Source: Thiobacillus sp.
Lineage (GTDB): Bacteria; Pseudomonadota; Gammaproteobacteria; Burkholderiales; Thiobacillaceae
Assembly: GCA_030680405.1 (NCBI GenBank)
Contig: JAUXVT010000052.1
Location: forward strand, 62,001-126,000
Length of the DNA: 64,000 nt
Reading direction: 5' to 3'
The notes under the pieces are model-generated. The model had not been told where the DNA came from. It saw only the letters and a program-made list of their open reading frames with translations, and did not search any database. Positions within the stretch are counted from its first letter, which is position 1, and each line of letters starts with the position of its first letter. Positions 1-64,000 of the stretch are shown one piece after another. A program made the position numbers and the translations under genes.

Positions 1-2160
1 GCCGGCGGCGAGCAGAAATCCAAGCAGCAATTGAATCGCGCCGATGATCCGGTCGAACACGGCCTCGATGTTGGCGATGAGCTTGTCCAGCGCGAGCACG
101 GTGATGCCGGGGAAGGTTTTGACAAAGCCCGGCAGCACGCCGGCGGCATTCGGCGGGACGTAGACACTGGCGATGGAACTGGCGGGCAGGGCGTCGAGCT
201 GGCCGGGGGCGAAGATGACGAAGAAGTTGGGCTGCATCGAGTCCCACTTCACGCTGCGGATGCTGGTGATGCGCGCGGCGAGCGTCTGGTCGCCGACCTG
301 AAAAGCGAGCTGGTCGCCGACGACAAGATTCAGGCGCTCGGCCATGCCGGATTCGACCGAGATTTCGGCGGCGCGCTGGTCGCCGTGCCAGCGCCCGGCC
401 AGCACGGCGTTGTTGGCGGGCAGGATGGCGGTCCAGGTGAGGTTGAGTTCGCGCCGCAGGGTGTTGGTGTCGCGCGCGTCCTCAGGAAGCGTCTCGGCGA
501 TGGGTGTGCCGTTCTTGCTCACCAGACGGCCGCGCACCATGGGGTAGAGCGTGGAGGCCTTGAGGCGATGCTGCGACAGATACGCGGCAACCGCTTCCTG
601 CTGATGCGGCGCGATGTTCACCAGAAAATAGTTGGGCGCCTGCGGTGGCAGTTGCTGGCGCCAGCCGGCGATGAGGTCGCTGCGCACCAGCGCCAGCAAA
701 GCCACCAGAAACAGCGCCAGGGTGAAGGCGCCAAGCTGCAGGGTGCTGTCGAAGCGGTGGCGCAGCAGTTGCGCGAGGCCGAAGCGCACCGGACCGTGAG
801 CCATGCGCTGCACGCCGCGGCCGGCCACCAGCGCCAGCCGCGCCAGCAGGGTCAGCACCCCGATCAGCCCGGCCAGCGCGCCGACGAAGACGCCGACCAG
901 CTTGGCGTCACCCGCATACCAGGCAATCAAAACCAGTAGCGCCGATCCGCTGACCGCCGCGCTGATCCATGCGGCCACCGGCAGCGGCGGCAGATCGCGC
1001 CGCAACACGCGCAGCGGCGGCACGCGAATCAATCGCATGAGCGCGGGCAGGCTGGCGCCCGCCAGTGCCAGCAGGCCGCTGACGACGGCGACCCCGACCG
1101 GCGCCAGTCCAAGCGACGGCAGACGGGTGACGGCGTCGGGCAGGATTAGCCCCGCCAGTGCTTGCTGCATCAGCGCGCCGATCGCCACGCCGATCAAGCT
1201 GCCCAGCAGCCCCAGCGTCAGCAGCTGGACGGCGTAGAGCGTACGCAGCTGCGCGGTGGTAGCGCCGAAGCAGCGCATCAGCGCCGCCTGGTCGTAATGG
1301 CGCAACGCGTGGCGATGGGCGGCGATGGCGATGGCCGCCACCGACAGCAGCAGACTGATGAGCGCGGTGAGCTGGATGTAGCGATCGGCGTTGGCGAACG
1401 CGCCGCGCAGAGTCTCGACACCTTCGCGCGATCCGATGAGGCGCTGGGTGCTGTCGAGTGTGGATTTCAGTGCGGCACTGAAAGCCGCGAGTTGATCCGG
1501 CGCGCCGGCAAACTGATAGAGATAGGTGAGCCGGCTGCCGGGCTGCAGCACCCGGGTTTGTTCGACCTCGTCGGCACGCAGGAACACGCGCGGGGCGAAG
1601 CCGAACACGCCGCCGAGCTGCCCCGGCTCTTCGGCCACCACCCCGGCGATGGTGAAGTGCGCTTCGCCGATCTGCACGCGGTCGCCCACGCTGGCCGACA
1701 GCAGCGGCAGCAGGGAGGGCTCGACATAAATCGCGCCCGGCGGTGGCTGCGCCGGGCGCGGCGTGCCTGCGGCGAAGGGGCGGTCGGCGATGCGCACGGT
1801 GCCGCGCAGCGGATAGGCGGCATCGACCGCGCGCAGAGTGGCGAGCTGGAAGGCGTCGCCCTTGGCGACCATGCTGGAAAATTCGAGCGCCTGACTGGTT
1901 GCAAGCGAACTGGTCTTGAGCTTGCTGTTTTTAACTGAGGGAGCGGGCCAGGTTTCGATCGGGCGCGGGCTGGTGACCAGCAGGTCGGCGCCGAGAAAGC
2001 TGGCGCCCTGTTCACTCATGGCGCGCTTCAGACGGTCGCCGAGAAAGCCGGTGGTGGAGACGCTGCCGACGCCGATGATCAGCGCCAGCAGCAGCACGCG
2101 CCATTCGCCACTGGCGCGTTCGCGCCGTAACAGCCACAGGCCAAGCCGTAGGTAGATCAT
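1..2160 (-). CDS. ybbP: FtsX-like ABC transporter permease (YbbP family), C-terminus beyond window
   Basis: Reading the minus strand from the ATG at 2160 gives an open frame of 720 codons to the window edge with no stop. The protein begins [20 protein letters not shown], has a membrane segment near residues 20-40, a large periplasmic region, and FtsX-type membrane helices in the middle (around [20 protein letters not shown]) and again further on. This is the two-copy FtsX architecture of YbbP, usually about 800 residues, so roughly the last 10% is missing. The start overlaps the ATPase stop as ATGA. YbbA/YbbP is inferred to be an ABC exporter or mechanotransmission pair; its substrate is not settled. 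Confidence 0.85.
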
Positions 2161-2864
2161 GCGAGGGTCACCTCGCGCGCGCGGCCGGCGACCAGATGCA
2201 GCCGGCGCCGGCAGCGCGCCGCCAGCGCGTCGTCGTGGGTGACCAGGATCAGGGTGGTGCGGGCGGAGGCGTTGAGCTCGAACAGCAGTTCGATGATGCG
2301 CGCGCCAGTGTCGGCGTCGAGATTGCCAGTGGGCTCGTCGGCGAACACGATTTCCGGATCGGTGGCGAAGGCGCGCGCGATGGCGACGCGTTGCTGCTCG
2401 CCGCCGGACAGCTGGCGCGGGGTGTGACCGGCGCGCGCGGCGAGGCCGACGCGGTCGAGCCAGTGGGCGGCGCGTTCGCGCGCGTCGGCGCGGCCGGCCA
2501 GTTCCAGCGGCAGCAGGATGTTTTCCAGCGCGGTGAGCGCGGGCAGCAGTTGGAACGACTGGAACACGAAGCCGACACGGCCGGCGCGCAGGCGGGCGCG
2601 GGCGTCCTCGTCGAGATCGTTGAGGCGCTGGCCGAGCAGCACGATTTCCCCTGCCGACGGCTGGTCGAGCCCTGCCAGCATGCCCAGCAGGGTCGATTTG
2701 CCGGAGCCGGAAGCGCCGGTGATCGCGAGGGTTTCGCCCGCCTGGACGGCAAGCTCGACTTCGCTCAGGATGGCAAGCGTGCCGTCTGCAGTGGTCACGC
2801 GCTGCGACAGGGCGCGGGCAATGACGGCTGGTGCGGGGAACTGGGCGCTGTCGGGAGGCGTCAT
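2157..2864 (-). CDS. ybbA: ABC transporter ATP-binding protein (YbbA family)
   Basis: 235 residues, the normal size for a LolD/MacB-class ATPase. Walker [10 protein letters not shown] lies at about residues 50-58, the signature LSGGEQQR at 152-159, and Walker B IVFADEP at 172-178. The stop overlaps the start of the permease by 4 nt, so the two are translationally coupled. The gene is divergent from tesA, the same arrangement as tesA/ybbA-ybbP in enterobacteria. It supplies ATP hydrolysis to the membrane partner on the cytoplasmic side. Confidence 0.93.
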
Positions 2865-2892
2865 TGAGGTGGGGTCAGGTTAAGGTGAGTGA

Positions 2893-3519
2893 ATGAATTA
2901 TCGCGTGTGGCTGCTGTTGGTGCTGTGGTTGCCGGGCTGGGCGCTGGCCGGCTCGTGCTCTTTGTTGATTGTCGGCGATAGCCTGAGTTCCGGCTATGGC
3001 CTTGCACCGGGACAAAGCTGGGTGGATCTGCTCGACGCGCGGATGAAAAAGGTCGCGCCGTCATGGCGCGTGATCAACGCCAGCGTCAGCGGCGACACCA
3101 CGCAGAACGGCCTGCAGCGCCTGGCCCCTGCCTTGAGCCGGCAACGTCCGCAGGGCGTGCTGATCGCACTCGGTGGTAACGACGCCTTGCGCGGCACGCC
3201 GCCGGAGGTGATCCGGCAGAATCTGCAAACGATGATCCGGCAGGCCAAGGCGGCAGACGCCTGGGTGGTCTTGCTGGATGCGCCGGTGCTGCCCAACTAC
3301 GGCAAGCCGTATGCCGATGCGCTGGCGAAGCTGTATGGGGACGTGGCGCGCGAGGAGAAGATTATTCACGTGCCGTGTTTTGTCTGTGGCGTGGGGATCA
3401 CCCCCGGCATGATGCAGGCCGACGGCATCCACCCGAACGAAAAGGCCCAGACCCGGATGCTCGACGCCGTGTGGCCGCACATCCAGCCGAAACTGCGTTG
3501 CCCGGTGAAAAAACCATGA
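2893..3519 (+). CDS. tesA: GDSL-type acyl-CoA thioesterase/lysophospholipase/arylesterase
   Basis: 208 residues with an N-terminal signal peptide (RVWLLLVLWLPGWALA) followed by the GDSL block, giving nucleophile Ser30. The SGNH oxyanion residues are visible as the Gly in SVSGDTT and Asn96 in GGND, and the catalytic Asp177/His180 pair is in DGIHPNE. This is the TesA/ApeA periplasmic esterase that hydrolyses acyl thioesters and aryl esters. A ribosome site AAGGTGAG precedes the ATG. It is divergent from ybbA and overlaps the next gene by 4 nt (ATGA). Confidence 0.93.
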   Translation: MNYRVWLLLVLWLPGWALAGSCSLLIVGDSLSSGYGLAPGQSWVDLLDARMKKVAPSWRVINASVSGDTTQNGLQRLAPALSRQRPQGVLIALGGNDALRGTPPEVIRQNLQTMIRQAKAADAWVVLLDAPVLPNYGKPYADALAKLYGDVAREEKIIHVPCFVCGVGITPGMMQADGIHPNEKAQTRMLDAVWPHIQPKLRCPVKKP

Positions 3520-3899
3520 GTGGCGCAAGCTGTCCATGCGGATCGGGACGCGTGCTTGAAGCCTGTTGCGGGCGCTTGCATGCCGGCGAGCCTGCCCCGG
3601 ATGCCGAAAGTCTAATGCGATCGCGCTACAGTGCCTATGTGCTGGGGCTGGAAGACTATCTGCTGGCGACCTGGCACCCCGATACCCGTCCCGCTGCACT
3701 TGAACTCGACGCCACGCCGCGTCCGCACTGGCTTGGGCTGGCGGTCAAGTCGCGCACGCCGCTCGACCCGACCCATGCGGCGGTCGAGTTCGTCGCGCGC
3801 TACAAGCTCAATGGCCGCGCGTTCAGGCTGCACGAAACCAGCCACTTCGAGCGGGTGGACGGGCGCTGGCTGTATGTCGACGGCGAGATTCGGGAATGA
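3516..3899 (+). CDS. YchJ/UPF0225 family SEC-C metal-binding protein
   Basis: 127 residues starting at the ATG that overlaps the tesA stop; an upstream in-frame start inside tesA is less likely. The N-terminus CPCGSGRVLEACC is a SEC-C type zinc-binding Cys cluster. It is followed by the family block ESLMRSRYSAYVLG and a small alpha/beta domain ending in GRWLYVDGEI. This matches the YchJ/UPF0225 family in length and order. The molecular role is not established. The ATGA overlap suggests co-translation with tesA. Confidence 0.85.
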   Translation: MSGASCPCGSGRVLEACCGRLHAGEPAPDAESLMRSRYSAYVLGLEDYLLATWHPDTRPAALELDATPRPHWLGLAVKSRTPLDPTHAAVEFVARYKLNGRAFRLHETSHFERVDGRWLYVDGEIRE

Positions 3900-3910
3900 A
3901 GGAGGCCACC

Positions 3911-4351
3911 ATGCGCGCACAGAAACTCGGCCATGCGGTGTTAAAGGTACGCAGCCTGGCGCTGTCGGTACCGTTTTACCGCGACGTGCTCGGGCTCACC
4001 GAAGTGGCGCGCTACGGCACCCAGATGGCGTTCTTTTCGTGCGGTGACAATCATCATGACCTTGCGCTGCTCGAGGTCGGCGCGCAGGCAGCGCCGCCCA
4101 TGGACAACCAGGTCGGGTTGTATCACCTGGCGTTCAAGGTCGGCGATTCGCTGGACCAACTTCGCGCATTTCGCGATCACCTCGCGGCGCACGGCGTGGC
4201 ACTGGCCGGACAGGCCGATCACCGCGTCAGCCAGGCGCTGTATTGCCATGACCCCGACGGCATCCTGATCGAGGTCTACGTCGACGCCGACCCGGCGATC
4301 TGGAAGGACGATCCAGGCGCGGTTGCGCATGTCGGCATGCTGAGGCTGTAA
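3911..4351 (+). CDS. VOC (glyoxalase/bleomycin resistance/dioxygenase) family protein
   Basis: 146 residues. The start at 3911 is chosen over an in-frame ATG at 3896 because AAGGAGG lies directly before it. Paired betaalphabetabetabeta modules are evident, with candidate metal ligands His in LGHAVLKV, His in LYHLAFKV and Glu in GILIEVYVD, as in extradiol dioxygenase or glyoxalase-like proteins. The sequence does not reveal the substrate. It follows the YchJ-like gene by 11 nt and is probably in the same transcript. Confidence 0.85.
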   Translation: MRAQKLGHAVLKVRSLALSVPFYRDVLGLTEVARYGTQMAFFSCGDNHHDLALLEVGAQAAPPMDNQVGLYHLAFKVGDSLDQLRAFRDHLAAHGVALAGQADHRVSQALYCHDPDGILIEVYVDADPAIWKDDPGAVAHVGMLRL

Positions 4352-4445
4352 GGACGCGGACTCGGTGGGCTTTTGGCCCCTCATCCTGCGGTCAAAATGA
4401 ACAAAGCCCGCTTGCGGCCTTTGAGCTGCTTTTGATTGAAAACGG

Positions 4446-4522
4446 TGGGGTGGACGATGGGGCTCGAACCCACGACAACAGGAATCACAATCCTGGACTC
4501 TACCAACTGAGCTACGTCCACC
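4446..4522 (-). tRNA. tRNA-His (GTG)
   Basis: On the minus strand a cloverleaf with anticodon GTG in the loop ATTGTGATT, the extra 5' G(-1) opposite C73 that is diagnostic for tRNA-His, a TTCGAGCC T-loop, and an encoded CCA end. It is the last gene of a Pro-Arg-His tRNA operon read from the promoter at 4804-4832. Confidence 0.97.
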
Positions 4523-4558
4523 ATTGGTGTTGCCAGCAACGCTGACAACGAAAAAACT

Positions 4559-4635
4559 TGGTCTGCCCGACAGGAATTGAACCTGTAACCCCCAGCTTAG
4601 AAGGCTGGTGCTCTATCCAGTTGAGCTACGGGCAG
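4559..4635 (-). tRNA. tRNA-Arg (TCT)
   Basis: Minus-strand cloverleaf with acceptor stem CTGCCCG/CGGGCAG, discriminator A, encoded CCA, and anticodon loop CTTCTAA giving TCT. Middle gene of the Pro-Arg-His operon. Confidence 0.97.
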
Positions 4636-4665
4636 AGACTCTATTCGTTCTCGGGCAAAACGGGG

Positions 4666-4742
<77 letters not shown>

Positions 4743-4803
4743 AAATCCTATCGGCGCCCGGAAATCCAATGGATGAACAGCGGGCGCATTTCGGAGAGGC
4801 GAA

Positions 4804-4832
4804 ACTATACCTTGGCGAAGGGGCCGGGTCAA
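4804..4832 (-). promoter_or_regulatory. sigma70 promoter for the tRNA-Pro/Arg/His operon
   Basis: On the minus strand: -35 TTGACC (4827-4832), a spacer of exactly 17 nt, and -10 TATAGT (4804-4809), about 60 nt upstream of tRNA-Pro. Near-consensus spacing and hexamers suit a strong stable-RNA promoter. Confidence 0.8.
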
Positions 4833-4895
4833 TTTCCGCTTGAGTAAGGTAGCGGGTTTCCGGGAGAATCACCCTTTTGCTTCAGGGTTGTCTTG

Positions 4896-5750
4896 ATGAG
4901 CGCACGTATTCTCGACGGCAAGGCCATGGCCGACACCATCCTCGCAGTGATCCACGACAAGGTGGCCGAACGCGAGGCGCAGGGCAAACGCCGTCCCGGC
5001 TTGGCGGTGATTTTGGTGGGCGACGATGCCGCCTCTGCGGTGTACGTGCGCAACAAGAAACGCGCGTGCGAGCGCGCCGCCGTCACCAGCGTGTCGCACG
5101 ATCTGCCCAGCGCCACCACGCAGGGCGAACTCCTGGCGCTGATCGACACGCTGAACGCCGACCCTGCCATCGACGGCATCCTGGTGCAGCTGCCGCTGCC
5201 CGCGCATATCGACACGGAGACGGTGATCGAACGCATCCGGCCGGACAAGGATGTCGACGGCTTCCATCCCTACAACATTGGCCGCCTGGCGGTGAAGATG
5301 CCGACGCTGAGGCCGTCCACCCCGCGCGGCATCATGACGCTGCTACGCGCCACCGGCGAGGAATTGCGCGGCAAGAATGCGGTAATGGTCGGCGCGTCCA
5401 ACATCGTCGGCCGGCCGATGAGCCTGGAACTGCTGCTGGCCGGCTGCACCATCACCGTGTGCCACAGCGCCACGCGCGATCTGGAAAGCTTCGTGCGCTC
5501 CGCCGAGGTGCTGGTGGTGGGGGTGGGGCGGCCGCGCATGATCCCGGGCGACTGGGTGCGCGAGGGCGCGATCGTGATCGACGTCGGCATCAACCGCCTG
5601 CCTGACGGCAAGCTGGTCGGGGATGTCGATTTCGATTCTGCCGCGCAGCGCGCCAGCTGGATCACCCCGGTGCCCGGCGGGGTGGGGCCGATGACCGTGG
5701 CGACCCTGCTTGAAAATACGCTCGAAGCCGCGCTGATGCACAATCCTTAG
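4896..5750 (+). CDS. folD: bifunctional methylenetetrahydrofolate dehydrogenase/cyclohydrolase
   Basis: 284 residues, the family length. The start is the ATG at 4896; a TTG three bases upstream is also in frame. The catalytic Tyr50 and Lys54 pair is in YVRNKK, followed by the family blocks [10 protein letters not shown] and, near the C-terminus, [15 protein letters not shown]. The enzyme interconverts 5,10-methylene-, methenyl- and 10-formyl-tetrahydrofolate using NADP. It is a single gene, facing the downstream cbbY tail to tail. Confidence 0.96.
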
Positions 5751-5785
5751 GGGTCAGGGGTCAGGGGTCAGGGGTCAGGGGTCAG
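5751..5785. repeat. five tandem copies of a 7-bp repeat (GGGTCAG)
   Basis: Directly after the folD stop the unit GGGTCAG is repeated five times. The last copy overlaps the first bases of the cbbY stop region at 5782. It is a simple slippage-prone repeat between convergent genes. Confidence 0.9.
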
Positions 5786-6540
5786 GACTGATGCAGCGTC
5801 CGTAGGTAAGCCACATCGACGAACGGCTGGCCGAGGTCGGGGCCAGCGACTCGCTGGCTGGGTGCGTCGGGGTCGCCGAGGTCGGACAGCACGACGGCTG
5901 CGCCGCTGAAGTCGTGATCCAGCGTGTAGGCGTTGACCGTCACCAGTGTTTTCAGGCCGGCGCCCAGGCTCGCGCGCAGGCCGTTCTCCGAGTCCTCGAA
6001 TGCCAGGCACTCGGCGGGTTCCAGTCCCATTTTCTCCAGCGCGTAGTGATAGATATCGGGCGCGGGTTTCTTGGCCGGCACGATGTCGCCCGCTGCGATG
6101 ACCTCGAACCAGTCCTGGGTGCCTGAGCCCAGGCTGTGTTCCAGCAGCACGGTGACGTTTTCCGGCGTGGTGGTGGTGGCAATCGCCAGGCGCAGCCCGG
6201 CGGCGCGTGCCTCGATCAGCAGCCGTTTGACCCCGGGGCGCATGGGGATGCTTCCGCGCGCGGCGAGTGCGCTGTAATGACGGGTCTTGGCTTTGTGCAG
6301 GTCGGCCACCAATTCATCAAAGTTGTCTGGCTTCCTATAATCCGGCCGATAGTGGTCGATATAGTGCTTCATCCGCTCCTTGCCGCCGGTGACAGCAAGC
6401 AGTTTGCCGTAGAGGGCGACGTCCCACTGCCAGTCGAGGCCGGCGTCGGCAAAGGCCTGGTTGAAAGCGGGCCGGTGGCCATCGCGTTCGGTGTCGGCAA
6501 GCGTGCCGTCAACGTCGAAGAGTAGGGCGTGTAGTGTCAT
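5782..6540 (-). CDS. cbbY: HAD-superfamily sugar-phosphate phosphatase, CbbY type
   Basis: 252 residues. The HAD motif I FDVDGTLADTE places the nucleophile and acid/base at Asp9 and Asp11. The cap segment with TGGKERMKHYI is characteristic of CbbY, and later motifs ATTTTPENV, PAKKPAPDIY and EDSENGLRA follow. Characterised CbbY removes xylulose-1,5-bisphosphate, an inhibitor of Rubisco, so its presence hints at Calvin-cycle growth. No other cbb gene is in the window, so a more general phosphoglycolate or sugar-phosphate role is possible. Confidence 0.8.
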   Translation of the reverse strand: MTLHALLFDVDGTLADTERDGHRPAFNQAFADAGLDWQWDVALYGKLLAVTGGKERMKHYIDHYRPDYRKPDNFDELVADLHKAKTRHYSALAARGSIPMRPGVKRLLIEARAAGLRLAIATTTTPENVTVLLEHSLGSGTQDWFEVIAAGDIVPAKKPAPDIYHYALEKMGLEPAECLAFEDSENGLRASLGAGLKTLVTVNAYTLDHDFSGAAVVLSDLGDPDAPSQRVAGPDLGQPFVDVAYLRTLHQS

Positions 6541-6624
6541 GTGGGTTGCGGCGGTTAGGTGATTCTGCTATTAAGTCGGGTTGGGCTTTGCCCGGAATTA
6601 ACTGAAATTTTCAAAGAGAACAAG

Positions 6625-7044
6625 ATGGCTGAAACTTTGATGCGCTTTGAGCCTTACAAGGCCAAAAAAGGCGAAGAATACATGAACGCGAAACAGCTAC
6701 AGCATTTTCGCAAAATGCTCGAGGCCTGGAAAGCCGAACTGTCGCAAGACATCGATAGCACCCTGCATTCCATGCAGGACGAGCAGACGGTGTTCGCCGA
6801 TCCCAACGACCGCGCCACGCAGGAATCGGATATGGCGCTCGAGCTGCGCAACCGCGATCGCGAGCGCAAGCTGATCAAGAAAATCAGCGAAACCATCGCC
6901 AAGATCGACAGCGGTGATTACGGTTACTGTGAATCCTGCGGCGTTGAGATCGGTCTGGACCGCATGCAGGCGCGTCCGACAGCAACGCTGTGTATCGACT
7001 GCAAGACGCTCGAGGAAATCCGCGAACGTCAGGTCGCCAAATAA
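6625..7044 (+). CDS. dksA: RNA polymerase-binding transcription factor DksA
   Basis: 139 residues. The coiled-coil region carries the tip motif with Asp59, Asp62 and Ala64 (ADPNDRA), which acts in the RNA polymerase secondary channel with ppGpp. A four-Cys zinc finger follows at C102, C105, C123 and C126. The start MAETLMRFEP at 6625 is chosen because the upstream in-frame extension to 6559 has no similarity to DksA. The last 18 nt of the gene recur just downstream (7053-7070). Confidence 0.95.
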   Translation: MAETLMRFEPYKAKKGEEYMNAKQLQHFRKMLEAWKAELSQDIDSTLHSMQDEQTVFADPNDRATQESDMALELRNRDRERKLIKKISETIAKIDSGDYGYCESCGVEIGLDRMQARPTATLCIDCKTLEEIRERQVAK

Positions 7045-7070
7045 ACGTGGCACGTCAGCTTGCCAAATAA
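7027..7070 (+). repeat. direct repeat of the dksA 3' end
   Basis: The final 18 nt of dksA (7027-7044, coding RQVAK-stop) recur at 7053-7070 with two mismatches, a period of 26 nt. It looks like a small tandem duplication of the gene tail. Confidence 0.8.
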
Positions 7071-7090
7071 GCCCACCCGCAAAGCGCGCC

Positions 7091-7534
7091 ATGACCGATA
7101 CCAGCGAATTTGACCGTAATTTCAATGGACTGCTTTACAGCGTGATGCGCTGGGATCAGCTGACGGCATTCTGGCAAAAGGTGGACGCCGGGGCAGGCTG
7201 GTATCTCTATGCGGTCGGCCAACAGGTGCCGCAAGAACCTTCTGCTGCCGACAAGGTGCAACAGTTCACGCGCGAGCTGGATGAACTGCTGCGGCGCGAG
7301 CACCACGAGGATTACTGCGCGATTGTCTACGCGGATAACCTGGATGCGCCCAGCTTCATCAAGATTTACGACCCCAATCATCTGGGTAGTTCGTGCGGTT
7401 CCAGTTCGATGAAATCCTCGGTGCTTCCCGGCTGGCTGATGAGCCGCACGCCGCCGCGCGAGCTTGAAATCTGCGGCGTGGTCACCGGCCAGCGCAAACG
7501 CTGGTGGCAAACGTTCCTTGGCACTTCAGCATAA
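7091..7534 (+). CDS. conserved hypothetical protein
   Basis: 147 residues starting MTDTSEFDRNFNGLL. An upstream in-frame extension into dksA is considered spurious. There is no signal peptide or membrane segment; it looks like a cytoplasmic globular protein with many aromatic residues. A Ser/Cys-rich stretch SSCGSSSMKSSV and a C-terminal RKRWWQTF are the most distinctive parts. I do not recognise a characterised family. It follows dksA by 46 nt and ends at a strong terminator, so it probably shares dksA's transcript. Confidence 0.7.
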   Translation: MTDTSEFDRNFNGLLYSVMRWDQLTAFWQKVDAGAGWYLYAVGQQVPQEPSAADKVQQFTRELDELLRREHHEDYCAIVYADNLDAPSFIKIYDPNHLGSSCGSSSMKSSVLPGWLMSRTPPRELEICGVVTGQRKRWWQTFLGTSA

Positions 7535-7562
7535 AAAACCGCGCCCGAGAGCGCGGTTTTTT
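7533..7562. terminator. bidirectional intrinsic terminator
   Basis: GC-rich stem CCGCGC/GCGCGG flanked by A6 and T6, so it can act on both strands between two convergent genes. Its sequence is the reverse complement of the terminator at 10060-10089. Confidence 0.9.
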
Positions 7563-7576
7563 ATGACCTGGAAGAA

Positions 7577-7825
7577 TTATTTCTTGGCAGGTTCAGCCGG
7601 AGTGGCGGTAGCGCCAGCCTTTTTCTCTTCGGCCTTGACAGTGAGCTTCTTGACAGCACGCTTCTTGGCCGCAGCTTTCTTGGGCGCGGCGGCGGGCTTT
7701 TCTGCAGTTGCGGAGGCAGCAGCGGGGGTCGCAGGCGTGGCCTTGACTGCGTCGGCAGCAATAGCGGACATGCTGAAAGCGCCGACAATCGTCGCGGCGA
7801 CCAGGGAGGACATCAGTTTGCTCAT
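7577..7825 (-). CDS. small exported alanine/lysine-rich protein
   Basis: 82 residues. The start at 7825 (MSKLMSSLVAATIVG) follows a GGAGAAAT ribosome site. A Sec signal peptide ends at SAIA/AD, and the mature part is low-complexity Ala/Lys/Pro with AAPKKAAAKKRAVKK. The mature protein is very basic, resembling histone H1-like tails but exported, so a structural or polyanion-binding role in the periplasm is possible (inference). It is divergent from the two-component genes, with a likely response-regulator site between them. Confidence 0.75.
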   Translation of the reverse strand: MSKLMSSLVAATIVGAFSMSAIAADAVKATPATPAAASATAEKPAAAPKKAAAKKRAVKKLTVKAEEKKAGATATPAEPAKK

Positions 7826-7903
7826 TATTTCTCCAGTGTGATCAAGTGGGTTGAAATGCAATCGCGCATTGCGATTGCACGACGGCCACTATGCAGCGCA
7901 ATG

Positions 7904-7920
7904 CTTACACCAACCTTACA
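7904..7920. promoter_or_regulatory. CTTACA direct repeats, candidate OmpR-family response-regulator site
   Basis: Two copies of CTTACA at 7904-7909 and 7915-7920, 11 bp apart (one helical turn), in the divergent intergenic region between the secreted small protein and the response regulator. PmrA/QseB-type regulators bind half-sites with this layout. The assignment is inference. Confidence 0.5.
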
Positions 7921-7996
7921 AATGCCGTCCTGATCCAGGCGTTCATTCGTGATGCTTTTCAGGCTGGATTGACGCGCTTTGTGTCAGACTTCAAGA

Positions 7997-8665
7997 ATGA
8001 AAATTCTGCTCGTGGAAGATGACCCGACCCTGGGCGAGGCGGTCATGCTGGCAGTCCGACAGGCGGGATACGCTATCGACTGGACACAGGATGGCGCGCA
8101 TGCGGAAATCGCACTGAGGGGGCATGCCTATGATGCCATGCTGCTTGATCTGGGGTTGCCCCGGCGCGAGGGACTGGAGGTGCTGCGCAATGTGCGCAAA
8201 CGTGGCGCGACCTTGCCGGTGATGATCCTGACTGCCCGAGATACGGTGGAAGACAGGGTGCGGGGGCTGGATGCGGGGGCTGACGATTACCTGCTCAAGC
8301 CGTTTGCGCTGGATGAATTGCTTGCGCGATTGCGGGCATTGCTGCGGCGGGCGCATGGCCAGGTCGATCCCAGGATACGCATGGGGCGCCTGAGTTTTGA
8401 CAGTGTCAAGCGACAAGTCTGCGTGGGCGAGACGCCGCTGGTCTTGTCCGCGCGCGAGGTGGAGGTGCTTGAAATTCTGCTCAATCATGCCGGGCGCGTC
8501 ACAGCCAAGGAAGCGATCGCAGACCGTCTGACTGGCTGGGATGAAGGCGTGGGGGACAATGCGGTGGAAGTTTATATCCATCGATTGCGGCGTAAGCTGG
8601 AAGGTTCCGGCGTGGTGATCCGCACTTTGCGCGGTCTGGGCTATCTGCTGGAAGTCGAACATTGA
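7997..8665 (+). CDS. OmpR-family response regulator (QseB/PmrA-like)
   Basis: 222 residues. The receiver domain has acidic residues VEDDP, phospho-acceptor Asp51 in MLLDLGLP and conserved Lys101 in LLKPF. A C-terminal winged-helix DNA-binding domain includes NAVEVYIHRLRRKL and IRTLRGLGYLL. It overlaps the kinase gene by 4 nt (TTGA). The CTTACA repeats upstream suggest self-regulation and control of the divergent small exported protein. Confidence 0.93.
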   Translation: MKILLVEDDPTLGEAVMLAVRQAGYAIDWTQDGAHAEIALRGHAYDAMLLDLGLPRREGLEVLRNVRKRGATLPVMILTARDTVEDRVRGLDAGADDYLLKPFALDELLARLRALLRRAHGQVDPRIRMGRLSFDSVKRQVCVGETPLVLSAREVEVLEILLNHAGRVTAKEAIADRLTGWDEGVGDNAVEVYIHRLRRKLEGSGVVIRTLRGLGYLLEVEH

Positions 8666-10050
8666 ACAGCGAAAATCAGAAGAGCCTTCGGCGGCAGTTG
8701 ATAGTCCGCATGCTATCGATGATGTTGCCGCTGTTCATTTTGCTGTGGGTCATCGCCCATTTCGCCAGCCAGTATTTCATCAATGAGGCTTTTGACCGCT
8801 CGCTGGTGCGGCGAACCTATGCGCTGGCGGACAGGGTTGAAGTACTGCGCGGGGAGGTGCAGGTCGATCTCCCGATCGCGGCGCGTGAATTGCTGTTGTT
8901 TGACCAGGAAGACCTATTGTTCCATCGCATCATCGACCCGCAAGCCCGGGTGATCGAAGGTGAGCTCAACATGCCGCCGCTCCCGGGAAAGAAGGGCATA
9001 AAGCCAGGCCAGCTGATTGTCTACGACGGCGTCAAGGACGGCGAGAAAGTCCGGGTGGCCGCGTTTGCTCTTTCGCTCAAGGGCAGCAGTGCGACCGGGG
9101 CGGCTTTGGTTCAGGTGGGGGAAACGCTGTCACGTCGTTCGGCAATGGCTGATCGCGCCACGCTGGCGATTGTGATTCCGATGTTGCTGATGACCCTGAC
9201 TGCGGCGGCTGCCATTGCCTATGGCGTCGGGCGGGGTCTTGAGCCGGTGAGTCGGCTGCGTGACCGTTTATCAGCACGGCAAGCGTTCGATCTGAGTCCG
9301 GTACCGCTGGAGGGCACGCCTGCCGAATTGCGACCGTTTCTGAATGAAATCAATTCGCTGCTGCAGCGCCTGTCCGAAGCGGTCGACGCGCAATCGCGCT
9401 TTGTCGCGGATGCTGCGCATCAACTTCGCACGCCCATCGCCGGCATCCGCGCACAGGCCGAAGCCGCCTTGGCGAGCGCGCGGCATGAAAATGCGCACCA
9501 TGCGCTGGCGCGTATTGCGCAGTCGACGCAAACCATGGGTGACCTGGTTCAGAAGCTGCTCATTCTGGCGCGCGTCGATGCCGCAGAAAATACCCTGCGT
9601 TTGAACCGGCTGGACGGCGTGGAGGTGGTGAGGGAGGTTGCGCGTGAATGGGCCCCCCGGGCATTGGCAAAAGGGGTGGAAATCGGCTTTGAAATGAAAG
9701 ACGCCGAAGCATGGGTGATGGGCGATGCTCAGCTGCTGCGGGAGATGCTTGCCAATTTGATCGACAATGCCCTGCGCTATGGCGGGACACGAATCACGCT
9801 GACCGTACGCAGCTCAGGGCAGGGCGTGACGTGGCGGGTGGCAGACAACGGCCCGGGTATTCCGGAGCCGCAGCGTGCCGCCGTTTTTGCGCCATTTCAT
9901 CGACTGTCGGGCGGAGTGGATGGAGCCGGGCTTGGCTTGACGATCGTGCAACGCATCGCGCATTTGCATGGCGCGGTGGTGAGCCTGGAAGCGAGCGCAG
10001 ATGGGACCGGCCTGGTGGCAAGCGTGAAATTTCCGCCGCCGCCGGTTTAA
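8662..10050 (+). CDS. sensor histidine kinase (QseC/TctE-like)
   Basis: 462 residues from a TTG start that overlaps the regulator's stop. Order: membrane helix at about 18-38, a periplasmic sensor region of about 125 residues (2CSK-like), a second helix at about 166-188, HAMP-like linker, HisKA with phospho-acceptor His253 in DAAHQLRTP, then the ATPase domain with N-box NLIDNALRYGG, DNGPGIP and GAGLGLTIV. It phosphorylates the adjacent regulator. The signal is unknown; related kinases sense metals, cations or carboxylates. Confidence 0.93.
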   Translation: MNSENQKSLRRQLIVRMLSMMLPLFILLWVIAHFASQYFINEAFDRSLVRRTYALADRVEVLRGEVQVDLPIAARELLLFDQEDLLFHRIIDPQARVIEGELNMPPLPGKKGIKPGQLIVYDGVKDGEKVRVAAFALSLKGSSATGAALVQVGETLSRRSAMADRATLAIVIPMLLMTLTAAAAIAYGVGRGLEPVSRLRDRLSARQAFDLSPVPLEGTPAELRPFLNEINSLLQRLSEAVDAQSRFVADAAHQLRTPIAGIRAQAEAALASARHENAHHALARIAQSTQTMGDLVQKLLILARVDAAENTLRLNRLDGVEVVREVAREWAPRALAKGVEIGFEMKDAEAWVMGDAQLLREMLANLIDNALRYGGTRITLTVRSSGQGVTWRVADNGPGIPEPQRAAVFAPFHRLSGGVDGAGLGLTIVQRIAHLHGAVVSLEASADGTGLVASVKFPPPPV

Positions 10051-10059
10051 GCACCAACG

Positions 10060-10089
10060 AAAAAAACCGCGCTCTCGGGCGCGGTTTTT
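10060..10089. terminator. bidirectional intrinsic terminator
   Basis: Stem CCGCGC/GCGCGG with flanking A and T runs between the convergent kinase gene and pnp. Its core is the exact reverse complement of the terminator at 7533-7562. Confidence 0.9.
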
Positions 10090-10107
10090 AAAAGGGAACC
10101 AACTAAT

Positions 10108-12237
10108 TTAGCCCGCGGATTCCGGAGTTTCGTTGTCGGTAACTGCTGGAGCGGGAGCTTCCAGCAGGGCCTTCATCGACAGCCGCAGGCGGCCTTTCTC
10201 GTCGGCCTCCAGAATCATCACCTTCACGACCTGGCCTTCTTTCAGGTAGTCGCCGATGGCGTTGACGCGCTCATGGGCGATCTGCGAGATGTGTAGCAGC
10301 CCGTCGCGACCCGGCAACACGTTGACGATCGCGCCAAAGTCCAGCAGCTTGATGACAGGACCTTCGTACACCTTGCCGACTTCGACTTCGGCGGTGATTT
10401 CCTCGATACGCTTCTTCGCGAGTTCGCCGGCTTCCATGCTGGTGCAGGCGATCTTCACGCTACCGTCTTCCTGGATGTCGATCTGGGTGCCGGTTTCCTC
10501 GGTCAGCGCGCGGATCACGGCGCCACCCTTGCCGATAACGTCGCGGATTTTTTCCGGGTTGATCTTCATCGTGATGATGCGCGGCGCGTAGGCCGACATT
10601 TCATGGCTGCCGGACACCGATGCCTTCATGATGCCGAGGATGTGCATGCGGCCTTCCTTGGCCTGCGATAGCGCGGCCTGCATGATTTCCCGGGTGATGC
10701 CAGTGATCTTGATGTCCATCTGCAGTGCGGTCACGCCTTTTTCGGTGCCGGCCACCTTGAAGTCCATGTCGCCCAGGTGATCTTCATCGCCGAGGATGTC
10801 GGTCAGCACGGCGAAGCGGTTGCCGTCCTTGATCAGGCCCATGGCGATGCCGGCGACGTGCGCCTTCAGCGGCGCGCCGGCGTCCATCAGCGACAGGCAG
10901 CCGCCGCACACCGAGGCCATCGACGACGAACCGTTGGATTCGGTGACTTCCGAGACCACGCGCATGGTGTAGCCGAATTCTTCCTTGCTCGGCAGTACCG
11001 CCAGCAGCGCGCGCTTGGCGAGCCGTCCGTGGCCGATTTCGCGGCGCTTGGGCATGCCCACGCGACCGGTTTCGCCGGTGGCGTAGGGCGGCATGTTGTA
11101 GTGCAGCATGAAGCGGTCTGAATAACTGCCTTCGAGCGCGTCGACCGTCTGTTCGTCGCGCCCGGTACCCAGCGTGGTGACCACCAGCGCCTGGGTTTCG
11201 CCGCGGGTGAACAGGGCGGAACCGTGGGTGCGCGGCAGCACGCCGGTGCGGATGGTGATCGGGCGCACGGTGCGGGTGTCGCGGCCGTCGATACGCGGCT
11301 GGCCGGACAGGATGCGGTGACGCACCACGCCGGCTTCCAGGCGGTGGAAGGCATCCTTCACGGCATTGGCGGCGACGGTGTCCATATCGGCGGTGATGAG
11401 TTCGGCGAAGGCCTTGTTGCGGACTTCGTCGATTGCGGCCATGCGCGCCTGCTTCTGCTTGATGTTGTAAGCCTGCTGCAGGCCATCATCGGCCAGCGCC
11501 TTCAGGCGTTCTACCATCGCGGTGTCTTCGGCGGGTGCTTCCCAGTCCCAGGCGTCGGCGCCGGCTTCGTCGGCCAGTTCGTTGATCGCGGTGATCGCGG
11601 CCTGCATCTGCTGGTGGCCGAACATGACCGCGCCCAACATGATGTCTTCGGGCAGTTCCATCGCTTCGGACTCGACCATCAGCACGGCGGCTTCGGTGCC
11701 GGCGACAACCAGGTTGAGCGCCGAGTCTTTCAGCTCGGAGTTGGTCGGGTTGAGCACGTATTCACCGTTGATGAAGCCGACGCGCGCTGCGCCTACCGGA
11801 CCGTCGAACGGCAGGCCGGACAGCGACAGCGCGGCCGAGGCGCCGATCAGCGCGGGGATGTCGGCGCTGACTTCGGGGTTAGACGACATCACGGTGGCGA
11901 TGATCTGCACTTCGTTGAAGAAGCCTTCGGGGAAGAGCGGGCGGATGGGGCGGTCGATCAGGCGGCAAATCAGCGTTTCGCCCTCGGAAGTGCGGCTTTC
12001 GCGTTTGAGAAAACCGCCGGGGATGCGTCCGGCGGCGTAGGTCTTTTCCTGGTAGTCGACGGTCAACGGAAAGAAATCCTGGCCGGGCTTGACTTCGTTT
12101 TTGGCGACCACGGTGACCAGCACCACGGTGTCGTCCATGTTGACCAAGACAGCGCCGGACGCCTGGCGGGCGATTTCGCCGGTTTCCAGCGTGACCAGGT
12201 GGCGGCCGTAGGTGAAAGTTTTCTTGATAGCGCTCAT
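10108..12237 (-). CDS. pnp: polyribonucleotide nucleotidyltransferase (PNPase)
   Basis: 709 residues, the family length. Two RNase PH domains flank an alpha-helical domain, then a KH domain ([18 protein letters not shown]) and an S1 domain ([19 protein letters not shown]). It degrades RNA 3' to 5' using phosphate and is a degradosome component. The start at 12237 ([12 protein letters not shown]) follows AAAGGAA; a longer in-frame start at 12270 lies inside the hairpin. It is the last gene of the rimP-to-pnp operon. Confidence 0.97.
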
Positions 12238-12255
12238 ACGAGTTCCTTTCAAAGC

Positions 12256-12280
12256 AAAAACGCCCCGCATGGGCGGGGCG
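12256..12280 (-). terminator. rpsO-pnp intergenic hairpin with T-run
   Basis: On the minus strand an 8-bp stem CGCCCCGC/GCGGGGCG is followed by TTTTT, 19 nt before the pnp start. In E. coli the equivalent region holds the rpsO terminator and an RNase III processing site that controls pnp. A similar attenuating or processing role is inferred. Confidence 0.75.
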
Positions 12281-12361
12281 TGGAAAATTCAGGGGGCAAT
12301 AAGCCCCATCCACTGTGCCGGTGCAGCAGGGTGCCGGGTCATCACAGTGGCCTTGTCGGGC

Positions 12362-12631
12362 TTACTTGCGCAGACCGAGACGTTCGATCAGGGCCTTGTA
12401 GCTTTCGAGGTGGGTGCGCTTCAGGTAATCGAGCAGCTTGCGGCGGCGGCTCACCATCCTCAGCAGACCACGACGCGAGTGGTGATCCTTCATGTTGGCC
12501 TTGAAGTGGCCGGTCAGGTCATTGATGCGAGCCGTCAGCAGGGCAACCTGCACTTCGGGCGAGCCGGTATCGGCGACGGCGCGTTGGTAATCCTGGACGA
12601 TTTGTGCTTTTTGCGTGGTGGTAACAGCCAT
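12362..12631 (-). CDS. rpsO: 30S ribosomal protein S15
   Basis: 89 residues, the exact S15 length, with the conserved block [15 protein letters not shown], the 16S-contacting segment [20 protein letters not shown], and a family-typical C-terminus. It binds 16S rRNA helices 20-22 early in 30S assembly. It lies between truB and pnp in the standard order. Confidence 0.97.
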
Positions 12632-12719
12632 GATGCACTCCTTCTAAATCGCGTGGCCTGCGGCTGAGCGGGACACGTTCTGTTCTGGGAAACCGCGCAT
12701 TTTACGCTAAATGGGGGAC

Positions 12720-13634
12720 TTAACTCAAGCTTGTTGGGTGGTTTTGTTGGGTGGCGATCAGCCGGCGCGGCAGCAGGTGGCCGGCGTCGGCATCGGCCAG
12801 GCCGATGAAAATGTGGGGTGCCGTGTAAATACGTGTTAGCCCTGGATGAGCTGCGGGGTGCGCCACGCAGCGGCCCTGACACAGCGCCTCGGCGTCGGCA
12901 GCATCGAGTTGTAGGGCGGGCAGATGCGCCACTAGGCAGTCTGCGGGCAGCAACAGGGCGTGGCGCTGGCCGGCGTCGAGTGCTTCCAGATCGGCAAGCG
13001 CGTGTGCCTGATCCATCTTGAATCCACCCGCGGCAACGCGCGTCAGTGCGGTGAGATGGGCGCCGCAGCCAAGCGCGGCACCGATATCCTGCGCCAGCGT
13101 GCGGATATAGGTGCCGGCGCTGCTTTGCACGTCGAGCACCACGCGGGGCAGGCTGCATTCGACCAGCTCGAGGGCGCGAATCTGCACCCGGCGTGACGGG
13201 CGCTCGATTTCGATGCCGGCGCGGGCATATTCGTAGAGCGGGCGTCCTTGGTGCTTGAGCGCGGAATACATGGGGGGGATTTGCTCGATTTCGCCCATGA
13301 AACGCGGCAGCACAGCAGTGATGTCGGCACAGCTAACAGCCACGTCGCGGGTACTGAGAACCTCGCCTTCGGGGTCGCCGGTGGTGGTGGTCACGCCCAA
13401 TTGCAACACGGCGCGATAGCGCTTGTCAGCGTCCAGCAGGTAGGCCGAAAACTTGGTTGCCTCGCCGAAACACAGCGGCAGCAGGCCGTCGGCGAAGGGA
13501 TCGAGGGTGCCCGTGTGGCCCGCCTTTTTGGCGTTGAGCAGCCACTTGGCTTTTTGCAGCGCGGCGTTGGAAGTGATGCCGACCGGCTTGTTCAGCAACA
13601 GCACGCCATCGACCGGCTGGCGGGCGGGTTTCAC
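12720..13634 (-). CDS. truB: tRNA pseudouridine(55) synthase
   Basis: 304 residues. Catalytic Asp45 is in GHTGTLDPFADGLL, the N-terminal block GVLLLNKPVGITS is intact, and a PUA-like C-terminal region ends the protein. It converts U55 to pseudouridine in the T-loop of tRNAs. The start overlaps the rbfA stop by 4 nt. Confidence 0.95.
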   Translation of the reverse strand: MKPARQPVDGVLLLNKPVGITSNAALQKAKWLLNAKKAGHTGTLDPFADGLLPLCFGEATKFSAYLLDADKRYRAVLQLGVTTTTGDPEGEVLSTRDVAVSCADITAVLPRFMGEIEQIPPMYSALKHQGRPLYEYARAGIEIERPSRRVQIRALELVECSLPRVVLDVQSSAGTYIRTLAQDIGAALGCGAHLTALTRVAAGGFKMDQAHALADLEALDAGQRHALLLPADCLVAHLPALQLDAADAEALCQGRCVAHPAAHPGLTRIYTAPHIFIGLADADAGHLLPRRLIATQQNHPTSLS

Positions 13635-14004
13635 TCGTCTTTTGGGTGTTTGGCGTCTTCGGCGACCGCGGATTCGATCAGCTGGCTAAGCTCAATTCCG
13701 CGCTCGACCGAGCGATCGTACACGAAGCTGAGCTTGGGCACCACGCGCAGCTGCATGCGGTGCGACAGCTGCGTGCGCAGAAAGCCGCTGGCGCGCTGCA
13801 GGCCCTGCAGGCAGGCGTCATGCGCGGCCTCGCCGCCCAGCGTGGTGAAGTAGACCTTGGCGAACTCCATGTCGCGGTTGACCTCCACCTCGGTGATGGT
13901 CAGCATGCCGACGCGCGGATCCTTCACTTCCTGCCGGATCAACTCCGGCAGTTCGCGCTGGATCTGGTCGGCGACTCGGCGGGCACGCGGAAAATCCTTC
14001 GGCA

Positions 14005-14005
<1 letters not shown>
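13631..14005 (-). CDS. rbfA: 30S ribosome-binding factor
   Basis: 124 residues with the RbfA start region (RRVADQIQRELPELI), KDPRVGMLTITEVEV and a KH-type fold. It assists late 16S processing and cold adaptation. It sits between infB (1-nt overlap, TAATG) and truB (4-nt overlap). Confidence 0.94.
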
Positions 14006-16767
<2,762 letters not shown>

Positions 16768-16783
16768 GCAGTCCTCGTGGCTA

Positions 16784-18262
16784 TCAGCCTTGGGCGAACC
16801 AGGGCGCGCGTGCGGCCATGATCAATTGTTTGGCGCGTTCGGCATCCATGGCGGCCATTTCGGTCAGCTCGTCGACTGCCAGCTCCGCCAGGTCCTCGGT
16901 GGTGTGGATGCCTTTGCTGGCAAGCGTACGTGCGGTTTCTGCGTCCATGCCTTCGAGCGACAACAGATCGCCCGCGGAGGCCTCGACCTGTTCCTCGCCG
17001 ACAATGGCAGCGGTCAGCAACGCGTTGCGGGCACGGTTGCGCAGTTCGTTGACCAGGTCTTCGTCGAACGCCTCGATCTCGAGCATTTCGTTCAGCGGCA
17101 CGTAAGCGACTTCTTCCAGCGTGGAGAAGCCTTCGTCAACCAGGATTTGAGCGACTTCCGCGTCCACATCGAGTTTCTCGACGAAGAGCGCGAGGGTTTT
17201 GCCGCTTTCGCTCGACTGCTTCTCTTCTGCCGTTTCGCGCGACATGATGTTGAGTTCCCAGCCGCTTAGCTCGGACGCCAGACGCACGTTCTGGCCGCCG
17301 CGGCCGATGGCCATCGCCAGCTGTTCCTCATCCACCACCACGTCCATGCTGTGCTTGTCTTCGTCCACCACGATGGAGCTGACTTCGGCGGGCGCCAGCG
17401 CATTGATGACGTACTGCGCGGGATCGGCCGACCAGTGGATGATGTCGACGCGCTCGCCCGCCAGTTCGTTGGTCACCGAGGTGACACGCGAACCGCGCAT
17501 GCCGATGCAGGTGCCGATCGGATCGATGCGCGGGTCGTGCGACACCACCGCGATCTTGGCGCGCAGGCCGGGGTCGCGGGCGGCTGCCTTGATTTCCAGC
17601 AGGCCTTCCTCGATTTCCGGCACTTCGAGCTCAAACAGCTTCATGATGAATTCGGGCGCAGTGCGCGACAGCACCACCTGCGGGCCGCGGGCGCCGCGGT
17701 CGATGCGCAGCAGGTAGGCACGCACGCGGTCACCGACGCGCAGGTTCTCGCGCGGGATCATCTGGTCGCGGTGCAGGAAGCCCTCGATGCGGCCCGATTC
17801 GATAATGGCGTTGCCGCGGTCGATGCGTTTCACCACGCCGTTGACGAGGTGTTCCTTGCGGTCGAGGAAATCGCTGATGATCTGTTCGCGCTCGGCGTCG
17901 CGGATTTTTTGCAGGATGACCTGTTTGGCGGCCTGCGCGCCAATGCGGCCAAACTCGACGTTTTCCAGCGGCTCCTCGATGTAGTCGCCGACCTCGATGT
18001 CGGGATGCTTGTCCTGGGCGTCGATCAGCAGAATCTGGTAACCCTCGGATTCCAGGTCGGCTTCGGACACCACCTGCCAGCGGCGGAAGGATTCATAGTC
18101 GCCGGTGGTGCGGTCGATCGACACGCGCACGTCGGCCTCATCCTTGAAGCGCTTTTTGGTGGCGGAGGCGAGCGCCTGCTCCAGCGCTTCGAACACCACC
18201 TCTTGGCCCACGTTTTTTTCGCGCGCCAGCGCGTCGGACAGCATCAACAATTCACGGCTCAT
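16784..18262 (-). CDS. nusA: transcription termination/antitermination protein NusA
   Basis: 492 residues. The ATG at 18262 is preferred because GGAGG lies 5 nt before it; an in-frame GTG at 18265 has poorer spacing. Order: N-terminal RNA polymerase-binding domain, S1 domain ([19 protein letters not shown]), two KH domains ([26 protein letters not shown]) and two C-terminal acidic repeat domains. It modulates pausing and intrinsic termination. The operon leader contains a terminator that NusA could act on. Confidence 0.96.
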
Positions 18263-18280
18263 CACTTCCTCCAGCCTTGC

Positions 18281-18709
18281 CTAAACCATGGGTTTCAGGC
18301 GGGCAGCGTCCACATTTCTTAAATCAACCGACACTTCCGTGCCATCGACGATCAACTTCACCGCATTTTCTTCCAGACCAACCAGCTGACCGCTGAGGCG
18401 GCGCCGGTTGTCCATCGGCACCCGCAGCTTGAGCGTCACCTGTTCGCCGGCGAAGCGCACATAGTCCTGCGGCTTGACCAGCGGCCGGTCGAGCCCGGGC
18501 GAGGATACCTCCAGCCTGTCGAAGTCGATGTTCTCGACGGTAAACAGGTGGGTCAGGTGATTGCTCACCGTCACGCAGTCGTCAATCGTGATGCCGCCCG
18601 GCTTGTCGATAAATAACCGTAACACCCCACGCCCGGCGCGCTCCAGCATCACCAGCTCGTAACCGAGTCCGGCGAGTACAGGCTCCAGGCGGGCGGGCAA
18701 ATCCATCAT
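18281..18709 (-). CDS. rimP: ribosome maturation factor RimP
   Basis: 142 residues with the RimP blocks [27 protein letters not shown] and [12 protein letters not shown]. It is needed for 30S maturation. Two ATGs (18709 and 18706) are adjacent and either could be used. First gene of the seven-gene operon ending in pnp; its leader is described separately. Confidence 0.94.
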
Positions 18710-18744
18710 TGCAAATCCATCTTTGTGTCGCAGCGCAGCACAAA

Positions 18745-18767
18745 TAAAAAATGGGCAAACTGCCCAT
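18745..18767 (-). terminator. intrinsic terminator in the rimP-nusA operon leader (attenuator candidate)
   Basis: On the minus strand a 7-bp stem ATGGGCA/TGCCCAT with a 3-nt loop is followed by a run of six T. It lies between the predicted operon promoter (18791-18799) and rimP, so it would end transcription before the first gene unless read through. Placement in a nusA-containing operon suggests attenuation by termination control. Confidence 0.75.
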
Positions 18768-18790
18768 TGTGATAATAATCAAGCGCCGAA

Positions 18791-18799
18791 ATTATACCA
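18791..18799 (-). promoter_or_regulatory. extended -10 promoter for the rimP-nusA-infB operon
   Basis: On the minus strand TGGTATAAT forms an extended -10 element about 80 nt upstream of rimP and just after tRNA-Leu. No good -35 is visible, which is normal for extended -10 promoters. Confidence 0.65.
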
Positions 18800-18826
18800 C
18801 TCGGGCCAGTAGACTGAAAGATAAGA

Positions 18827-18913
18827 TGGTGCCCGGAACCGGAATCGAACCGGTACGCCATCGCTGGCGAGGGATTTTAAGTCCCTTGTGTCTACCAATT
18901 TCACCATCCGGGC
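18827..18913 (-). tRNA. tRNA-Leu (TAA)
   Basis: Class II cloverleaf of 87 nt on the minus strand with acceptor GCCCGGA/TCCGGGC, discriminator A, encoded CCA and anticodon TAA in CTTAAAA, plus a long variable arm. Third gene of the Gly-Cys-Leu operon. Confidence 0.97.
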
Positions 18914-18937
18914 AAAGCGGACGGTTGATCCTAAGTC

Positions 18938-19011
18938 TGGAGGCGCGTGCCGGAGTCGAACCGACCTACACGGATTTGCAATCCGGTGCATAACCGCTTT
19001 GCTAACGCGCC
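18938..19011 (-). tRNA. tRNA-Cys (GCA)
   Basis: 74-nt minus-strand cloverleaf with acceptor GGCGCGT/ACGCGCC, discriminator U, encoded CCA and anticodon GCA in TTGCAAA. Middle gene of the Gly-Cys-Leu operon. Confidence 0.97.
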
Positions 19012-19080
19012 TTCGCGGTAAACCACTTAAACGAAAAGGGGAAAACATCCGGGCTGAGCCATTTGTTTTCCCCAGAATGC

Positions 19081-19156
19081 TGGAGCGGGAAACGAGATTC
19101 GAACTCGCGACCTCAACCTTGGCAAGGTTGCGCTCTACCAGCTGAGCTATTCCCGC
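19081..19156 (-). tRNA. tRNA-Gly (GCC)
   Basis: 76-nt minus-strand cloverleaf with acceptor GCGGGAA/TTCCCGC, encoded CCA and anticodon GCC in TTGCCAA. First gene of the Gly-Cys-Leu operon, directly downstream of pgsA as in E. coli pgsA-glyW-cysT-leuZ. Confidence 0.97.
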
Positions 19157-19170
19157 GTTGAAGGCTGCGC

Positions 19171-19199
19171 ATTATGGTGATTTCGTTTTTTTCTGTCAA
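19171..19199 (-). promoter_or_regulatory. sigma70 promoter for the tRNA-Gly/Cys/Leu operon
   Basis: Minus strand: consensus -35 TTGACA (19194-19199), 17-nt spacer, -10 CATAAT (19171-19176), 14 nt before tRNA-Gly and just after the pgsA stop. Confidence 0.85.
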
Positions 19200-19204
19200 C
19201 AAAT

Positions 19205-19774
19205 TCATGAAGATTTTTGCAGGGCGCGCGCAGCCATCACAAGGTAATACGCCATCGATATCAGGGTGAGCAGCGCGGCGACCCAGATCAGCAGCGTGCC
19301 GATGCGTGCGATGGGCAGGCCGGCGAACGGGATGAAATACAGCAATAGCACGATGGCAATCATCTGCGCCGAGGTTTTCAGCTTGCCGACGAACGACACC
19401 GCGACGCTGGCGGATTTGCCTGCCTTCGCCATCCACTCGCGCAGCGCCGAGATGGTGATTTCACGGCCGATGATGATGAGCGCGATCAGCGGCGTCACGC
19501 GATCCAGGTCGACCAGCACGATGAGCGCGGCGGCGACCATCAGCTTGTCAGCCACCGGGTCGAGAAAGGCGCCAAACGCCGAAGTCTGGCCGAGCGCGCG
19601 CGCCAGATAGCCGTCGAGCCAGTCGGTCAACGCCGCCACGCCAAAAAAGGCCGCGGCCAGCAGATTGGCTTCGTACGGCGTTACCCAGCCGTCGGGCAGA
19701 TAAAACACGCCCGCCATCAGCGGAATGAAGAGGATGCGCAGCCAGGTGAGCAGGTTGGGGAGATTGAACGGCAT
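19205..19774 (-). CDS. pgsA: CDP-diacylglycerol-glycerol-3-phosphate 3-phosphatidyltransferase
   Basis: 189 residues, all-helical membrane enzyme. The CDP-alcohol phosphotransferase signature is complete: DG..AR, eight residues, G...D...D in DWLDGYLARALG and GAFLDPVADK. It makes phosphatidylglycerol phosphate from CDP-diacylglycerol. Start and uvrC stop overlap by 1 nt (TGATG). Confidence 0.95.
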   Translation of the reverse strand: MPFNLPNLLTWLRILFIPLMAGVFYLPDGWVTPYEANLLAAAFFGVAALTDWLDGYLARALGQTSAFGAFLDPVADKLMVAAALIVLVDLDRVTPLIALIIIGREITISALREWMAKAGKSASVAVSFVGKLKTSAQMIAIVLLLYFIPFAGLPIARIGTLLIWVAALLTLISMAYYLVMAARALQKSS

Positions 19775-21570
19775 CAGTGCAGGGCGTGATAGATGGTTTC
19801 CGCCAATTCTCGGCTGATACCGTTGACTGTGGCAAGCGCGTCGACGCCGGCGTCACGAACGCCCTGCAGGCCGCCGAAGTGTTCGAGCAGCTGTTTGCGG
19901 CGTTTGGGACCGATGCCGGCGATGTCTTCCAGCGTCGATTGCATGCGTGCCTTGCCGCGTTTGGCGCGGTGGCCGGTGATGGCGAAGCGGTGGGCTTCGT
20001 CGCGCACCTGCTGGATCAGGTGAAAGCCGGGGTGGTCCTTGGCGAGCCGGAGTTCGCGGCCGTCGGCGAAAATCAGCGTTTCCAGACCGGGCTTGCGCGC
20101 TTCGCCCTTGGCCACGCCGAGCAATAAAACCTCGCCCAGGCCTAGTTCGGTCATCGCCTCGACCGCCGTCGTGATCTGCCCCTTGCCGCCGTCGATCAGC
20201 AGCAGGTCGGGCAGTACGCCGTTTTCCTCCACGCTCTTGTGAAAGCGCTTGATCAGCGCGGCGTGCATCGCGGCGTAGTCGTCGCCCGGCGTGATGCCGC
20301 TGATGTTGTAGCGCCGGTAGTCGGACTTTTTCAGGTCATCGCCTTCATAGACGACGCACGAGGCCACCGTGGCTTCGCCCATGGTATGCGAGATATCGAA
20401 GCACTCGATGCGGTTGAGTGTCGGTAGGTCGAGCGTGTCGCGCAGCGCGGCGAGCCGCTGCGACTGGTTGGCACGCTCGGTGCTGCGGCGCTCGGCCGAC
20501 AGCCGCGCGTTGGCCTGCGCCATGCCGATCCACACACGGCGTTCGCCGGTGACGCGATGCAGCAGGCTGACTTTTTTGCCGGCCTGTTCGGAGAGCAGCG
20601 CTTCCAGCGCGTCGGTCTCGATCGCTTCGCTCACCAGAATGCGCGCCGGAATCGGGTGGTCGAGGTAGTGCTGGGCAATAAAGGCTTCCAGCGCTTCGGC
20701 CAGCGTCGCCCCTTCGCCGTGTTGCGGAAAGAAGCTGCGGTCGCCCAGATGCCGCCCGCCGCGGATCATGGTCAGGTTGACCGCGATCACCCCCGCGACT
20801 TCGGCCACCGCCACCACGTCGGCATCGGCCTCGCTGCCGGTGGTTTCGACGAACTGCTTCTCGCGCACCGTCGCCAGCATGCGCAGACGGTCGCGCAGAT
20901 GGGCGGCGGTCTCGAAATCAAGCGCGGCGGCGGCGACGTTCATCTGTTCGGTGATCTGTTCGGTCAGAGCGGAGGCCTCGCCGTGCAGCAACTGGGCGGC
21001 TCCGCGGACGTCGCGTGCGTAGGCTTCCGGCGTGATGCGCTTGACGCAGGGCGCGGTGCAGCGCTTGATCTGGTGCAGCAGGCACGGCCGCGAGCGGTTG
21101 GCGAACACCGTGTCCTCGCAGGTGCGCAGCTGGAACACCTTCTGCAGCAGCTGGATGCTCTCGCGCACCGCGTAGGAATTGGGGTAGGGGCCGAAGGTCT
21201 GATCGTGCTTCTTCGGCGTGCCGCGAAAATAGGCGATTCGCGGAAAGCGGTGCCCGGTCAGCAGCAGATAGGGATAGGACTTGTCGTCGCGGAACAGGAT
21301 GTTAAAGCGCGGCTTCAGCCCCTTGATCAGGTTGTTTTCCAGCAGCAGCGCTTCGGCCTCGGTGCGCGTTACCGTGGTGTCGATGTGGTCGACGCTTTTG
21401 AGCATCAGCCGGATGCGCGGGCTCTGGTCGCTTTTCTGGAAATAGCTGGAGACGCGCTTCTTCAGATCCTTCGCCTTGCCGACATAGAGCACCGCTCCCG
21501 CTGTGTCCACCATGCGGTAGACGCCGGGCAAGGTGGGCAGCGAGGCGAGAAATTCTTTGTCGACGCTCAA
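19774..21570 (-). CDS. uvrC: excinuclease ABC subunit C
   Basis: 598 residues from a TTG start. An N-terminal GIY-YIG nuclease domain ([20 protein letters not shown]), a UVR domain ([17 protein letters not shown]), the RNase H-like 5' nuclease region ([13 protein letters not shown]) and C-terminal helix-hairpin-helix motifs ([16 protein letters not shown]) are in order. It cuts on both sides of UvrB-bound DNA lesions. Forms a coupled unit with pgsA. Confidence 0.95.
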
Positions 21571-21573
21571 GGC

Positions 21574-21762
21574 TCAGTCGTTTTCGTCGAGCAGTTTGCC
21601 GGCGATCGCCCAGTTCTCGTCCGGCAATTCCTCGAACGCGATGTAGGTGTACGACGCCGGCTTGCCGGCGTGGCGCTCCAGTGTGGCGGTGATTTCCTCG
21701 GCGATTTTTCGCTTCTGTTCCCGGGTCAGCTTGCCGGCGAGCTTGATGGTGACGACGGGCAT
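21574..21762 (-). CDS. 4-oxalocrotonate tautomerase family protein
   Basis: 62 residues. After initiator Met removal the N-terminal Pro (MPVVTIKLAG) provides the catalytic base of this superfamily. Length and the block REQKRKIAEEITATL are typical of small hexameric tautomerases. The partner or substrate is unknown. Lies 3 nt before the uvrC start and 2 nt after the uracil-DNA glycosylase stop, so it is probably co-transcribed with both. Confidence 0.85.
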   Translation of the reverse strand: MPVVTIKLAGKLTREQKRKIAEEITATLERHAGKPASYTYIAFEELPDENWAIAGKLLDEND

Positions 21763-21764
21763 GA

Positions 21765-22394
21765 TCAGTCCTTGCTTTGAATCTTGGTGAACACCGCCGC
21801 GAACATCTCGGGGGTGAGGCGGCGCGTCTGGGTATTGTAGCGGGAGCAGTGGTAGCTGCTGACCAGCTGCCGGCCGTCGGGCAGGCGGTAGTCGCTGGCG
21901 TGGCCGAAGGGGTAATCCTTGAGCTTGAGGCCCTGCGCGCGCAGCACCGACTGATGCGCGATCTGGCCCAGCGCCAGGATGCCGGCGTGCCCGGGCAGGG
22001 CCGCCAGCTCGGCGGCGAGAAAGCGGTTGCATTCGCGGATTTCGCCCGGCTCCGGCTTGTTGGCCGGCGGCAGGCATTTCACTGCATTGGTGATGCGGCA
22101 GCCGGTGAGCCTGAGGCCGTCGTCGACTGACACCGATTGCGGCGCGCTGGCATAGCCGAACTGGTGCAGGGTCTGGTATAGCAGCACGCCCGCGTAGTCG
22201 CCGGTGAAGGGACGCCCGCTGCGGTTGGCACCGTGCATGCCGGGGGCGAGTCCGACGATCAGCAGACTGGGCGCCGGGTCGCCGAAGGGGGGGACGGGAC
22301 GCGCGTGGTAATCGGGGTGGCGGGTGTGCACCTCGTCCAGGAAAGTGGCGAGGCGCGGGCAGGCGCGGCAGTTCGGATCGAAAGGTTTGGACAT
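21765..22394 (-). CDS. uracil-DNA glycosylase, family 5 (UdgB-like), iron-sulfur type
   Basis: 209 residues. Four Cys positioned for an Fe-S cluster are C9, C12, C107 and C122. The active-site blocks GLAPGMHGANRSGRPFTGD and, near the C-terminus, SSYHCSRYNTQ match family 5 (UdgB), which lacks the usual Asp in motif A and also removes hypoxanthine or xanthine. The bfr terminator ends within 2 nt of its start codon, so it needs its own promoter or read-through. Confidence 0.85.
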   Translation of the reverse strand: MSKPFDPNCRACPRLATFLDEVHTRHPDYHARPVPPFGDPAPSLLIVGLAPGMHGANRSGRPFTGDYAGVLLYQTLHQFGYASAPQSVSVDDGLRLTGCRITNAVKCLPPANKPEPGEIRECNRFLAAELAALPGHAGILALGQIAHQSVLRAQGLKLKDYPFGHASDYRLPDGRQLVSSYHCSRYNTQTRRLTPEMFAAVFTKIQSKD

Positions 22395-22395
22395 G

Positions 22396-22419
22396 AAAAA
22401 CGCCCCAGGGTGGGGCGTT
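22396..22419 (-). terminator. intrinsic terminator of bfr
   Basis: Minus-strand stem CGCCCCA/TGGGGCG, 3-nt loop, followed by TTTTT. It lies just downstream of the bacterioferritin gene and abuts the start codon of the glycosylase gene at 22394. Confidence 0.85.
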
Positions 22420-22440
22420 GATTGTAGCGGCGTTTTGGAC

Positions 22441-22920
22441 TCAGGATCCGATGGGGCCGGCAGCGGTCTGTATGTAGTTCTGCTCGCCCATGAGCTTGAC
22501 CAGATCGAGCTGGGTTTCGAGGTAGTCAATGTGCTCCTCGGTGTCTTTCTGAATGTCGACCAGGATTTCGCGCGAGACATAGTCCTTGACCGCCTCGCAA
22601 TGCGCGATGGCCTCGATGTACAACGCCCGGCCGCCAAGTTCCAGCTTGAGATCGCAGTTCAGGCACTCGACCACGTTCTCGCCGATCATCAGCTTGTTCA
22701 GGTCCTGCAGGTTGGGCAGGCCATCCAGAAAAAGAATGCGCTCGATCAGCTTGTCGGCGTGACGCATCTCCTCGATGGACTCTTCGTATTCGTGCTTGCC
22801 CAGCGCAACAAGCCCCCAGTTCTTGTACATGCGGGCATGCAGAAAATACTGGTTGATGGCGGTGAGTTCCACCGTCAGGGCCTTGTTCAGATATTGGATG
22901 ACTTTCTTATCGCCTTTCAT
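22441..22920 (-). CDS. bfr: bacterioferritin
   Basis: 159 residues, collinear with E. coli Bfr through most of its length. Ferroxidase ligands Glu18, Glu51, His54, Glu94 and His130 are present, as is heme ligand Met52 in EEMRHAD. The expected Glu at position 127 is Thr (DTEEH), so one of the di-iron ligands appears missing. Bacterioferritin stores iron as a 24-mer with heme at subunit interfaces. It is downstream of a Bfd-type ferredoxin, its usual reductase partner in iron release. Confidence 0.92.
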
Positions 22921-22960
22921 TTCGCGCTCCTGATCGTTGAGGATACCCGCGAGCGTGCCG

Positions 22961-22998
22961 GTGGCTTGACAGCTGGTTGGCTAAAGGGCAAGGCGGGA
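22961..22998 (-). promoter_or_regulatory. weak copy of the iron-island leader element, upstream of bfr
   Basis: Plus-strand TGGCTTG followed by CTGGTTGGCT and AGGCGGG, 41-78 nt before the bfr start. It resembles the copies at 26988, 34074, 47180 and 53529 but with mismatches, so assignment is tentative. Confidence 0.35.
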
Positions 22999-23089
22999 TT
23001 ACCCGACATTCTAGGAATGGAGGCGAGTAAAGCAAGCGCTGTCGTGGCGCTTGAGGGTGTATTGTGAATGAGAATGGGAGAAGGTCTGA

Positions 23090-23299
23090 TCAGGCCACCA
23101 TGAGTCCGGGGTAGACGGCTTCATTGCGCACCTCATCCACTGCATCGCGCAGGACCGCCTTGGCGCAGCGACCGCATTTTCCGCACTGGGTGGCAACGCC
23201 CAACTGCTGGCTCAATTCGCGCATGGTGCACACACCTTCGGTACGCACAAGCCGACGGATATCGGTGTCGGTAACGCTGTGGCAAAGACAAACGTACAT
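23090..23299 (-). CDS. bfd: bacterioferritin-associated ferredoxin
   Basis: 69 residues from the ATG at 23299, preceded by AGGAGA. The [2Fe-2S] ligands are C4 and C6 (CLC) and C39 and C42 (CGKC), the BFD-type arrangement. It passes electrons to bacterioferritin to release Fe(II). A Fur-like box overlaps the TTGACA -35 sequence upstream, so it should be induced on iron starvation. bfr follows 169 nt downstream on the same strand. Confidence 0.92.
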   Translation of the reverse strand: MYVCLCHSVTDTDIRRLVRTEGVCTMRELSQQLGVATQCGKCGRCAKAVLRDAVDEVRNEAVYPGLMVA

Positions 23300-23344
23300 G
23301 TGAGTCTCCTGCAAATAGATCAATCATTTCCTAGTTTAATTAAA

Positions 23345-23359
23345 TAAGAATGATTGTCA
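23345..23359 (-). promoter_or_regulatory. Fur box overlapping the bfd -35 element
   Basis: TAAGAATGATTGTCA matches 11 of 14 defined positions of the 7-1-7 Fur consensus TGATAATNATTATCA. On the minus strand it overlaps TTGACA (23355-23360), 46-60 nt upstream of bfd. Confidence 0.65.
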
Positions 23360-23521
23360 ATAACTTTAATTAGACCTTCATCCTCATGCTTATCCATTAG
23401 GGTGAAGAAAGTGGGTGCCTGCGCCTGCATGCCGCCCAGCCGTCCCCAAGACGGGCCTTGATCGATAGTGCCCGGGGCGTTCGGGGCAGCATCAACGCAG
23501 ATGGGTACGAACGTGCCGCGT

Positions 23522-24009
23522 TCACAGTTGTAGATGAGCGCACGGCGGGGGCCGACACGTGATGGAACGCGGTTGCAGGTCGGCGCTGCCAGCCGTGGCG
23601 TCAGCACTCTGGGTGATGTCGCTCTGGTGCTGGAACGTGCCGCCGAGTTCGATGCCGGGCAGGCCGGTCCACTTCAGGCGGGCGGTATAGGCGAAGTCCT
23701 TGGCATTGGCCTCGCTGGTTTTCTGGCGGCCGTCCCGCGGTTTGTAGCTCTTGGCTGCGGTGGTGGCGAGCCCTTCGTGGATGGCGAAATCGTAGCCGGA
23801 GCCGCCGCAAGTTGCCCGGAAAGCGCTACGCCCGCCCACCAGGTGGCGGGGATGATGTTCTTTTCGGCCGGGATGCGTTCGACGCCGTAGAACACCGGCG
23901 GCTCGTGCGTCTCGTTGAGGATGCTGACCGGGATCAAAAACAGGCCGGCCTTGGCGCGATGGTCGGCGTTGAGGTCGTATTCGACGTAGGTCTGTTCGGC
24001 TGGCGGTAA
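23522..24009 (-). pseudogene. porin-like outer membrane protein remnant
   Basis: Two reading frames carry consecutive pieces of one beta-barrel protein. The first ends with EKNIIPATWWAGVALSGQL (about 24009-23820) and the second continues GYDFAIHEGLATTAAK to IELGGTFQHQSD (about 23815-23580). The frame changes near 23815. The N-terminal signal and the C-terminal strands are missing. It lies directly after the four-helix membrane gene, with no start codon of its own. Probable decayed porin; exact ends are approximate. Confidence 0.65.
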
Positions 24010-24014
24010 AACTA

Positions 24015-24497
24015 TCAGGCGGTGGGCGCCGGCTTCCGTCGGGGCGACGCGCGCGCGCCGCGCCGGCGGCCCAGGCGAATGTGGATCAGCCCGGCTAGCG
24101 GCAGCGCGAGTCCGGCGATCCAGTGGGTGAGCGGTAGCCAGGCTTCGTTGGTTTCGGACGCGAAATAATACAGCGCATAGCCGGTGGCGGCGAGCCACAG
24201 CAGCCAGGCCTTCATCGCCAGCCCGGAGCGGCGGTTCTTGCCGAGCTGCCAGGCGCGGCGGGCGTGGATGGGCAGCACCGAGCCAATTGCTACCAGTGCG
24301 GCGAACGCCATCAGCCCGTGCAGGCGCAGCCACCAGGATTCCAGCGGATGGGCGGCGTCGCCGAATTCGCCCGGCACGCGCAGGAAATAATGAAACAGCA
24401 GCCACAGCGCGCCCGAGCCCCACAGAATGAGGAAGATCGCGTACAGCGCGCGTTTGTGGCGGATTCCCAAACGGATGGGCTGGGGGTGACGCGTCAT
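24015..24497 (-). CDS. four-helix membrane protein, possible b-type cytochrome
   Basis: 160 residues with four predicted membrane helices and a basic C-terminal tail. Several His lie in or beside helices (FHYFL, RLHGLM, PIHARR, LTHWIAG, LIHIRLG), a pattern seen in small cytochrome b-type membrane proteins; heme binding is inference. The start overlaps the apbE stop by 4 nt, so it is the last member of the FMN-binding/ApbE module and could pass electrons from quinol to the flavinylated protein. Confidence 0.65.
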   Translation of the reverse strand: MTRHPQPIRLGIRHKRALYAIFLILWGSGALWLLFHYFLRVPGEFGDAAHPLESWWLRLHGLMAFAALVAIGSVLPIHARRAWQLGKNRRSGLAMKAWLLWLAATGYALYYFASETNEAWLPLTHWIAGLALPLAGLIHIRLGRRRGARASPRRKPAPTA

Positions 24498-25462
24498 GCG
24501 GCAACGGCCTCCGGGTCGGGCAGGGTCAGGTCGCGCCAGCCGCTGGAACCGGACACGCGCGCGCGGCAGTATCCGGGCGCGTCGGGGTCGGCGTCGAGCA
24601 CGATGGCGTGGGCATCGAAGCGCTGCAGCGCGGCGAGCGCCTGCGTGGGGTCGGCGTACGCCACCTTGGTGAGCGCATCGGCAATGATGCAGCGGTCAGC
24701 CAGCACGCTCACGCTGCGCCCGCAGGCACAGGGCTGGCGGGTGGCGGCGTCAATCAGCGGGGAAACCGGACGGCCGCGTACCCGGCGACTGGAATAATAG
24801 GTGGCCGAGGTGGCGACGGCGCCATCGCTCAATTGGCACAGCGGCAGCAGACGGGTGGGCGTGTGCGGATGGCGTACGAGGATCGGCTCTGCGGTGTCGC
24901 CGAACAGCCGCAGATCGCCACCGGCGTTGACCCGGCCGGCAGGCACGCCGGCGTTCTGCAGCACGCCGATCGCGCAGTCCACCGCGTAGCCCTTGGCGAT
25001 GCCGCCCAGGTCGAGGTGCAGCGGACGGGCCAGCCGCACGCGGTGGCCGGGCAAGAGCTCGATGTGCCGCCAGTTCGCCCCCGGCGCGGGCCGCGCGAGA
25101 TCTGCGTGACGTGGCAGATAGCCGTGCCGCACCAGTTCCGGCGCGATGCTGACGTCGAAGCATCCGTCGCTCGCCTGCGCCACTTCGCGGGCGATAGCGA
25201 GCACGTCCCAGGTGTGCGGATGCACCGTGATGCAGTCCGCACCCGCGCGGTTGAGGCGCGATACGTCGGAGGCAGGATCGTGGTAGCTCATCAGATCATG
25301 GATCGTCTGCACCGCCGCGAAAGCCTGGTCGACGGCTGCGTCGAGCGCCTGTGCCGACGCCCCGCGGGCGCCGATTTCCACCAGCGTGCCGAGGAGCGGG
25401 CGCGCGCGTGTGCGGGCATGGCCGCGTGGCGCGGTTGGGGGGGCGGGGGCGGGGCGGCTCAT
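24494..25462 (-). CDS. apbE: FAD:protein FMN transferase (ApbE)
   Basis: 322 residues. The start at 25462 overlaps the FMN-binding gene stop (ATGA). ApbE blocks LLGTLVEIGA, DVSIAPELV, LGGIAKGYAVD, VNAGGDLRLFG and ATSATYY are present, with the metal-binding region DALTKVAY. It attaches FMN covalently to Thr/Ser of exported proteins. The adjacent protein carries the target motif SGAT. No clear signal peptide is visible, so export may rely on the N-terminal region or on internal action. Confidence 0.88.
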   Translation of the reverse strand: MSRPAPAPPTAPRGHARTRARPLLGTLVEIGARGASAQALDAAVDQAFAAVQTIHDLMSYHDPASDVSRLNRAGADCITVHPHTWDVLAIAREVAQASDGCFDVSIAPELVRHGYLPRHADLARPAPGANWRHIELLPGHRVRLARPLHLDLGGIAKGYAVDCAIGVLQNAGVPAGRVNAGGDLRLFGDTAEPILVRHPHTPTRLLPLCQLSDGAVATSATYYSSRRVRGRPVSPLIDAATRQPCACGRSVSVLADRCIIADALTKVAYADPTQALAALQRFDAHAIVLDADPDAPGYCRARVSGSSGWRDLTLPDPEAVAA

Positions 25463-25998
25463 TTCAGCGCGGCGGCGTGCAGCGCGAGGATGCGCCGCAC
25501 CCCCTCGCTGATGTGCTTGCTCGAGAGCGTGGCACCGCTGATGTTCTGGATGTCCTCGTCCAGCCGCAGCGGCGCGCCGTGCTTTTTGCCGTTGAACTGC
25601 GCGCGCCAGTTGGGGTTGCGCACTTCGCGGCCGTGGGTTTCGCGGTAATCGAGGATTTCCACCCCGCGCACCGCGCCGGAGGCGTCGAGTGCGACGGCAT
25701 AGGTGATGAACTCGTGCTTGCCATACACCTCGTCCTGCACCACCCAGCCGGCGAGCGTGCCGTTTTCGAGCACCTTCCACACCGGCTGTCTGGCGTAGCG
25801 CATGCGCACGCCGGCGGCTTTTTCGACGAAGGCTTTCTGCTCGTCCGTCAGCAGCAGCAGCACCGGTTCGAATCTGTCGGCCTGGGGAAAGAACAACTTT
25901 TGCGCCTGCCCGATGTCGAGGTACTGCACCGCGAACGCCGGCGCCGCGACGAAGCTGGCGAGCGCCGGGGCAATCAGCCAGATGGGGGGATGTTGCAT
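25459..25998 (-). CDS. exported FMN-binding domain protein, flavinylation target
   Basis: 179 residues with an N-terminal signal peptide ending near AAPAFA. The C-terminal FMN_bind domain contains VRGVEILDYRETHG and the flavinylation motif ISGATLSS, with acceptor Thr157. The neighbouring apbE fits it as the substrate. In an iron island it could carry electrons to periplasmic Fe(III) or to the Ftr system (inference). Confidence 0.85.
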   Translation of the reverse strand: MQHPPIWLIAPALASFVAAPAFAVQYLDIGQAQKLFFPQADRFEPVLLLLTDEQKAFVEKAAGVRMRYARQPVWKVLENGTLAGWVVQDEVYGKHEFITYAVALDASGAVRGVEILDYRETHGREVRNPNWRAQFNGKKHGAPLRLDEDIQNISGATLSSKHISEGVRRILALHAAALK

Positions 25999-26008
25999 GG
26001 CCGCTTCC

Positions 26009-26953
26009 TCAGAAGTTGTAGCCGAGCTTGAAGCGCAGCTCGTGCTTGGTTTTTTCGATCAGGTGCAGGTCGTCGTCGGCCTGGTTGATGTATTGCTCCC
26101 TGCCGCCCGCCAGCTGCTCGAACCAGGTCAGCGTGGCCCACCATTTCTCGCCGCCGTAATGGATCGAGGGGCCGGCAAACCAGGTCCAGCGTTCCTGTCC
26201 GACCTCGGTTTCGAATTCGGTTTGATACAGGGTTTCGGCGCCGACCGACCAGTTGGGCGCGAAGCGATAGGAAAGTCCACCGCCGATCCTGAATTCGATT
26301 TCCATTTCAGGCTCGGTCGGCCATTCGAAGCTTGCCGCCGGGTCGCCGGTCAGTGCCAGCATGGAGGCGTCGGCGCTGGCCTGGGTGGCGGCGTCCAGCG
26401 GTGCGCGCTTGGCATAGGTGGCTTCGATCCCGGTATTGGCAATGGCCACCAGTTGATCGTCGAGGAAGAATTTCTGCAGCTGCAGGCCGAAATCGGCTTT
26501 GGTGCTGTCCTTGTCCTTGCCGGAATGGGGGTCGAGCCAGTTTTGCTTCAGGGTGAAGGTTCCTGACAAGCCCACCAGATCCTTGGCCGCGGAGAGGAAG
26601 TTGTATTTGAGCTTGGCTTCGACCCCCGAGGGCTTGAGGCCATAGTTTTCGGCGCCCGGCAGATAGCCGTCGATCACCAGTCCGCTGGTGTCGATGGACT
26701 GCCCTTTAAGGGCGAGGGTGGCGGTGAGGCGGTGGGTCATGCCATATTCGTATTCCACTTCTGAGTCATAGGCGGAGTAATCGCCCTGATCCTTATCCCA
26801 GCGGCGGGTGACGAAGAGATACGCTTCGCTCGCGCCTTGCGGCAGCGTTTCCGCGCCGGACACATAGCCCAGCAGGTTTTCGTCGGCCTGTGCGGGCAGG
26901 GTGAGCAGCGCGGCGGCAAGCGCAGCCAGGCTTGCGGTGAGTTTGACAGCCAT
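26009..26953 (-). CDS. outer membrane beta-barrel protein of unknown function
   Basis: 314 residues with a signal peptide (LAALAAALLTLPAQA), alternating amphipathic strands and a terminal aromatic (KLGYNF), features of outer membrane barrels. I do not recognise a characterised family. It is first in the module with the FMN-binding protein, ApbE and the four-helix protein. Its leader carries a clear copy of the C-rich element shared by iron-island genes. Confidence 0.7.
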   Translation of the reverse strand: MAVKLTASLAALAAALLTLPAQADENLLGYVSGAETLPQGASEAYLFVTRRWDKDQGDYSAYDSEVEYEYGMTHRLTATLALKGQSIDTSGLVIDGYLPGAENYGLKPSGVEAKLKYNFLSAAKDLVGLSGTFTLKQNWLDPHSGKDKDSTKADFGLQLQKFFLDDQLVAIANTGIEATYAKRAPLDAATQASADASMLALTGDPAASFEWPTEPEMEIEFRIGGGLSYRFAPNWSVGAETLYQTEFETEVGQERWTWFAGPSIHYGGEKWWATLTWFEQLAGGREQYINQADDDLHLIEKTKHELRFKLGYNF

Positions 26954-26987
26954 GGTGTTTCCTTTCAGTTTGATGGGAGATTTCGAT

Positions 26988-27018
26988 CTGGCTGGCTGGC
27001 GACAGGCTGGCTGGCGAG
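26988..27018 (-). promoter_or_regulatory. iron-island leader element, copy A
   Basis: Plus strand CTGGCTGGCTGGC then GGCTGGCTGGCGAG, 35-65 nt before the barrel protein start. Read in the mRNA sense it is a pair of GCCAGCCAGCC tracts. Matching copies precede other iron genes. Confidence 0.55.
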
Positions 27019-27082
27019 AGGTTGGTTGAAAAACCGTGCAGGTCGCACGGGCGGATGCAAAAACGCAAAGATCATTTGGAGT

Positions 27083-28486
27083 TCACCAGACAAAAAATTG
27101 CGTGCTCCAAGCGGCAAGCGGCAGAACCGTAGCCATCGATATTCCCAACGCTGCCGCGGGGCGGTTACGTTTTGCCAGACGCCATGCCAGGCTCGCGCCC
27201 CACAGCGCGGCGAGCGCAAGCAGCGCCATGCGCACGCCATGAACCCAGGGCAGCGTCACGCCTTCGCCAGCCAGTTGAGAAGTGGTGAGCAGGCTCAGTC
27301 CCACGAAAACGCTGGCACCGGCGAAGGGAATGAGGGTATGGGCGAGCCGCTGCCAGGGTAATTTCGTCAGTGCGGCGGTCAGCCTGAGCCAGCCCCACAC
27401 CCAGCCGCCGACAACGATCGTTTCTGTAACGATGTAGGCCAGCAGCATGCCGCCATCCAGCCAGGTGAAGACGTCGTTTGCTTCCGGGTAATAGGTGAGC
27501 AGCCACCAGTGTCCTGTCTCGTTGAGCGGCCACCAGATCGCGTGATCTATCAGCCATTCGGCCGCGGCCTGTTTCGCTGTCACGAACCAGGGCGAAGCGC
27601 TCCACTGGAACGCTCCGAGCGCGACGCCCAGCATGCCGAAAACCAGCAAGCGGGCAGGCCAGCGCGTCAGTTCTTCGGCTTTGTCTTCCAGCGTGCCGTT
27701 CTTGTTCAGGATTTCCGCATTCGGTGAGCGCAATGCCAGCTGCACTGCGTCCCGTTCCCCGGCGCAGCGGCCGCACATGTGGCAGGGCGAGGCGCTTTCC
27801 ATGCGCCGGATGTTGATCAACGGCGCGCAGTTGACAACATGCTGGCGGCTGGTGCGATGGCCGCCAAGCGCCGCGTCCCAGGTTGACTGGTCGACCTTGA
27901 AATGAACGGGTGCGATCTTCGCCAGCAGGCCGAACACACCGGATACTGGGCAAAAATGCCTGCACCAGACGCGTTTTTCCCGGCCCCAGATGAGCCCCAC
28001 GGCAATGGCCGCGATGGTCGAGCCGCCCAGGATGAGCAGGGCGGGTTTCGGGTATTCGTAAACGCTGGTCATTTGCCCGAATATCGTGGTCATGACGAAG
28101 GCCACGAACGGCCATCCCCCCCACTTCATCCAGCGCGGGATGCCGCGCCCCAGGCCGTAGCGGGAAACCCATTCGGTGAGCGCGCCCTCCGGGCATAGAA
28201 CCCCGCACCACATGCGGCCGAGCAGCATCATGGAAAGAATGACAAATGGCCACCAGATGCCCCAGAACGCAAACTGCGCGAAGCGGGTCAGGTTGTTCCA
28301 GATATGAGCTTGGCCCGGCGGCAGGGGGAGAAAAGCTGGTAGGGCCACCAGTACAAGGTAGCCCAGCACGACCCCCCATTGCATGGCGATGATGGCGCCA
28401 CGGTAGCGTCTCATGGCCAGCCCAAGGCGGGCGAGGTAGCTGGGGCCGGAGCCGATGGCATTGATTTGCCCGGTCACCGCGTTCAT
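27083..28486 (-). CDS. ftrD: polyferredoxin membrane protein of a ferrous iron transport system (FtrD-like)
   Basis: 467 residues, several membrane helices. Cys clusters CGVLCPEGAL and CRHFCPVSG resemble NapH/CcoG-type membrane ferredoxins, and a further cluster CHMCGRCAGERD suggests additional Fe-S binding. It overlaps the FTR1 permease stop/start by 4 nt. In FtrABCD systems this subunit is proposed to accept the electron removed when periplasmic Fe(II) is oxidised for transport. Confidence 0.82.
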   Translation of the reverse strand: MNAVTGQINAIGSGPSYLARLGLAMRRYRGAIIAMQWGVVLGYLVLVALPAFLPLPPGQAHIWNNLTRFAQFAFWGIWWPFVILSMMLLGRMWCGVLCPEGALTEWVSRYGLGRGIPRWMKWGGWPFVAFVMTTIFGQMTSVYEYPKPALLILGGSTIAAIAVGLIWGREKRVWCRHFCPVSGVFGLLAKIAPVHFKVDQSTWDAALGGHRTSRQHVVNCAPLINIRRMESASPCHMCGRCAGERDAVQLALRSPNAEILNKNGTLEDKAEELTRWPARLLVFGMLGVALGAFQWSASPWFVTAKQAAAEWLIDHAIWWPLNETGHWWLLTYYPEANDVFTWLDGGMLLAYIVTETIVVGGWVWGWLRLTAALTKLPWQRLAHTLIPFAGASVFVGLSLLTTSQLAGEGVTLPWVHGVRMALLALAALWGASLAWRLAKRNRPAAALGISMATVLPLAAWSTQFFVW

Positions 28487-29298
28487 GCCTTTCGCCTCAT
28501 CGGCTTCAGTTTGAGCAGCACCCCAAGGACAAGTGCCCAGTAGACCGCCAGCAGCGCGTAGGCCATGCCCGAGGGGGTACCCCGGTAACCGGTGAAGGCT
28601 GCCACGAGCCCGCCTGTCCGCGTGCTGTCATCCAGCAGGGACGCCGTGTTCCACAGCGGATCGGCCAGCGGCGGCAGGGCTTCCAGGCCGACGAGTTTTT
28701 CCGCGCCGTCCACCAGCAGCGCCCCGCCAAGAAGCAGGAGCAGCACTTCCGTGACGCGGAAAAAGGCGCGCCATGAAACAAACCGGCTGCCGCGGGAAAG
28801 CAGCCAGTAGGCGGCCAAAGCGAGCACGAAACCCGCCGCGCCACCCAGGGCAATGTCGGCGTTCGTGCTGCCCTTAACCGCGCCATAGAGGAACACGACC
28901 GCCTCTGCGCCTTCGCGCCCCACGGCCACCATCGCCAGTACCGCGATGCCCAGCCAGTTGGCCCGATTGGCGGCGCTCGCCATCCCGGCTTCCAGTTCCT
29001 TTTTCAGCCCGGCGCCATGACGGCGCATCCACCAGACCATCTGAAAGATCAGGCCACAGGCGGCGAGCGGCATGATGGCCTGAAACCATTCCAGCGCACT
29101 CGCCGACCCCCACGACTGGATATCCATGATCGTCACGGCCAGGAACACAGCCAGCCCCAGGCCCGCCGCTATTCCGCCCCACAGCCAGGGAAATCCGGCG
29201 CGGGCTTCGGGGCGGGCGCTGAGCCATCCGTGCAGAATGCCGATCACCAGCATCGCTTCGATGGTTTCCCGCCAGACAATGAAAAGCGCATTACCCAT
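28483..29298 (-). CDS. ftrC: FTR1-family iron permease (FtrC-like)
   Basis: 271 residues, seven or so helices, with two REXXE iron-binding motifs: RETIE at residues 10-14 and REGAE at 128-132. It is the pore of the ferrous iron system. Upstream cupredoxin and downstream polyferredoxin complete the ftrB-ftrC-ftrD set, with 4-nt coupling to ftrD. Confidence 0.9.
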   Translation of the reverse strand: MGNALFIVWRETIEAMLVIGILHGWLSARPEARAGFPWLWGGIAAGLGLAVFLAVTIMDIQSWGSASALEWFQAIMPLAACGLIFQMVWWMRRHGAGLKKELEAGMASAANRANWLGIAVLAMVAVGREGAEAVVFLYGAVKGSTNADIALGGAAGFVLALAAYWLLSRGSRFVSWRAFFRVTEVLLLLLGGALLVDGAEKLVGLEALPPLADPLWNTASLLDDSTRTGGLVAAFTGYRGTPSGMAYALLAVYWALVLGVLLKLKPMRRKA

Positions 29299-29309
29299 GT
29301 GCCACTCCT

Positions 29310-29705
29310 TTATTTCACGACGATGCGGCTGCGCCCGGTGTTTGGATGGAATTCGTCGAAGAATTCGTACTCGCCGGGCTTGAGCGGGGCGATCACCACG
29401 AAGGACTCCGCGCCCGGCGCGAGTACTTTCTCTTTCCGCAGTTGCAGGCTTTCAAACTCGATCGCGTCATGCCCCTGGTTGCGCACCACGATCTTGAAAC
29501 GCACGCCGGCGGGAACGTTCAGCGTGTTGGGGATCAGTCGTCCCTCCTTGGCCACCACGCTGTAGGTGAGCAGATCCGCGGCGCCGGCTTCCGCAGGCAG
29601 GAACAGCAAGGCCGCCGCCATCAGAGCGAAGTTGCCGACGGCACGACCGCGCAGCAGCCAGGACAGGAGGCCGGGTATGCCCGGGGCGGTTTTCTTTCCA
29701 TTCAT
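29310..29705 (-). CDS. ftrB: cupredoxin-like periplasmic protein (FtrB-like)
   Basis: 131 residues from the ATG at 29705 preceded by GAGGAGGAGA. A signal segment (FALMAAALLFLPAEAGA) precedes a small cupredoxin fold with IVVRNQGHDAIEF and GEYEFFDEFHP. Candidate metal ligands are the His in NQGHD, Glu and the His in FHPN; the usual copper Cys is absent. In FtrABCD it is the proposed periplasmic Fe(II) oxidase. Lies 12 nt from ftrC. Confidence 0.82.
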   Translation of the reverse strand: MNGKKTAPGIPGLLSWLLRGRAVGNFALMAAALLFLPAEAGAADLLTYSVVAKEGRLIPNTLNVPAGVRFKIVVRNQGHDAIEFESLQLRKEKVLAPGAESFVVIAPLKPGEYEFFDEFHPNTGRSRIVVK

Positions 29706-29718
29706 GCCGATCTCCTCC

Positions 29719-30759
29719 TCAGAACGCCAAATTGGCCCGCACACCGAGAATCTTCACCGTCTGTGCGTCCACGTTGCCCGCCGGATTGCGGATGTATTGG
29801 AAGTCAGGCGTGAGTTCGAACCGCTCATGGACACGGAAACGGTAATAGGCCTCCATGACCTGTTCCCAGCCCGTGGCGGCAAAGCCATAGTCGGGTATGC
29901 CATCAGCGTCCGCATCCACGGTTGCGGACTGGGCGCGGAAGTCCTTGCTGGTACGATTGCTTCCGATGGCAAGCCCGATGGCGTCGGCTCCCCGGTTCCA
30001 GTAGCTGCCGTTGAACTCGGCGCCGAAACTGGCCGTACGATCGAAGGGCAGGCGCTCGCCGCTTCCCATGCCCAGGCGTCCGAACAGCGTGATGCCATCG
30101 CCCAGGCGCTGGTCGAAGTTGAATCCGATGCCGCTGTGGGAAGCGGTTTCATCCATGACGAAGGTCGGCGCCTGGCCGTTGCGCCATACGAAGAGCCTGA
30201 AGTTGCCTTCGAGCCCAGCGAAGAAGCGCTGGCTGGTTTCCGCCTGCAGGATGACGAACGGCGACTTGAAGGAATCGCTGAAATTGGCGCTGCGTCCCGC
30301 GCCGAACACGCCGAGGGAAAGGCGGTAGGTCTCGGGTTTTGCGCCCCAGTTGAAGTAGGAGAGGCGCATGCCCGGCGAGAAGCCGAATCCGTCGGCGCCG
30401 ATGTTGGCCGCCAGCGGGTTGTCCAGCAATGCGTTGTGCACGAACGTGCTGGCCAGGAACTGGCGGGTTTCGTCGTTGGCGGCCGTGTTCTGGTCGAAAA
30501 ACGCGAAGGGATCCATCTTGCCGAAGTTGAGGGTAAGCGTTTCCCGCGAGTGGGGTTGGAAGCCGCCGTACGGCAACGGGATGTCCGCCTGGTACCAGGC
30601 TTGCGCCAGCATCATGGCGCTGGACTCCGGCTCCACCACCGAACCGAGTTGGAACGACGTGGCATTGGGCCCCACAAAGGAGGTGAACTTGTCGCTGAGT
30701 CCCTTGCCCTGGCCTATCCGGAAATGGCCGAACAGCTTGCTTTCGATGTCGCCGGTCAT
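29719..30759 (-). pseudogene. porin (OprB-like) C-terminal part, separated by frameshift
   Basis: 346 codons encode barrel strands from GDIESKLFGHFRIGQG to a C-terminal GVRANLAF with terminal Phe. The preceding frame (30756-31235) ends in NYRADIMVTRQPS just where this frame starts, and together they make one carbohydrate-porin-like protein of about 500 residues. The ATG at the join is coincidental. Either a real frameshift or an assembly error. Confidence 0.75.
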
Positions 30760-31235
30760 GATGGTTGGCGGGTCACCATGATGTCCGCGCGATAGTTGAG
30801 CTGGGTGCCGTTGTTATCGATGCCGCTCGCACGCTGGGCGACAGTGGTGAAGTTCGCGCCGGCGGAAAATCCCTCGATGGAGTCGATGACCTTCGCCTGC
30901 TTCTGGATATCCAGTGCCTGGTACTCCACCGCCTTCAGTCGCGCCGCCAGTTCCGGTTCCTTCTCGCTCACGTCCTCGGTAGACAGGGCGGAATCGAGGC
31001 GCGTGTTGCGCTCTTCCAGCGCCTTCAAGCGCGCCTCGATCTGGCTGTTCGCACCGGTTGCACGGGGCTGCAATGCCTGTTCGAGCTCGGCATTGCGCTT
31101 TTCCAGTTGCTCCACCCGTTCCATGAGACGCTGAAGCTGGCGGTTGGTGTCGGCATCGTCCGCCGCCAGCGCGGGAAGGGCGGTGACGACGGCTGCCGCC
31201 AGCAGGCCGAGGCGTGCTGCCTTGCCTTTCCCCAT
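30756..31235 (-). pseudogene. porin (OprB-like) N-terminal part with coiled coil
   Basis: 159 codons: signal peptide (RLGLLAAAVVTALPALA), a coiled coil (LQRLMERVEQLEKRNAELEQ), a second helix, then the start of the barrel (GANFTTVAQRASG). Ends at a premature TGA at the frame change. The coiled-coil-plus-barrel layout is that of periplasm-spanning porins. Located between ftrA and ftrB, so an intact version would be an iron-linked porin. Confidence 0.75.
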
Positions 31236-31237
31236 TT

Positions 31238-31780
31238 TTAGTATCCGCCCTTCTTCCCGATACCGACGTAAGTGAACTCGTATTCCACCTCGAAGGACTT
31301 GAACCACGGCCGCACGCCGGTCAGGCGGTCGGTATGGCGGCCGAAGTGGGTGTGCGGATCCGCAGAGGGAGGCGAAATGGTGTATTTGACGCGGTATTTC
31401 CCCGGCCCCTTGAGCTTGACGTTGTCGCCGTAGTGGGGGCCATCGTTGGCGACCATCGGCATGAAATTGCCGCTGATCTTGTCGTTGCTGCCGATCTTGG
31501 TGACTTCGTATTTGATCCCCAGATAGGGCATCCAGGCGCCTTCGTCGAACCCATTGGGGTTATTGGCCAAGGCATGAATGTCGGCTTCCAGATGGACATC
31601 GGAATCCTTGGCCGGGCGCATCATGCCCTCCGGTTCCATTTCCACCGGTTGCAGATAAACGGCGGCGATCTCCATGCCGCTGCGCTGCTGCGGCGCGCCG
31701 ATGGGATATTCCACGGCAAGGACGGGAGTGGACAAGCTGGCAGCAAGCGCCAGGGAGGCAAGAGGGGGGGCGAAACGCAT
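31238..31780 (-). CDS. ftrA: periplasmic iron-binding protein, P19/Tp34 family (FtrA-like)
   Basis: 180 residues starting at 31780 after AAGGAG. Signal peptide (LASLALAASLSTPVLA), then the Tp34/P19 domain: Met in SGMEIAAVYLQPVEM, VHLEADIHA, GPHYGDN and HTHFGRHTD supply metal ligands. P19-type proteins bind Cu and Fe and feed the FTR1 permease. It starts the ftr gene set and has a leader element 41-74 nt upstream. Confidence 0.88.
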   Translation of the reverse strand: MRFAPPLASLALAASLSTPVLAVEYPIGAPQQRSGMEIAAVYLQPVEMEPEGMMRPAKDSDVHLEADIHALANNPNGFDEGAWMPYLGIKYEVTKIGSNDKISGNFMPMVANDGPHYGDNVKLKGPGKYRVKYTISPPSADPHTHFGRHTDRLTGVRPWFKSFEVEYEFTYVGIGKKGGY

Positions 31781-31820
31781 GGACGACTCCTTGTTCAATA
31801 GACCGAAAATTTTTGGTTTT

Positions 31821-31854
31821 GGCTGGCTACGGGGCGGGGCGTCCGTTGGCTGGC
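31821..31854 (-). promoter_or_regulatory. iron-island leader element, copy E
   Basis: Plus strand GGCTGGCTACGGGGCGGGG then TTGGCTGGC, 41-74 nt before ftrA. Partial match to the shared element; paired GCCAGCC in mRNA sense. Confidence 0.45.
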
Positions 31855-31939
31855 CTGTAAAGGAAACCCTGATGGCTCCTTCTCGCGCGGTGGCGGCAGT
31901 GCGGGTTGCCGCCGCACTACCTTGTCTCACGGCACGGCG

Positions 31940-34048
31940 TCAGAATTTATAATTCACACCAAGTTCGAAATTACGCTCGGCGCCGGGGAAAATTCCGTCG
32001 GGGTTGCGGCTGGCGATGTATTTCCGGTCGGCGAGATTGCGCACCGTGCCGAACACGCTGAGCTGCTTGTCGACGGCGTAGTGCGCGTTGAGGTCGAGGG
32101 TGGTGTAAGCCGGAATCACGCCGCGGCGGCCATCAGCGCTTTCGGCGACCGTATTTTCCGTATCGACGAACTGGCGCGAGACGTGATAGGCGCCGAGGCT
32201 GGTTTTCAGCCCGCCGACGCGGTAGCTCACGGCGAGATTCGCGGTCAGCTCGGGCGCGTAGGGCAGGCGATTGCCGTTACGGTCAATGCCGCCGACGATC
32301 TTGGTGCTGTTGAATTTGGCGGTCGGTACCCAGGTGGCGTTGGCGTCCACGCCCCAGCCTGCGCCGATGTCGTAGCCGATCGCGCCTTCCAGTCCCTGGT
32401 TCAGGGTTGCGCCGGCATTGGTCACGGTGGCGCCGACGCCGCCCGATTCGGACTGCGGAATGATCTGGTTGGAAAAATCCATGTGGAAGGCGGTGGCTTC
32501 GTAGCTCAGGCGCTGCGCCGTTCCGCGCACGCCGATTTCGAAGTTGGTCGAACGTTCGGCATCCAGCTGCTGGTCGACGCCGGAGCCGCTGATGGCGGTG
32601 GCGACCATCGCGGGCGAGAAGCCCTTGAACGCGCCTGCAAACAGTTGCGTCTGCGGTGCGAGCTGCCAGGTCGCGCCGATGCCGGGCATCACTTCGGTGT
32701 TGCTCGATTCGCCGGAAAGACCGGTCAGTTCGTTCTTGCGGCTTTGGTCGTAGGTTTCGATGCGCAGGCCGGGCGTGATCGCGACGCGTTCGTTGAGGAT
32801 GAAACGGTTCTGGCCATAGAAGGCGATGCCTTGCGCTTTCTGGGTGTCATCGGTGGTCAGGACGCCGGAACGCGCGTTGGGGTCGGTCTTGGATTGGACC
32901 TTCTGGTTGTTCAGCTTGTCGCTGTGCAGGCGAATCCCGATTTCGGCTTCATTCTTGATGCCGAAGCCGTCGTAGTCGATGTGCAGACGGCTGTCCATGC
33001 CCATCATTTCGAAGGCGCGATTGTTGCCACTCATGCAATAGGCGCTGCCGTCGCAGGGGACGAAGGTCGTGCCGTCGGCGCTGCGAGCTTGCACTTCCCT
33101 GCGCCAATAATCGCGGGTCAACTGGCTCCAATACAGCAAGGTATTGAGCTTCATGGAATCGTTGATTTCGAACTCATGGTTGATGTCGAACGAATTGCGG
33201 TCGGTCAGGAAATAGTCGTTCGGCGCCGGATTCTTGGTCGGGTCGTCGCGGAATTCGTTGGGGCGCAGGCCGACGTAGGAGGTGTTGACCTCGTTGTCGT
33301 AGTAGCTGTACTTGACGCCGACCCACTGTTTATCGCCGATGGCCATGCCGCCCTTGGCGACAAGGTCGGTCATGTCGAACCCGTTGTGGCGGAAGCCGTC
33401 GCCTTCGGCCTTGACGAGGCTGATGCCGCCGAGGGCCTCGCCCGACGGCGCGGTGCCGCCGGCGTCGAGGCCGATCAGGCGATAGCCGTGAGAGCCTGCC
33501 TTGGCGGTCACTTTCGCGCCCTGTTCGGGATCTTTGGTCTGGTAGTTGATGACGCCGCCGATGGTGGTGGGGCCATAGCGCAGACCGGCTGCGCCCTTCA
33601 GCACTTCGATGCTTTGCATGCGCTCGATGCGCGGGCTGTAGTAGGACTCGTTGGCGAGGAACAGGCCGGGCGCGACCGGCACGCCGTCTTCCAGCACGAG
33701 CAGTTTCTGGCTGCGGTTGGGGTTGAGGCCGCGCATGCCGATGTTGGGGATGAAGCCGTAGCCTTCTTCCTCGCGAACCACGATGCCCGGGACGGACTTG
33801 AGCGCATCCTGGGTCGAAATCGGCTGCGTCAGCGCCAGCTCCTCCTGGGTGACGATCGCGACCGAGCCGGGTAGCTTGGCGATGGCTTCGCCGCCTTCGC
33901 CGACCACATCGATGCGCGGCAGCTCAACGTCCGCAGCCACTACATGAGCCGGAAAACTCAGGGCGAGCGCCACAGCCAGGGCCAGTTTTGTTTTTGGAAT
34001 GGCTTTCGTTGCGCCATGCTGCTTGATACTGCGGGTGATGCGGTTCAT
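31940..34048 (-). CDS. TonB-dependent siderophore/ferric-citrate-type receptor
   Basis: 702 residues: signal peptide, plug domain (DALKSVPGIVVREEEGYGF, GAAGLRYGPTTIGGVINY) and 22-strand barrel ending in GVNYKF. The plug resembles FecA-type receptors, but without a visible N-terminal signalling domain. The substrate is unknown. It follows exbD by 108 nt and has a leader element in that gap. Confidence 0.88.
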   Translation of the reverse strand: MNRITRSIKQHGATKAIPKTKLALAVALALSFPAHVVAADVELPRIDVVGEGGEAIAKLPGSVAIVTQEELALTQPISTQDALKSVPGIVVREEEGYGFIPNIGMRGLNPNRSQKLLVLEDGVPVAPGLFLANESYYSPRIERMQSIEVLKGAAGLRYGPTTIGGVINYQTKDPEQGAKVTAKAGSHGYRLIGLDAGGTAPSGEALGGISLVKAEGDGFRHNGFDMTDLVAKGGMAIGDKQWVGVKYSYYDNEVNTSYVGLRPNEFRDDPTKNPAPNDYFLTDRNSFDINHEFEINDSMKLNTLLYWSQLTRDYWRREVQARSADGTTFVPCDGSAYCMSGNNRAFEMMGMDSRLHIDYDGFGIKNEAEIGIRLHSDKLNNQKVQSKTDPNARSGVLTTDDTQKAQGIAFYGQNRFILNERVAITPGLRIETYDQSRKNELTGLSGESSNTEVMPGIGATWQLAPQTQLFAGAFKGFSPAMVATAISGSGVDQQLDAERSTNFEIGVRGTAQRLSYEATAFHMDFSNQIIPQSESGGVGATVTNAGATLNQGLEGAIGYDIGAGWGVDANATWVPTAKFNSTKIVGGIDRNGNRLPYAPELTANLAVSYRVGGLKTSLGAYHVSRQFVDTENTVAESADGRRGVIPAYTTLDLNAHYAVDKQLSVFGTVRNLADRKYIASRNPDGIFPGAERNFELGVNYKF

Positions 34049-34073
34049 TCAATGCTCCTTGCGTCAGATGAAT

Positions 34074-34116
34074 CTGGCTGGCTTGACGCAAGGCATGCGG
34101 CTGGCTGGCTGGCGGG
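34074..34116 (-). promoter_or_regulatory. iron-island leader element, copy B
   Basis: Plus strand CTGGCTGGCTTG (34074-34085) and GGCTGGCTGGCTGGCGGG (34099-34116), 26-68 nt upstream of the TonB receptor start. One of the best copies. Confidence 0.55.
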
Positions 34117-34156
34117 TTAAAAGTGGACGACCTGCGTCCAATGCGTGAAACGTTTG

Positions 34157-34579
34157 CTATCGGGTACGCGGATCGGTGACGAACCCCAGTTTGCCGAGAC
34201 CTGCTTTCGCGGCGTCGGACATGATCTGCGCGACATGCTTGTAGGCCAGTTCGCCGTCGGCGCGGATGTGGATTTCCGGCTGCGGGGTCTGCTGCGCGGC
34301 GAGATCCATGCGCGCCTGCCAGGCGGCCGCATCGACCGGCTCGGCGTTCCAGTACACCGAACTGTCGGCCTTGATTGAGAGATTGATCGTCTCGGGCTTC
34401 ACCTCGTTCGGCTGGCTCGAAGCTTGCGGCAGGTCGACCTTGACTGCATGCGTCATCAGCGGCGCGGTGATGATGAAGATGACGAGCAGCACCAGCATCA
34501 CGTCGATCAACGGGATCATGTTGATCTCCGCGTTGTCGCCGTCGCCGCTGTCGTTGACGAGTCCGCCGAAGGCCATCAT
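34157..34579 (-). CDS. exbD: biopolymer transport protein ExbD
   Basis: 140 residues with one membrane helix near residues 21-42 containing the proton-carrying Asp (INMIPLIDVMLVLLVIF) and a periplasmic domain ending in MSDAAKAGLGKLGFVTDP. Starts by ATGA overlap with exbB. Works with ExbB and TonB to energise outer membrane receptors. Confidence 0.93.
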   Translation of the reverse strand: MMAFGGLVNDSGDGDNAEINMIPLIDVMLVLLVIFIITAPLMTHAVKVDLPQASSQPNEVKPETINLSIKADSSVYWNAEPVDAAAWQARMDLAAQQTPQPEIHIRADGELAYKHVAQIMSDAAKAGLGKLGFVTDPRTR

Positions 34580-35331
34580 GCGCCCCTTGCCACGGGCGCA
34601 GCGTAGATGCGCGCTTCGTCGTTGTTGACGCGGGTGTTGTTGCGCACCCCGGTCGACATGAAGGCGAACAGGTCATGTGCGAAGCCGTCAACTTCGGACA
34701 GCATGGTGCGCCTGGCGCGGTTGAAGAAGTTGTAAGCCAGCACCGCCGGGATCGCCACCGCCAGCCCAAGCGCGGTCATGATCAGCGCCTCGCCGACCGG
34801 GCCGGCGACCTGATCGAGGCTGCCCGAGCCGCTCATGCCAATGTTAACCAGCGCGTGGTAGATGCCCCACACCGTGCCGAACAGGCCGACGAAGGGCGCG
34901 GAGGATGCGATCGACGCCAGCATGGTGTGGCCGTATTCGAGGCGCGCGGTGTCCTGGTTGATCGCGCGGCGCAGCGCACGGGTGAGGAACTCGTCTTCCG
35001 AGCCCGATTCGATCAGGCGCTGCCCGGTCTTGTTGCGGTACTGCTCGGCGGCCTTGAGCCCGTGGTGGGTCAGGTGCGAGAACGGATCGTTGACCCCGTG
35101 GTTCTGCAGGTAGTCGGCGACCGAGGCCAGACCGAGGGCGTCCCAGAAACGCGTCAGAAAAGCTTGGGCGTGCTTTTTCATGCGCCAGTTGGCGAGGCTC
35201 TTGCTGACGATGAGATACCAGGTGATGACCGACATCGTCAGCAGCACGACGAGCAGGAAATGCGCGAGGCCATCGGCCTGCGCGATAAAGTGGGCGAAGC
35301 CCAGCTGGGTTTGGGTTGCGGCGGTTTCCAT
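34576..35331 (-). CDS. exbB: biopolymer transport protein ExbB (MotA/TolQ/ExbB channel)
   Basis: 251 residues with three membrane helices; the conserved segments SSAPFVGLFGTVWGIYHAL and EALIMTALGLAVAIPAVLAYNFFNR are the ExbB pore helices. Lies 3 nt after tonB. It uses the proton gradient to drive TonB. A second, divergent ExbB-like gene lies at 40234. Confidence 0.93.
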   Translation of the reverse strand: METAATQTQLGFAHFIAQADGLAHFLLVVLLTMSVITWYLIVSKSLANWRMKKHAQAFLTRFWDALGLASVADYLQNHGVNDPFSHLTHHGLKAAEQYRNKTGQRLIESGSEDEFLTRALRRAINQDTARLEYGHTMLASIASSAPFVGLFGTVWGIYHALVNIGMSGSGSLDQVAGPVGEALIMTALGLAVAIPAVLAYNFFNRARRTMLSEVDGFAHDLFAFMSTGVRNNTRVNNDEARIYAAPVARGA

Positions 35332-35334
35332 GAC

Positions 35335-36051
35335 TTAACTCCTGAGGGTGAATTGAATCGGCACGATGACCCACGCGGCCACCGGCCTGCCGCTCTGGCG
35401 GGCGGGCTCGAATTTCCAGCTGGACTGCACCGTTTCCATGGCGGACCGGTCGAGGCGCGGATGGCCGCTGCTTCTCGCCAGTTCCAGCCGCGCTACGCTG
35501 CCGTCCGGGTTGACCAGAATGTTGAGACGCACCGTCCCTTCCTCGCCCAGCCGCCGTGACAGATGGGGATAGGGCGGCTTGGGATTGTTCAGGTAATCCG
35601 CCGGACGCGGCGGCGTGGGTGCCGGGGGAAGCGACGGCGCCGGTTTGGGCGCTTCCGCCACCGGCGCGGGCGGCGGCAACACGTCGGGCACTGGTTCGGG
35701 CACCGGCGTCGGCTCGGGGGGGGCGGCCACGGACTGCGGGATGGGGGCCGGCGTCGGTTTGGCGGCCAATACAGGCGCCGGCAGCGGCTTGGGTTCCGGT
35801 TTGGTTTGCGGCTGGGGTGCTTCGACCTGGGTCTCGATCAGGCTCACCATCAGGGGACGCGGCGGCGTGATCGGCTCGGTCGTGTCGGGCGCGAGCAACA
35901 GCAGGCCAAGCAGCCCGGCGTGCGCGAACGCCACTCCGATGAGCGAGGCAGGCGAAATGCGCGTGTGCTGGAACATCGATGATGCCGGGCGCGGCGGTTC
36001 CATCCTGAGATCAGGTTTCAAGCCGAGCGTTGTGGTAAGCGAAGCGGTCAT
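35335..36051 (-). CDS. tonB: energy transducer TonB
   Basis: About 238 residues if started at 36051; ATGs at 36003 and 35976 are alternatives and no ribosome site is decisive. N-terminal anchor (SLIGVAFAHAGLLGLLLLAP), a Pro-rich rigid rod (about 70-160), and the TonB_C domain with YPHLSRRLGEEGTV and SSWKFEPARQSGRPV. It links ExbBD to the three TonB receptors in the island. A Fur box lies about 140 nt upstream. Confidence 0.92.
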   Translation of the reverse strand: MTASLTTTLGLKPDLRMEPPRPASSMFQHTRISPASLIGVAFAHAGLLGLLLLAPDTTEPITPPRPLMVSLIETQVEAPQPQTKPEPKPLPAPVLAAKPTPAPIPQSVAAPPEPTPVPEPVPDVLPPPAPVAEAPKPAPSLPPAPTPPRPADYLNNPKPPYPHLSRRLGEEGTVRLNILVNPDGSVARLELARSSGHPRLDRSAMETVQSSWKFEPARQSGRPVAAWVIVPIQFTLRS

Positions 36052-36187
36052 CCCAGACGTGTCCAGTTCAAATATCAAACAATGCTGGCTGGGATTCGTA
36101 CCCGCAGGGGTACGAAGTCCATGGCTGGCAGGGTGTCTCAGTCCGCCCAGACGGGCAGTGTCAGGACAAACCAAAAACAATGCGAAT

Positions 36188-36206
36188 AATAATGGTTCTT
36201 ATTATC
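36188..36206 (-). promoter_or_regulatory. Fur box upstream of tonB-exbB-exbD
   Basis: Minus strand GATAATAAGAACCATTATT matches 15 of 19 positions of the Fur consensus GATAATGATAATCATTATC. It is placed to repress the tonB operon and possibly the genes that follow it. Confidence 0.75.
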
Positions 36207-36528
36207 TTAGTCAATGAGCACGGTGGGCTGGTAATCCGCGGCATTAGTCCGGCCACGTTCTGGCGTTTGAAATACGGTGCCGTGGACGCCTCGATGATGC
36301 CGCGGATGCAAAGGATTGGAGGACGAAACCGGCGACTGAAGCACGCCGGGGGCCGATGAGCGCCGATATCCTGAAGGAGGCGCGCGCAAAAAATGGTTAG
36401 GCCATCTCAGCGCCGGGAGATGGCCCAATGGGCGGTTGAGACCAGGGGCGCACGCATCCGGCAGGCGTGCGCCCGATTTCACCCTCAGCGTGACCTGCTA
36501 TCGCTACCCATCGTCCCCATCGCAAACA
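36207..36528. other. intergenic region with a perfect hairpin, no gene seen
   Basis: About 320 nt between the PepSY gene and the tonB Fur box. It holds a perfect 9-bp hairpin GGCCATCTC/GAGATGGCC with an 8-nt loop (36400-36425) and no T-run. I see no credible gene here; the short ORF on the minus strand has no recognisable features. Confidence 0.5.
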
Positions 36529-37611
36529 CTACCGTTTCCCTTTCCTTCGGTTTTTCCACCTAACAAAACCTGTAACAAATAGAACAGTCGGCGACAAACC
36601 AACGGCGACCTGCAAGATACGGGTAGGTGTTCCGCCGATTACACCGATATGTATCAGGTAAAGCACATTATTAATGCGCGTGCCCAGAGGGGCTTCCAGA
36701 GTATTTTCCACTTGTAAAACCCTGCCCGTATATTGGTCCAAATAGATGAAATTCCTCCCGTTTGGATGGGATTCTTGCGGGAGTTTTTTGCGTACCACCC
36801 AGGGGGCCCGGGGTGTCTGGGGGAAATTGATCCAGGTAATGACGGTTGCCGGCGGGATGTGATCGGCCTGCTGCAACAGCATATCGAGCGAAGGCGTCGG
36901 CATCCCTGCCAGAAGAGGCTCGGAAAGAGGCGGAGCGGTCCGTGCCGGACTTTGAGTTACGGCGTTGATGAGACCGGCGACGTTTTTATTGAACACCAGA
37001 GAAACGCCGGTAAAGGCCGTGATCAAAAGAAAGAGGGCCGCATAGATGCCCGATGCGCGATGTAAATCGAAATTCACTTTTTTCCAATGGGCGGGCCATC
37101 GGATTTTGAAGCCCGGCGAAATCTTTCCGTGTCGCGGCCACCACAGGATGATGCCTGTCACCCCCATGCAGACCAGCAGCATGGCACCAATTCCGAGGAG
37201 GGTTTCGCCGCGCTCGCCACTCAAGAGTTGTGTATGCAGGAGGCTGATCCACCCGGTAAAGGTATCTTCCTGCCGGAGCGCGCCGAGGATCTTGCCGCTG
37301 TAAGGGTCGGCATAGACGAGCAGGTCATGCGCACCGTTCATCCTCACCAGATAGGTCTGCTGCGGCGTGCGTGGCAGACGGATGGAGAATGGCCTGTCCT
37401 GCGGATAGGCGCGTCCTACCGCCTCCAGTACCGCCTGAACAGGAACACGTTCGTCCCGCGGCGCCGTTTTCATCAATTCGGGATAGACCAGCCCTTCGAT
37501 CTCCTCGCGAAAGACCAGCAGACTGCCGGTCAGCCCGCTCAGCACCAGCAGCAGGCCGACCGCCAGGCCTGTATAAAGGTGCAAATTGAACACAACGCTG
37601 CGTACTTTCAC
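36529..37611 (-). CDS. PepSY-associated TM helix family protein (iron-uptake reductase-like)
   Basis: 360 residues. Family start VVFNLHLYTGLAVGLLLVLSG, PepSY-like periplasmic segments (PFSIRLPRTPQQTYLVRM, GRVLQVENTLEAPLG), His-containing helices (WISLLHTQLLSG, FDLHRASGIYAA, LYLIHIGVIGG) and a basic C-terminus. These proteins accompany siderophore receptors and are thought to reduce ferric siderophores at the inner membrane. It lies just downstream of a TonB receptor gene. Confidence 0.85.
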   Translation of the reverse strand: MKVRSVVFNLHLYTGLAVGLLLVLSGLTGSLLVFREEIEGLVYPELMKTAPRDERVPVQAVLEAVGRAYPQDRPFSIRLPRTPQQTYLVRMNGAHDLLVYADPYSGKILGALRQEDTFTGWISLLHTQLLSGERGETLLGIGAMLLVCMGVTGIILWWPRHGKISPGFKIRWPAHWKKVNFDLHRASGIYAALFLLITAFTGVSLVFNKNVAGLINAVTQSPARTAPPLSEPLLAGMPTPSLDMLLQQADHIPPATVITWINFPQTPRAPWVVRKKLPQESHPNGRNFIYLDQYTGRVLQVENTLEAPLGTRINNVLYLIHIGVIGGTPTRILQVAVGLSPTVLFVTGFVRWKNRRKGKR

Positions 37612-37787
37612 GACTGGTACATCACGAAGACGTTCCTTCGCTCCAAGAGCAGGTTTTTAGCTCCACGATTTCATTCCCATCGTTTGCTGTGGCCGTGGGG
37701 GATAAATCTGTTGCGAGTAGCCGAACAATGACCGAGCCTTTACAATGGAATCAGCGATCAAAATAAGCTCTCGCACAAAGGCCTCCC

Positions 37788-39857
37788 TTACATATCCATT
37801 TGCAGCGTCAGCAAAGCAGCCCGGCCCGGAGCCGGCATCCGGCCTTGGCTAAAGTCGACGCCGCGGAAGTAGTAATCTCGATCGAACAAGTTGTTGAGCG
37901 CCAGTCCCGCCTTCATTTTTGTGCTGTTCCAGCGGAAATCGCGGGTTACTTGCGCGTTCCATATCGAATAAGACGGGATTTTTCCGATCGATCCGGAAGC
38001 GTTCTCGGCTACCGTATTGGCGCCGTCGCTAAATGAAGCGCTTTGATAAAGGCCGTTCAGGTTCCAGTTCCAGTTTCCGCTACGGTAATTCGTCTGCAGG
38101 TTCAGCTGGTGATGCGACGCCAAAGGCAGTTCATTACCCTGGAATTGACCGGAAAGCTGCTCCGTGTCGACATAGGTGTAAGCCGTTTTAAGCTCGAGCC
38201 CGCGGACGTGCTCCGGTCGCCAGGCAAACTCAGCCTCGACCCCTTGATGGCGGGCTTTGCCGAGATTGCGGAAACCCGCCGTTTGGCTGACGAATTCGAG
38301 CTTGTTGTCGAAATCGAAACGGAAAGCGGTAAGACTGGTATCGATATTCCTGGTCGGGCTTAAGCGGATACCCGCTTCGTAGTTTTTCGCCCGCTCGGCA
38401 GCCAGATCTCCGCCGAAGGTGATTTGCGTGAACTGGACCGGACGCAGTGATTTATGGAAATTGGCGAACAGGAATACAGCGTCGCTTGCCTGGTAGCCGA
38501 TATCCAGACCCGGCAGCCAATCCTTGGTCAGGTTGCGGGTTTGTGCACCGGTCAGGTTGTTGCGGTAGTACAGGTCAACCTGCTCATGGCGGATGCCGGG
38601 GGTGATCTTCAGTTTGTCATCGAGCAGAGCAAAGGTATCGCTCAGGTAAGCGGCGACGGCATCGTTCTCGAAGCGCCAGTTGCGCGAAATGGTGTAGGCA
38701 TTCGTCGCCAGGTTGCGCGCATCGACCAGATAGTCGACCTCTTCACGCATGTAGCGTGCGCCGACCGCAATTTTTTGCTTGATGCCGCCTTCGATGTTGA
38801 AGGTGAATCGCGGTTCGCTGCCGTATACCCAGAAATCGCGCGGCGACGACTGTACAAGAGTTGAGGGGGTGGCGGCGTTGGTGGCGTTGCCGAAGAAAAA
38901 CTGGCGATTGCTGCGATGGGCAAAATTGGTCCAGCTCAATTCCGCCCCATTATCGAAATACTGGTTGTAAGTCAGATGTCCCCGCACCGTGTCTCCGTCG
39001 AACCGATCCAGCGGTCGGGTCGACTGGTCGCGGTCACGCGCATAAGACTGCGGGGTCAACGCGCCGGGTAATTCGTTTTGGGTTTTGTAATACTGCAGTC
39101 CGGCCTTGATATCGGCGTTATCGGTGATGAACCAATCGGCGTCGAGCATCAGGTTGTTCACCGATGTTTTGGAATGGTCGCGTGCCGAATTGCCGTCGAT
39201 GACATTCGCCTGTATCTGTAGGCCGATCTTGTCGCTGACAAAGCCGCCGGCACGCACATAGCTGTCTGTTAGCAACCGGCCATTGTCTGCAACAGACAGT
39301 GTTTCCTTGGCCGTTATGGCGGTCTTTCGCGGGATCCGCTTGGTCACGAAATTGATCACACCGCCGACGTTGTTCGGGCCATAGTGAACGGCGACGCCGC
39401 CTCTTGCCACGTCGATGGCTTCCACGGCATTGATAGTCAATGGAAACAGCGATAGACCGGTCTGGCCGTAAGGCGCCAGCGTGATCGGCATACCGTCAAC
39501 CAACACCAACACTTGCTCGCTACGCAAGGGATTGAGGCCGCGCACGCCGATGTTTGGCAGAATGCCCGTACTGCTTTCGTCCAAAACCCGCACACCCGGC
39601 ACCGTGCGCAACGCATCCTCCACGGTGCGCGCACCGGATTCGGTCAGTTCCTGGTCGGTGATGACCGTCCGTGCTCCGGGGTGTTTCTTCGCCGCTTTCG
39701 GCGTGGGCGAGCCGAGCCAGTCGGCGCTGACCGTTACTTCCTCAAGGGTTTTGCCCGGCGCTTCTTGTTCGGCCTGGTCCGGAGTCTGTGCGTTTGTCTG
39801 TGAAACCGAAAATGCCAGCGAAAGCGCACTTCCCAACAGGGTTAAACGAAACTGCAT
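37788..39857 (-). CDS. TonB-dependent receptor (FecA-like)
   Basis: 689 residues from the ATG at 39857 (MQFRLTLLGSALSLAFS), preceded by GGAGAAA. Plug domain with TVEDALRTVPGVRVLDE and VHYGPNNVGGVINFVTKR, then a barrel; the C-terminus LLTLQMDM does not end in the usual Phe. The substrate is unknown. Located between the DUF2149/ExbB-like pair and the PepSY protein. Confidence 0.88.
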   Translation of the reverse strand: MQFRLTLLGSALSLAFSVSQTNAQTPDQAEQEAPGKTLEEVTVSADWLGSPTPKAAKKHPGARTVITDQELTESGARTVEDALRTVPGVRVLDESSTGILPNIGVRGLNPLRSEQVLVLVDGMPITLAPYGQTGLSLFPLTINAVEAIDVARGGVAVHYGPNNVGGVINFVTKRIPRKTAITAKETLSVADNGRLLTDSYVRAGGFVSDKIGLQIQANVIDGNSARDHSKTSVNNLMLDADWFITDNADIKAGLQYYKTQNELPGALTPQSYARDRDQSTRPLDRFDGDTVRGHLTYNQYFDNGAELSWTNFAHRSNRQFFFGNATNAATPSTLVQSSPRDFWVYGSEPRFTFNIEGGIKQKIAVGARYMREEVDYLVDARNLATNAYTISRNWRFENDAVAAYLSDTFALLDDKLKITPGIRHEQVDLYYRNNLTGAQTRNLTKDWLPGLDIGYQASDAVFLFANFHKSLRPVQFTQITFGGDLAAERAKNYEAGIRLSPTRNIDTSLTAFRFDFDNKLEFVSQTAGFRNLGKARHQGVEAEFAWRPEHVRGLELKTAYTYVDTEQLSGQFQGNELPLASHHQLNLQTNYRSGNWNWNLNGLYQSASFSDGANTVAENASGSIGKIPSYSIWNAQVTRDFRWNSTKMKAGLALNNLFDRDYYFRGVDFSQGRMPAPGRAALLTLQMDM

Positions 39858-39910
39858 GGGTTTTCTCCTGAAAACGGTCAATTGGCCAAGGGTTGATGAA
39901 AAAAACGCGA

Positions 39911-40237
39911 TTACGGTTTGGGCGCCGACTCTGGCACATAGACCATGGAGCCGTCTTTCAGGCGGTAGGCGATGCCGGCCTTCTCGCCCTCGCCTTGGCC
40001 GATCTGGCCGCTGGACTTGTAGCGGTCGATCTTCTGGCCATCCTTGACGATCATTTCCATGTCCGGCTTGCCGGGGTTTTTGATGACGGTGACGTTGTCG
40101 GCGGTGAACGGGTTCATCGGGTTGTTGGCCACCGCCAGCAATAGCGCGGCGATGATGACCAGGAACACGTCGATGATGTTCACCACCGACAGGATGGGGT
40201 CGTCGGATTCCAGGTCGTCCATCAGGCGCAGGCTCAT
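39911..40237 (-). CDS. DUF2149 protein, ExbD-like partner
   Basis: 108 residues with one N-terminal membrane helix containing an acidic residue (SVVNIIDVFLVIIAALLLAV), like ExbD, and a short periplasmic domain (KDGQKIDRYKSSG, YRLKDGSMVYVPE). It starts by ATGA overlap with the ExbB-like gene. DUF2149 and ExbB-like proteins recur beside CobN-like genes in heme and metal uptake loci; a proton-driven motor for the CobN-like protein is inferred. Confidence 0.8.
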   Translation of the reverse strand: MSLRLMDDLESDDPILSVVNIIDVFLVIIAALLLAVANNPMNPFTADNVTVIKNPGKPDMEMIVKDGQKIDRYKSSGQIGQGEGEKAGIAYRLKDGSMVYVPESAPKP

Positions 40238-40791
40238 TGCGCGCTCCCGGCCGCCAGCGCCGCCACGGGATCGTGGATGGCGGCATCGTGTTCGGCGGCC
40301 TGCACCGGCAGGCGCTTGACGCCATGTTCCACCTTGGCCAGTTCGGTGGCGTACCAGCGGCGGCGCACGTTTACCGTCCAGTAAGTGAGGCTGGCGGCGA
40401 TCAGGGCGATGATGACGGCGGAAAAGGCCACCATGAGATTGGCGCTTACTTCCTGCAACTGTCCATCGGCCAGCCCCTTCAACGCCGGCCCCATCGGGAT
40501 CATGGTCGCCACCAGCCCCAGCATGGGCGCCACGCGGCTCACCAGGCGGGAGGCTTCCAGCCGTTTCACCGCCAACGCCTCCAGGTCGATGGCGTTCAGG
40601 GTCGAATCGGCTCGCGCTGCGGCGAGCAGCTCGAAGCCGCGCGGGTCATTCCGCCGGCGCTGAAGCGCCTGCCAGAAAAAGGCGCCCAGCGCGTAAAAAG
40701 CGTAGAGAAAAACTCCAATCACAGCCAACAGGATGGGGATGAGGAATAACTGGCTGATGCCGTACATACTGCTTTCGATGATGTTGATCAT
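40234..40791 (-). CDS. MotA/TolQ/ExbB-type proton channel protein partnering a CobN-like protein
   Basis: 185 residues from the ATG at 40791 after AAAGGA. Helices IPILLAVIGVFLYAFYALG, VAPMLGLVATMIPMGPAL and LMVAFSAVIIALIAASLTYW are the ExbB-like pore segments. It is clearly different from the canonical exbB at 34576. It lies 10 nt after the CobN-like gene and overlaps the DUF2149 gene, so the three form one unit. Confidence 0.85.
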   Translation of the reverse strand: MINIIESSMYGISQLFLIPILLAVIGVFLYAFYALGAFFWQALQRRRNDPRGFELLAAARADSTLNAIDLEALAVKRLEASRLVSRVAPMLGLVATMIPMGPALKGLADGQLQEVSANLMVAFSAVIIALIAASLTYWTVNVRRRWYATELAKVEHGVKRLPVQAAEHDAAIHDPVAALAAGSAQ

Positions 40792-40801
40792 GAAGAGTCC
40801 T

Positions 40802-43800
40802 TTATTGGTTAAGTGAATAAATGCGTTGCCGCCGCCAGGCACCTAAGGCCATGGCGATAAAAACGAGGCCGACGCCCGACAGGCTGGCGAGTCGGCTTGG
40901 CACTTGGGCGGCGGTCTGTTTCACCATCTGCCGGCCGGTGACGATTGTGGGCTGGGGTGGCGATGGAAGAACCGGCACAGGCTTAGGGGCTGCCTGGGCG
41001 GTTTCGGCCTTAGCCTTGGCTTGGGGCGATGGCGCACTCTGTACCGCGCGCGCCGTGGCGCTTAGTCCATATCCCGCCATCCCCGCCCCCGCCAGCCTGC
41101 TAGCGTATTCGGTGAACTTGCGGTTATCGGTTCTCACGTCGAAGCGTCGCGCCAGTTCCCGGTAGCGTTGCGCCAATGCCTTGAGGCTTTTGGCGTCGGT
41201 CTGCCAGTAACCCTTGCGCGCGGCTTCCAGCATGCGTTCGATCATCTGCGCCTGGGCGTGCGGGTGGTTGCGCTCAAACCAGTTTTTCATGCCGAGCTTG
41301 TATTTGTCGTCGACGTAAACCGCCTTTAATTCATCCCACTGGTCGTTGCGCACTGTTTCGGGCGCTACCGCCTGCCAGCCCCAGAGGTTGTTGACGGCAT
41401 CCAGCATGTTGAGCGCACCGCTGTAGCCCTCCTTCTTCATTGCCTCGATCCAGCCTGGATGGAACTGGCGGGTCTTGAGCTCCTTGGCCAGAAAGCCCGC
41501 CGCCGTTTCGATCTTGGGCGCGCCCGATTCGCGAAGGTTGGAGATGTAAAGCTCGGGGCTTTTGCCAGTGAGGCTGCGCACCGCCAAGCCGATGCCGCCC
41601 AGGTACTGGAAGGGATCATCGGTGGTCAACATGCCGTAAAGGTTGGAGCTGCGCGAAAGCAGCGCGGCCTGCACGCCCTTGAGGTTTTCGGCGTAGAGAT
41701 TCACGCCTTGCGCCGCGCCAGGCGGCAGGCTGCCCCATTCTTTTTCGTCAGGGCCATAAGCGTATTGCATGCGGCTCAAGTAGAGGTCGGCGAGTTTCTT
41801 GTCGCCGGCGGCACGGTCTTCCTTGCCGTTCTTGCCCGTGCCCCAAGTGCCGGAGGCGAGCGTGGCATCGTCCAGCCCGGTACCGTAGCTGCCCGACCGG
41901 TTGGAAAAGATGCGCGTGTCGGCCATCCGCCGGGCCTGACCCGCTTCCACGCCGCGCGCAATGAGGCGCGCTTCGATCTCGCGGCTGTGCGCCGCTACCG
42001 GATTGTCCGGCTCATTCAAAGCTGCGGCCTGCGCCGCCGCTTGCGCCAGCCAGCGCATGACGTTGGGGAAGTGGTCGCGATACAGGCCAGTGGCGGAGAG
42101 CACCACGTCCACGCGCGGGCGCTTGAGTTCAACGGCGGGGATCGCCTCGATGCCGATGACCCGGCCGCCCTCATCCCACTTGGGTTTGAAACCGAGGGCG
42201 GCAAAGGCTTGGGCTTCCAACACGCCGAAGTGGCGCATGGTCTCCACCGACCACAGGCTGAAAGCCAGTTTCTTCGGATATTCGCCATGCTTTTCGCGGT
42301 ATTGGGCGATGAGCTTTTCCGTGCCCTCACGTCCTGCTTCCCAGGCGGCTTGCGTGGGCACACGCGAGGGATCGAAGCCGTAGAGGTTGCGTCCGGTGGG
42401 CAGCGCGTCCGGGTTCTTGACCGGGTCGCCGCCGTAAGAGGTGGGGATGTAGCGGCCTTCCAGTGCTTGGAGGAAGTTCTGCATCTCCCGTGTTTGCGTG
42501 AGATTCAGCCAGTATTCGCGCGCCTTAGCCAACATTTCGCCGACTTTGGCATTGCCCGTGTAAGGCTCGCCCTGCCTCACATGTTTGTCCAGCAGCTTCC
42601 AGGCCGGGGTGTCGCGCAGTTTTTTATAATCGCCGACGATCATTTCCTCCGGGTCGTCCGGTTGCAGCGCGGCAATCAAGGGTTTGCCCAGCATCTGCAT
42701 GACGGTGAACAGACGCAGGTCCGATTCGGCGGGCAACCCGAAGACGGCCAGTCCCAGCGGCTGGTTGGCCAGCGCGAGGTCGTGCAACTGGATGTGCAGG
42801 GCATCGGCGAATTCCCTGAAATTGCCGCGAATGCGCGCCGGTTCCCAGGCCATGTCGCGGTCTATCCTGTTCTCTAGCGTGACGCGGACGATCTCGTCGC
42901 GGGTCTTGTCGCGCACTTCACCCTCTGTCATGTTGAGCCAGGCATGCAGCAGGTCGTGCAGGCGGTTGATCTCGCCGTGCAGGCCGGCGGGCGCAAACGG
43001 CGGCGTGGAATGGGAGATCACCGTGGCGCGCCCACGCCGCTTGGTTTGTAGCGCCTCGCCAATGTCGTCCACGATGTAGGGGTAAATCACCGGCACGTCA
43101 CCCAGGAGCAGGTAAGGCGAGTCGAAAATCGACAGCCCGCGCTCCTTGCCCGGCGTCCATTCCTGGCTGCCGTGGGTGCCGTAATGCACCAGGGCGTGGG
43201 CGCCGTGCACTTCGCGCGCCCACAGGTAGGCGGCAAGGTAAAAGTGGTTCAGCGGCGCGGCAGTGGAATGGTAGATCGCCTTTTCCTTGTCGTCTTTCTT
43301 CTCGCCGCGCGGCGGCTGCGGCAGGATGACGGTGTTGCCCAACTTGAGCCGTGGGATGACGAAATGTGCCTGCCCTTGGTGCTGAACGACCATGGCGGAG
43401 TCTTCCGGTTGGCCAAAGCGCGCAATGATTTTTTCCCGCGTCTCGGCGGGCAAGGTCTCGAACCAGCGCCGGTAGGCGGCAACCGGCATGAGTTCGGCCA
43501 GGCCGTCGCGCAATAAGGGCTCCAACTCGCCATCGCGGTAATACGGCGCTAACAGGCGTTGCAGCAGCAGGGTGAGTTGCGGCGCATCGGGGGTTTCCGT
43601 CGCGTAGCCCGCGCTTTTTATCGCACGCAGCGTGTTTTCCATGCTGCGTGGCAAATTGAGAAAGGATGCGCCGAGGTTCTTTTCCCCCGGCGGATAGTTC
43701 CAGAAGAAAATGGCGGTCTTCTTCTCCGCATTGGGCAAGTGCCTGAGCCGCGACAGATTCATGGCCTTGTTCACCACCGACTGCAACTGGTAGTCGATGG

Positions 43801-44845
43801 CGACAATGTCGCCATCCGATTTGCGTGAATAGGCCGCGATAAGGGGGTCGGTGATGCCGGCATATTCCGGCTGGGCGAGGTAGAAGGGGATGTCCATGTT
43901 TGTCACCCCTGCGGTGTCTTTTTCCCAGTCGGCCTGTTCGCCGCGCCGGTAAGGCATGGCCTGAATGACAGGAATACCTAGCGTCTCGAACTCGCTGTGG
44001 CGCCCCTCGGCGTTGAGCATGATTTGGGTATTGATGAGCACATCGGCAAAGGGCTTGCCCTCGCCCCCAGCTCCTCTCCCCGAGGGAGCGGTGGGTGTAA
44101 GCAGGCGCGTGACGGTGCCGTTGGTCAAGGCTGGCGCGTAGATCGGCAGCGCCAGCGCGCCAGCAGCCTCGATGCGGCGAATGGTGTCGTCGAGAAAACC
44201 GGTGAGTTCAGAGGCAAAATGCGCCTGATGAAAGAGAATGGCGACCACCGGTTGGCCGTTCGTTGGTTTCTTCCAGGCAAGGAATTCGTCCAACGTGGAA
44301 AACACCCGGCCAGCGTAGTCTGGGTGGTAGATCCCGGCATCCGGGAATATCTGCGGTGGCGCACAGGCGCGCGTGGATTGCTTGAACACCTGGGCGTTCA
44401 CCTGGCAGAAAAATTCGGCGAAGTTGGCGCGCCCGCCATTGCTGTAATACGTGTGCAGCGTCTTCATCACCGCAGCGTCCATGCCTTTTGCTTCAGGGCC
44501 GCTGCTTTGCATCCACACCCAGGGCGTCGTGATTTGCGGCAGCAACGGGGCGAGCCCTGCCTTGGCTGCGCCCTGCGCTGCGCCGTAGGGCGCGTCAATG
44601 ACGATGAGGCCAAACCCGGCAAAATCACCGGCCTTTTCCTGGCCGGTGAACTTTTCGATAAAACGCGCTTCGACCTGCACACCTTCCCGCGCAGCGACGT
44701 CCTTCAGGCGGTCGAACTTGCCCGGCTGGGTCGGCGCGGCGGAAAGGAACAGGATGGACGTGGGCGGAGGCGCCGGCTGGGCCAAGGCCACCAGGGGAAG
44801 TGCCGCCAGCAGGATGGCGATGAGACGGTTTTTCATGGAGCGCAT
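40802..44845 (-). CDS. periplasmic CobN-like (HmuS-type) chelatase-family protein
   Basis: About 1347 residues. The start is uncertain (44905, 44896, 44845 or 44836 are in frame); 44845 gives a good signal peptide (NRLIAILLAALPLVALA). CobN/Mg-chelatase H motifs include HYGTHGSQEWTPGKERGL and the large family domain throughout. A Pro/Ala-rich stretch precedes a C-terminal membrane helix (LASLSGVGLVFIAMALGAWR) with basic end, so the body should face the periplasm. Cobaltochelatase partners cobS/cobT are absent; heme-receptor and ExbB-like neighbours point to tetrapyrrole demetallation or uptake as in HmuS. Confidence 0.85.
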   Translation of the reverse strand: MRSMKNRLIAILLAALPLVALAQPAPPPTSILFLSAAPTQPGKFDRLKDVAAREGVQVEARFIEKFTGQEKAGDFAGFGLIVIDAPYGAAQGAAKAGLAPLLPQITTPWVWMQSSGPEAKGMDAAVMKTLHTYYSNGGRANFAEFFCQVNAQVFKQSTRACAPPQIFPDAGIYHPDYAGRVFSTLDEFLAWKKPTNGQPVVAILFHQAHFASELTGFLDDTIRRIEAAGALALPIYAPALTNGTVTRLLTPTAPSGRGAGGEGKPFADVLINTQIMLNAEGRHSEFETLGIPVIQAMPYRRGEQADWEKDTAGVTNMDIPFYLAQPEYAGITDPLIAAYSRKSDGDIVAIDYQLQSVVNKAMNLSRLRHLPNAEKKTAIFFWNYPPGEKNLGASFLNLPRSMENTLRAIKSAGYATETPDAPQLTLLLQRLLAPYYRDGELEPLLRDGLAELMPVAAYRRWFETLPAETREKIIARFGQPEDSAMVVQHQGQAHFVIPRLKLGNTVILPQPPRGEKKDDKEKAIYHSTAAPLNHFYLAAYLWAREVHGAHALVHYGTHGSQEWTPGKERGLSIFDSPYLLLGDVPVIYPYIVDDIGEALQTKRRGRATVISHSTPPFAPAGLHGEINRLHDLLHAWLNMTEGEVRDKTRDEIVRVTLENRIDRDMAWEPARIRGNFREFADALHIQLHDLALANQPLGLAVFGLPAESDLRLFTVMQMLGKPLIAALQPDDPEEMIVGDYKKLRDTPAWKLLDKHVRQGEPYTGNAKVGEMLAKAREYWLNLTQTREMQNFLQALEGRYIPTSYGGDPVKNPDALPTGRNLYGFDPSRVPTQAAWEAGREGTEKLIAQYREKHGEYPKKLAFSLWSVETMRHFGVLEAQAFAALGFKPKWDEGGRVIGIEAIPAVELKRPRVDVVLSATGLYRDHFPNVMRWLAQAAAQAAALNEPDNPVAAHSREIEARLIARGVEAGQARRMADTRIFSNRSGSYGTGLDDATLASGTWGTGKNGKEDRAAGDKKLADLYLSRMQYAYGPDEKEWGSLPPGAAQGVNLYAENLKGVQAALLSRSSNLYGMLTTDDPFQYLGGIGLAVRSLTGKSPELYISNLRESGAPKIETAAGFLAKELKTRQFHPGWIEAMKKEGYSGALNMLDAVNNLWGWQAVAPETVRNDQWDELKAVYVDDKYKLGMKNWFERNHPHAQAQMIERMLEAARKGYWQTDAKSLKALAQRYRELARRFDVRTDNRKFTEYASRLAGAGMAGYGLSATARAVQSAPSPQAKAKAETAQAAPKPVPVLPSPPQPTIVTGRQMVKQTAAQVPSRLASLSGVGLVFIAMALGAWRRQRIYSLNQ

Positions 44846-44907
44846 GACAGCCCGCAGGGTCTTGAACGGCGCCGAGTTGAGCGTGGCGTTTTGCATGGTG
44901 GGCATTC

Positions 44908-47151
44908 TCAGAAGTCTGCCTGCAGGGCGAGGTTGAAGCTGCGTCCCGGCTGGCTGTAGAAGTCCACGCCGACGGGGTTGCGTGCGTCGGCCTGACGGAT
45001 GTCGCTCCACAGCCAGTATTTTTTATCGAGCAAGTTGTTCACGCTGGCGGTGAGGCGCACCGTGCGATTCAACTGCCACCAAGCGGAAACGTCGGCGGTG
45101 GCGTAACCGGAGGGGCGGAACCACGGGGAGTAAGCGGTGCCCTCGTAGTCATTGACGCGATCCTTGCGCGCGGAGGCGCGCAAGCGCGCCTCCGCGCCCC
45201 AGGTTCCGGCGTCGCGAGCCAGCCCCAGGGTGAGCCGGGGCGGCTCGATGCTGTCGAGCGGCTGGTTGCTGGATTGGTCATCGCCCTTGGCATAGGCCAC
45301 GGCGCCATCGAGCCGCCAGCCAGGGGTGAAGTCCCAACTCCCGCGCGCTTCCACGCCGCGGATGTTCACCCGGCTCAGGTTCGTGGCCATGTAGGTGGTG
45401 CCCAGACCGGCGATGCAGCTCGGATGACCCGGACAAGCCAGGCGGACGCTGGCGATGAAGTCCTTGTAGCGGTTGTCGAACACGGCGACCTGCCCACGCA
45501 GCGTGTTGCCCGTGGCGCGCAGTCCCAGTTCGACGCCGACACTGGTCTCGGGCTTGAGATCCGGATTGGGGCTGATGCCGTAGCTTTGCGCGGCGTTGCG
45601 GAAATTGCCGTTGACCTCCTGATAGTTGGGGGCGCGAAATCCACCGGCCACATGGCCCCAAGCGGAGAACGCGGGGGTAAAGCGCCACATCGCCGCGAGC
45701 TTGGGCGAGAAAGCGCCGTTGCTCTGTGCCTCCGCCTGCTTGCCGTTGGCGGTTAGCACCTGCTGGGCCAGCGCGTCCACCTTCGGTTCCAGCTTGCGCC
45801 AGTCGTAGCGCAGCCCCGGTGTCAGGGTGAACTTGCCGTCGAACAGGCCGCCGACTTCGTCCTGCACGAAAAACCCCATCGTGTCGTTCTTGCCGTTGGC
45901 GAAATCACGCAGCGGGAAAGTGTCGCCGGCCAGCGTATTGGACGGTACCTTGGGTGCACCGTTAAGATACACAAAGGCATCGCGCTTCTCTTCCGTTTCC
46001 ACCTGGCTGAGGTCGGCGCCCCAGGTCAGGGCGTGGGTGTATGCGCCGAAATCCATGGCCTTTTCCAACTGGATGCCGCCGCCGGTGGTGGTCTGGGAGA
46101 AAGAGAAATCCTGATTGACCAGGCAATTATTGCCCGATCCAGAAACGGCCGAACAGGTAGAACCGGTGTTGGTGCGCTGCTGGACGTTGTGGTTTTCGGT
46201 ATCGCTGTTCTGGCGATAGAACCTGGCGGTCAGCCGGTCGTAGAAACCGGCTTGTGCTTTATGCTCCCATTCCAGGCTGCCGCGCACGCGGCGGCTGTCG
46301 TCGTTGCCCTGCATCGAGGTGACTTTGGGCAGCGAGCTGGAGAGCCGCCGGACATCGGTTTCGGCGTCCTGTTCGCGGCCTTCCAGCATGGCGGTGAGCT
46401 TGTGGCCGTCGGTAGGCCGGAGGATCAACTTGGCCAGCAGGCCCTTATCCTGAATATCCTGCGGGTTAGGCGCGGTACGGCTGGCGGATATTGTATCGAC
46501 ATTGCCCCGGTTGTCGGTCTCGTTCGCCTTGAGATGGGACAGGCCAATGATCCCTTCCAGCATATCGCCGCGAAAGGCGGCCAGCGCCGTATTGGAAAGC
46601 CCATCGTTGGCGCCGAAATGGCTGAGCCGATAGCCGAATGCGGTCTTTTCATCCCCCTTGAGCAGGTCGCCCGGATCGAGGGTGAGATAGCCCACCACGC
46701 CGCCGATGGCGTCCGACCCGTACAGGCTGGAGGCGGGGCCGCGCAGGATTTCCGCGCGCTTCAGGAAATCCGGCATGACCGGCAGCGGGCCGGACTGGGT
46801 AAAGTTGGTGGGGCCGCCGCCGTTGTAGAAGTCGGGCAGGCGCACGTCGTCCACCATCTGCACCACGCGTACATCCTCCAAGCCGCGAATGTTGACGCGG
46901 GTGGCGCCGAAGCGGCGCAGGTCGCGGGCCACCACCACGTCCGGCTCGTCGCGGAACAGGTCGGCCTCGTCGCGCGGCAAGCGCCGGTCCAGCACCTCGC
47001 GGCCGAGAGTGGTGACGGTAGCCGGCACGGCGTCGATGTCGGCCTCGACGCGCGAGGCCGTGACCGTGACCTCCTTAAGTTGTTTCGTCTCTTGCGCCTG
47101 GGCGGAACACGCCAGGGAAATCATCAGCACAGCCAGCAGTTTCTTGTTCAT
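44908..47151 (-). CDS. TonB-dependent heme/hemoglobin-type receptor
   Basis: 747 residues, signal peptide (LLAVLMISLACSAQA), plug with SLYGSDAIGGVVGYLTLDPG and barrel ending in LALQADF. The heme-receptor signature FRAP (GGFRAPNYQEV) and NPDL (SPNPDLKPE) are both present. No His lies between them, where heme receptors usually have an axial ligand. It is followed immediately by the CobN-like gene. Confidence 0.88.
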   Translation of the reverse strand: MNKKLLAVLMISLACSAQAQETKQLKEVTVTASRVEADIDAVPATVTTLGREVLDRRLPRDEADLFRDEPDVVVARDLRRFGATRVNIRGLEDVRVVQMVDDVRLPDFYNGGGPTNFTQSGPLPVMPDFLKRAEILRGPASSLYGSDAIGGVVGYLTLDPGDLLKGDEKTAFGYRLSHFGANDGLSNTALAAFRGDMLEGIIGLSHLKANETDNRGNVDTISASRTAPNPQDIQDKGLLAKLILRPTDGHKLTAMLEGREQDAETDVRRLSSSLPKVTSMQGNDDSRRVRGSLEWEHKAQAGFYDRLTARFYRQNSDTENHNVQQRTNTGSTCSAVSGSGNNCLVNQDFSFSQTTTGGGIQLEKAMDFGAYTHALTWGADLSQVETEEKRDAFVYLNGAPKVPSNTLAGDTFPLRDFANGKNDTMGFFVQDEVGGLFDGKFTLTPGLRYDWRKLEPKVDALAQQVLTANGKQAEAQSNGAFSPKLAAMWRFTPAFSAWGHVAGGFRAPNYQEVNGNFRNAAQSYGISPNPDLKPETSVGVELGLRATGNTLRGQVAVFDNRYKDFIASVRLACPGHPSCIAGLGTTYMATNLSRVNIRGVEARGSWDFTPGWRLDGAVAYAKGDDQSSNQPLDSIEPPRLTLGLARDAGTWGAEARLRASARKDRVNDYEGTAYSPWFRPSGYATADVSAWWQLNRTVRLTASVNNLLDKKYWLWSDIRQADARNPVGVDFYSQPGRSFNLALQADF

Positions 47152-47179
47152 ACAGCCTCCAGAACGGTCGCAAGGGTTT

Positions 47180-47208
47180 CTGGCTGGCTTGAAAGGCTGG
47201 CTGGCGGG
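47180..47208 (-). promoter_or_regulatory. iron-island leader element, copy C
   Basis: Plus strand CTGGCTGGCTTG (47180-47191) and GGCTGGCTGGCGGG (47195-47208), 29-57 nt upstream of the heme receptor start. Nearly identical to copy B in both halves. Confidence 0.55.
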
Positions 47209-47217
47209 TCGGGTTGT

Positions 47218-47391
47218 TTATTTGGTGAGGATGAGTTTCTCGTTACGGGTAATGCGCAGGCGGTATTCCTCGCCCTTGTGCACAATGACCACCTCGTTGC
47301 CGCTACGGAACAGTTCGCGGCTGTCTAGGTGCACGGGCGACGGCGATACGGCGGCAATCACCACCAGGTCGGGCTTGAGATCGGCGTTCAT
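47218..47391 (-). CDS. hemP: hemin uptake protein HemP (copy 1)
   Basis: 57 residues from the ATG at 47391 after GGGAGAA. The HemP core is EVVIVHKGEEYRLRITRNEKLILTK read in two parts: VIVHKGEEYRLR and ITRNEKLILTK. HemP/HmuP homologues act in heme uptake and in some bacteria as coactivators of the receptor gene. It sits directly upstream of the heme receptor, and a paralogue is at 53578. Confidence 0.88.
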   Translation of the reverse strand: MNADLKPDLVVIAAVSPSPVHLDSRELFRSGNEVVIVHKGEEYRLRITRNEKLILTK

Positions 47392-47414
47392 GTCGTTCTC
47401 CCTGCTGGAATGCA

Positions 47415-49388
47415 TCATCGGGTTTCATTCTGTATGCTTGTTTCGGGCTGGCGGCGCGCGTAACCCCAGGCAAAACCGGCAGTCACGGCGGCGAGCAGGA
47501 TGCCTTGCAGCCACAAGGCTTGCTGGTTGGCGTAAATGCCCAAGGCGGGCACCTGGAAGAAATGTACCGGATCCACCGGCAGCCAGCCCGCTTCCTGGAG
47601 CGCGGCGACACCGTGGCCGGCGAACATGACGCCCAGCAGGGCGAGCAACACCGAGCTCGCAGCGAAGAAGGGCCCGATGGGCAAGCGCAGGCCGAAGCGG
47701 AAAATCAGCCAAGCGAGGACGGCGAGGGTGCCTCCGCCCAGCCCGAAGCCGATCAGCACCGAGCCGCGCGCGTCTTCGGCCTGTTGCCAGAGGGCCTGGT
47801 AGAACAGCACGGTCTCGAAGGCTTCACGGTACACGGCCAGGAAAGACACGCCGGTCAGTGCCCACAGGGTACCGCGCGCCAGGGCATGAGTGAGGTGTCG
47901 GCCGACGAAGGCTTTCCAGCGTTCAGCGTGGGACTTGTCGTGCAGCCAGAAGCCGACGTAGAGCAGGATGGCACTGGCGGCGAGTGCCGTGATCCCCTCC
48001 GTGACCTCGCGCCCGGCGCCGCTGATAGCTATGACATAGCTGGCCACGAACCAGGTGAGCGCGCCCAAACCGAGGGCACTCATCCAGCCGATATGGATAT
48101 AGGGCAGCGCCTCGCGGCGCTCGGCCTTGATCAGGAAAGCGACGACGGCCGCCACCACCAGCAGTGCTTCCAGGCCTTCGCGCACGATGATGAAAAACGC
48201 GCTGACCAGTGCGGCGGTGGGGGATAGCCGGCTCCCGTTCAGCTTGTCTGCGGCGCTGGCGAGAAGCGTGTGCACCAAGGCGGCCTGTCTTTCCGCCTTG
48301 GTGATTGGTGCGCCGGCGCGCAGCAGGTTGCGGTAGGCGGTCATCTGCGTTTCGATGTCCTGCCGTAGTGCGCGGTCGGAGGCGTCGAGACTGGCCTCCA
48401 CTAGCTCGAAGCCTTCCAGGTAGCCGGTGATGGCGAGTCGCTGGGCCAAGGAGATGTCACCCGCCCGGTAGGCGGCGAGGCTTTCGTCCAAGTGCCGACC
48501 CGTGAGGGCGAGAGGCGACTCTGCCGCAATTTGGGCCTTGCCGGGGTTTTGCCTGAGCCAGGCGAAAACCATGGATGCGTCTTCGCCATGACTGGATCTG
48601 ACTTCGTTCTCGTTGAGGGTGGCAAGGTCGCGCAAGTTTACGAAGGGAAGGGTTTTGCCGTCGGCGGCAAAAATCGCTGCGCCTTTTTGCGTCACGTCGG
48701 GGGGAGTGGCGAGCGATGCCACATAAAACGCTAGCGCCCAGCGGTCTTCTTCGGAAAGCTGGGTAAAACCGGTCATGGGCGTGCCGGTCACACCCAGGCT
48801 GATGGTGCTGTAAAGGCCGTACACGCTGCGCTGCCCCATGCGCGTTTTGTTGTGGAAATCGGCCGGGGCCGGCTCCATGCCTTTGGCCAGGATGCCATCT
48901 CCTTTGCCTTCCACTCCGTGACAAGAGGCGCACTGGCTGGCGTACAGCCTGGCGGCACCTCTCAGGTTCGGTGCCCGCTTGGGCACGACGGCGATTTTGT
49001 AGGCACCGATAACGCCCCGCCGCAGTTCGCCCGCTAAGCCGGAAACCTCCGCACCGTGTGCTCGGGCATCGATGTATGACTGAAGGGTTTCGGCTTGACG
49101 CAACAGTCCGGCCTTGGCCGGATTGTCCGGCAGCTTTCGCAACTGTTCGATCACCTGGACGGAAAATTCCAACTGCTCCTGGTATTCCGCCTCGTCGAGC
49201 ACCTTGCCATCGCGCACGAATTCCGGGTAATCCACGCCCACATAGTCGAGCATATGGGCGATGGTCTGGGCCGTTCGGGTTGCATCGACGGAAGCGGCCT
49301 GGACGGGGACGGCCAAGACCAAGAGCAGACCGATGAGCGCCCAAACCCCTATTCGGATGATCGGTTGGAACAAGCGTTTTGTGTTCAT
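47415..49388 (-). CDS. cytochrome c-FTR1 fusion iron permease
   Basis: 657 residues from the ATG at 49388 (an in-frame start at 49451 is possible). Signal/anchor segment at 10-32, a helical periplasmic region, a c-type heme site CASCH at 153-157 with candidate axial Met in TPMTGF, a second helical region, then an FTR1 domain with REGLE and REAFE motifs and about seven helices. This is an iron permease with a built-in electron carrier. It precedes hemP1 and the heme receptor on the same strand. Confidence 0.9.
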   Translation of the reverse strand: MNTKRLFQPIIRIGVWALIGLLLVLAVPVQAASVDATRTAQTIAHMLDYVGVDYPEFVRDGKVLDEAEYQEQLEFSVQVIEQLRKLPDNPAKAGLLRQAETLQSYIDARAHGAEVSGLAGELRRGVIGAYKIAVVPKRAPNLRGAARLYASQCASCHGVEGKGDGILAKGMEPAPADFHNKTRMGQRSVYGLYSTISLGVTGTPMTGFTQLSEEDRWALAFYVASLATPPDVTQKGAAIFAADGKTLPFVNLRDLATLNENEVRSSHGEDASMVFAWLRQNPGKAQIAAESPLALTGRHLDESLAAYRAGDISLAQRLAITGYLEGFELVEASLDASDRALRQDIETQMTAYRNLLRAGAPITKAERQAALVHTLLASAADKLNGSRLSPTAALVSAFFIIVREGLEALLVVAAVVAFLIKAERREALPYIHIGWMSALGLGALTWFVASYVIAISGAGREVTEGITALAASAILLYVGFWLHDKSHAERWKAFVGRHLTHALARGTLWALTGVSFLAVYREAFETVLFYQALWQQAEDARGSVLIGFGLGGGTLAVLAWLIFRFGLRLPIGPFFAASSVLLALLGVMFAGHGVAALQEAGWLPVDPVHFFQVPALGIYANQQALWLQGILLAAVTAGFAWGYARRQPETSIQNETR

Positions 49389-49460
49389 GATGGCGAGCTC
49401 ACGGTTATCGGTTCGGGAATGGAAGCCGATGGGAAAATTAAGTGATTGCATGTAATTTTC

Positions 49461-50816
49461 TTATCCATGCCCGGGTGCTTTGATGGTTTCACCAGACAGG
49501 CTTACGCGGCCGGAAGCCAGCTGTGCCAGTGCCACGGTGAAACCGGAGATGCTTGCCCTTTTGAACAGCACGCAGGGCTTGCCGGTCTGTTTGCAGTGTT
49601 TCTTGAGCTGCCAATAGGCCAGGTGGCTGACGCAGTCGGTGGGACAGATCACCGCATCGGAGGCGTTGAGCAGGTCGGGCAGCCTGGAGAGGGTTTCTTC
49701 CTTGCCGCCGTCGTGGTGGATCAGGCGCACGCCGAGGCGTTCGGCCAGTTGCCGGTAGTGCGGTAGCAGCGGGGTGCGCCCGCCGACGCAGAGCACGCAG
49801 CGGCCTTGCAGGCGGGTGCTGCAGGTGTCGCATTCGCCGCTGCAGGTCGCCGCACCTGGTGCGCGGCTCGACGCCTCCTCCAGCCAGAGTCGTTCCAGCG
49901 CGTCGCGCTCGGCGGCGGTTTCTTCCATCTCGCGGCCAAGGCACGCCTTGTCGCCGCGCAGGACGGCGACCTTTTGTTCCAGCGTTTCGATTCGCGCCTC
50001 GGCTTCCCGCGCGCGGCTGGCCTGGGCTTCCGCCAACAACAGGCGGCGACCGATGGCGGTCATGGCCTGGCCGGATTCCAGCTCACGCACCCGGTTCAGC
50101 AGGGGTTCCAGGTGGGCGACCTGTTCGTTGGCGCGTGCCAGGTCGCGTTTGGCCGAGTCGGTTTGCAGGCTTTGCTGGCGCAGTTCTTCCGCGAGGCGTG
50201 CATTTTCCGCGCCCAGGCCGGTTTGCTCGCGCTGTAGCCATTCCATCCGCCGCAGATCGGCGGCCTGGCCGGCGCCGATATGGTGGCTGTGCATGTGGAC
50301 ATCGCCATAGACTTGGTTGCGGGTATCCCGGCTGGCGGCCTTGTGGGTGAGCGCGGCCCACATGGCATCGGCGACTTCGCCGCGTTCCAGGTGCTGCTTC
50401 CACAAGGCCAGCACGTCGGCGTCGGATTTGACGCGCTCGAAGCGGGCGATGACGATCGCGTACTTGCGCTCCAGAAGCTTGTGCATGGCCTCGGCGGCGT
50501 CGTTGCGCGAGCAGGACAGCGAGACGGCTTCGACATGCAGGCGGTAGGGATCGAAGCGATTGCCGTCGAAGCTGCCATTAAAACTGCACTTGCGGGCGAT
50601 CTTCTTGAGTTCGTCCAGCGTGAGGCAGGAGCCGATCACCGGGCAGTGGTGCTTTTCTTCGAGTTCCCAGAGCTTTGGGCGGCGGGGCGCCGGTTGCTTG
50701 CGCGATTCAGGTTCGCTTTCCACCATCGACGTGACAAGGGCTGAAGATGCGGGCGCAACACCCGCCTTGGCGAACAAGCCCGCCAGCAAGCCTTTCGGTT
50801 CGCAACGATCACACAC
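49461..50816 (-). CDS. DUF2325 domain protein with central coiled coil
   Basis: 451 residues. N-terminal region with Cys/His (HHCPVIGSCLTLDELKK), a helical part with VHMHSHHIGAGQ, a long coiled coil (about 195-330), a Cys motif CSGECDTC, then a C-terminal Rossmann-like DUF2325 domain (CVLCVGGRTPLLPHYRQLAE, DAVICPTDCVSH). The domain is seen near iron and heme genes, but its function is unknown. The many Cys and His suggest metal or redox sensing (inference). Confidence 0.75.
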   Translation of the reverse strand: MCDRCEPKGLLAGLFAKAGVAPASSALVTSMVESEPESRKQPAPRRPKLWELEEKHHCPVIGSCLTLDELKKIARKCSFNGSFDGNRFDPYRLHVEAVSLSCSRNDAAEAMHKLLERKYAIVIARFERVKSDADVLALWKQHLERGEVADAMWAALTHKAASRDTRNQVYGDVHMHSHHIGAGQAADLRRMEWLQREQTGLGAENARLAEELRQQSLQTDSAKRDLARANEQVAHLEPLLNRVRELESGQAMTAIGRRLLLAEAQASRAREAEARIETLEQKVAVLRGDKACLGREMEETAAERDALERLWLEEASSRAPGAATCSGECDTCSTRLQGRCVLCVGGRTPLLPHYRQLAERLGVRLIHHDGGKEETLSRLPDLLNASDAVICPTDCVSHLAYWQLKKHCKQTGKPCVLFKRASISGFTVALAQLASGRVSLSGETIKAPGHG

Positions 50817-50856
50817 GGCAGTCGTGCCTCAAACTGGCCGGATAAATAAGCAGCGC

Positions 50857-50992
50857 TTCACGCCAGCGGCACAGGGACGCCGACAAAGCGAAAAAAGCCA
50901 AAGAGATCGACGCCGGGATTCGTCGTGGCCGCTCCAGCCGCCCCTCATCGCGGGTTTTCGCTCGTCGCGCGTCCCTGTGCCGCTGGCGTGAA
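50857..50992. repeat. 136-bp fold-back element with 24-bp perfect inverted repeats
   Basis: Arms at 50857-50880 and 50969-50992 are perfectly complementary over 24 nt, separated by 88 nt. Complementarity extends inward imperfectly (GCGAAAA on both sides) and the spacer has its own small stem (CGACG/CGTCG). It lies between the DUF2325 gene and the frameshifted monooxygenase. Could be a MITE-like element or a structured 3' region. Confidence 0.75.
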
Positions 50993-51007
50993 TGCGGGAC
51001 AGTCATT

Positions 51008-51328
51008 TCACGCGGCGCGCTTGCCCACGCGGAGCGCGAATTCTTCCTCGCGATGACGGTCTGGATCGGCGCGGAAAAGTCGTCGCGCGACAGCCCCATG
51101 CCGTTCAGCATCCACAAGTCGACCCAGGTGCGGACGAAACGCTCGAAGCTGGCCTGGCTGTCCCATGCCAGCAGCAGGGTGAGCGTCGTGGCGGCCGCGC
51201 GGCTCGTTGAACTGGTGCGACGCCAGCCCCAAGGCATGTTGCAGGGAGTCGCGCGCTGCGTGATAAGCGTGGCGGAAGTGGTCATGTTGGCGCGGCAGCA
51301 CATGGAAGTGGTAGGCGATTGCAAGCAT
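51008..51328 (-). pseudogene. antibiotic biosynthesis monooxygenase-like protein with two compensating frameshifts
   Basis: The start ATG at 51326-51328 overlaps the HemS stop. The first frame reads MLAIAYHFHVLPRQHDHF to ASHQFNEP, then the frame moves and reads TLTLLLAWDSQASFERFVRT to SAPIQTV, and the original frame resumes with EEFALRVGKRAA-stop at 51008. Together they make one ABM-fold protein of about 105 residues. One apparent base gain near 51190 and one loss near 51060 explain the pattern. Family members include heme-handling monooxygenases. Confidence 0.7.
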
Positions 51329-52395
51329 CAGCGCGGCTCCAGGCTTTCTGCCAGCATGCGCCAGCCGGTGGTTTCGGGCAGGCCGGGCTTGCGCTGGCCG
51401 AAGAAGTAGGCGATGAATTCGCCCGCCGCATCGAACAGTTCGACCGAGGTGACGATGCCGTCGGCGGTGGGTTTTTTCACCAGCCAGGCCTGCGCCACGC
51501 GGTCTTCGCGCAGATGCAGGCTGAAGCCGTGGTCGAGCACGTTGAGCCAGTTGCCCATGCGATGGATGTTTTTGACCGGGCCGGTGTGAATCTGGATGCA
51601 GCCGGGGCTGCCGACGTACACCATGATTTCCTGCCTGGTGGTGGCAGCGGATTGCAGCAGGCGTGCGGGCGTATTGGTCAGAAGCGGGGTGGCAAATTCG
51701 TTGCCGATCAGGCGGAACGCCTGGGTGCGGCTGATCTTGTGCCGTTTCAGCAGGCCGAAAAATTGGTTGGTATCGGCCATCGACTGCCAGTCGGTGCGCA
51801 GCGCCTTGATGTCGATGCCGTCGTCCGCGCGTTCCGGCGTGCGACCCGCCGGGCGCGGCAGCACGGTTTCGCCCGGTATCTGGATGGGCGCCGCCCAGGC
51901 GTCGCGCAGCGCTTCGAAGGTGAGCAAATCGGCGCCGTCGCGCAGATAGATTTTGTGCACGGCGTCGCCGCAGGCGTCGAAAAATTGGAAGGAGCGGCGC
52001 GTGTCCTGCCCGATCCGTTCCTCGACGGCGTAGCCGAATGCCCATTTGTCGTAAAACAGCCGCAGGTCGATGGCATCGCCCAGCACCAGGCCGACCTGGT
52101 CGCCGTGGTTGATGTTCTGGTAAGCGCCCTCTTTGTCATGAACGGCGGCTTCGTTGCGCGTCAAGGCCGTCACCGAGCCGAGTTCGCCGATGCGCAGCAT
52201 CAGGCCGCGCAGATCGCCGGCCAGGCGGGTGACGTGCTCGCCGACGCCGGTGGCGAGCAATTCGGCTTCGGATACGCCCAGCGTGTGCGCGGCGTCGCGG
52301 ATGCGCAGGCGCTTTTCGGCGGTGAGCGCATGCCAAGCGTCGCGCAGGGATTTGGGGGTAAAGGAGGAAAAGGCGGCGGGGAAGACGGCGCTCAT
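51328..52395 (-). CDS. hemS: HemS/ChuS-type heme-degrading or heme-trafficking protein
   Basis: 355 residues, two repeated HemS halves. Blocks GEHVTRLAGDLRGLMLRIGE, AYQNINHGDQVGLVLG, FFDACGDAVHKIYLR and HRMGNWLNVLDHGFSLHLRE match the family. It is cytoplasmic and would bind or degrade heme after import. The stop overlaps the ABM-like gene and the start overlaps the preceding small gene by 4 nt each. Confidence 0.9.
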   Translation of the reverse strand: MSAVFPAAFSSFTPKSLRDAWHALTAEKRLRIRDAAHTLGVSEAELLATGVGEHVTRLAGDLRGLMLRIGELGSVTALTRNEAAVHDKEGAYQNINHGDQVGLVLGDAIDLRLFYDKWAFGYAVEERIGQDTRRSFQFFDACGDAVHKIYLRDGADLLTFEALRDAWAAPIQIPGETVLPRPAGRTPERADDGIDIKALRTDWQSMADTNQFFGLLKRHKISRTQAFRLIGNEFATPLLTNTPARLLQSAATTRQEIMVYVGSPGCIQIHTGPVKNIHRMGNWLNVLDHGFSLHLREDRVAQAWLVKKPTADGIVTSVELFDAAGEFIAYFFGQRKPGLPETTGWRMLAESLEPR

Positions 52396-52700
52396 GCGGA
52401 AACGCCTTTCAGGCCGGGTGATGACAAACCTGCAATCAAGTTCAGGCGGCGGTGCTCGGCGCCCCAGTCGGTGACCAGGCGCTGGGTGAGCCAGTGCGCG
52501 CGTAACGCGTCGGGTTCGGGGCGTTCGATGTCCATGTCGTCGGCGAGGCTGCGGCAGGCTTCGCGCTCGGCCGGGGTGAGTTCGGCGTGTTCGGCCGCGT
52601 GTTCGAGCAGCAGCCGGGCGGTCGCCTGGTTGCGTGAACAGGGGTGGCGCAGCAACACCAGCGCGGCAACCAGGAGCGATGCGGGATGGGCGGTATGCAT
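52392..52700 (-). CDS. small unknown protein of the heme operon
   Basis: 102 residues from the ATG at 52700, after GAGGAGAAA. N-terminal hydrophobic segment (PASLLVAALVLL), then a helical stretch rich in Glu, Ala and Arg (AAEHAELTPAEREACRSLAD) and WGAEHRRLNLIAG. I do not recognise a family. It is coupled to hemS by ATGA overlap and so is likely part of heme use. Confidence 0.7.
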   Translation of the reverse strand: MHTAHPASLLVAALVLLRHPCSRNQATARLLLEHAAEHAELTPAEREACRSLADDMDIERPEPDALRAHWLTQRLVTDWGAEHRRLNLIAGLSSPGLKGVSA

Positions 52701-52711
52701 GGGGTTTCTCC

Positions 52712-53248
52712 TCAAGCGGCGGCGACAAAGGCTTCGCCGGGTTGCCATTCGCAGGCGGTGAGCTCGCCGGCGGTGAGCTCGCCGCTTTGCAGTGCGTGCA
52801 ACAGGCGCAGCGTTTCGCGCGCCGAGCGGCCCACGTTGAGATCGTTCGCCGCCACGCTCATGACCCGGCCTTCGGGGTTGACGATGAAAGTGGCGCGCAC
52901 GGCTACGCCGGATTCGGCGAGCACGTCAAAGCCTTGCGCCAGCGCGCGCGACACGTCGCCCAGCATCGGGAACTTGACCGCGCCGAGGCCATGTTTGACC
53001 CAGGTGCGGTGGGCGTGCGCCGAATCGACGCTGGCGCCTAACAGCACCGCGCCCGAGACGTCGAAGTCGTGGACGAGGTCGGAATAGGCGCGGATTTCCG
53101 TCGGACAAACGAAGGTGAAGTCGAGCGGCCAGAAAAACAGCACCAGCCACTTGCCGCGATAGTGCGCGAGCGAGACCGGTTCGATGCGGCCATCGGGTAG
53201 ATAGGCTTCGCAGGTAACGTCGGGGATGGGGTGTCCAATTGAAATCAT
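52712..53248 (-). CDS. 2-Cys peroxiredoxin (AhpC/Prx1-like)
   Basis: 178 residues. Peroxidatic Cys48 in DFTFVCPTEI and candidate resolving Cys166 in LTACEWQPGE. It would remove peroxide generated during heme or iron import. The C-terminus contains a tandem GELTAGELTA coded by a duplicated 15-bp unit (52757-52786). It sits in the heme operon between two small unknown genes. Confidence 0.9.
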   Translation of the reverse strand: MISIGHPIPDVTCEAYLPDGRIEPVSLAHYRGKWLVLFFWPLDFTFVCPTEIRAYSDLVHDFDVSGAVLLGASVDSAHAHRTWVKHGLGAVKFPMLGDVSRALAQGFDVLAESGVAVRATFIVNPEGRVMSVAANDLNVGRSARETLRLLHALQSGELTAGELTACEWQPGEAFVAAA

Positions 53249-53259
53249 GAAAAACTCCT

Positions 53260-53508
53260 TCAGTGCAGGGCGGGTTGCTGGTTGGCGGTGTTCGTGTCAC
53301 GCGGGGTGCATGACACGGCGCGCCATTCGAACGACAGGCGGCGACAGGCGTTGGCTAGCACCGGGCTGGCGGCGCCGTTTTCCATCCAGCGCAAATGCTG
53401 CTCGACCAAACGCGCGAGCTTTTTGCAGCCGGTTTGCTGGTAGCGATGCATCAGCCACAGCGTGGCGGCGATGACGATTTCGTGGGTGTCGTGGTACTGC
53501 GGGGGCAT
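53260..53508 (-). CDS. small unknown protein of the heme operon
   Basis: 82 residues from the ATG at 53508 after AAGGAG. Helical, with EIVIAATLWLMHRYQQTGC, LARLVEQHLRWM and CRRLSFEWRAVSC. Three Cys and several His could bind metal or heme (inference). No recognised family. First gene after hemP2; its leader carries copy D of the shared element. Confidence 0.7.
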   Translation of the reverse strand: MPPQYHDTHEIVIAATLWLMHRYQQTGCKKLARLVEQHLRWMENGAASPVLANACRRLSFEWRAVSCTPRDTNTANQQPALH

Positions 53509-53528
53509 GCCAGTCTCCTTGGGGTTGA

Positions 53529-53561
53529 GGGCTGGCTTGCGCGGGTGCGCTGGCGGGCGGG
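53529..53561 (-). promoter_or_regulatory. iron-island leader element, copy D
   Basis: Plus strand GGGCTGGCTTG (53529-53539) and GCGCTGGCGGGCGGG (53547-53561), 21-53 nt upstream of the small gene at 53508. Same two-part layout as copies B and C. Confidence 0.5.
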
Positions 53562-53577
53562 TAATGCGGTGAGTAAC

Positions 53578-53796
53578 TTACTTCGTGAGAATCAGTTTGC
53601 CGTTCTTGGTGATGCGCAGGCGATAGTGCTCGCCGTTATGGCTGATCAGGATTTCCTGATTGCCCTGGAATAAAAAGTCCGTCTGGATGATGCCCGGCGG
53701 AAAAGTCCGCTGACCGGGCTCGACCGGGGAACGGATGGAGGAGGGTGTCTGCGTTTGCATGGCATCGACGTCTGGTTCGGTTTGATCAGGTTTCAT
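53578..53796 (-). CDS. hemP: hemin uptake protein HemP (copy 2)
   Basis: 72 residues from 53796; an internal ATG at 53760 is possible, and neither has a good ribosome site. The HemP core ILISHNGEHYRLR and ITKNGKLILTK is intact, with a longer, variable N-terminus than copy 1. A Fur box lies 30-48 nt upstream, making this the first gene of the heme operon. Confidence 0.87.
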   Translation of the reverse strand: MKPDQTEPDVDAMQTQTPSSIRSPVEPGQRTFPPGIIQTDFLFQGNQEILISHNGEHYRLRITKNGKLILTK

Positions 53797-53825
53797 TCAT
53801 GTTGTTGTGTGTTCGTTTTGCGAAT

Positions 53826-53844
53826 AATAACGATTCTCATTTAT
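53826..53844 (-). promoter_or_regulatory. Fur box upstream of hemP2 and the heme operon
   Basis: Minus strand ATAAATGAGAATCGTTATT matches 13 of 19 positions of the Fur consensus, in an AT-rich stretch unlike the surroundings, 30-48 nt before hemP2. Confidence 0.65.
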
Positions 53845-53894
53845 ATGTCAAGCGGTGGCGGCAAATATTTGTGAAAGGGGGGCGGAGGGGAGAT

Positions 53895-53925
53895 AAAAAA
53901 AACCGCCAGAACAGCGGCATGGCGG
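53895..53925 (-). terminator. intrinsic terminator of the cation efflux gene
   Basis: Minus-strand stem CCGCCA/TGGCGG followed by eight T (53895-53902), about 210 nt after the cation diffusion facilitator stop. Confidence 0.75.
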
Positions 53926-54132
53926 ACGTGCGCTGGTTCAGCGCTGAGTGCGGCGGCTGTGACTCAGCTGATGAGCCGAGCCCGGCGAGGGACGGGGTGT
54001 AAGCATTCGGTTCGGGTACGCCGGTCAGGGTGAATGCTTCACCCTCGACTGTGCGCGGCTTACACCGCGTCGTTGGCCAGCCGCTCGGAAAGCGGCTGTC
54101 AGGCGAACGACTCGCGTTCTGGACCCTGCGCT
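53926..54132. other. intergenic region with alternative stem-loops
   Basis: No gene is evident. GGTGTAAGCATTC (53996-54008) can pair with GAATGCTTCACC (54032-54043) with one bulge, and its first part can instead pair perfectly with GCTTACACC (54058-54066). It would be the 3' untranslated region of the efflux gene or a plus-strand RNA. Confidence 0.5.
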
Positions 54133-55101
54133 TTATCCATGCGAGCCGTCTGCGCGAGGGGGCCAGTCGCCGCGCAGCAGCAGTTGTGCGGCCAGCGCCT
54201 CGGGTTGCAGGGTGACGTGACGGATGCCGTGCTGTGTGTCCATGGCCTGACGCGCGGCGGCGAGGATGCCCGGCCAGTCGGACAGGTTGCGGATTTCCAT
54301 GTGCGCCGACAGCGCGACAGTGCCGGACGACAGGGTCCACACGTGCAGGTCGTGCACCCGCAGCACGCCGTCGAGCGCGGCCAGGTCGCGGCCGACCGCG
54401 TCGAGCTGGACATGGGCCGGCACGTCTTCCATCAGCACATGCACGACCTCGCGCAGCAGGCGCAGCGCCGAGGCCAGAATCAGCGCCGCCACCAGCAAGG
54501 ACAGCAGCGGGTCGATCGGCGTCCAGCCGGTGGTGACGATGACGATGCCGGCGGTGATCGCCGCCACCGAGCCGAGTGCGTCGCCCAGCACATGCAGCAG
54601 CGCGGCGCGGCTGTTGAGCGTGGCTTCACCTCGGCTCAGCACCCAGGCGACCACGAGATTGACTGCGAGGCCGATGACGGCGACGCTGATGACGGTGCCG
54701 CCGGCAATATCGCGCGGGGTGCCGATGCGGTCGATGGCTTCGCGTACGATGTAGCCGATCAGCACCAGCATCAGCAGGCTGTTGAACAGCGCTGCCAGCA
54801 CTTCGGCACGCACCAGCCCGTAGGAATGTCGCGCGCTGGGCGGGCGGCGTGCCAGCCAGGCGGCGGCTGCCGCCAGCCCCAACGCAGAGCTGTCGGTGAG
54901 CATGTGGGCCGCATCGGACAACAGCGCGAGCGAACCCGACCACCAGCCCGCCAGGGCCTCGACCCCGGCGAAAGACAAGGTCAGCAACAGCGCGACGATC
55001 AGCTTGCCGTTATGGTCGTCGTGACTGAGGTGATGATGGGTATGACTCTCGCCCTGGTCGACTGAGAGATGGGCGTCGTGATCGTGTTTATGAACGGGCA
55101 C
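54133..55101 (-). CDS. cation diffusion facilitator (CzcD/ZitB-like) metal efflux protein
   Basis: About 322 residues from a GTG at 55101; an ATG at 55152 inside nagZ is an alternative. A His-rich N-terminus (HKHDHDAHL, SHTHHHLSHDDH) precedes six membrane helices with metal sites SDAAHMLTD and LHVLGDALGS, and a cytoplasmic domain (VLRVHDLHVWTLSSG). It exports Zn or related divalent cations by proton exchange. It overlaps the nagZ 3' end. Confidence 0.9.
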   Translation of the reverse strand: MPVHKHDHDAHLSVDQGESHTHHHLSHDDHNGKLIVALLLTLSFAGVEALAGWWSGSLALLSDAAHMLTDSSALGLAAAAAWLARRPPSARHSYGLVRAEVLAALFNSLLMLVLIGYIVREAIDRIGTPRDIAGGTVISVAVIGLAVNLVVAWVLSRGEATLNSRAALLHVLGDALGSVAAITAGIVIVTTGWTPIDPLLSLLVAALILASALRLLREVVHVLMEDVPAHVQLDAVGRDLAALDGVLRVHDLHVWTLSSGTVALSAHMEIRNLSDWPGILAAARQAMDTQHGIRHVTLQPEALAAQLLLRGDWPPRADGSHG

Positions 55102-56167
55102 AGTAATCGGTCGGGTCGATTTGCAGGTTGAGGTCGGCGGAATCCTGCCCAAGACCGGCGATGTGGTGCAGCGCGTTGACGTAGCGTATCGATTCGCGCA
55201 ACTGCATCATCGTCGGCGGGTGCGGGTGGCCGTGCATGCGCGCCAGCCGCGCGCGGGCGGGGGCGGGCCAGTCCACCTTCAGGTTGGCCAACACGTCGTC
55301 GGCCAGATCGGGCCGGTTGCACACCAGCGCGATGTCGCAGCCGGCGTTGAGGGCCGCTTCCACCCGTTCGACCACGCCACCTGCCACGGCGGCGCCGGCC
55401 ATGCACAGGTCGTCGCTGAAGATCGCGCCGTCGAAGCCGAGTTGATGGCGCAGCAGCTTTTGCAGCCATATCTTTGAAAACCCGGCGGGCTGGTCGTCGA
55501 CCTGGGGATAGATCACGTGTGCCGGCATGATCGCGGCAAGCCCTGCCTCGATCATCAGCCGGAACGGCACCAGGTCGGCAATGGCGAGGTCGGCCAGGGT
55601 GCGCTCGTCCACCGGGATCGCCACATGCGAATCCGCCACCACAAAACCGTGGCCGGGAAAATGCTTGCCGCAGGCGGCCATGCCGGCGTCTTTCATCCCC
55701 AGCATCACGGCCTGCCCCAGTTGAAACACGGCGTGCGGATTGGCATGGAAGGCACGGTCGCCGATGACCGAGGAGGCGCCGTAATCCAGATCGAGCACCG
55801 GCGCAAAGCTGAAATCGACCCCGTGCGCACGCAGTTCGCTCGCCAGCACATAGCCGGTTTCGCGCGCCAGTTCGCGGGCGCGCTGCGGGTGCGCGTTCCA
55901 GATTTCGCCAAAGCTGCGCATCGGCGGCAGGCGGGTGAAACCCGCGCGAAACCGCTGCACCCGGCCGCCCTCGTGATCGACGCCGATCAGCAGCGGCGCC
56001 GACTTGAGCACGTGGATCTCGGCGGTCAGCGCCGCCAGTTGCGCCGGGTCGTGGTAGTTGCGGCTGAACAGGATCACCCCACCGACGAGCGGATGGCTGA
56101 GGCGGCGGCGGTCGTCGTCGATGAGTTCGGTGCCCACCACGTCGAGCATCAAGGGGCCAAGGGTCAC
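55088..56167 (-). CDS. nagZ: beta-N-acetylhexosaminidase
   Basis: 359 residues from a GTG at 56167 that overlaps the acpS stop (GTGA). Family 3 glycosidase motifs: GVDHEGGRVQRF, catalytic His/Asp region KHFPGHG, and the nucleophile Asp in FSDDLCM. It removes GlcNAc from anhydromuropeptides in cytoplasmic cell-wall recycling. Order acpS-nagZ is common in betaproteobacteria. Confidence 0.94.
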   Translation of the reverse strand: MTLGPLMLDVVGTELIDDDRRRLSHPLVGGVILFSRNYHDPAQLAALTAEIHVLKSAPLLIGVDHEGGRVQRFRAGFTRLPPMRSFGEIWNAHPQRARELARETGYVLASELRAHGVDFSFAPVLDLDYGASSVIGDRAFHANPHAVFQLGQAVMLGMKDAGMAACGKHFPGHGFVVADSHVAIPVDERTLADLAIADLVPFRLMIEAGLAAIMPAHVIYPQVDDQPAGFSKIWLQKLLRHQLGFDGAIFSDDLCMAGAAVAGGVVERVEAALNAGCDIALVCNRPDLADDVLANLKVDWPAPARARLARMHGHPHPPTMMQLRESIRYVNALHHIAGLGQDSADLNLQIDPTDYCARS

Positions 56168-56577
56168 GATGGAATCTCCGACTCGTTTTTTGGGGAACTG
56201 GATTGCTCCAGCACGACAAACGCCAGCACGAGGTCGCCCTCGTCCGACAGGGAAACATGATGCGCCGTGACGCCGCGCGCGGCCAGCCAGGCATCGAGTT
56301 CGGGCGCGCATTGCAGGAACGGCTTGCCTTGCGAGTCGCGCAACACGGCGATGTTGCGCAGCGTCACCGGCGCGCGCAGCCCAGTTCCCGCCGCCTTGGC
56401 AAAGGCTTCCTTGGCAGCAAAGCATTTGGCCAGAAACCGTGCCGGGTCGCGGCTGGCGTAATACCCTGCGTGCTCGGCCGGGGCGAGGATGCGGTCTGCG
56501 TAATGTTCGCCAAAGCGCACGAGGCCGCTGCGGATGCGCTCGGCGTCCAGCAGGTCGGTGCCGATACCGTGGATCAT
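56164..56577 (-). CDS. acpS: holo-[acyl-carrier-protein] synthase
   Basis: 137 residues. Mg-binding Asp8 in IGTDLLD and Glu in AAKEAFAKA are the AcpS catalytic residues; HHVSLSDEGDLVLAFVV closes the fold. It transfers phosphopantetheine to ACP. The start at 56577 overlaps the radical SAM gene stop by 4 nt. Confidence 0.94.
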   Translation of the reverse strand: MIHGIGTDLLDAERIRSGLVRFGEHYADRILAPAEHAGYYASRDPARFLAKCFAAKEAFAKAAGTGLRAPVTLRNIAVLRDSQGKPFLQCAPELDAWLAARGVTAHHVSLSDEGDLVLAFVVLEQSSSPKNESEIPS

Positions 56578-57431
56578 GGCGAAACCTTCACCGGCAAGCC
56601 GGCCGCACGAATTTTCTCGGCAAACACATTCAGCCATTCGGCAGGGAGTGCGGACAGCCGGCTTGCCTGCGGCTGCATCGAAGGTCGCGCCAGGCCGTAA
56701 AGCAGCACCCCCTGTACCGGAATTTGCTGCTGCCGGATGCGTGTCACCGCGGCCAGATAGGTGGCCTGCTCATCCTCCGATGGTGGCGCGCCGTCCAGCG
56801 CGAACACGCAGGTTTGCAGCCAGGTCGGGCACAGACGCGCGGCCACGGTCAGGCGCTCGAACTGCTTGTCCGGCGCGATGCGCGTCTGGTTGATGCTGCG
56901 CATTCCATTGGCGGTCGCGCTGTCGAACTTGAACCACACCTCGCCGTTCAATGCCGCCATTTTTCTGAGGCCGTCCTGCACCCGTGAACGGTCAACCAGG
57001 CTGCCATTGGTGATCAGTACCAGCTTGATCTTGCCGACCAGATCGAAATCCGCCATCACCCGGCCGATCAGCTCGATGACTTGCGGAAAGGCCTTGGCGC
57101 TGGTCGGCTCGCCGTTGCCAGACAGCGCAATGTCGCTCAGCCGCCGTGCCCCGTCGGGAACGCGCGTTTGCATGAAGTCGCCGTGGAGGATGTCGGCGAG
57201 CATCGCGCGCAGTTCGGCTTCCAGTTGCGCCAGATCAATGTCCGGCGCCGTGCCGCGCGTCAGTCCCGGCACCTGGCAATACACGCACGCCCAGTTGCAG
57301 GCGTTGTTGGGATTGAGGTTGACCCCCACCGACACCCCGCCGGCGCGGCGCGAGACCACGGGATAGACATAGGTCATCCCCGTGCTGTCGCGGTCGTGGT
57401 TGACGGGGGTGAGGGGCGAAGTCCGTGCCAT
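56574..57431 (-). CDS. radical SAM protein
   Basis: 285 residues. The cluster-binding Cys45, Cys49 and Cys52 form CX3CX2C in CNWACVYCQ. The SAM-binding GNGEPT and LITNGS blocks follow. It resembles pyruvate-formate-lyase activase-like or MoaA-like radical SAM proteins of unknown reaction. Coupled by ATGA overlap to acpS, in place of the pdxJ often found there. Confidence 0.85.
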   Translation of the reverse strand: MARTSPLTPVNHDRDSTGMTYVYPVVSRRAGGVSVGVNLNPNNACNWACVYCQVPGLTRGTAPDIDLAQLEAELRAMLADILHGDFMQTRVPDGARRLSDIALSGNGEPTSAKAFPQVIELIGRVMADFDLVGKIKLVLITNGSLVDRSRVQDGLRKMAALNGEVWFKFDSATANGMRSINQTRIAPDKQFERLTVAARLCPTWLQTCVFALDGAPPSEDEQATYLAAVTRIRQQQIPVQGVLLYGLARPSMQPQASRLSALPAEWLNVFAEKIRAAGLPVKVSP

Positions 57432-57466
57432 CCGCGGATTTTCTCATCAAGTTTGGGTGGTACACC

Positions 57467-57488
57467 AAAAAACGCCCTGTCAGGGCGT
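57467..57488 (-). terminator. intrinsic terminator downstream of tRNA-Ser
   Basis: Minus-strand 8-bp stem ACGCCCTG/CAGGGCGT with a 1-nt centre and following T-run, 36-57 nt upstream of the radical SAM start. Confidence 0.75.
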
Positions 57489-57499
57489 CTCGACCATGT

Positions 57500-57675
57500 T
57501 GGCGGAGGCGGCGAGCTGCGCCCCCGAGGCCGCCCAATTCGTGTTTTAGCGCACGGGCTGCGCCCGCATCGCTGAAACCTGTCATCTGGCGGAGGCGGTG
57601 AGCTGCGCTCCCCCGATTCCGCCCAATTTGTGTTTTAGCGCCCGGGCTGCGCCCGTATCGCTGAAACCTGTCATC
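57500..57675. repeat. two ~88-bp tandem repeats that begin with the tRNA-Ser 3' end
   Basis: Units at 57500-57586 and 57587-57675 are about 90% alike. Each starts on the plus strand with TGGCGGAGGCGG(C/T)GAG, the complement of the tRNA-Ser 3' end plus CCA, which appears a third time in the real tRNA at 57676. The unit length is close to the 90-nt tRNA, suggesting decayed duplicates. Confidence 0.75.
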
Positions 57676-57765
57676 TGGCGGAGGCGGTGAGATTCGAACT
57701 CACGGATGGCTTGCACCATCGCCGGTTTTCAAGACCGGTGCCTTAAACCGCTCGGCCACACCTCC
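57676..57765 (-). tRNA. tRNA-Ser (TGA)
   Basis: 90-nt class II cloverleaf on the minus strand with acceptor GGAGGTG/CGCCTCC, encoded CCA, long variable arm and anticodon TGA in CTTGAAA. Confidence 0.97.
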
Positions 57766-58015
57766 ACGGCGCGCATTGTAGCGGGTTCGCCTTTGATTTG
57801 TGCGGGGCGAACCGGGCGATACGCTGCAACATGCCGGCCTGCATGACGTGGCTTCAGCAGCGGGTGTCGGTTTTTCATTGGTCAAGCAGACCAGGTAAGC
57901 CAGGAGTTGCCCCCGCAACCCAATAAAACCAATAGGTTGGTATCGGTTGCCCGCAGCGTGAGGCTGGCATAAATGGTGCTGGTCAGCAGGCATCTAAAAC
58001 AAGCTGACGCCAGCC

Positions 58016-59524
58016 ATGACCGATTTCTTTGAAATGCTGGGCTCGATCACCCGTCGCAGAAAAGCCGAAGGGGGATCGCCGTTTGCTTCCGTGAAGGCCA
58101 CCGAGAAATGGCTGAAAACCCTACCTGCGGACTCGGATTACGATGCGCATCATGCGCTGGTCGAAGGGCTGGAGCGTTTCAATGCGGAAAATGAAACGGC
58201 CTCGCTTGGTCGCATGAAATCGCTAATGAAGCTGGAAGAAACAGGCCTGCCTTTGCAGTTGCGCATCGTCGATCAGTATGTGCGCAACCAGGCTTCGTTC
58301 CGCCTGGCGCGCCAGGCCCTGTGGCGCGAATCGTGGGTGTTCTGGTCTCTGCTGGCGGAAGCCTGGCTCGGCATGCTGAAGCAGGCTTACCGTGGTCCGG
58401 CCAGCACGGAACTCAAGCCTTTTGCCGCCGAGATCGCCACCCGTGCGCTGCGCTATGCCGGCCTGGTCATGCGCTGGAACTATCACCAGGCGCGCGAGCC
58501 GGCGGCGTCCGCCTGGCGCCGGGTGCACAAGATCTACCGCCTGGTCGAGCGCGATGGGTTTGCGACGCAGGAGGTGCTGATCAATGCGCGCCCCACCCAC
58601 TGCGCACGCGAATACACGCTGGTGGTGCTGATGGGGCTGGTGCATCCGCTGGGCTACCGCACGCTGGAAATCGAATCCATTGCGCAGATTTTCGAGGGCT
58701 ACGAGCCTTTGCCCCTGCCCGCAAGCGTGCCGCGGCGCAGGGTGCACACGCACATGGTGGACCTGTCGCTGAGCGAAGGGGCCTGCGTGCTGGACAATGA
58801 TTGGGTACAGGGCCGTCGTCTGCGTTACCTTGCCTTGCGTCCGCTCATCGATTATCTGAAATCGCTCGATCAAACCTCGGCTGCGGAGGGGGATAACGGG
58901 TTAACCCAGCAGGTGGCGAGCCTGATCGAACGCGGCGGCATCCGTCGCAACCGTCAACGCACGCACCGCTTCGGCCGAGTGTGGGTGGCGGCGGGGATGG
59001 ACAACATTCTGGCAGCACTGGCCCATCCCGACGCGGCCAAGGGACGCCCGGCCTTGGAGCCGTGGATGCTGCGCGACGAGAGCACGGAGGGCATGGGGTT
59101 TGCCCTGTCCGAGGCAACTACGCTGCCGCACGGCCGCCTGGTGGCGGTGACCTGGGATCCGTCGGAGAGCGTCTGGCAATTGCTGGCGATCCGCTGGAAT
59201 CGTGAGGAAGGCGGCCAGCATCTGGTCGGCACGCAGCGTCTGTCACGTCACCCCAAGCGGGTGGAAATCTATTTCGAGCCGGATGGGCAGGGTGGGGCGC
59301 AGGAAAAGACCTGGGCCGTGTTCATGCCGATGACCCATACCGATCAAGGGGTCAGCAACCTGCTGATCCCAAAGACGCATTACCGACTGGGTGCGCCGCT
59401 GATGCTGCGCGATGGCGATATGCTCTATCGCCTGCGGCTGGGCGAGGTGCAGGAAAGCCACGAAGGCTGGCTGCGAGTGGGTATGGATGTGGTGGGGCGG
59501 GAACAGTTCGCCGTCGCTGCCTGA
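58016..59524 (+). CDS. conserved hypothetical protein with PilZ-like C-terminal motif
   Basis: 502 residues, no signal peptide, mostly helical N-terminal half (FRLARQALWRESWVFWSLLA). In the C-terminal half RRNRQRTHRFGR and DESTEGMGF resemble the RxxxR and D/NxSxxG motifs of c-di-GMP-binding PilZ domains, spaced further apart than usual. The function is unknown. It is monocistronic, flanked by tRNA-Ser and the convergent NUDIX gene. Confidence 0.65.
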   Translation: MTDFFEMLGSITRRRKAEGGSPFASVKATEKWLKTLPADSDYDAHHALVEGLERFNAENETASLGRMKSLMKLEETGLPLQLRIVDQYVRNQASFRLARQALWRESWVFWSLLAEAWLGMLKQAYRGPASTELKPFAAEIATRALRYAGLVMRWNYHQAREPAASAWRRVHKIYRLVERDGFATQEVLINARPTHCAREYTLVVLMGLVHPLGYRTLEIESIAQIFEGYEPLPLPASVPRRRVHTHMVDLSLSEGACVLDNDWVQGRRLRYLALRPLIDYLKSLDQTSAAEGDNGLTQQVASLIERGGIRRNRQRTHRFGRVWVAAGMDNILAALAHPDAAKGRPALEPWMLRDESTEGMGFALSEATTLPHGRLVAVTWDPSESVWQLLAIRWNREEGGQHLVGTQRLSRHPKRVEIYFEPDGQGGAQEKTWAVFMPMTHTDQGVSNLLIPKTHYRLGAPLMLRDGDMLYRLRLGEVQESHEGWLRVGMDVVGREQFAVAA

Positions 59525-59527
59525 GGT

Positions 59528-60061
59528 TCAGCGCGAGCGGATGTCGCCGAAATGGAAGTCGAATGAGCCGGCGCGCTGGTCGCTGAAATACTGTTCCAGC
59601 GTGGCGCGCACGGTGCGGAAGGCGATTTCATCCCAGGGAATTTCGGCTTCGGTGAACAGCCTGGTTTCCAGCGATTCGATGCCGGGCTGAAAATCCAGAT
59701 CCAGCAGCCGGGCGCGGAACATGAAATAGACCTGATTGATGTGCGGCAGGTTGAACAGGGTGTACAGCCCGCCGATTTCGATGCGTGCGCCGGCTTCTTC
59801 CCAGGTTTCACGCGCCGCGCCCTCCAGCGTGGTTTCGCCGTTTTCCATGAAGCCGGCAGGCAGCGTCCACAGCCCGTATTTGGGCTCGATGGCGCGGCGG
59901 CACAGCAGCACCTTGTCTTCCCATTCCGGGATGCAGCCGACCACCATTTTGGGGTTCTGGTAATGGATGGTGCCGCAGCCGGGGCACACATGGCGCGGCA
60001 GATGGTCGCCTTCGGGCACGCGCAGCGTCACGGCGCTGCCACATTCACTGCAAAAATTCAT
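59528..60061 (-). CDS. NUDIX hydrolase with N-terminal zinc ribbon
   Basis: 177 residues from 60061. Zinc ribbon C4, C7, C26 and C29, then the Nudix box from G70 (GFMENGETTLEGA, RETWEEAGA). Similar to NudC/YjhB-like pyrophosphatases that cleave NADH or ADP-ribose; the substrate is not determined by the sequence. Confidence 0.88.
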   Translation of the reverse strand: MNFCSECGSAVTLRVPEGDHLPRHVCPGCGTIHYQNPKMVVGCIPEWEDKVLLCRRAIEPKYGLWTLPAGFMENGETTLEGAARETWEEAGARIEIGGLYTLFNLPHINQVYFMFRARLLDLDFQPGIESLETRLFTEAEIPWDEIAFRTVRATLEQYFSDQRAGSFDFHFGDIRSR

Positions 60062-60186
60062 GCTGCATCCATTCAGTCCGGGTCGCTGCACGGTAACAAA
60101 ATCACCCCACTTCGATCAAGGCTGGAGCTGGAACCCAAGCGCGCGAGCGATTATCATTCAAGGCCCTACCGTTGTTCTGATTGTCC

Positions 60187-61230
60187 ATGCGTCCCTCCCA
60201 CATCGAAACCATCCTCGACCGCGAATTTGAAAGCGCCGCCGACGGCTATCATACGCCGGTGATGCTGTGGGGCCCGCCCGGCGTCGGCAAGTCGCAAATC
60301 GTCGCCAAAATTGCGCAGCAGCACGGTGTGCCGCTAATCGACATCCGCCTGTCGCAGATGGAGCCGACCGATCTGCGCGGCATCCCCTTCCGCAGCGGCC
60401 AGTTGGTCGAGTGGTCGATTCCCTCGATGCTGCCGGATGCCGAACGCCATGGCCCGTCGGGCATCCTGTTCCTCGATGAAATCACCTCGGCGCCGCCCAC
60501 CGTGTCGGCCGCGGCCTATCAGCTGATTCTCGACCGCCGCCTGGGCGAATACAGGGTGCCCGACGGCTGGGTGATCTTCGCCGCCGGCAATCGCCAGGGC
60601 GACCGCGGCGTGACCTACGCGATGCCGGCACCGCTCGCCAACCGCTTCACCCACTACGAAGTCGTAGCGTTTCTCGACGACTGGGTGGACTGGGCACACA
60701 GCGAGGATATCGACCCGCGCGTGATCGCCTTCCTGCGCTTCCGCCCCGATTTGCTGTTCAGTTTTGACCCGGCCCACACGCCGATCGCCTTTCCCAGCCC
60801 GCGCTCGTGGGAATTTGCCCACCGCGCGCTGCAGAAATTCGACGAGACCGTGTTGCTGGCCGATGCGCTGATGGCCTGCGTCGGCCAGTCGGCCGGGCTG
60901 GAACTGAAAACCTTTGTCGACAACCTGGCGCAGATGCCGGACATCGACGCCATCATCGCCGGCGAGGCCGCAGAAGTGCCCGAAGGCATCGACCTGCAGT
61001 ACGGCGTTGCCGCCGCGCTGGTGCGCCGTGCGCTGCAAGCCGCCGACAGCGGCAACGCCTCGGCGGTGTACGGCAATATTCTCAAATACGCGCAGCGTTT
61101 TCCGCAGCGCGAAATGGGCGTGATGCTGGTGAGCGATCTGCACCGCGCCGTCGGGCGGCCGCTGTTTGCCGTGCCGGCGTTTGCCGAGTGGGCCAACAGC
61201 ATCACCGATCTGGTTCTGTACGAGCACTAA
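60187..61230 (+). CDS. MoxR-type AAA+ ATPase
   Basis: 347 residues from ATG 60187 (a TTG at 60181 is also in frame). Walker A GPPGVGKS at residues 29-36, Walker B ILFLDEI, sensor AAGNRQGD and an Arg-rich end. MoxR ATPases work with VWA proteins as chaperones for metal-enzyme or complex assembly. The VWA partner follows 2 nt downstream. Confidence 0.88.
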   Translation: MRPSHIETILDREFESAADGYHTPVMLWGPPGVGKSQIVAKIAQQHGVPLIDIRLSQMEPTDLRGIPFRSGQLVEWSIPSMLPDAERHGPSGILFLDEITSAPPTVSAAAYQLILDRRLGEYRVPDGWVIFAAGNRQGDRGVTYAMPAPLANRFTHYEVVAFLDDWVDWAHSEDIDPRVIAFLRFRPDLLFSFDPAHTPIAFPSPRSWEFAHRALQKFDETVLLADALMACVGQSAGLELKTFVDNLAQMPDIDAIIAGEAAEVPEGIDLQYGVAAALVRRALQAADSGNASAVYGNILKYAQRFPQREMGVMLVSDLHRAVGRPLFAVPAFAEWANSITDLVLYEH

Positions 61231-61232
61231 CC

Positions 61233-62486
61233 ATGGCTGAACAGCCCGACGCCCTGCAGCCCATCCTCACCAAGCTCTCTGCTGCGCGCACCCGGCTCAT
61301 CATGGAGCGCCCGTTTCTCGGCGCGCTGGTGATGCACCTGCCGCTGAAGGTCGGCGGCGACGGCTGCACCACCACCGGAACCGATGCGCAGACGTTCTAT
61401 TTCAATCCAAAATTTATTGACAACTTATCGCTGGCACAGACGCAGTTCGTGCTGGCGCACGAGGCGATGCACTGCGCGATGGGGCACACCCACCGCCGTA
61501 ACCACCGCGTCAAGCGGCGCTGGGATGTGGCGTGCGACCATGCGGTCAACCTGATTCTGATCGAGGAAGGCTTGAAGCCGCCGCTGCATGGCATCCTCGC
61601 CGACCAGAATTTCATGACGTTGTCGGCGGAGGAAATCTACCCGCTGATTCCCGAGGACACCCCGGAAGAATCTTTCGATCAGCATCTGTTCGATAGCGAC
61701 AACGAATCGGGCGCCAGCCCTGACGAGAACCAGCGCCAGGACAATCCCGACGCCGGCGAGTCGGGCGGCCAGGGCAAGGAAGGCCAGAGCGAGGCCGAGG
61801 AAAAGCAGGGCAGCGGCAGCCAGGCTTCGCAAAAGCCCAACGAACTGTCTCCGGCCGAGCGCGAGGAACTCGCCGAGCAATGGAAGAACCGCCTCGCCGC
61901 CGCCGCCCAGGCCGCGCGCCAGGCCGGCAAACTGTCCCAATCGATGATGCGCTGGGTCGACGGCCTGCTCGCGCCCAGCCTGCCGTGGCGCGCACTGCTG
62001 GCGCGCTTCTTTGCGGTCAACCAGCGCGACGACTATTCGTGGCGCCGGCCCTCGCGGCGCGAAGGCGATGCGCTGCTGCCGCGCCTGTCGAGCGAAGGGC
62101 TGGAAGTCGTCGCCGCGATCGACACCAGCGGCTCGATCAGCGACGACGAATTGCGCGAATTCGTCACCGAGCTCGATGCACTGAAAGGCCAGGTGCGCGC
62201 GCGTGTCACCCTGCTGGCGTGCGACAACCACGTCGCCGAAGCCGCGCCGTGGGAGTACGAGCCGTGGGACACGGTGCAGCTTCCCACTGATATGGAAGGC
62301 GGCGGCGGCACCGATTTCCGCCCGGTGTTCGACTGGGTCGAGCACGAAAACCGCAGCCCCAACATGCTGGTGTATTTCACCGACGCTGAAGGCGATTTCC
62401 CAAAAGTCCCGCCGAATTATCCGGTGATCTGGCTGGTCAAGGGCAAGGGCGGGGTGCCCTGGGGCGAGCGGGTGCAGCTCAATTGA
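61233..62486 (+). CDS. VWA domain/DUF2201 putative metallopeptidase, MoxR partner
   Basis: 417 residues. An N-terminal DUF2201 region has a zinc motif HEAMH at 76-80, a Gly/Gln/Glu-rich linker spans about 155-205, and a C-terminal VWA-like domain has the MIDAS sequence DTSGSIS and later GGGGTDF. The start at 61233 lies 2 nt after the ATPase stop. Pair role inferred as cofactor insertion or remodelling of a client protein. Confidence 0.85.
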   Translation: MAEQPDALQPILTKLSAARTRLIMERPFLGALVMHLPLKVGGDGCTTTGTDAQTFYFNPKFIDNLSLAQTQFVLAHEAMHCAMGHTHRRNHRVKRRWDVACDHAVNLILIEEGLKPPLHGILADQNFMTLSAEEIYPLIPEDTPEESFDQHLFDSDNESGASPDENQRQDNPDAGESGGQGKEGQSEAEEKQGSGSQASQKPNELSPAEREELAEQWKNRLAAAAQAARQAGKLSQSMMRWVDGLLAPSLPWRALLARFFAVNQRDDYSWRRPSRREGDALLPRLSSEGLEVVAAIDTSGSISDDELREFVTELDALKGQVRARVTLLACDNHVAEAAPWEYEPWDTVQLPTDMEGGGGTDFRPVFDWVEHENRSPNMLVYFTDAEGDFPKVPPNYPVIWLVKGKGGVPWGERVQLN

Positions 62487-63352
62487 GCGCAGCCGACGCC
62501 CACCCCAACCGCGTGCGCGGTTTCCTGTTCGAGCAGCTCGACATCCGCGGTGCCTGGGTGCAACTTGGTTCCGCCTGGCGCGAGATGACCGCGGGGCGCG
62601 ACTACCCCGAACCCGTTCTCGAACTGCTGGGTCAGCTGGCGGTGGTGGCCACGCTGATCACCGCCAACCTCAAGCAGGCGGGGCGGCTGACCTTTCAGCT
62701 GCGCGGGGCGGGTGACGTGTCGCTGCTGGTGATGAATTGCGACGAGCAGTTGCGCCTGCGCGGCATGGCACGCGCCGCGCCGGATATTTCCGCCGGCAGT
62801 TTGCCGGCCCTGCTGGGCGACGGTGCGCTGACCCTGTCCCTCGACACCGCCGGCATGCGCCAGCCCTACCAGAGCCATGTGCCGCTGCAGGGCGATACCC
62901 TGGCGGCGGTGTTCGAGCATTATCTGGAACAGTCCGAACAGACACCGACCCGCCTGTGGCTGGCGGCCGATGGAGAAGCCGCTGCGGGCCTGTTCCTGCA
63001 GGCCTTGCCGGGCGCGAGCGAGCGCGATGCCGATGGCTGGAACCGGGTGCAGATCCTGGCCGACACCGTGCGGGCGGACGAATTGCTCGACCTCGGATCA
63101 ATCAAGCTGATCGAGCGCCTGTTTCCCGAAGAGGATGTGCGCGTGTACGACCCGCGCCCGGTCAGCTATCACTGCCCGCGCGATTCGGGCAAGATCGAAG
63201 CCATGCTGCGCGGCCTGGGGCGTGCCGAATGCGAGGCCATCCTCGCCGAGCACGGCGAAATCCGGGTGCACGACGATGTCTGTAACCATGAATATGTGCT
63301 GGATGCGGCGGCGGTGGCCGCGCTTTTCACCCTAACGGGTACAAGCAAATGA
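62483..63352 (+). CDS. hslO: Hsp33-family redox chaperone with reduced zinc site
   Basis: 289 residues from a TTG start overlapping the previous stop (TTGA). The N-terminal chaperone domain fits Hsp33 (GRLTFQLRGAGDVSLLVMNC). The C-terminal redox switch normally has CxC and CxxC; here only Cys231 (CPR) and Cys267 (DDVC) remain, with Arg233 and Asp264 in the other positions. Chaperone function may persist, but zinc-dependent redox control is likely altered. Confidence 0.88.
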   Translation: MSAADAHPNRVRGFLFEQLDIRGAWVQLGSAWREMTAGRDYPEPVLELLGQLAVVATLITANLKQAGRLTFQLRGAGDVSLLVMNCDEQLRLRGMARAAPDISAGSLPALLGDGALTLSLDTAGMRQPYQSHVPLQGDTLAAVFEHYLEQSEQTPTRLWLAADGEAAAGLFLQALPGASERDADGWNRVQILADTVRADELLDLGSIKLIERLFPEEDVRVYDPRPVSYHCPRDSGKIEAMLRGLGRAECEAILAEHGEIRVHDDVCNHEYVLDAAAVAALFTLTGTSK

Positions 63353-63360
63353 AAGGATGC

Positions 63361-63663
63361 ATGATGCGGACAGGATGGATGCTGTTGGGACTGCTGGTTT
63401 TATCGGCCGGTGCACTGGCCGAGGAGGGACGTGCCGGGGCCGGACGTTACGAGGCATTGCCGCTGGCCGGCGCCGAGGGCGGCAAGGGTGGCGGGCGGGC
63501 GTTCATCCTCGATACCCGCGACGGCCATGTCTGGATCTGGAGCGAAAACGAACTCATCACAGCACCGGATGGCCGCCGCCGCTATGGCGGCGGCTTTATC
63601 TATCAGGGCAAACTGCGCCCCGGCACCCAGCCTGGCGAGATGATCGAACAGCAGGCTAGATGA
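63361..63663 (+). CDS. small exported protein of unknown function
   Basis: 100 residues from 63361 (63364 is an adjacent ATG), after AAAGGA. Signal peptide (MLLGLLVLSAGALA), then a short domain with AFILDTRDGHVWIWSENELI and YGGGFIYQGKLRPG, suggesting a small beta-rich periplasmic fold. No recognised family. Follows hslO by 8 nt. Confidence 0.7.
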   Translation: MMRTGWMLLGLLVLSAGALAEEGRAGAGRYEALPLAGAEGGKGGGRAFILDTRDGHVWIWSENELITAPDGRRRYGGGFIYQGKLRPGTQPGEMIEQQAR

Positions 63664-63701
63664 CCTGGCTCTCACCGAATTCAACCGCCCGGACATGACG
63701 C

Positions 63702-64000
63702 ATGCCACGCCCTGAAAAAATTCGCCTTGGTGACTTGCTGGTCAAGGAAGGCCTGATCTCGTCTGCCGTGCTGGAGTCGGCACTGGTTGAGCAAAAAAAA
63801 TCGGGGCGCCGGCTCGGGCGCGTGCTGGTCGACTCGCTGCTGGTGACCGAAGAGGCAATCGCCAAGGCGCTGGCGCACCAGTTGAACCTGGCTTATGTTG
63901 ACCTCAAACAGTCGCCGATCGATCCGGCTGCGCTGAAACTGCTGTCGGAAAGCCAGGCGCGGCGACTGCGCGTGATGCCGCTGAAAATGCTGCCGCAGGG
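63702..64000 (+). CDS. GspE/PilB-type secretion ATPase, N-terminal part (runs off window)
   Basis: The ATG at 63702 opens a frame to the window end with at least 99 codons. The visible part is the T2SSE_N domain: IRLGDLLVKEGLISSAVLE, RLGRVLVDSLLVTEEAI and KALAHQLNLAYVDL. Such ATPases power type II secretion or type IV pilus assembly. The catalytic domain is beyond the window. Confidence 0.85.
   Translation, partial: MPRPEKIRLGDLLVKEGLISSAVLESALVEQKKSGRRLGRVLVDSLLVTEEAIAKALAHQLNLAYVDLKQSPIDPAALKLLSESQARRLRVMPLKMLPQ

Follow-up and report, generated by a model that had tools for sequence, protein, structure and literature searches.

A putative heme-iron cluster of Thiobacillus with an exported CobN-like chelatase and an ExbB-like/DUF2149 pair as its candidate motor

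Can a metal chelatase draw its power from an ion-driven stator? This sharp and testable question is posed by a gene cluster of Thiobacillus sp., found in a window of 64,000 nucleotides (the whole stretch of DNA that was analysed), in which the gene for a CobN-like protein lies between those for a TonB-dependent heme receptor and an ExbB-like/DUF2149 pair. Our preferred reading, to which we assign a probability of roughly one half, is that the cluster is a Fur-controlled heme-iron operon centred on a class I chelatase that is exported, anchored in the inner membrane and runs in reverse. The parts of the cluster and their heme context are well supported, and the cluster probably takes up heme and removes the iron outside the inner compartment. 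Both the direction of the reaction, i.e. removal of iron by the CobN-like protein, and the ion-driven coupling between motor and chelatase are what we infer beyond this.

All genes of the cluster lie on the minus strand. The first-pass annotation of this DNA had described its core as contiguous, and profile matches agree, placing between 39911 and 47151 the heme/hemoglobin receptor (44908-47151), the CobN-like (BtuS/HmuS-like) class I chelatase, predicted to be exported (40802-44845; PF02514, 1031 bits), an HmuU-like ExbB-like (MotA/TolQ/ExbB) proton-channel subunit (40234-40791; PF01618, 29.6 bits against a cut-off of 22.9) and an HmuV-like DUF2149 protein (39911-40237; PF09919, 103.8 bits, cut-off 27.1). 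The CobN-like stop is 10 nt from the ExbB-like start, and the ExbB-like and DUF2149 genes overlap in ATGA. That annotation had spanned the core genes correctly and missed three others: a hemP, coding for a hemin uptake protein, immediately upstream of the receptor gene (47218-47391; PF10636, 69.7 bits, cut-off 25), a second hemP that is probably the first gene of the run (53578-53796; PF10636, 60.3 bits), and hemS, coding for a HemS/ChuX heme-handling protein of uncertain start (51328-52728; PF05171, 262 bits). The run also includes a cytochrome c-FTR1 iron permease (47415-49451; PF03239, 92 bits; PF00034, 53.9 bits). A FecA/siderophore-type TonB receptor, its start inferred, comes after DUF2149 (37788-39857; TIGR01783, 287.6 bits, cut-off 223.5). 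The canonical TonB (35335-36180; PF03544), ExbB (34576-35331; PF01618) and ExbD (34157-34579; PF02472) sit separately, at 34157-36180 on the same strand, so the ExbB-like/DUF2149 pair is indeed distinct from canonical exbBD, as had been noted.

A Fur-like site (53820-53838, minus strand, 13/19 consensus positions) lies upstream of the second hemP, and the hemP-hemS-FTR1-receptor-chelatase-motor run presumably forms one operon. Over the whole 64 kb, the Fur scan gave one 14/19 site, at 36188 near the canonical TonB/ExbB/ExbD set, and four 13/19 sites; since one 13/19 site falls inside the exbB-like gene, at 40777, Fur-like sites also arise by chance. Upstream of the receptor gene itself, the Fur match (10/19) is not significant. 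The receptor itself passes both NCBIfam heme cut-offs (TIGR01785, 386 against 317; TIGR01786, 410 against 324) and carries the FRAP and NPDL motifs with no His between them. Such a His, an expected feature of heme receptors from work on HemR, is present in two of the 12 related heme-type loci that show the pattern. With HemS in the run, part of the heme is expected to enter intact, and an ABC transporter may be involved, as FecCD has two matches in the organism's own genome, one of them partial. For the released iron, cytochrome c-FTR1 is a candidate inner-membrane importer; in the same genome (87% complete) FeoB_C was not found.

The NCBIfam equivalog NF004644, 'cobaltochelatase subunit CobN', matches the chelatase at 1457 bits (cut-off 1248). 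Class I chelatases of the CobNST/ChlHDI kind are cytoplasmic and AAA+ driven. The window protein has their fold and catalytic HxGxHG loop, but it belongs to a different clade and has a C-terminal hydrophobic segment (Kyte-Doolittle 17-mer, 2.08) that is missing from all 10 CobN/BchH references; among 97 rows, this segment is low in L063 and L050 (cut-short frames or contigs) and scores 1.16 in L037. Its N-terminus, 'MRSMKNRLIAILLAALPLVALAQ', is hydrophobic as well (13-mer, 2.91), a property that alone is not discriminating, as two of the eight CobN references score 1.96 and 2.13. Judged by hydropathy rather than by a dedicated topology predictor, the signal peptide and C-terminal anchor proposed earlier are borne out, and the protein is predicted to be exported and anchored in the inner membrane.

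Phylogeny points the same way. In one tree (61 of 97 rows), all 51 DUF2149-linked CobN-like proteins, three HmuS included, split from eight CobN and two BchH with an SH-aLRT of 100; in a second tree (71 of 117 rows) the split of 61 out of 61 from CobN/BchH has an SH-aLRT of 99. Both are quick trees with SH-aLRT support only, in which HmuS and several plasmid rows have long branches. Split or short frames (L035, L058, L067, L074, L080, L086 and L098) were excluded from trees and residue counts, L017 (long branch, catalytic motif lost) is in the first tree and excluded from the second, and L014/L041 and L016/L099 are apparently two genomes each sampled twice. With the HmuS rows inside the DUF2149-linked clade and the window protein outside CobN/BchH, the latter is by kinship akin to HmuS and not to the CobN cobaltochelatase, as far as its sequence tells. 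Its separate clade, signal peptide and anchor also suit the BtuS-like exported third type of CobN (the tree sampling did not extend to B. fragilis BtuS1/2). Both the clade and the export and anchor segments thus uphold the earlier view that this is not the cytoplasmic cobaltochelatase subunit. The absence of a nearby cobT, likewise noted before, extends to the whole of the organism's own genome (87% complete), in which CobT (PF06213) was not found and the sole PF02514 gene is the one in the window. A MoxR-type AAA+ protein with a VWA-like DUF2201 (60181-62486, beside hsp33) was rejected as a CobS/CobT stand-in: these are other families, on the opposite strand and some 15 kb off.

Kinship is one matter and the published defining residues of HmuS are another; by the latter, the window protein is not HmuS. 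Both site-1 heme ligands are lost (Met79 to Pro, His254 to Ile; in three Bacteroidota HmuS control rows, Met79 is present in two and His254 in three). His1209 is replaced by Asp (codon 41615-41617), as in 8/8 CobN rows, and Glu1212 by Gln, so that LSLDHxxEFMGG, which holds both residues in HmuS, is not matched and the window reads LTTDDPFQYLGG. The methionine-rich insert of domain IV is absent (62 aa with 2 Met, versus 108-297 aa with 7-31 Met in three HmuS rows). The two proteins have in common His538, Glu577, Ser1014, Arg1197, Ser1199 and Asn1200. The last four are found in none of the eight CobN, although Ser1199 is present in both BchH; His538, the catalytic His of HYGTHG (codon 43172-43174), is also in all 10 CobN/BchH rows and is therefore a feature of the superfamily. 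Fold comparison was discarded as a discriminator, because Foldseek fails to tell the two apart: the AF2 model (1192 aa, pLDDT 87.4) matches M. tuberculosis CobN 7c6o at 5e-74 and HmuS 9d26 at 1.4e-71.

How might such a cluster work? The receptor would pass heme across the outer membrane, powered by the separate TonB/ExbB/ExbD. The periplasmic CobN-like protein would then take heme in its central cleft, where iron would be freed and porphyrin left. The adjoining ExbB-like/DUF2149 pair, as an ion-driven stator of the MotA/ExbB type, would supply the conformational work, replacing the ATP-driven CobST/ChlID of the cytoplasmic relatives. Freed iron would be imported via cytochrome c-FTR1, and HemS would deal with heme reaching the cytoplasm. 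In other words, our proposal is that the pair powers the chelatase, in place of an AAA+ motor, and not the receptor.

The ExbB-like protein contains the MotA/TolQ/ExbB channel domain (PF01618) and aligns with canonical ExbB at an hhalign probability of 89%. For DUF2149, Asp23 of the transmembrane helix (codon 40169-40171) aligns with ExbD Asp26 in a weak match (hhalign probability 31.5%, E 5e-4); the position is Asp in 12 of 13 rows and Glu in Runella. The AF2 model has a transmembrane helix at 14-38 and low confidence for the remainder (pLDDT 58), and DUF2149 had no relevant match in a profile search of the PDB. DUF2149 may thus consist of one transmembrane helix and a small periplasmic domain and be an ExbD-like stator partner. 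The linkage of the DUF2149, ExbB-like and CobN-like genes is near-constant: a CobN-like gene is in the DUF2149 flank in 10/10 survey loci, 74/80 scan loci, 20/20 fetched Pseudomonadaceae loci and 9/10 fetched plasmid loci. Four of the six scan loci missing it have a protein of about 1,100 aa upstream, which proved to be an RND pump in the single case checked. L113, on a Paracoccus plasmid, has DUF2149 without a CobN-like gene, and in 13 of the 74 loci a gap of 0.7-2.9 kb separates the CobN-like gene from the pair.

The same chelatase and heme cargo could be combined with a motor-free chelatase, the pair serving the neighbouring receptor as an auxiliary energiser of the TonB system. This we regard as somewhat unlikely, although it is the role in print: HmuU/HmuV are published as the power source of the outer-membrane receptor (PMC10100974, PMC12583661), and PA1924 is viewed similarly (PMC4542158). 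A same-strand receptor lies no more than 700 nt from the CobN-like gene in 59 loci, and in L091 the gap between CobN-like gene and pair holds another TonB receptor. However, no TonB-like partner is seen in the chelatase/ExbB-like/DUF2149 module, and separate ExbB and ExbD are present in 11/80 scan loci, as they are in the window. Moreover, eight of nine third-type loci have no TonB receptor by similarity (the exception, L022, has one 1.3 kb away), and none was found by Pfam among nine neighbours of two such cassettes. Archaea have no Gram-negative outer membrane. Methanosarcina acetivorans matches PF02514 and PF09919, and methanogen DUF2149, in print, is linked to TolQ (PMC9425974), which also argues against service to a receptor.

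It is unlikely, too, that the CobN-like protein acts on an iron chelate other than heme, be it a siderophore or a modified tetrapyrrole, or metallates scavenged porphyrin, heme being the cargo of its neighbour only. The CobN-type axial Asp, the missing HmuS heme ligands and the FecA-type receptor after DUF2149 would fit such a role, as would the modules of the sister clade, often accompanied by CirA-like receptors (9/10 receptors scanned are under the heme cut-offs). Yet the hemP pattern is joined to CirA-type pseudomonad modules as well, the window's receptor, hemP and hemS are all of heme type, and the CobN-like protein keeps two residues of the propionate site of HmuS, Ser1014 and Ser1199. 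A relocated cobaltochelatase for corrinoid salvage is most improbable: the NF004644 name, a Trichlorobacter lovleyi module near bzaF (whose receptor has B12 receptor models as best matches, under cut-off) and the cobalamin riboswitch of an hmu-like operon in B. fragilis (PMC10100974) speak for it, but the Rfam scan of the window returned tRNAs only and no such riboswitch, CobT is missing from the 87% complete genome, the clade is apart from CobN, and heme genes surround the CobN-like gene.

Returning to the heme-iron reading, hemP follows DUF2149 in 9 of the 11 nearest tree relatives of the window versus 0 of 17 Zur/nickel-clade loci (13 tree-placed, four assigned by likeness to L054). The corresponding counts are 13/80 for the scan loci (three with too little flank) and 0/10 for CobN/BchH reference loci; hemP outside the window is a motif pattern, Pfam-checked only for the window's two. 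It counts against the reading that, among 25 loci with a heme-type receptor, the pattern is found anywhere in only five and directly upstream in one. Of 59 receptor-adjacent loci, 30 have Fur-like and three Zur-like upstream sites (Fur-like meaning at least 12/19 and at most 5% of shuffles, Zur by a like rule). Fur/Zur labels on the second tree were set by hand, at about 12 or more matches and at most 5% of mononucleotide shuffles; L100 passes both and is labelled Fur, L159 (Zur 12/16, 5%) is unlabelled, and L158 (8%) and L083 (Fur 13/19, 11.5%) fail. The Zur/nickel clade has the HmuS axial histidine (1209) and the window's clade does not. The chelatase/motor cassette has regulon-specific clades, which is new here, with related cassettes apparently serving zinc, nickel or cobalt rather than heme. 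It is tempting to speculate, if tentatively, that CobN-like, ExbB-like and DUF2149 proteins make up a general extracytoplasmic metal-stripping engine, an ion-gradient-driven reverse class I chelatase with no AAA+ ATPase. It would occur in Bacteria and methanogenic Archaea and be specialised by clade: iron/heme where Fur and hemP are found, zinc and nickel where Zur, nikR and hyp genes are, and perhaps cobalt in others. Whether the second axial residue is Asp or His would go with the clade.

The machine had been thought largely uncharacterised, which does not hold for its kind, as exported CobN-like BtuS/HmuS proteins, R-S-U-V operons and PA1922-PA1925 are already known. De-chelatase activity, defined as NADH-dependent heme de-chelation, has been published for B. 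thetaiotaomicron HmuS (PMC12583661). With the Bacteroidota hmuYRSTUV operon (PMC12583661, PMC13227078, PMC10100974) the window has in common an exported anchored CobN fold, a TonB receptor, an HmuU-like ExbB and an HmuV-like DUF2149. The likeness to an hmuR-S-T-U-V layout seen at first reading extends to the receptor, the HmuS-like protein and the U/V-like pair and stops at hmuT, whose place is empty: the CobN-like gene is directly followed by the ExbB-like gene. Nor is there an HmuY among the window genes scanned, whereas hemP and hemS are part of the run. A survey has counted, in 140 species, operons that hold R, S, U and V but neither Y nor T (PMC10100974). P. aeruginosa PA1922-PA1925 is likewise printed as a receptor, a CobN-like protein, a proton-channel-family protein and DUF2149, arranged as in the window (PMC4542158, PMC9431628, PMC8456098); PA1924, printed as ExbD, we take to be the ExbB-like partner. 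In contrast to the window, that four-gene layout is Zur-regulated and has been read as a cobaltochelatase with a TonB energiser (PMC4542158, PMC9431628). Zur-box loci of other genomes belong to a separate CobN-like clade, in which residue 1209 is His (the tree does not include the P. aeruginosa sequence itself). B. fragilis BtuS1/BtuS2 are exported CobN-like proteins of the third type tied to heme iron; they are Bacteroidota proteins, and the part of the published account cited here assigns them no motor role and reports that protoporphyrin release persisted in a btuS1 btuS2 double mutant (PMC6460266), a result that counts against the heme-iron reading.

According to PMC12583661, biological de-chelation had not been directly demonstrated before the 2025 work on Bacteroidota. 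If our reading is true, de-chelation would extend to widespread Proteobacteria whose genes still bear the cobaltochelatase name, and DUF2149 would gain a function. It would also be relevant to PA1922-PA1925, a Zur-regulated operon that has stayed unexplained.

The four genes that the first-pass annotation placed at 39911-47151 are all found there on the minus strand: a TonB receptor of the heme/hemoglobin type (44908-47151), scoring above both NCBIfam heme/hemoglobin cut-offs, followed by CobN-like (40802-44845), ExbB-like (40234-40791) and DUF2149 (39911-40237) genes. The CobN-like stop lies 10 nt from the ExbB-like start, and DUF2149 begins within the ExbB-like stop, the two overlapping in ATGA. 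The minus-strand order is hemP (53578-53796), a small ORF without Pfam matches (53266-53520), AhpC, HemS/ChuX, DUF2325, cytochrome c-FTR1, a second hemP (47218-47391), the four genes and a siderophore-type receptor. HemP is described in part of PMC11002078 as a regulator of hemin acquisition. A 13/19 Fur-like site at 53820 stands immediately 5' of the first hemP. Four 13/19 sites occur across the window, one of them within the exbB-like gene, and the sole 14/19 site (36188) is ahead of tonB; directly 5' of the heme receptor there is no significant Fur-like site. Elsewhere, the window holds a second iron locus (27083-31930: FTR1 permease, Fer4_5 protein, OprB-like porin and the Fe2+ transport protein PF10634) adjoined by a further TonB receptor (31940-34048), and, on the plus strand next to hsp33, a MoxR-type AAA+ gene and a VWA-like DUF2201 gene (60181-62486).

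Judging from its sequence, the window CobN-like protein is not a cobaltochelatase. Hydropathy bears out both hydrophobic segments previously assigned to it, N-terminal and C-terminal. By the same measure the C-terminal segment is present in all module groups of a 71-protein set (lowest score 1.17, in L037) and missing from 8/8 CobN and 2/2 BchH references; taken by itself, the N-terminal score fails to tell the groups apart. At 87% completeness, the organism's own genome contains a single PF02514 gene, and CobT was not found in it. As to a firm phylogenetic grouping with cobaltochelatases, which the first-pass annotation had named as the opposing case, the window protein falls on the DUF2149-linked side of both quick trees. 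In the tree of 61 proteins a branch with SH-aLRT 100 separates all 51 DUF2149-linked ones, including three HmuS from Bacteroidota, from the rest, and in the tree of 71 the 61 DUF2149-linked proteins are set apart (SH-aLRT 99). However, the NCBIfam model NF004644 names the protein CobN, and Foldseek puts M. tuberculosis CobN marginally ahead of HmuS.

The proposed likeness to HmuS holds in part. We mapped the HmuS residues given in part of PMC12583661 via the Bacteroides finegoldii HmuS row. Catalytic His538 and Glu577 are retained in the window protein, as in all 10 CobN/BchH references. Ser1014, Arg1197, Ser1199 and Asn1200 are also retained and differ from the eight CobN rows, Ser1199 being present in the two BchH rows too. 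In contrast, the window protein lacks Met79, His254, His1209, Glu1212 and the methionine-rich insert. The protein is thus not HmuS in the published sense; since HmuS residues are only partly kept, it is better described as a sister kind, nearer to proteins named BtuS. BtuS has been presented as a third CobN type (PMC6460266, in part). In the same paper, protoporphyrin production reportedly persisted in a B. fragilis double mutant, a result that counsels caution before the protein is taken for a simple enzyme.

In a sample of 299 genomes of the phylum, 11 carry DUF2149, counting the organism's own; the other loci all have CobN-like and ExbB-like genes in the flank, within ~2 kb (10/10). Scanning genome contigs turned up 465 relatives. 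Among the best 80 of these 465, ExbB-like is present in 80/80 loci and CobN-like in 74/80; the latter is co-stranded with the ExbB-like/DUF2149 pair in 73/74 and within 300 nt of it in 61/74. CobN-like is missing at six: L038, on a contig of 3 kb; L045; and L066, L096, L097 and L101 from Cupriavidus/Ralstonia, where a ~1,100-aa protein is encoded upstream in all four. The one checked of these four proteins, in L096, is an AcrB-type RND pump. Pfam matches at L096 (4653-9237 and 10001-10312) give an HlyD-type adaptor, the pump, then ExbB-like/DUF2149, an arrangement likely in the other three as well. At these loci the same putative motor may serve another envelope machine. Twelve plasmid records matched DUF2149 (one at E 2); CobN-like was present in 9 of the 10 fetched, and absent from the 13.5 kb fetched around L113 (Paracoccus alcaliphilus plasmid), whose DUF2149 reading frame (4280-4564) is unannotated. 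In Pseudomonadaceae, DUF2149 is found in 46/198 genomes, with both partners at 20/20 loci fetched, of 50 listed places.

Published accounts have the outer-membrane receptor powered by HmuU/HmuV (PMC10100974; PMC12583661; both in part) or by PA1924, which we take for the ExbB-like member of a Pseudomonas aeruginosa operon (PMC4542158, in part). We favour instead a predicted coupling of ExbB-like/DUF2149 to the chelatase, because CobN-like is the near-constant companion of the pair, separate ExbB and ExbD occur both in the window and in 11/80 flanks (best 80 of 465), a third cassette type mostly lacks a receptor, and DUF2149 occurs in methanogens. The third type (CobN-like, ExbB-like, DUF2149; L021, L022, L165-L171) has no receptor by similarity in 8/9 loci, L022 having one 1.3 kb away; Pfam found none among nine neighbours of two such loci. 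L165-L171, from Pseudomonadaceae, carry CobN-like with an HSTYEF motif, ExbB-like and a weak DUF2149 amid unrelated genes. M. acetivorans has matches to PF09919 and PF02514 at genome level. Published sources list methanogen DUF2149 as TolQ-linked (PMC9425974), table HmuV-like proteins for Methanomicrobia (PMC10100974) and give M. barkeri two BtuS (PMC10846266). By profile, ExbB-like is MotA/ExbB; a weak alignment of the DUF2149 transmembrane Asp with ExbD and a low-confidence structure model hint that DUF2149 could be ExbD-like. Searches of open-access literature gave no paper whose listing or consulted passages proposed an ion-driven chelatase, a scope that is not proof of absence.

The cassette is conserved, with clades specific to regulon. 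In one Pseudomonadaceae genome it is present twice, a 14/19 Fur site accompanying one copy and a 14/16 Zur site the other. On the 71-row tree six Zur-labelled rows form part of a single clade and 20 Fur-labelled rows lie outside it, requiring one label change between Fur and Zur and two for Fur versus all groups. The Zur clade includes Azospirillum brasilense, with its module near nikR, and Nitrosomonas europaea, unlabelled for either regulator. Deeper, on long branches, are Runella, with its module inside a hyp hydrogenase cluster, and Trichlorobacter lovleyi, with its module near bzaF. These contexts argue against the view, taken in a survey (PMC10100974), that operons for other ligands make no use of HmuV. 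On the Runella slithyformis plasmid (L108, 656-14914) the cassette lies within a hypABF...CDE nickel-hydrogenase maturation cluster, whose membrane protein resembles NicO and DsbD below cut-off only.

The clade with the Zur-labelled loci has His1209 and Glu1212 in 13/13 rows and His254 in 10/13; other proteobacterial rows have Asp1209 in 37/37 and Ile254 in 29/37. Runella and T. lovleyi also have Asp at 1209 despite nickel and corrinoid settings, so that this residue tracks clade, not simply metal. By motif pattern, hemP follows DUF2149 in 13/80 loci (best 80 of 465; three had too little flank) and in 9 of the 11 rows nearest the window on the 71-row tree (exceptions L023, L070), and is absent at 17/17 loci of the Zur/Ni clade and 10/10 reference loci. 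On the contrary side, 25 loci with heme-type receptors have hemP anywhere in only 5 and directly upstream in 1. Some hemP-bearing loci are pseudomonads with a CirA-like receptor below heme cut-offs. From these sequence correlates we read the probable cargo of the window's clade as heme or heme-iron, and, with less certainty, extend this to the remaining Fur-type modules.
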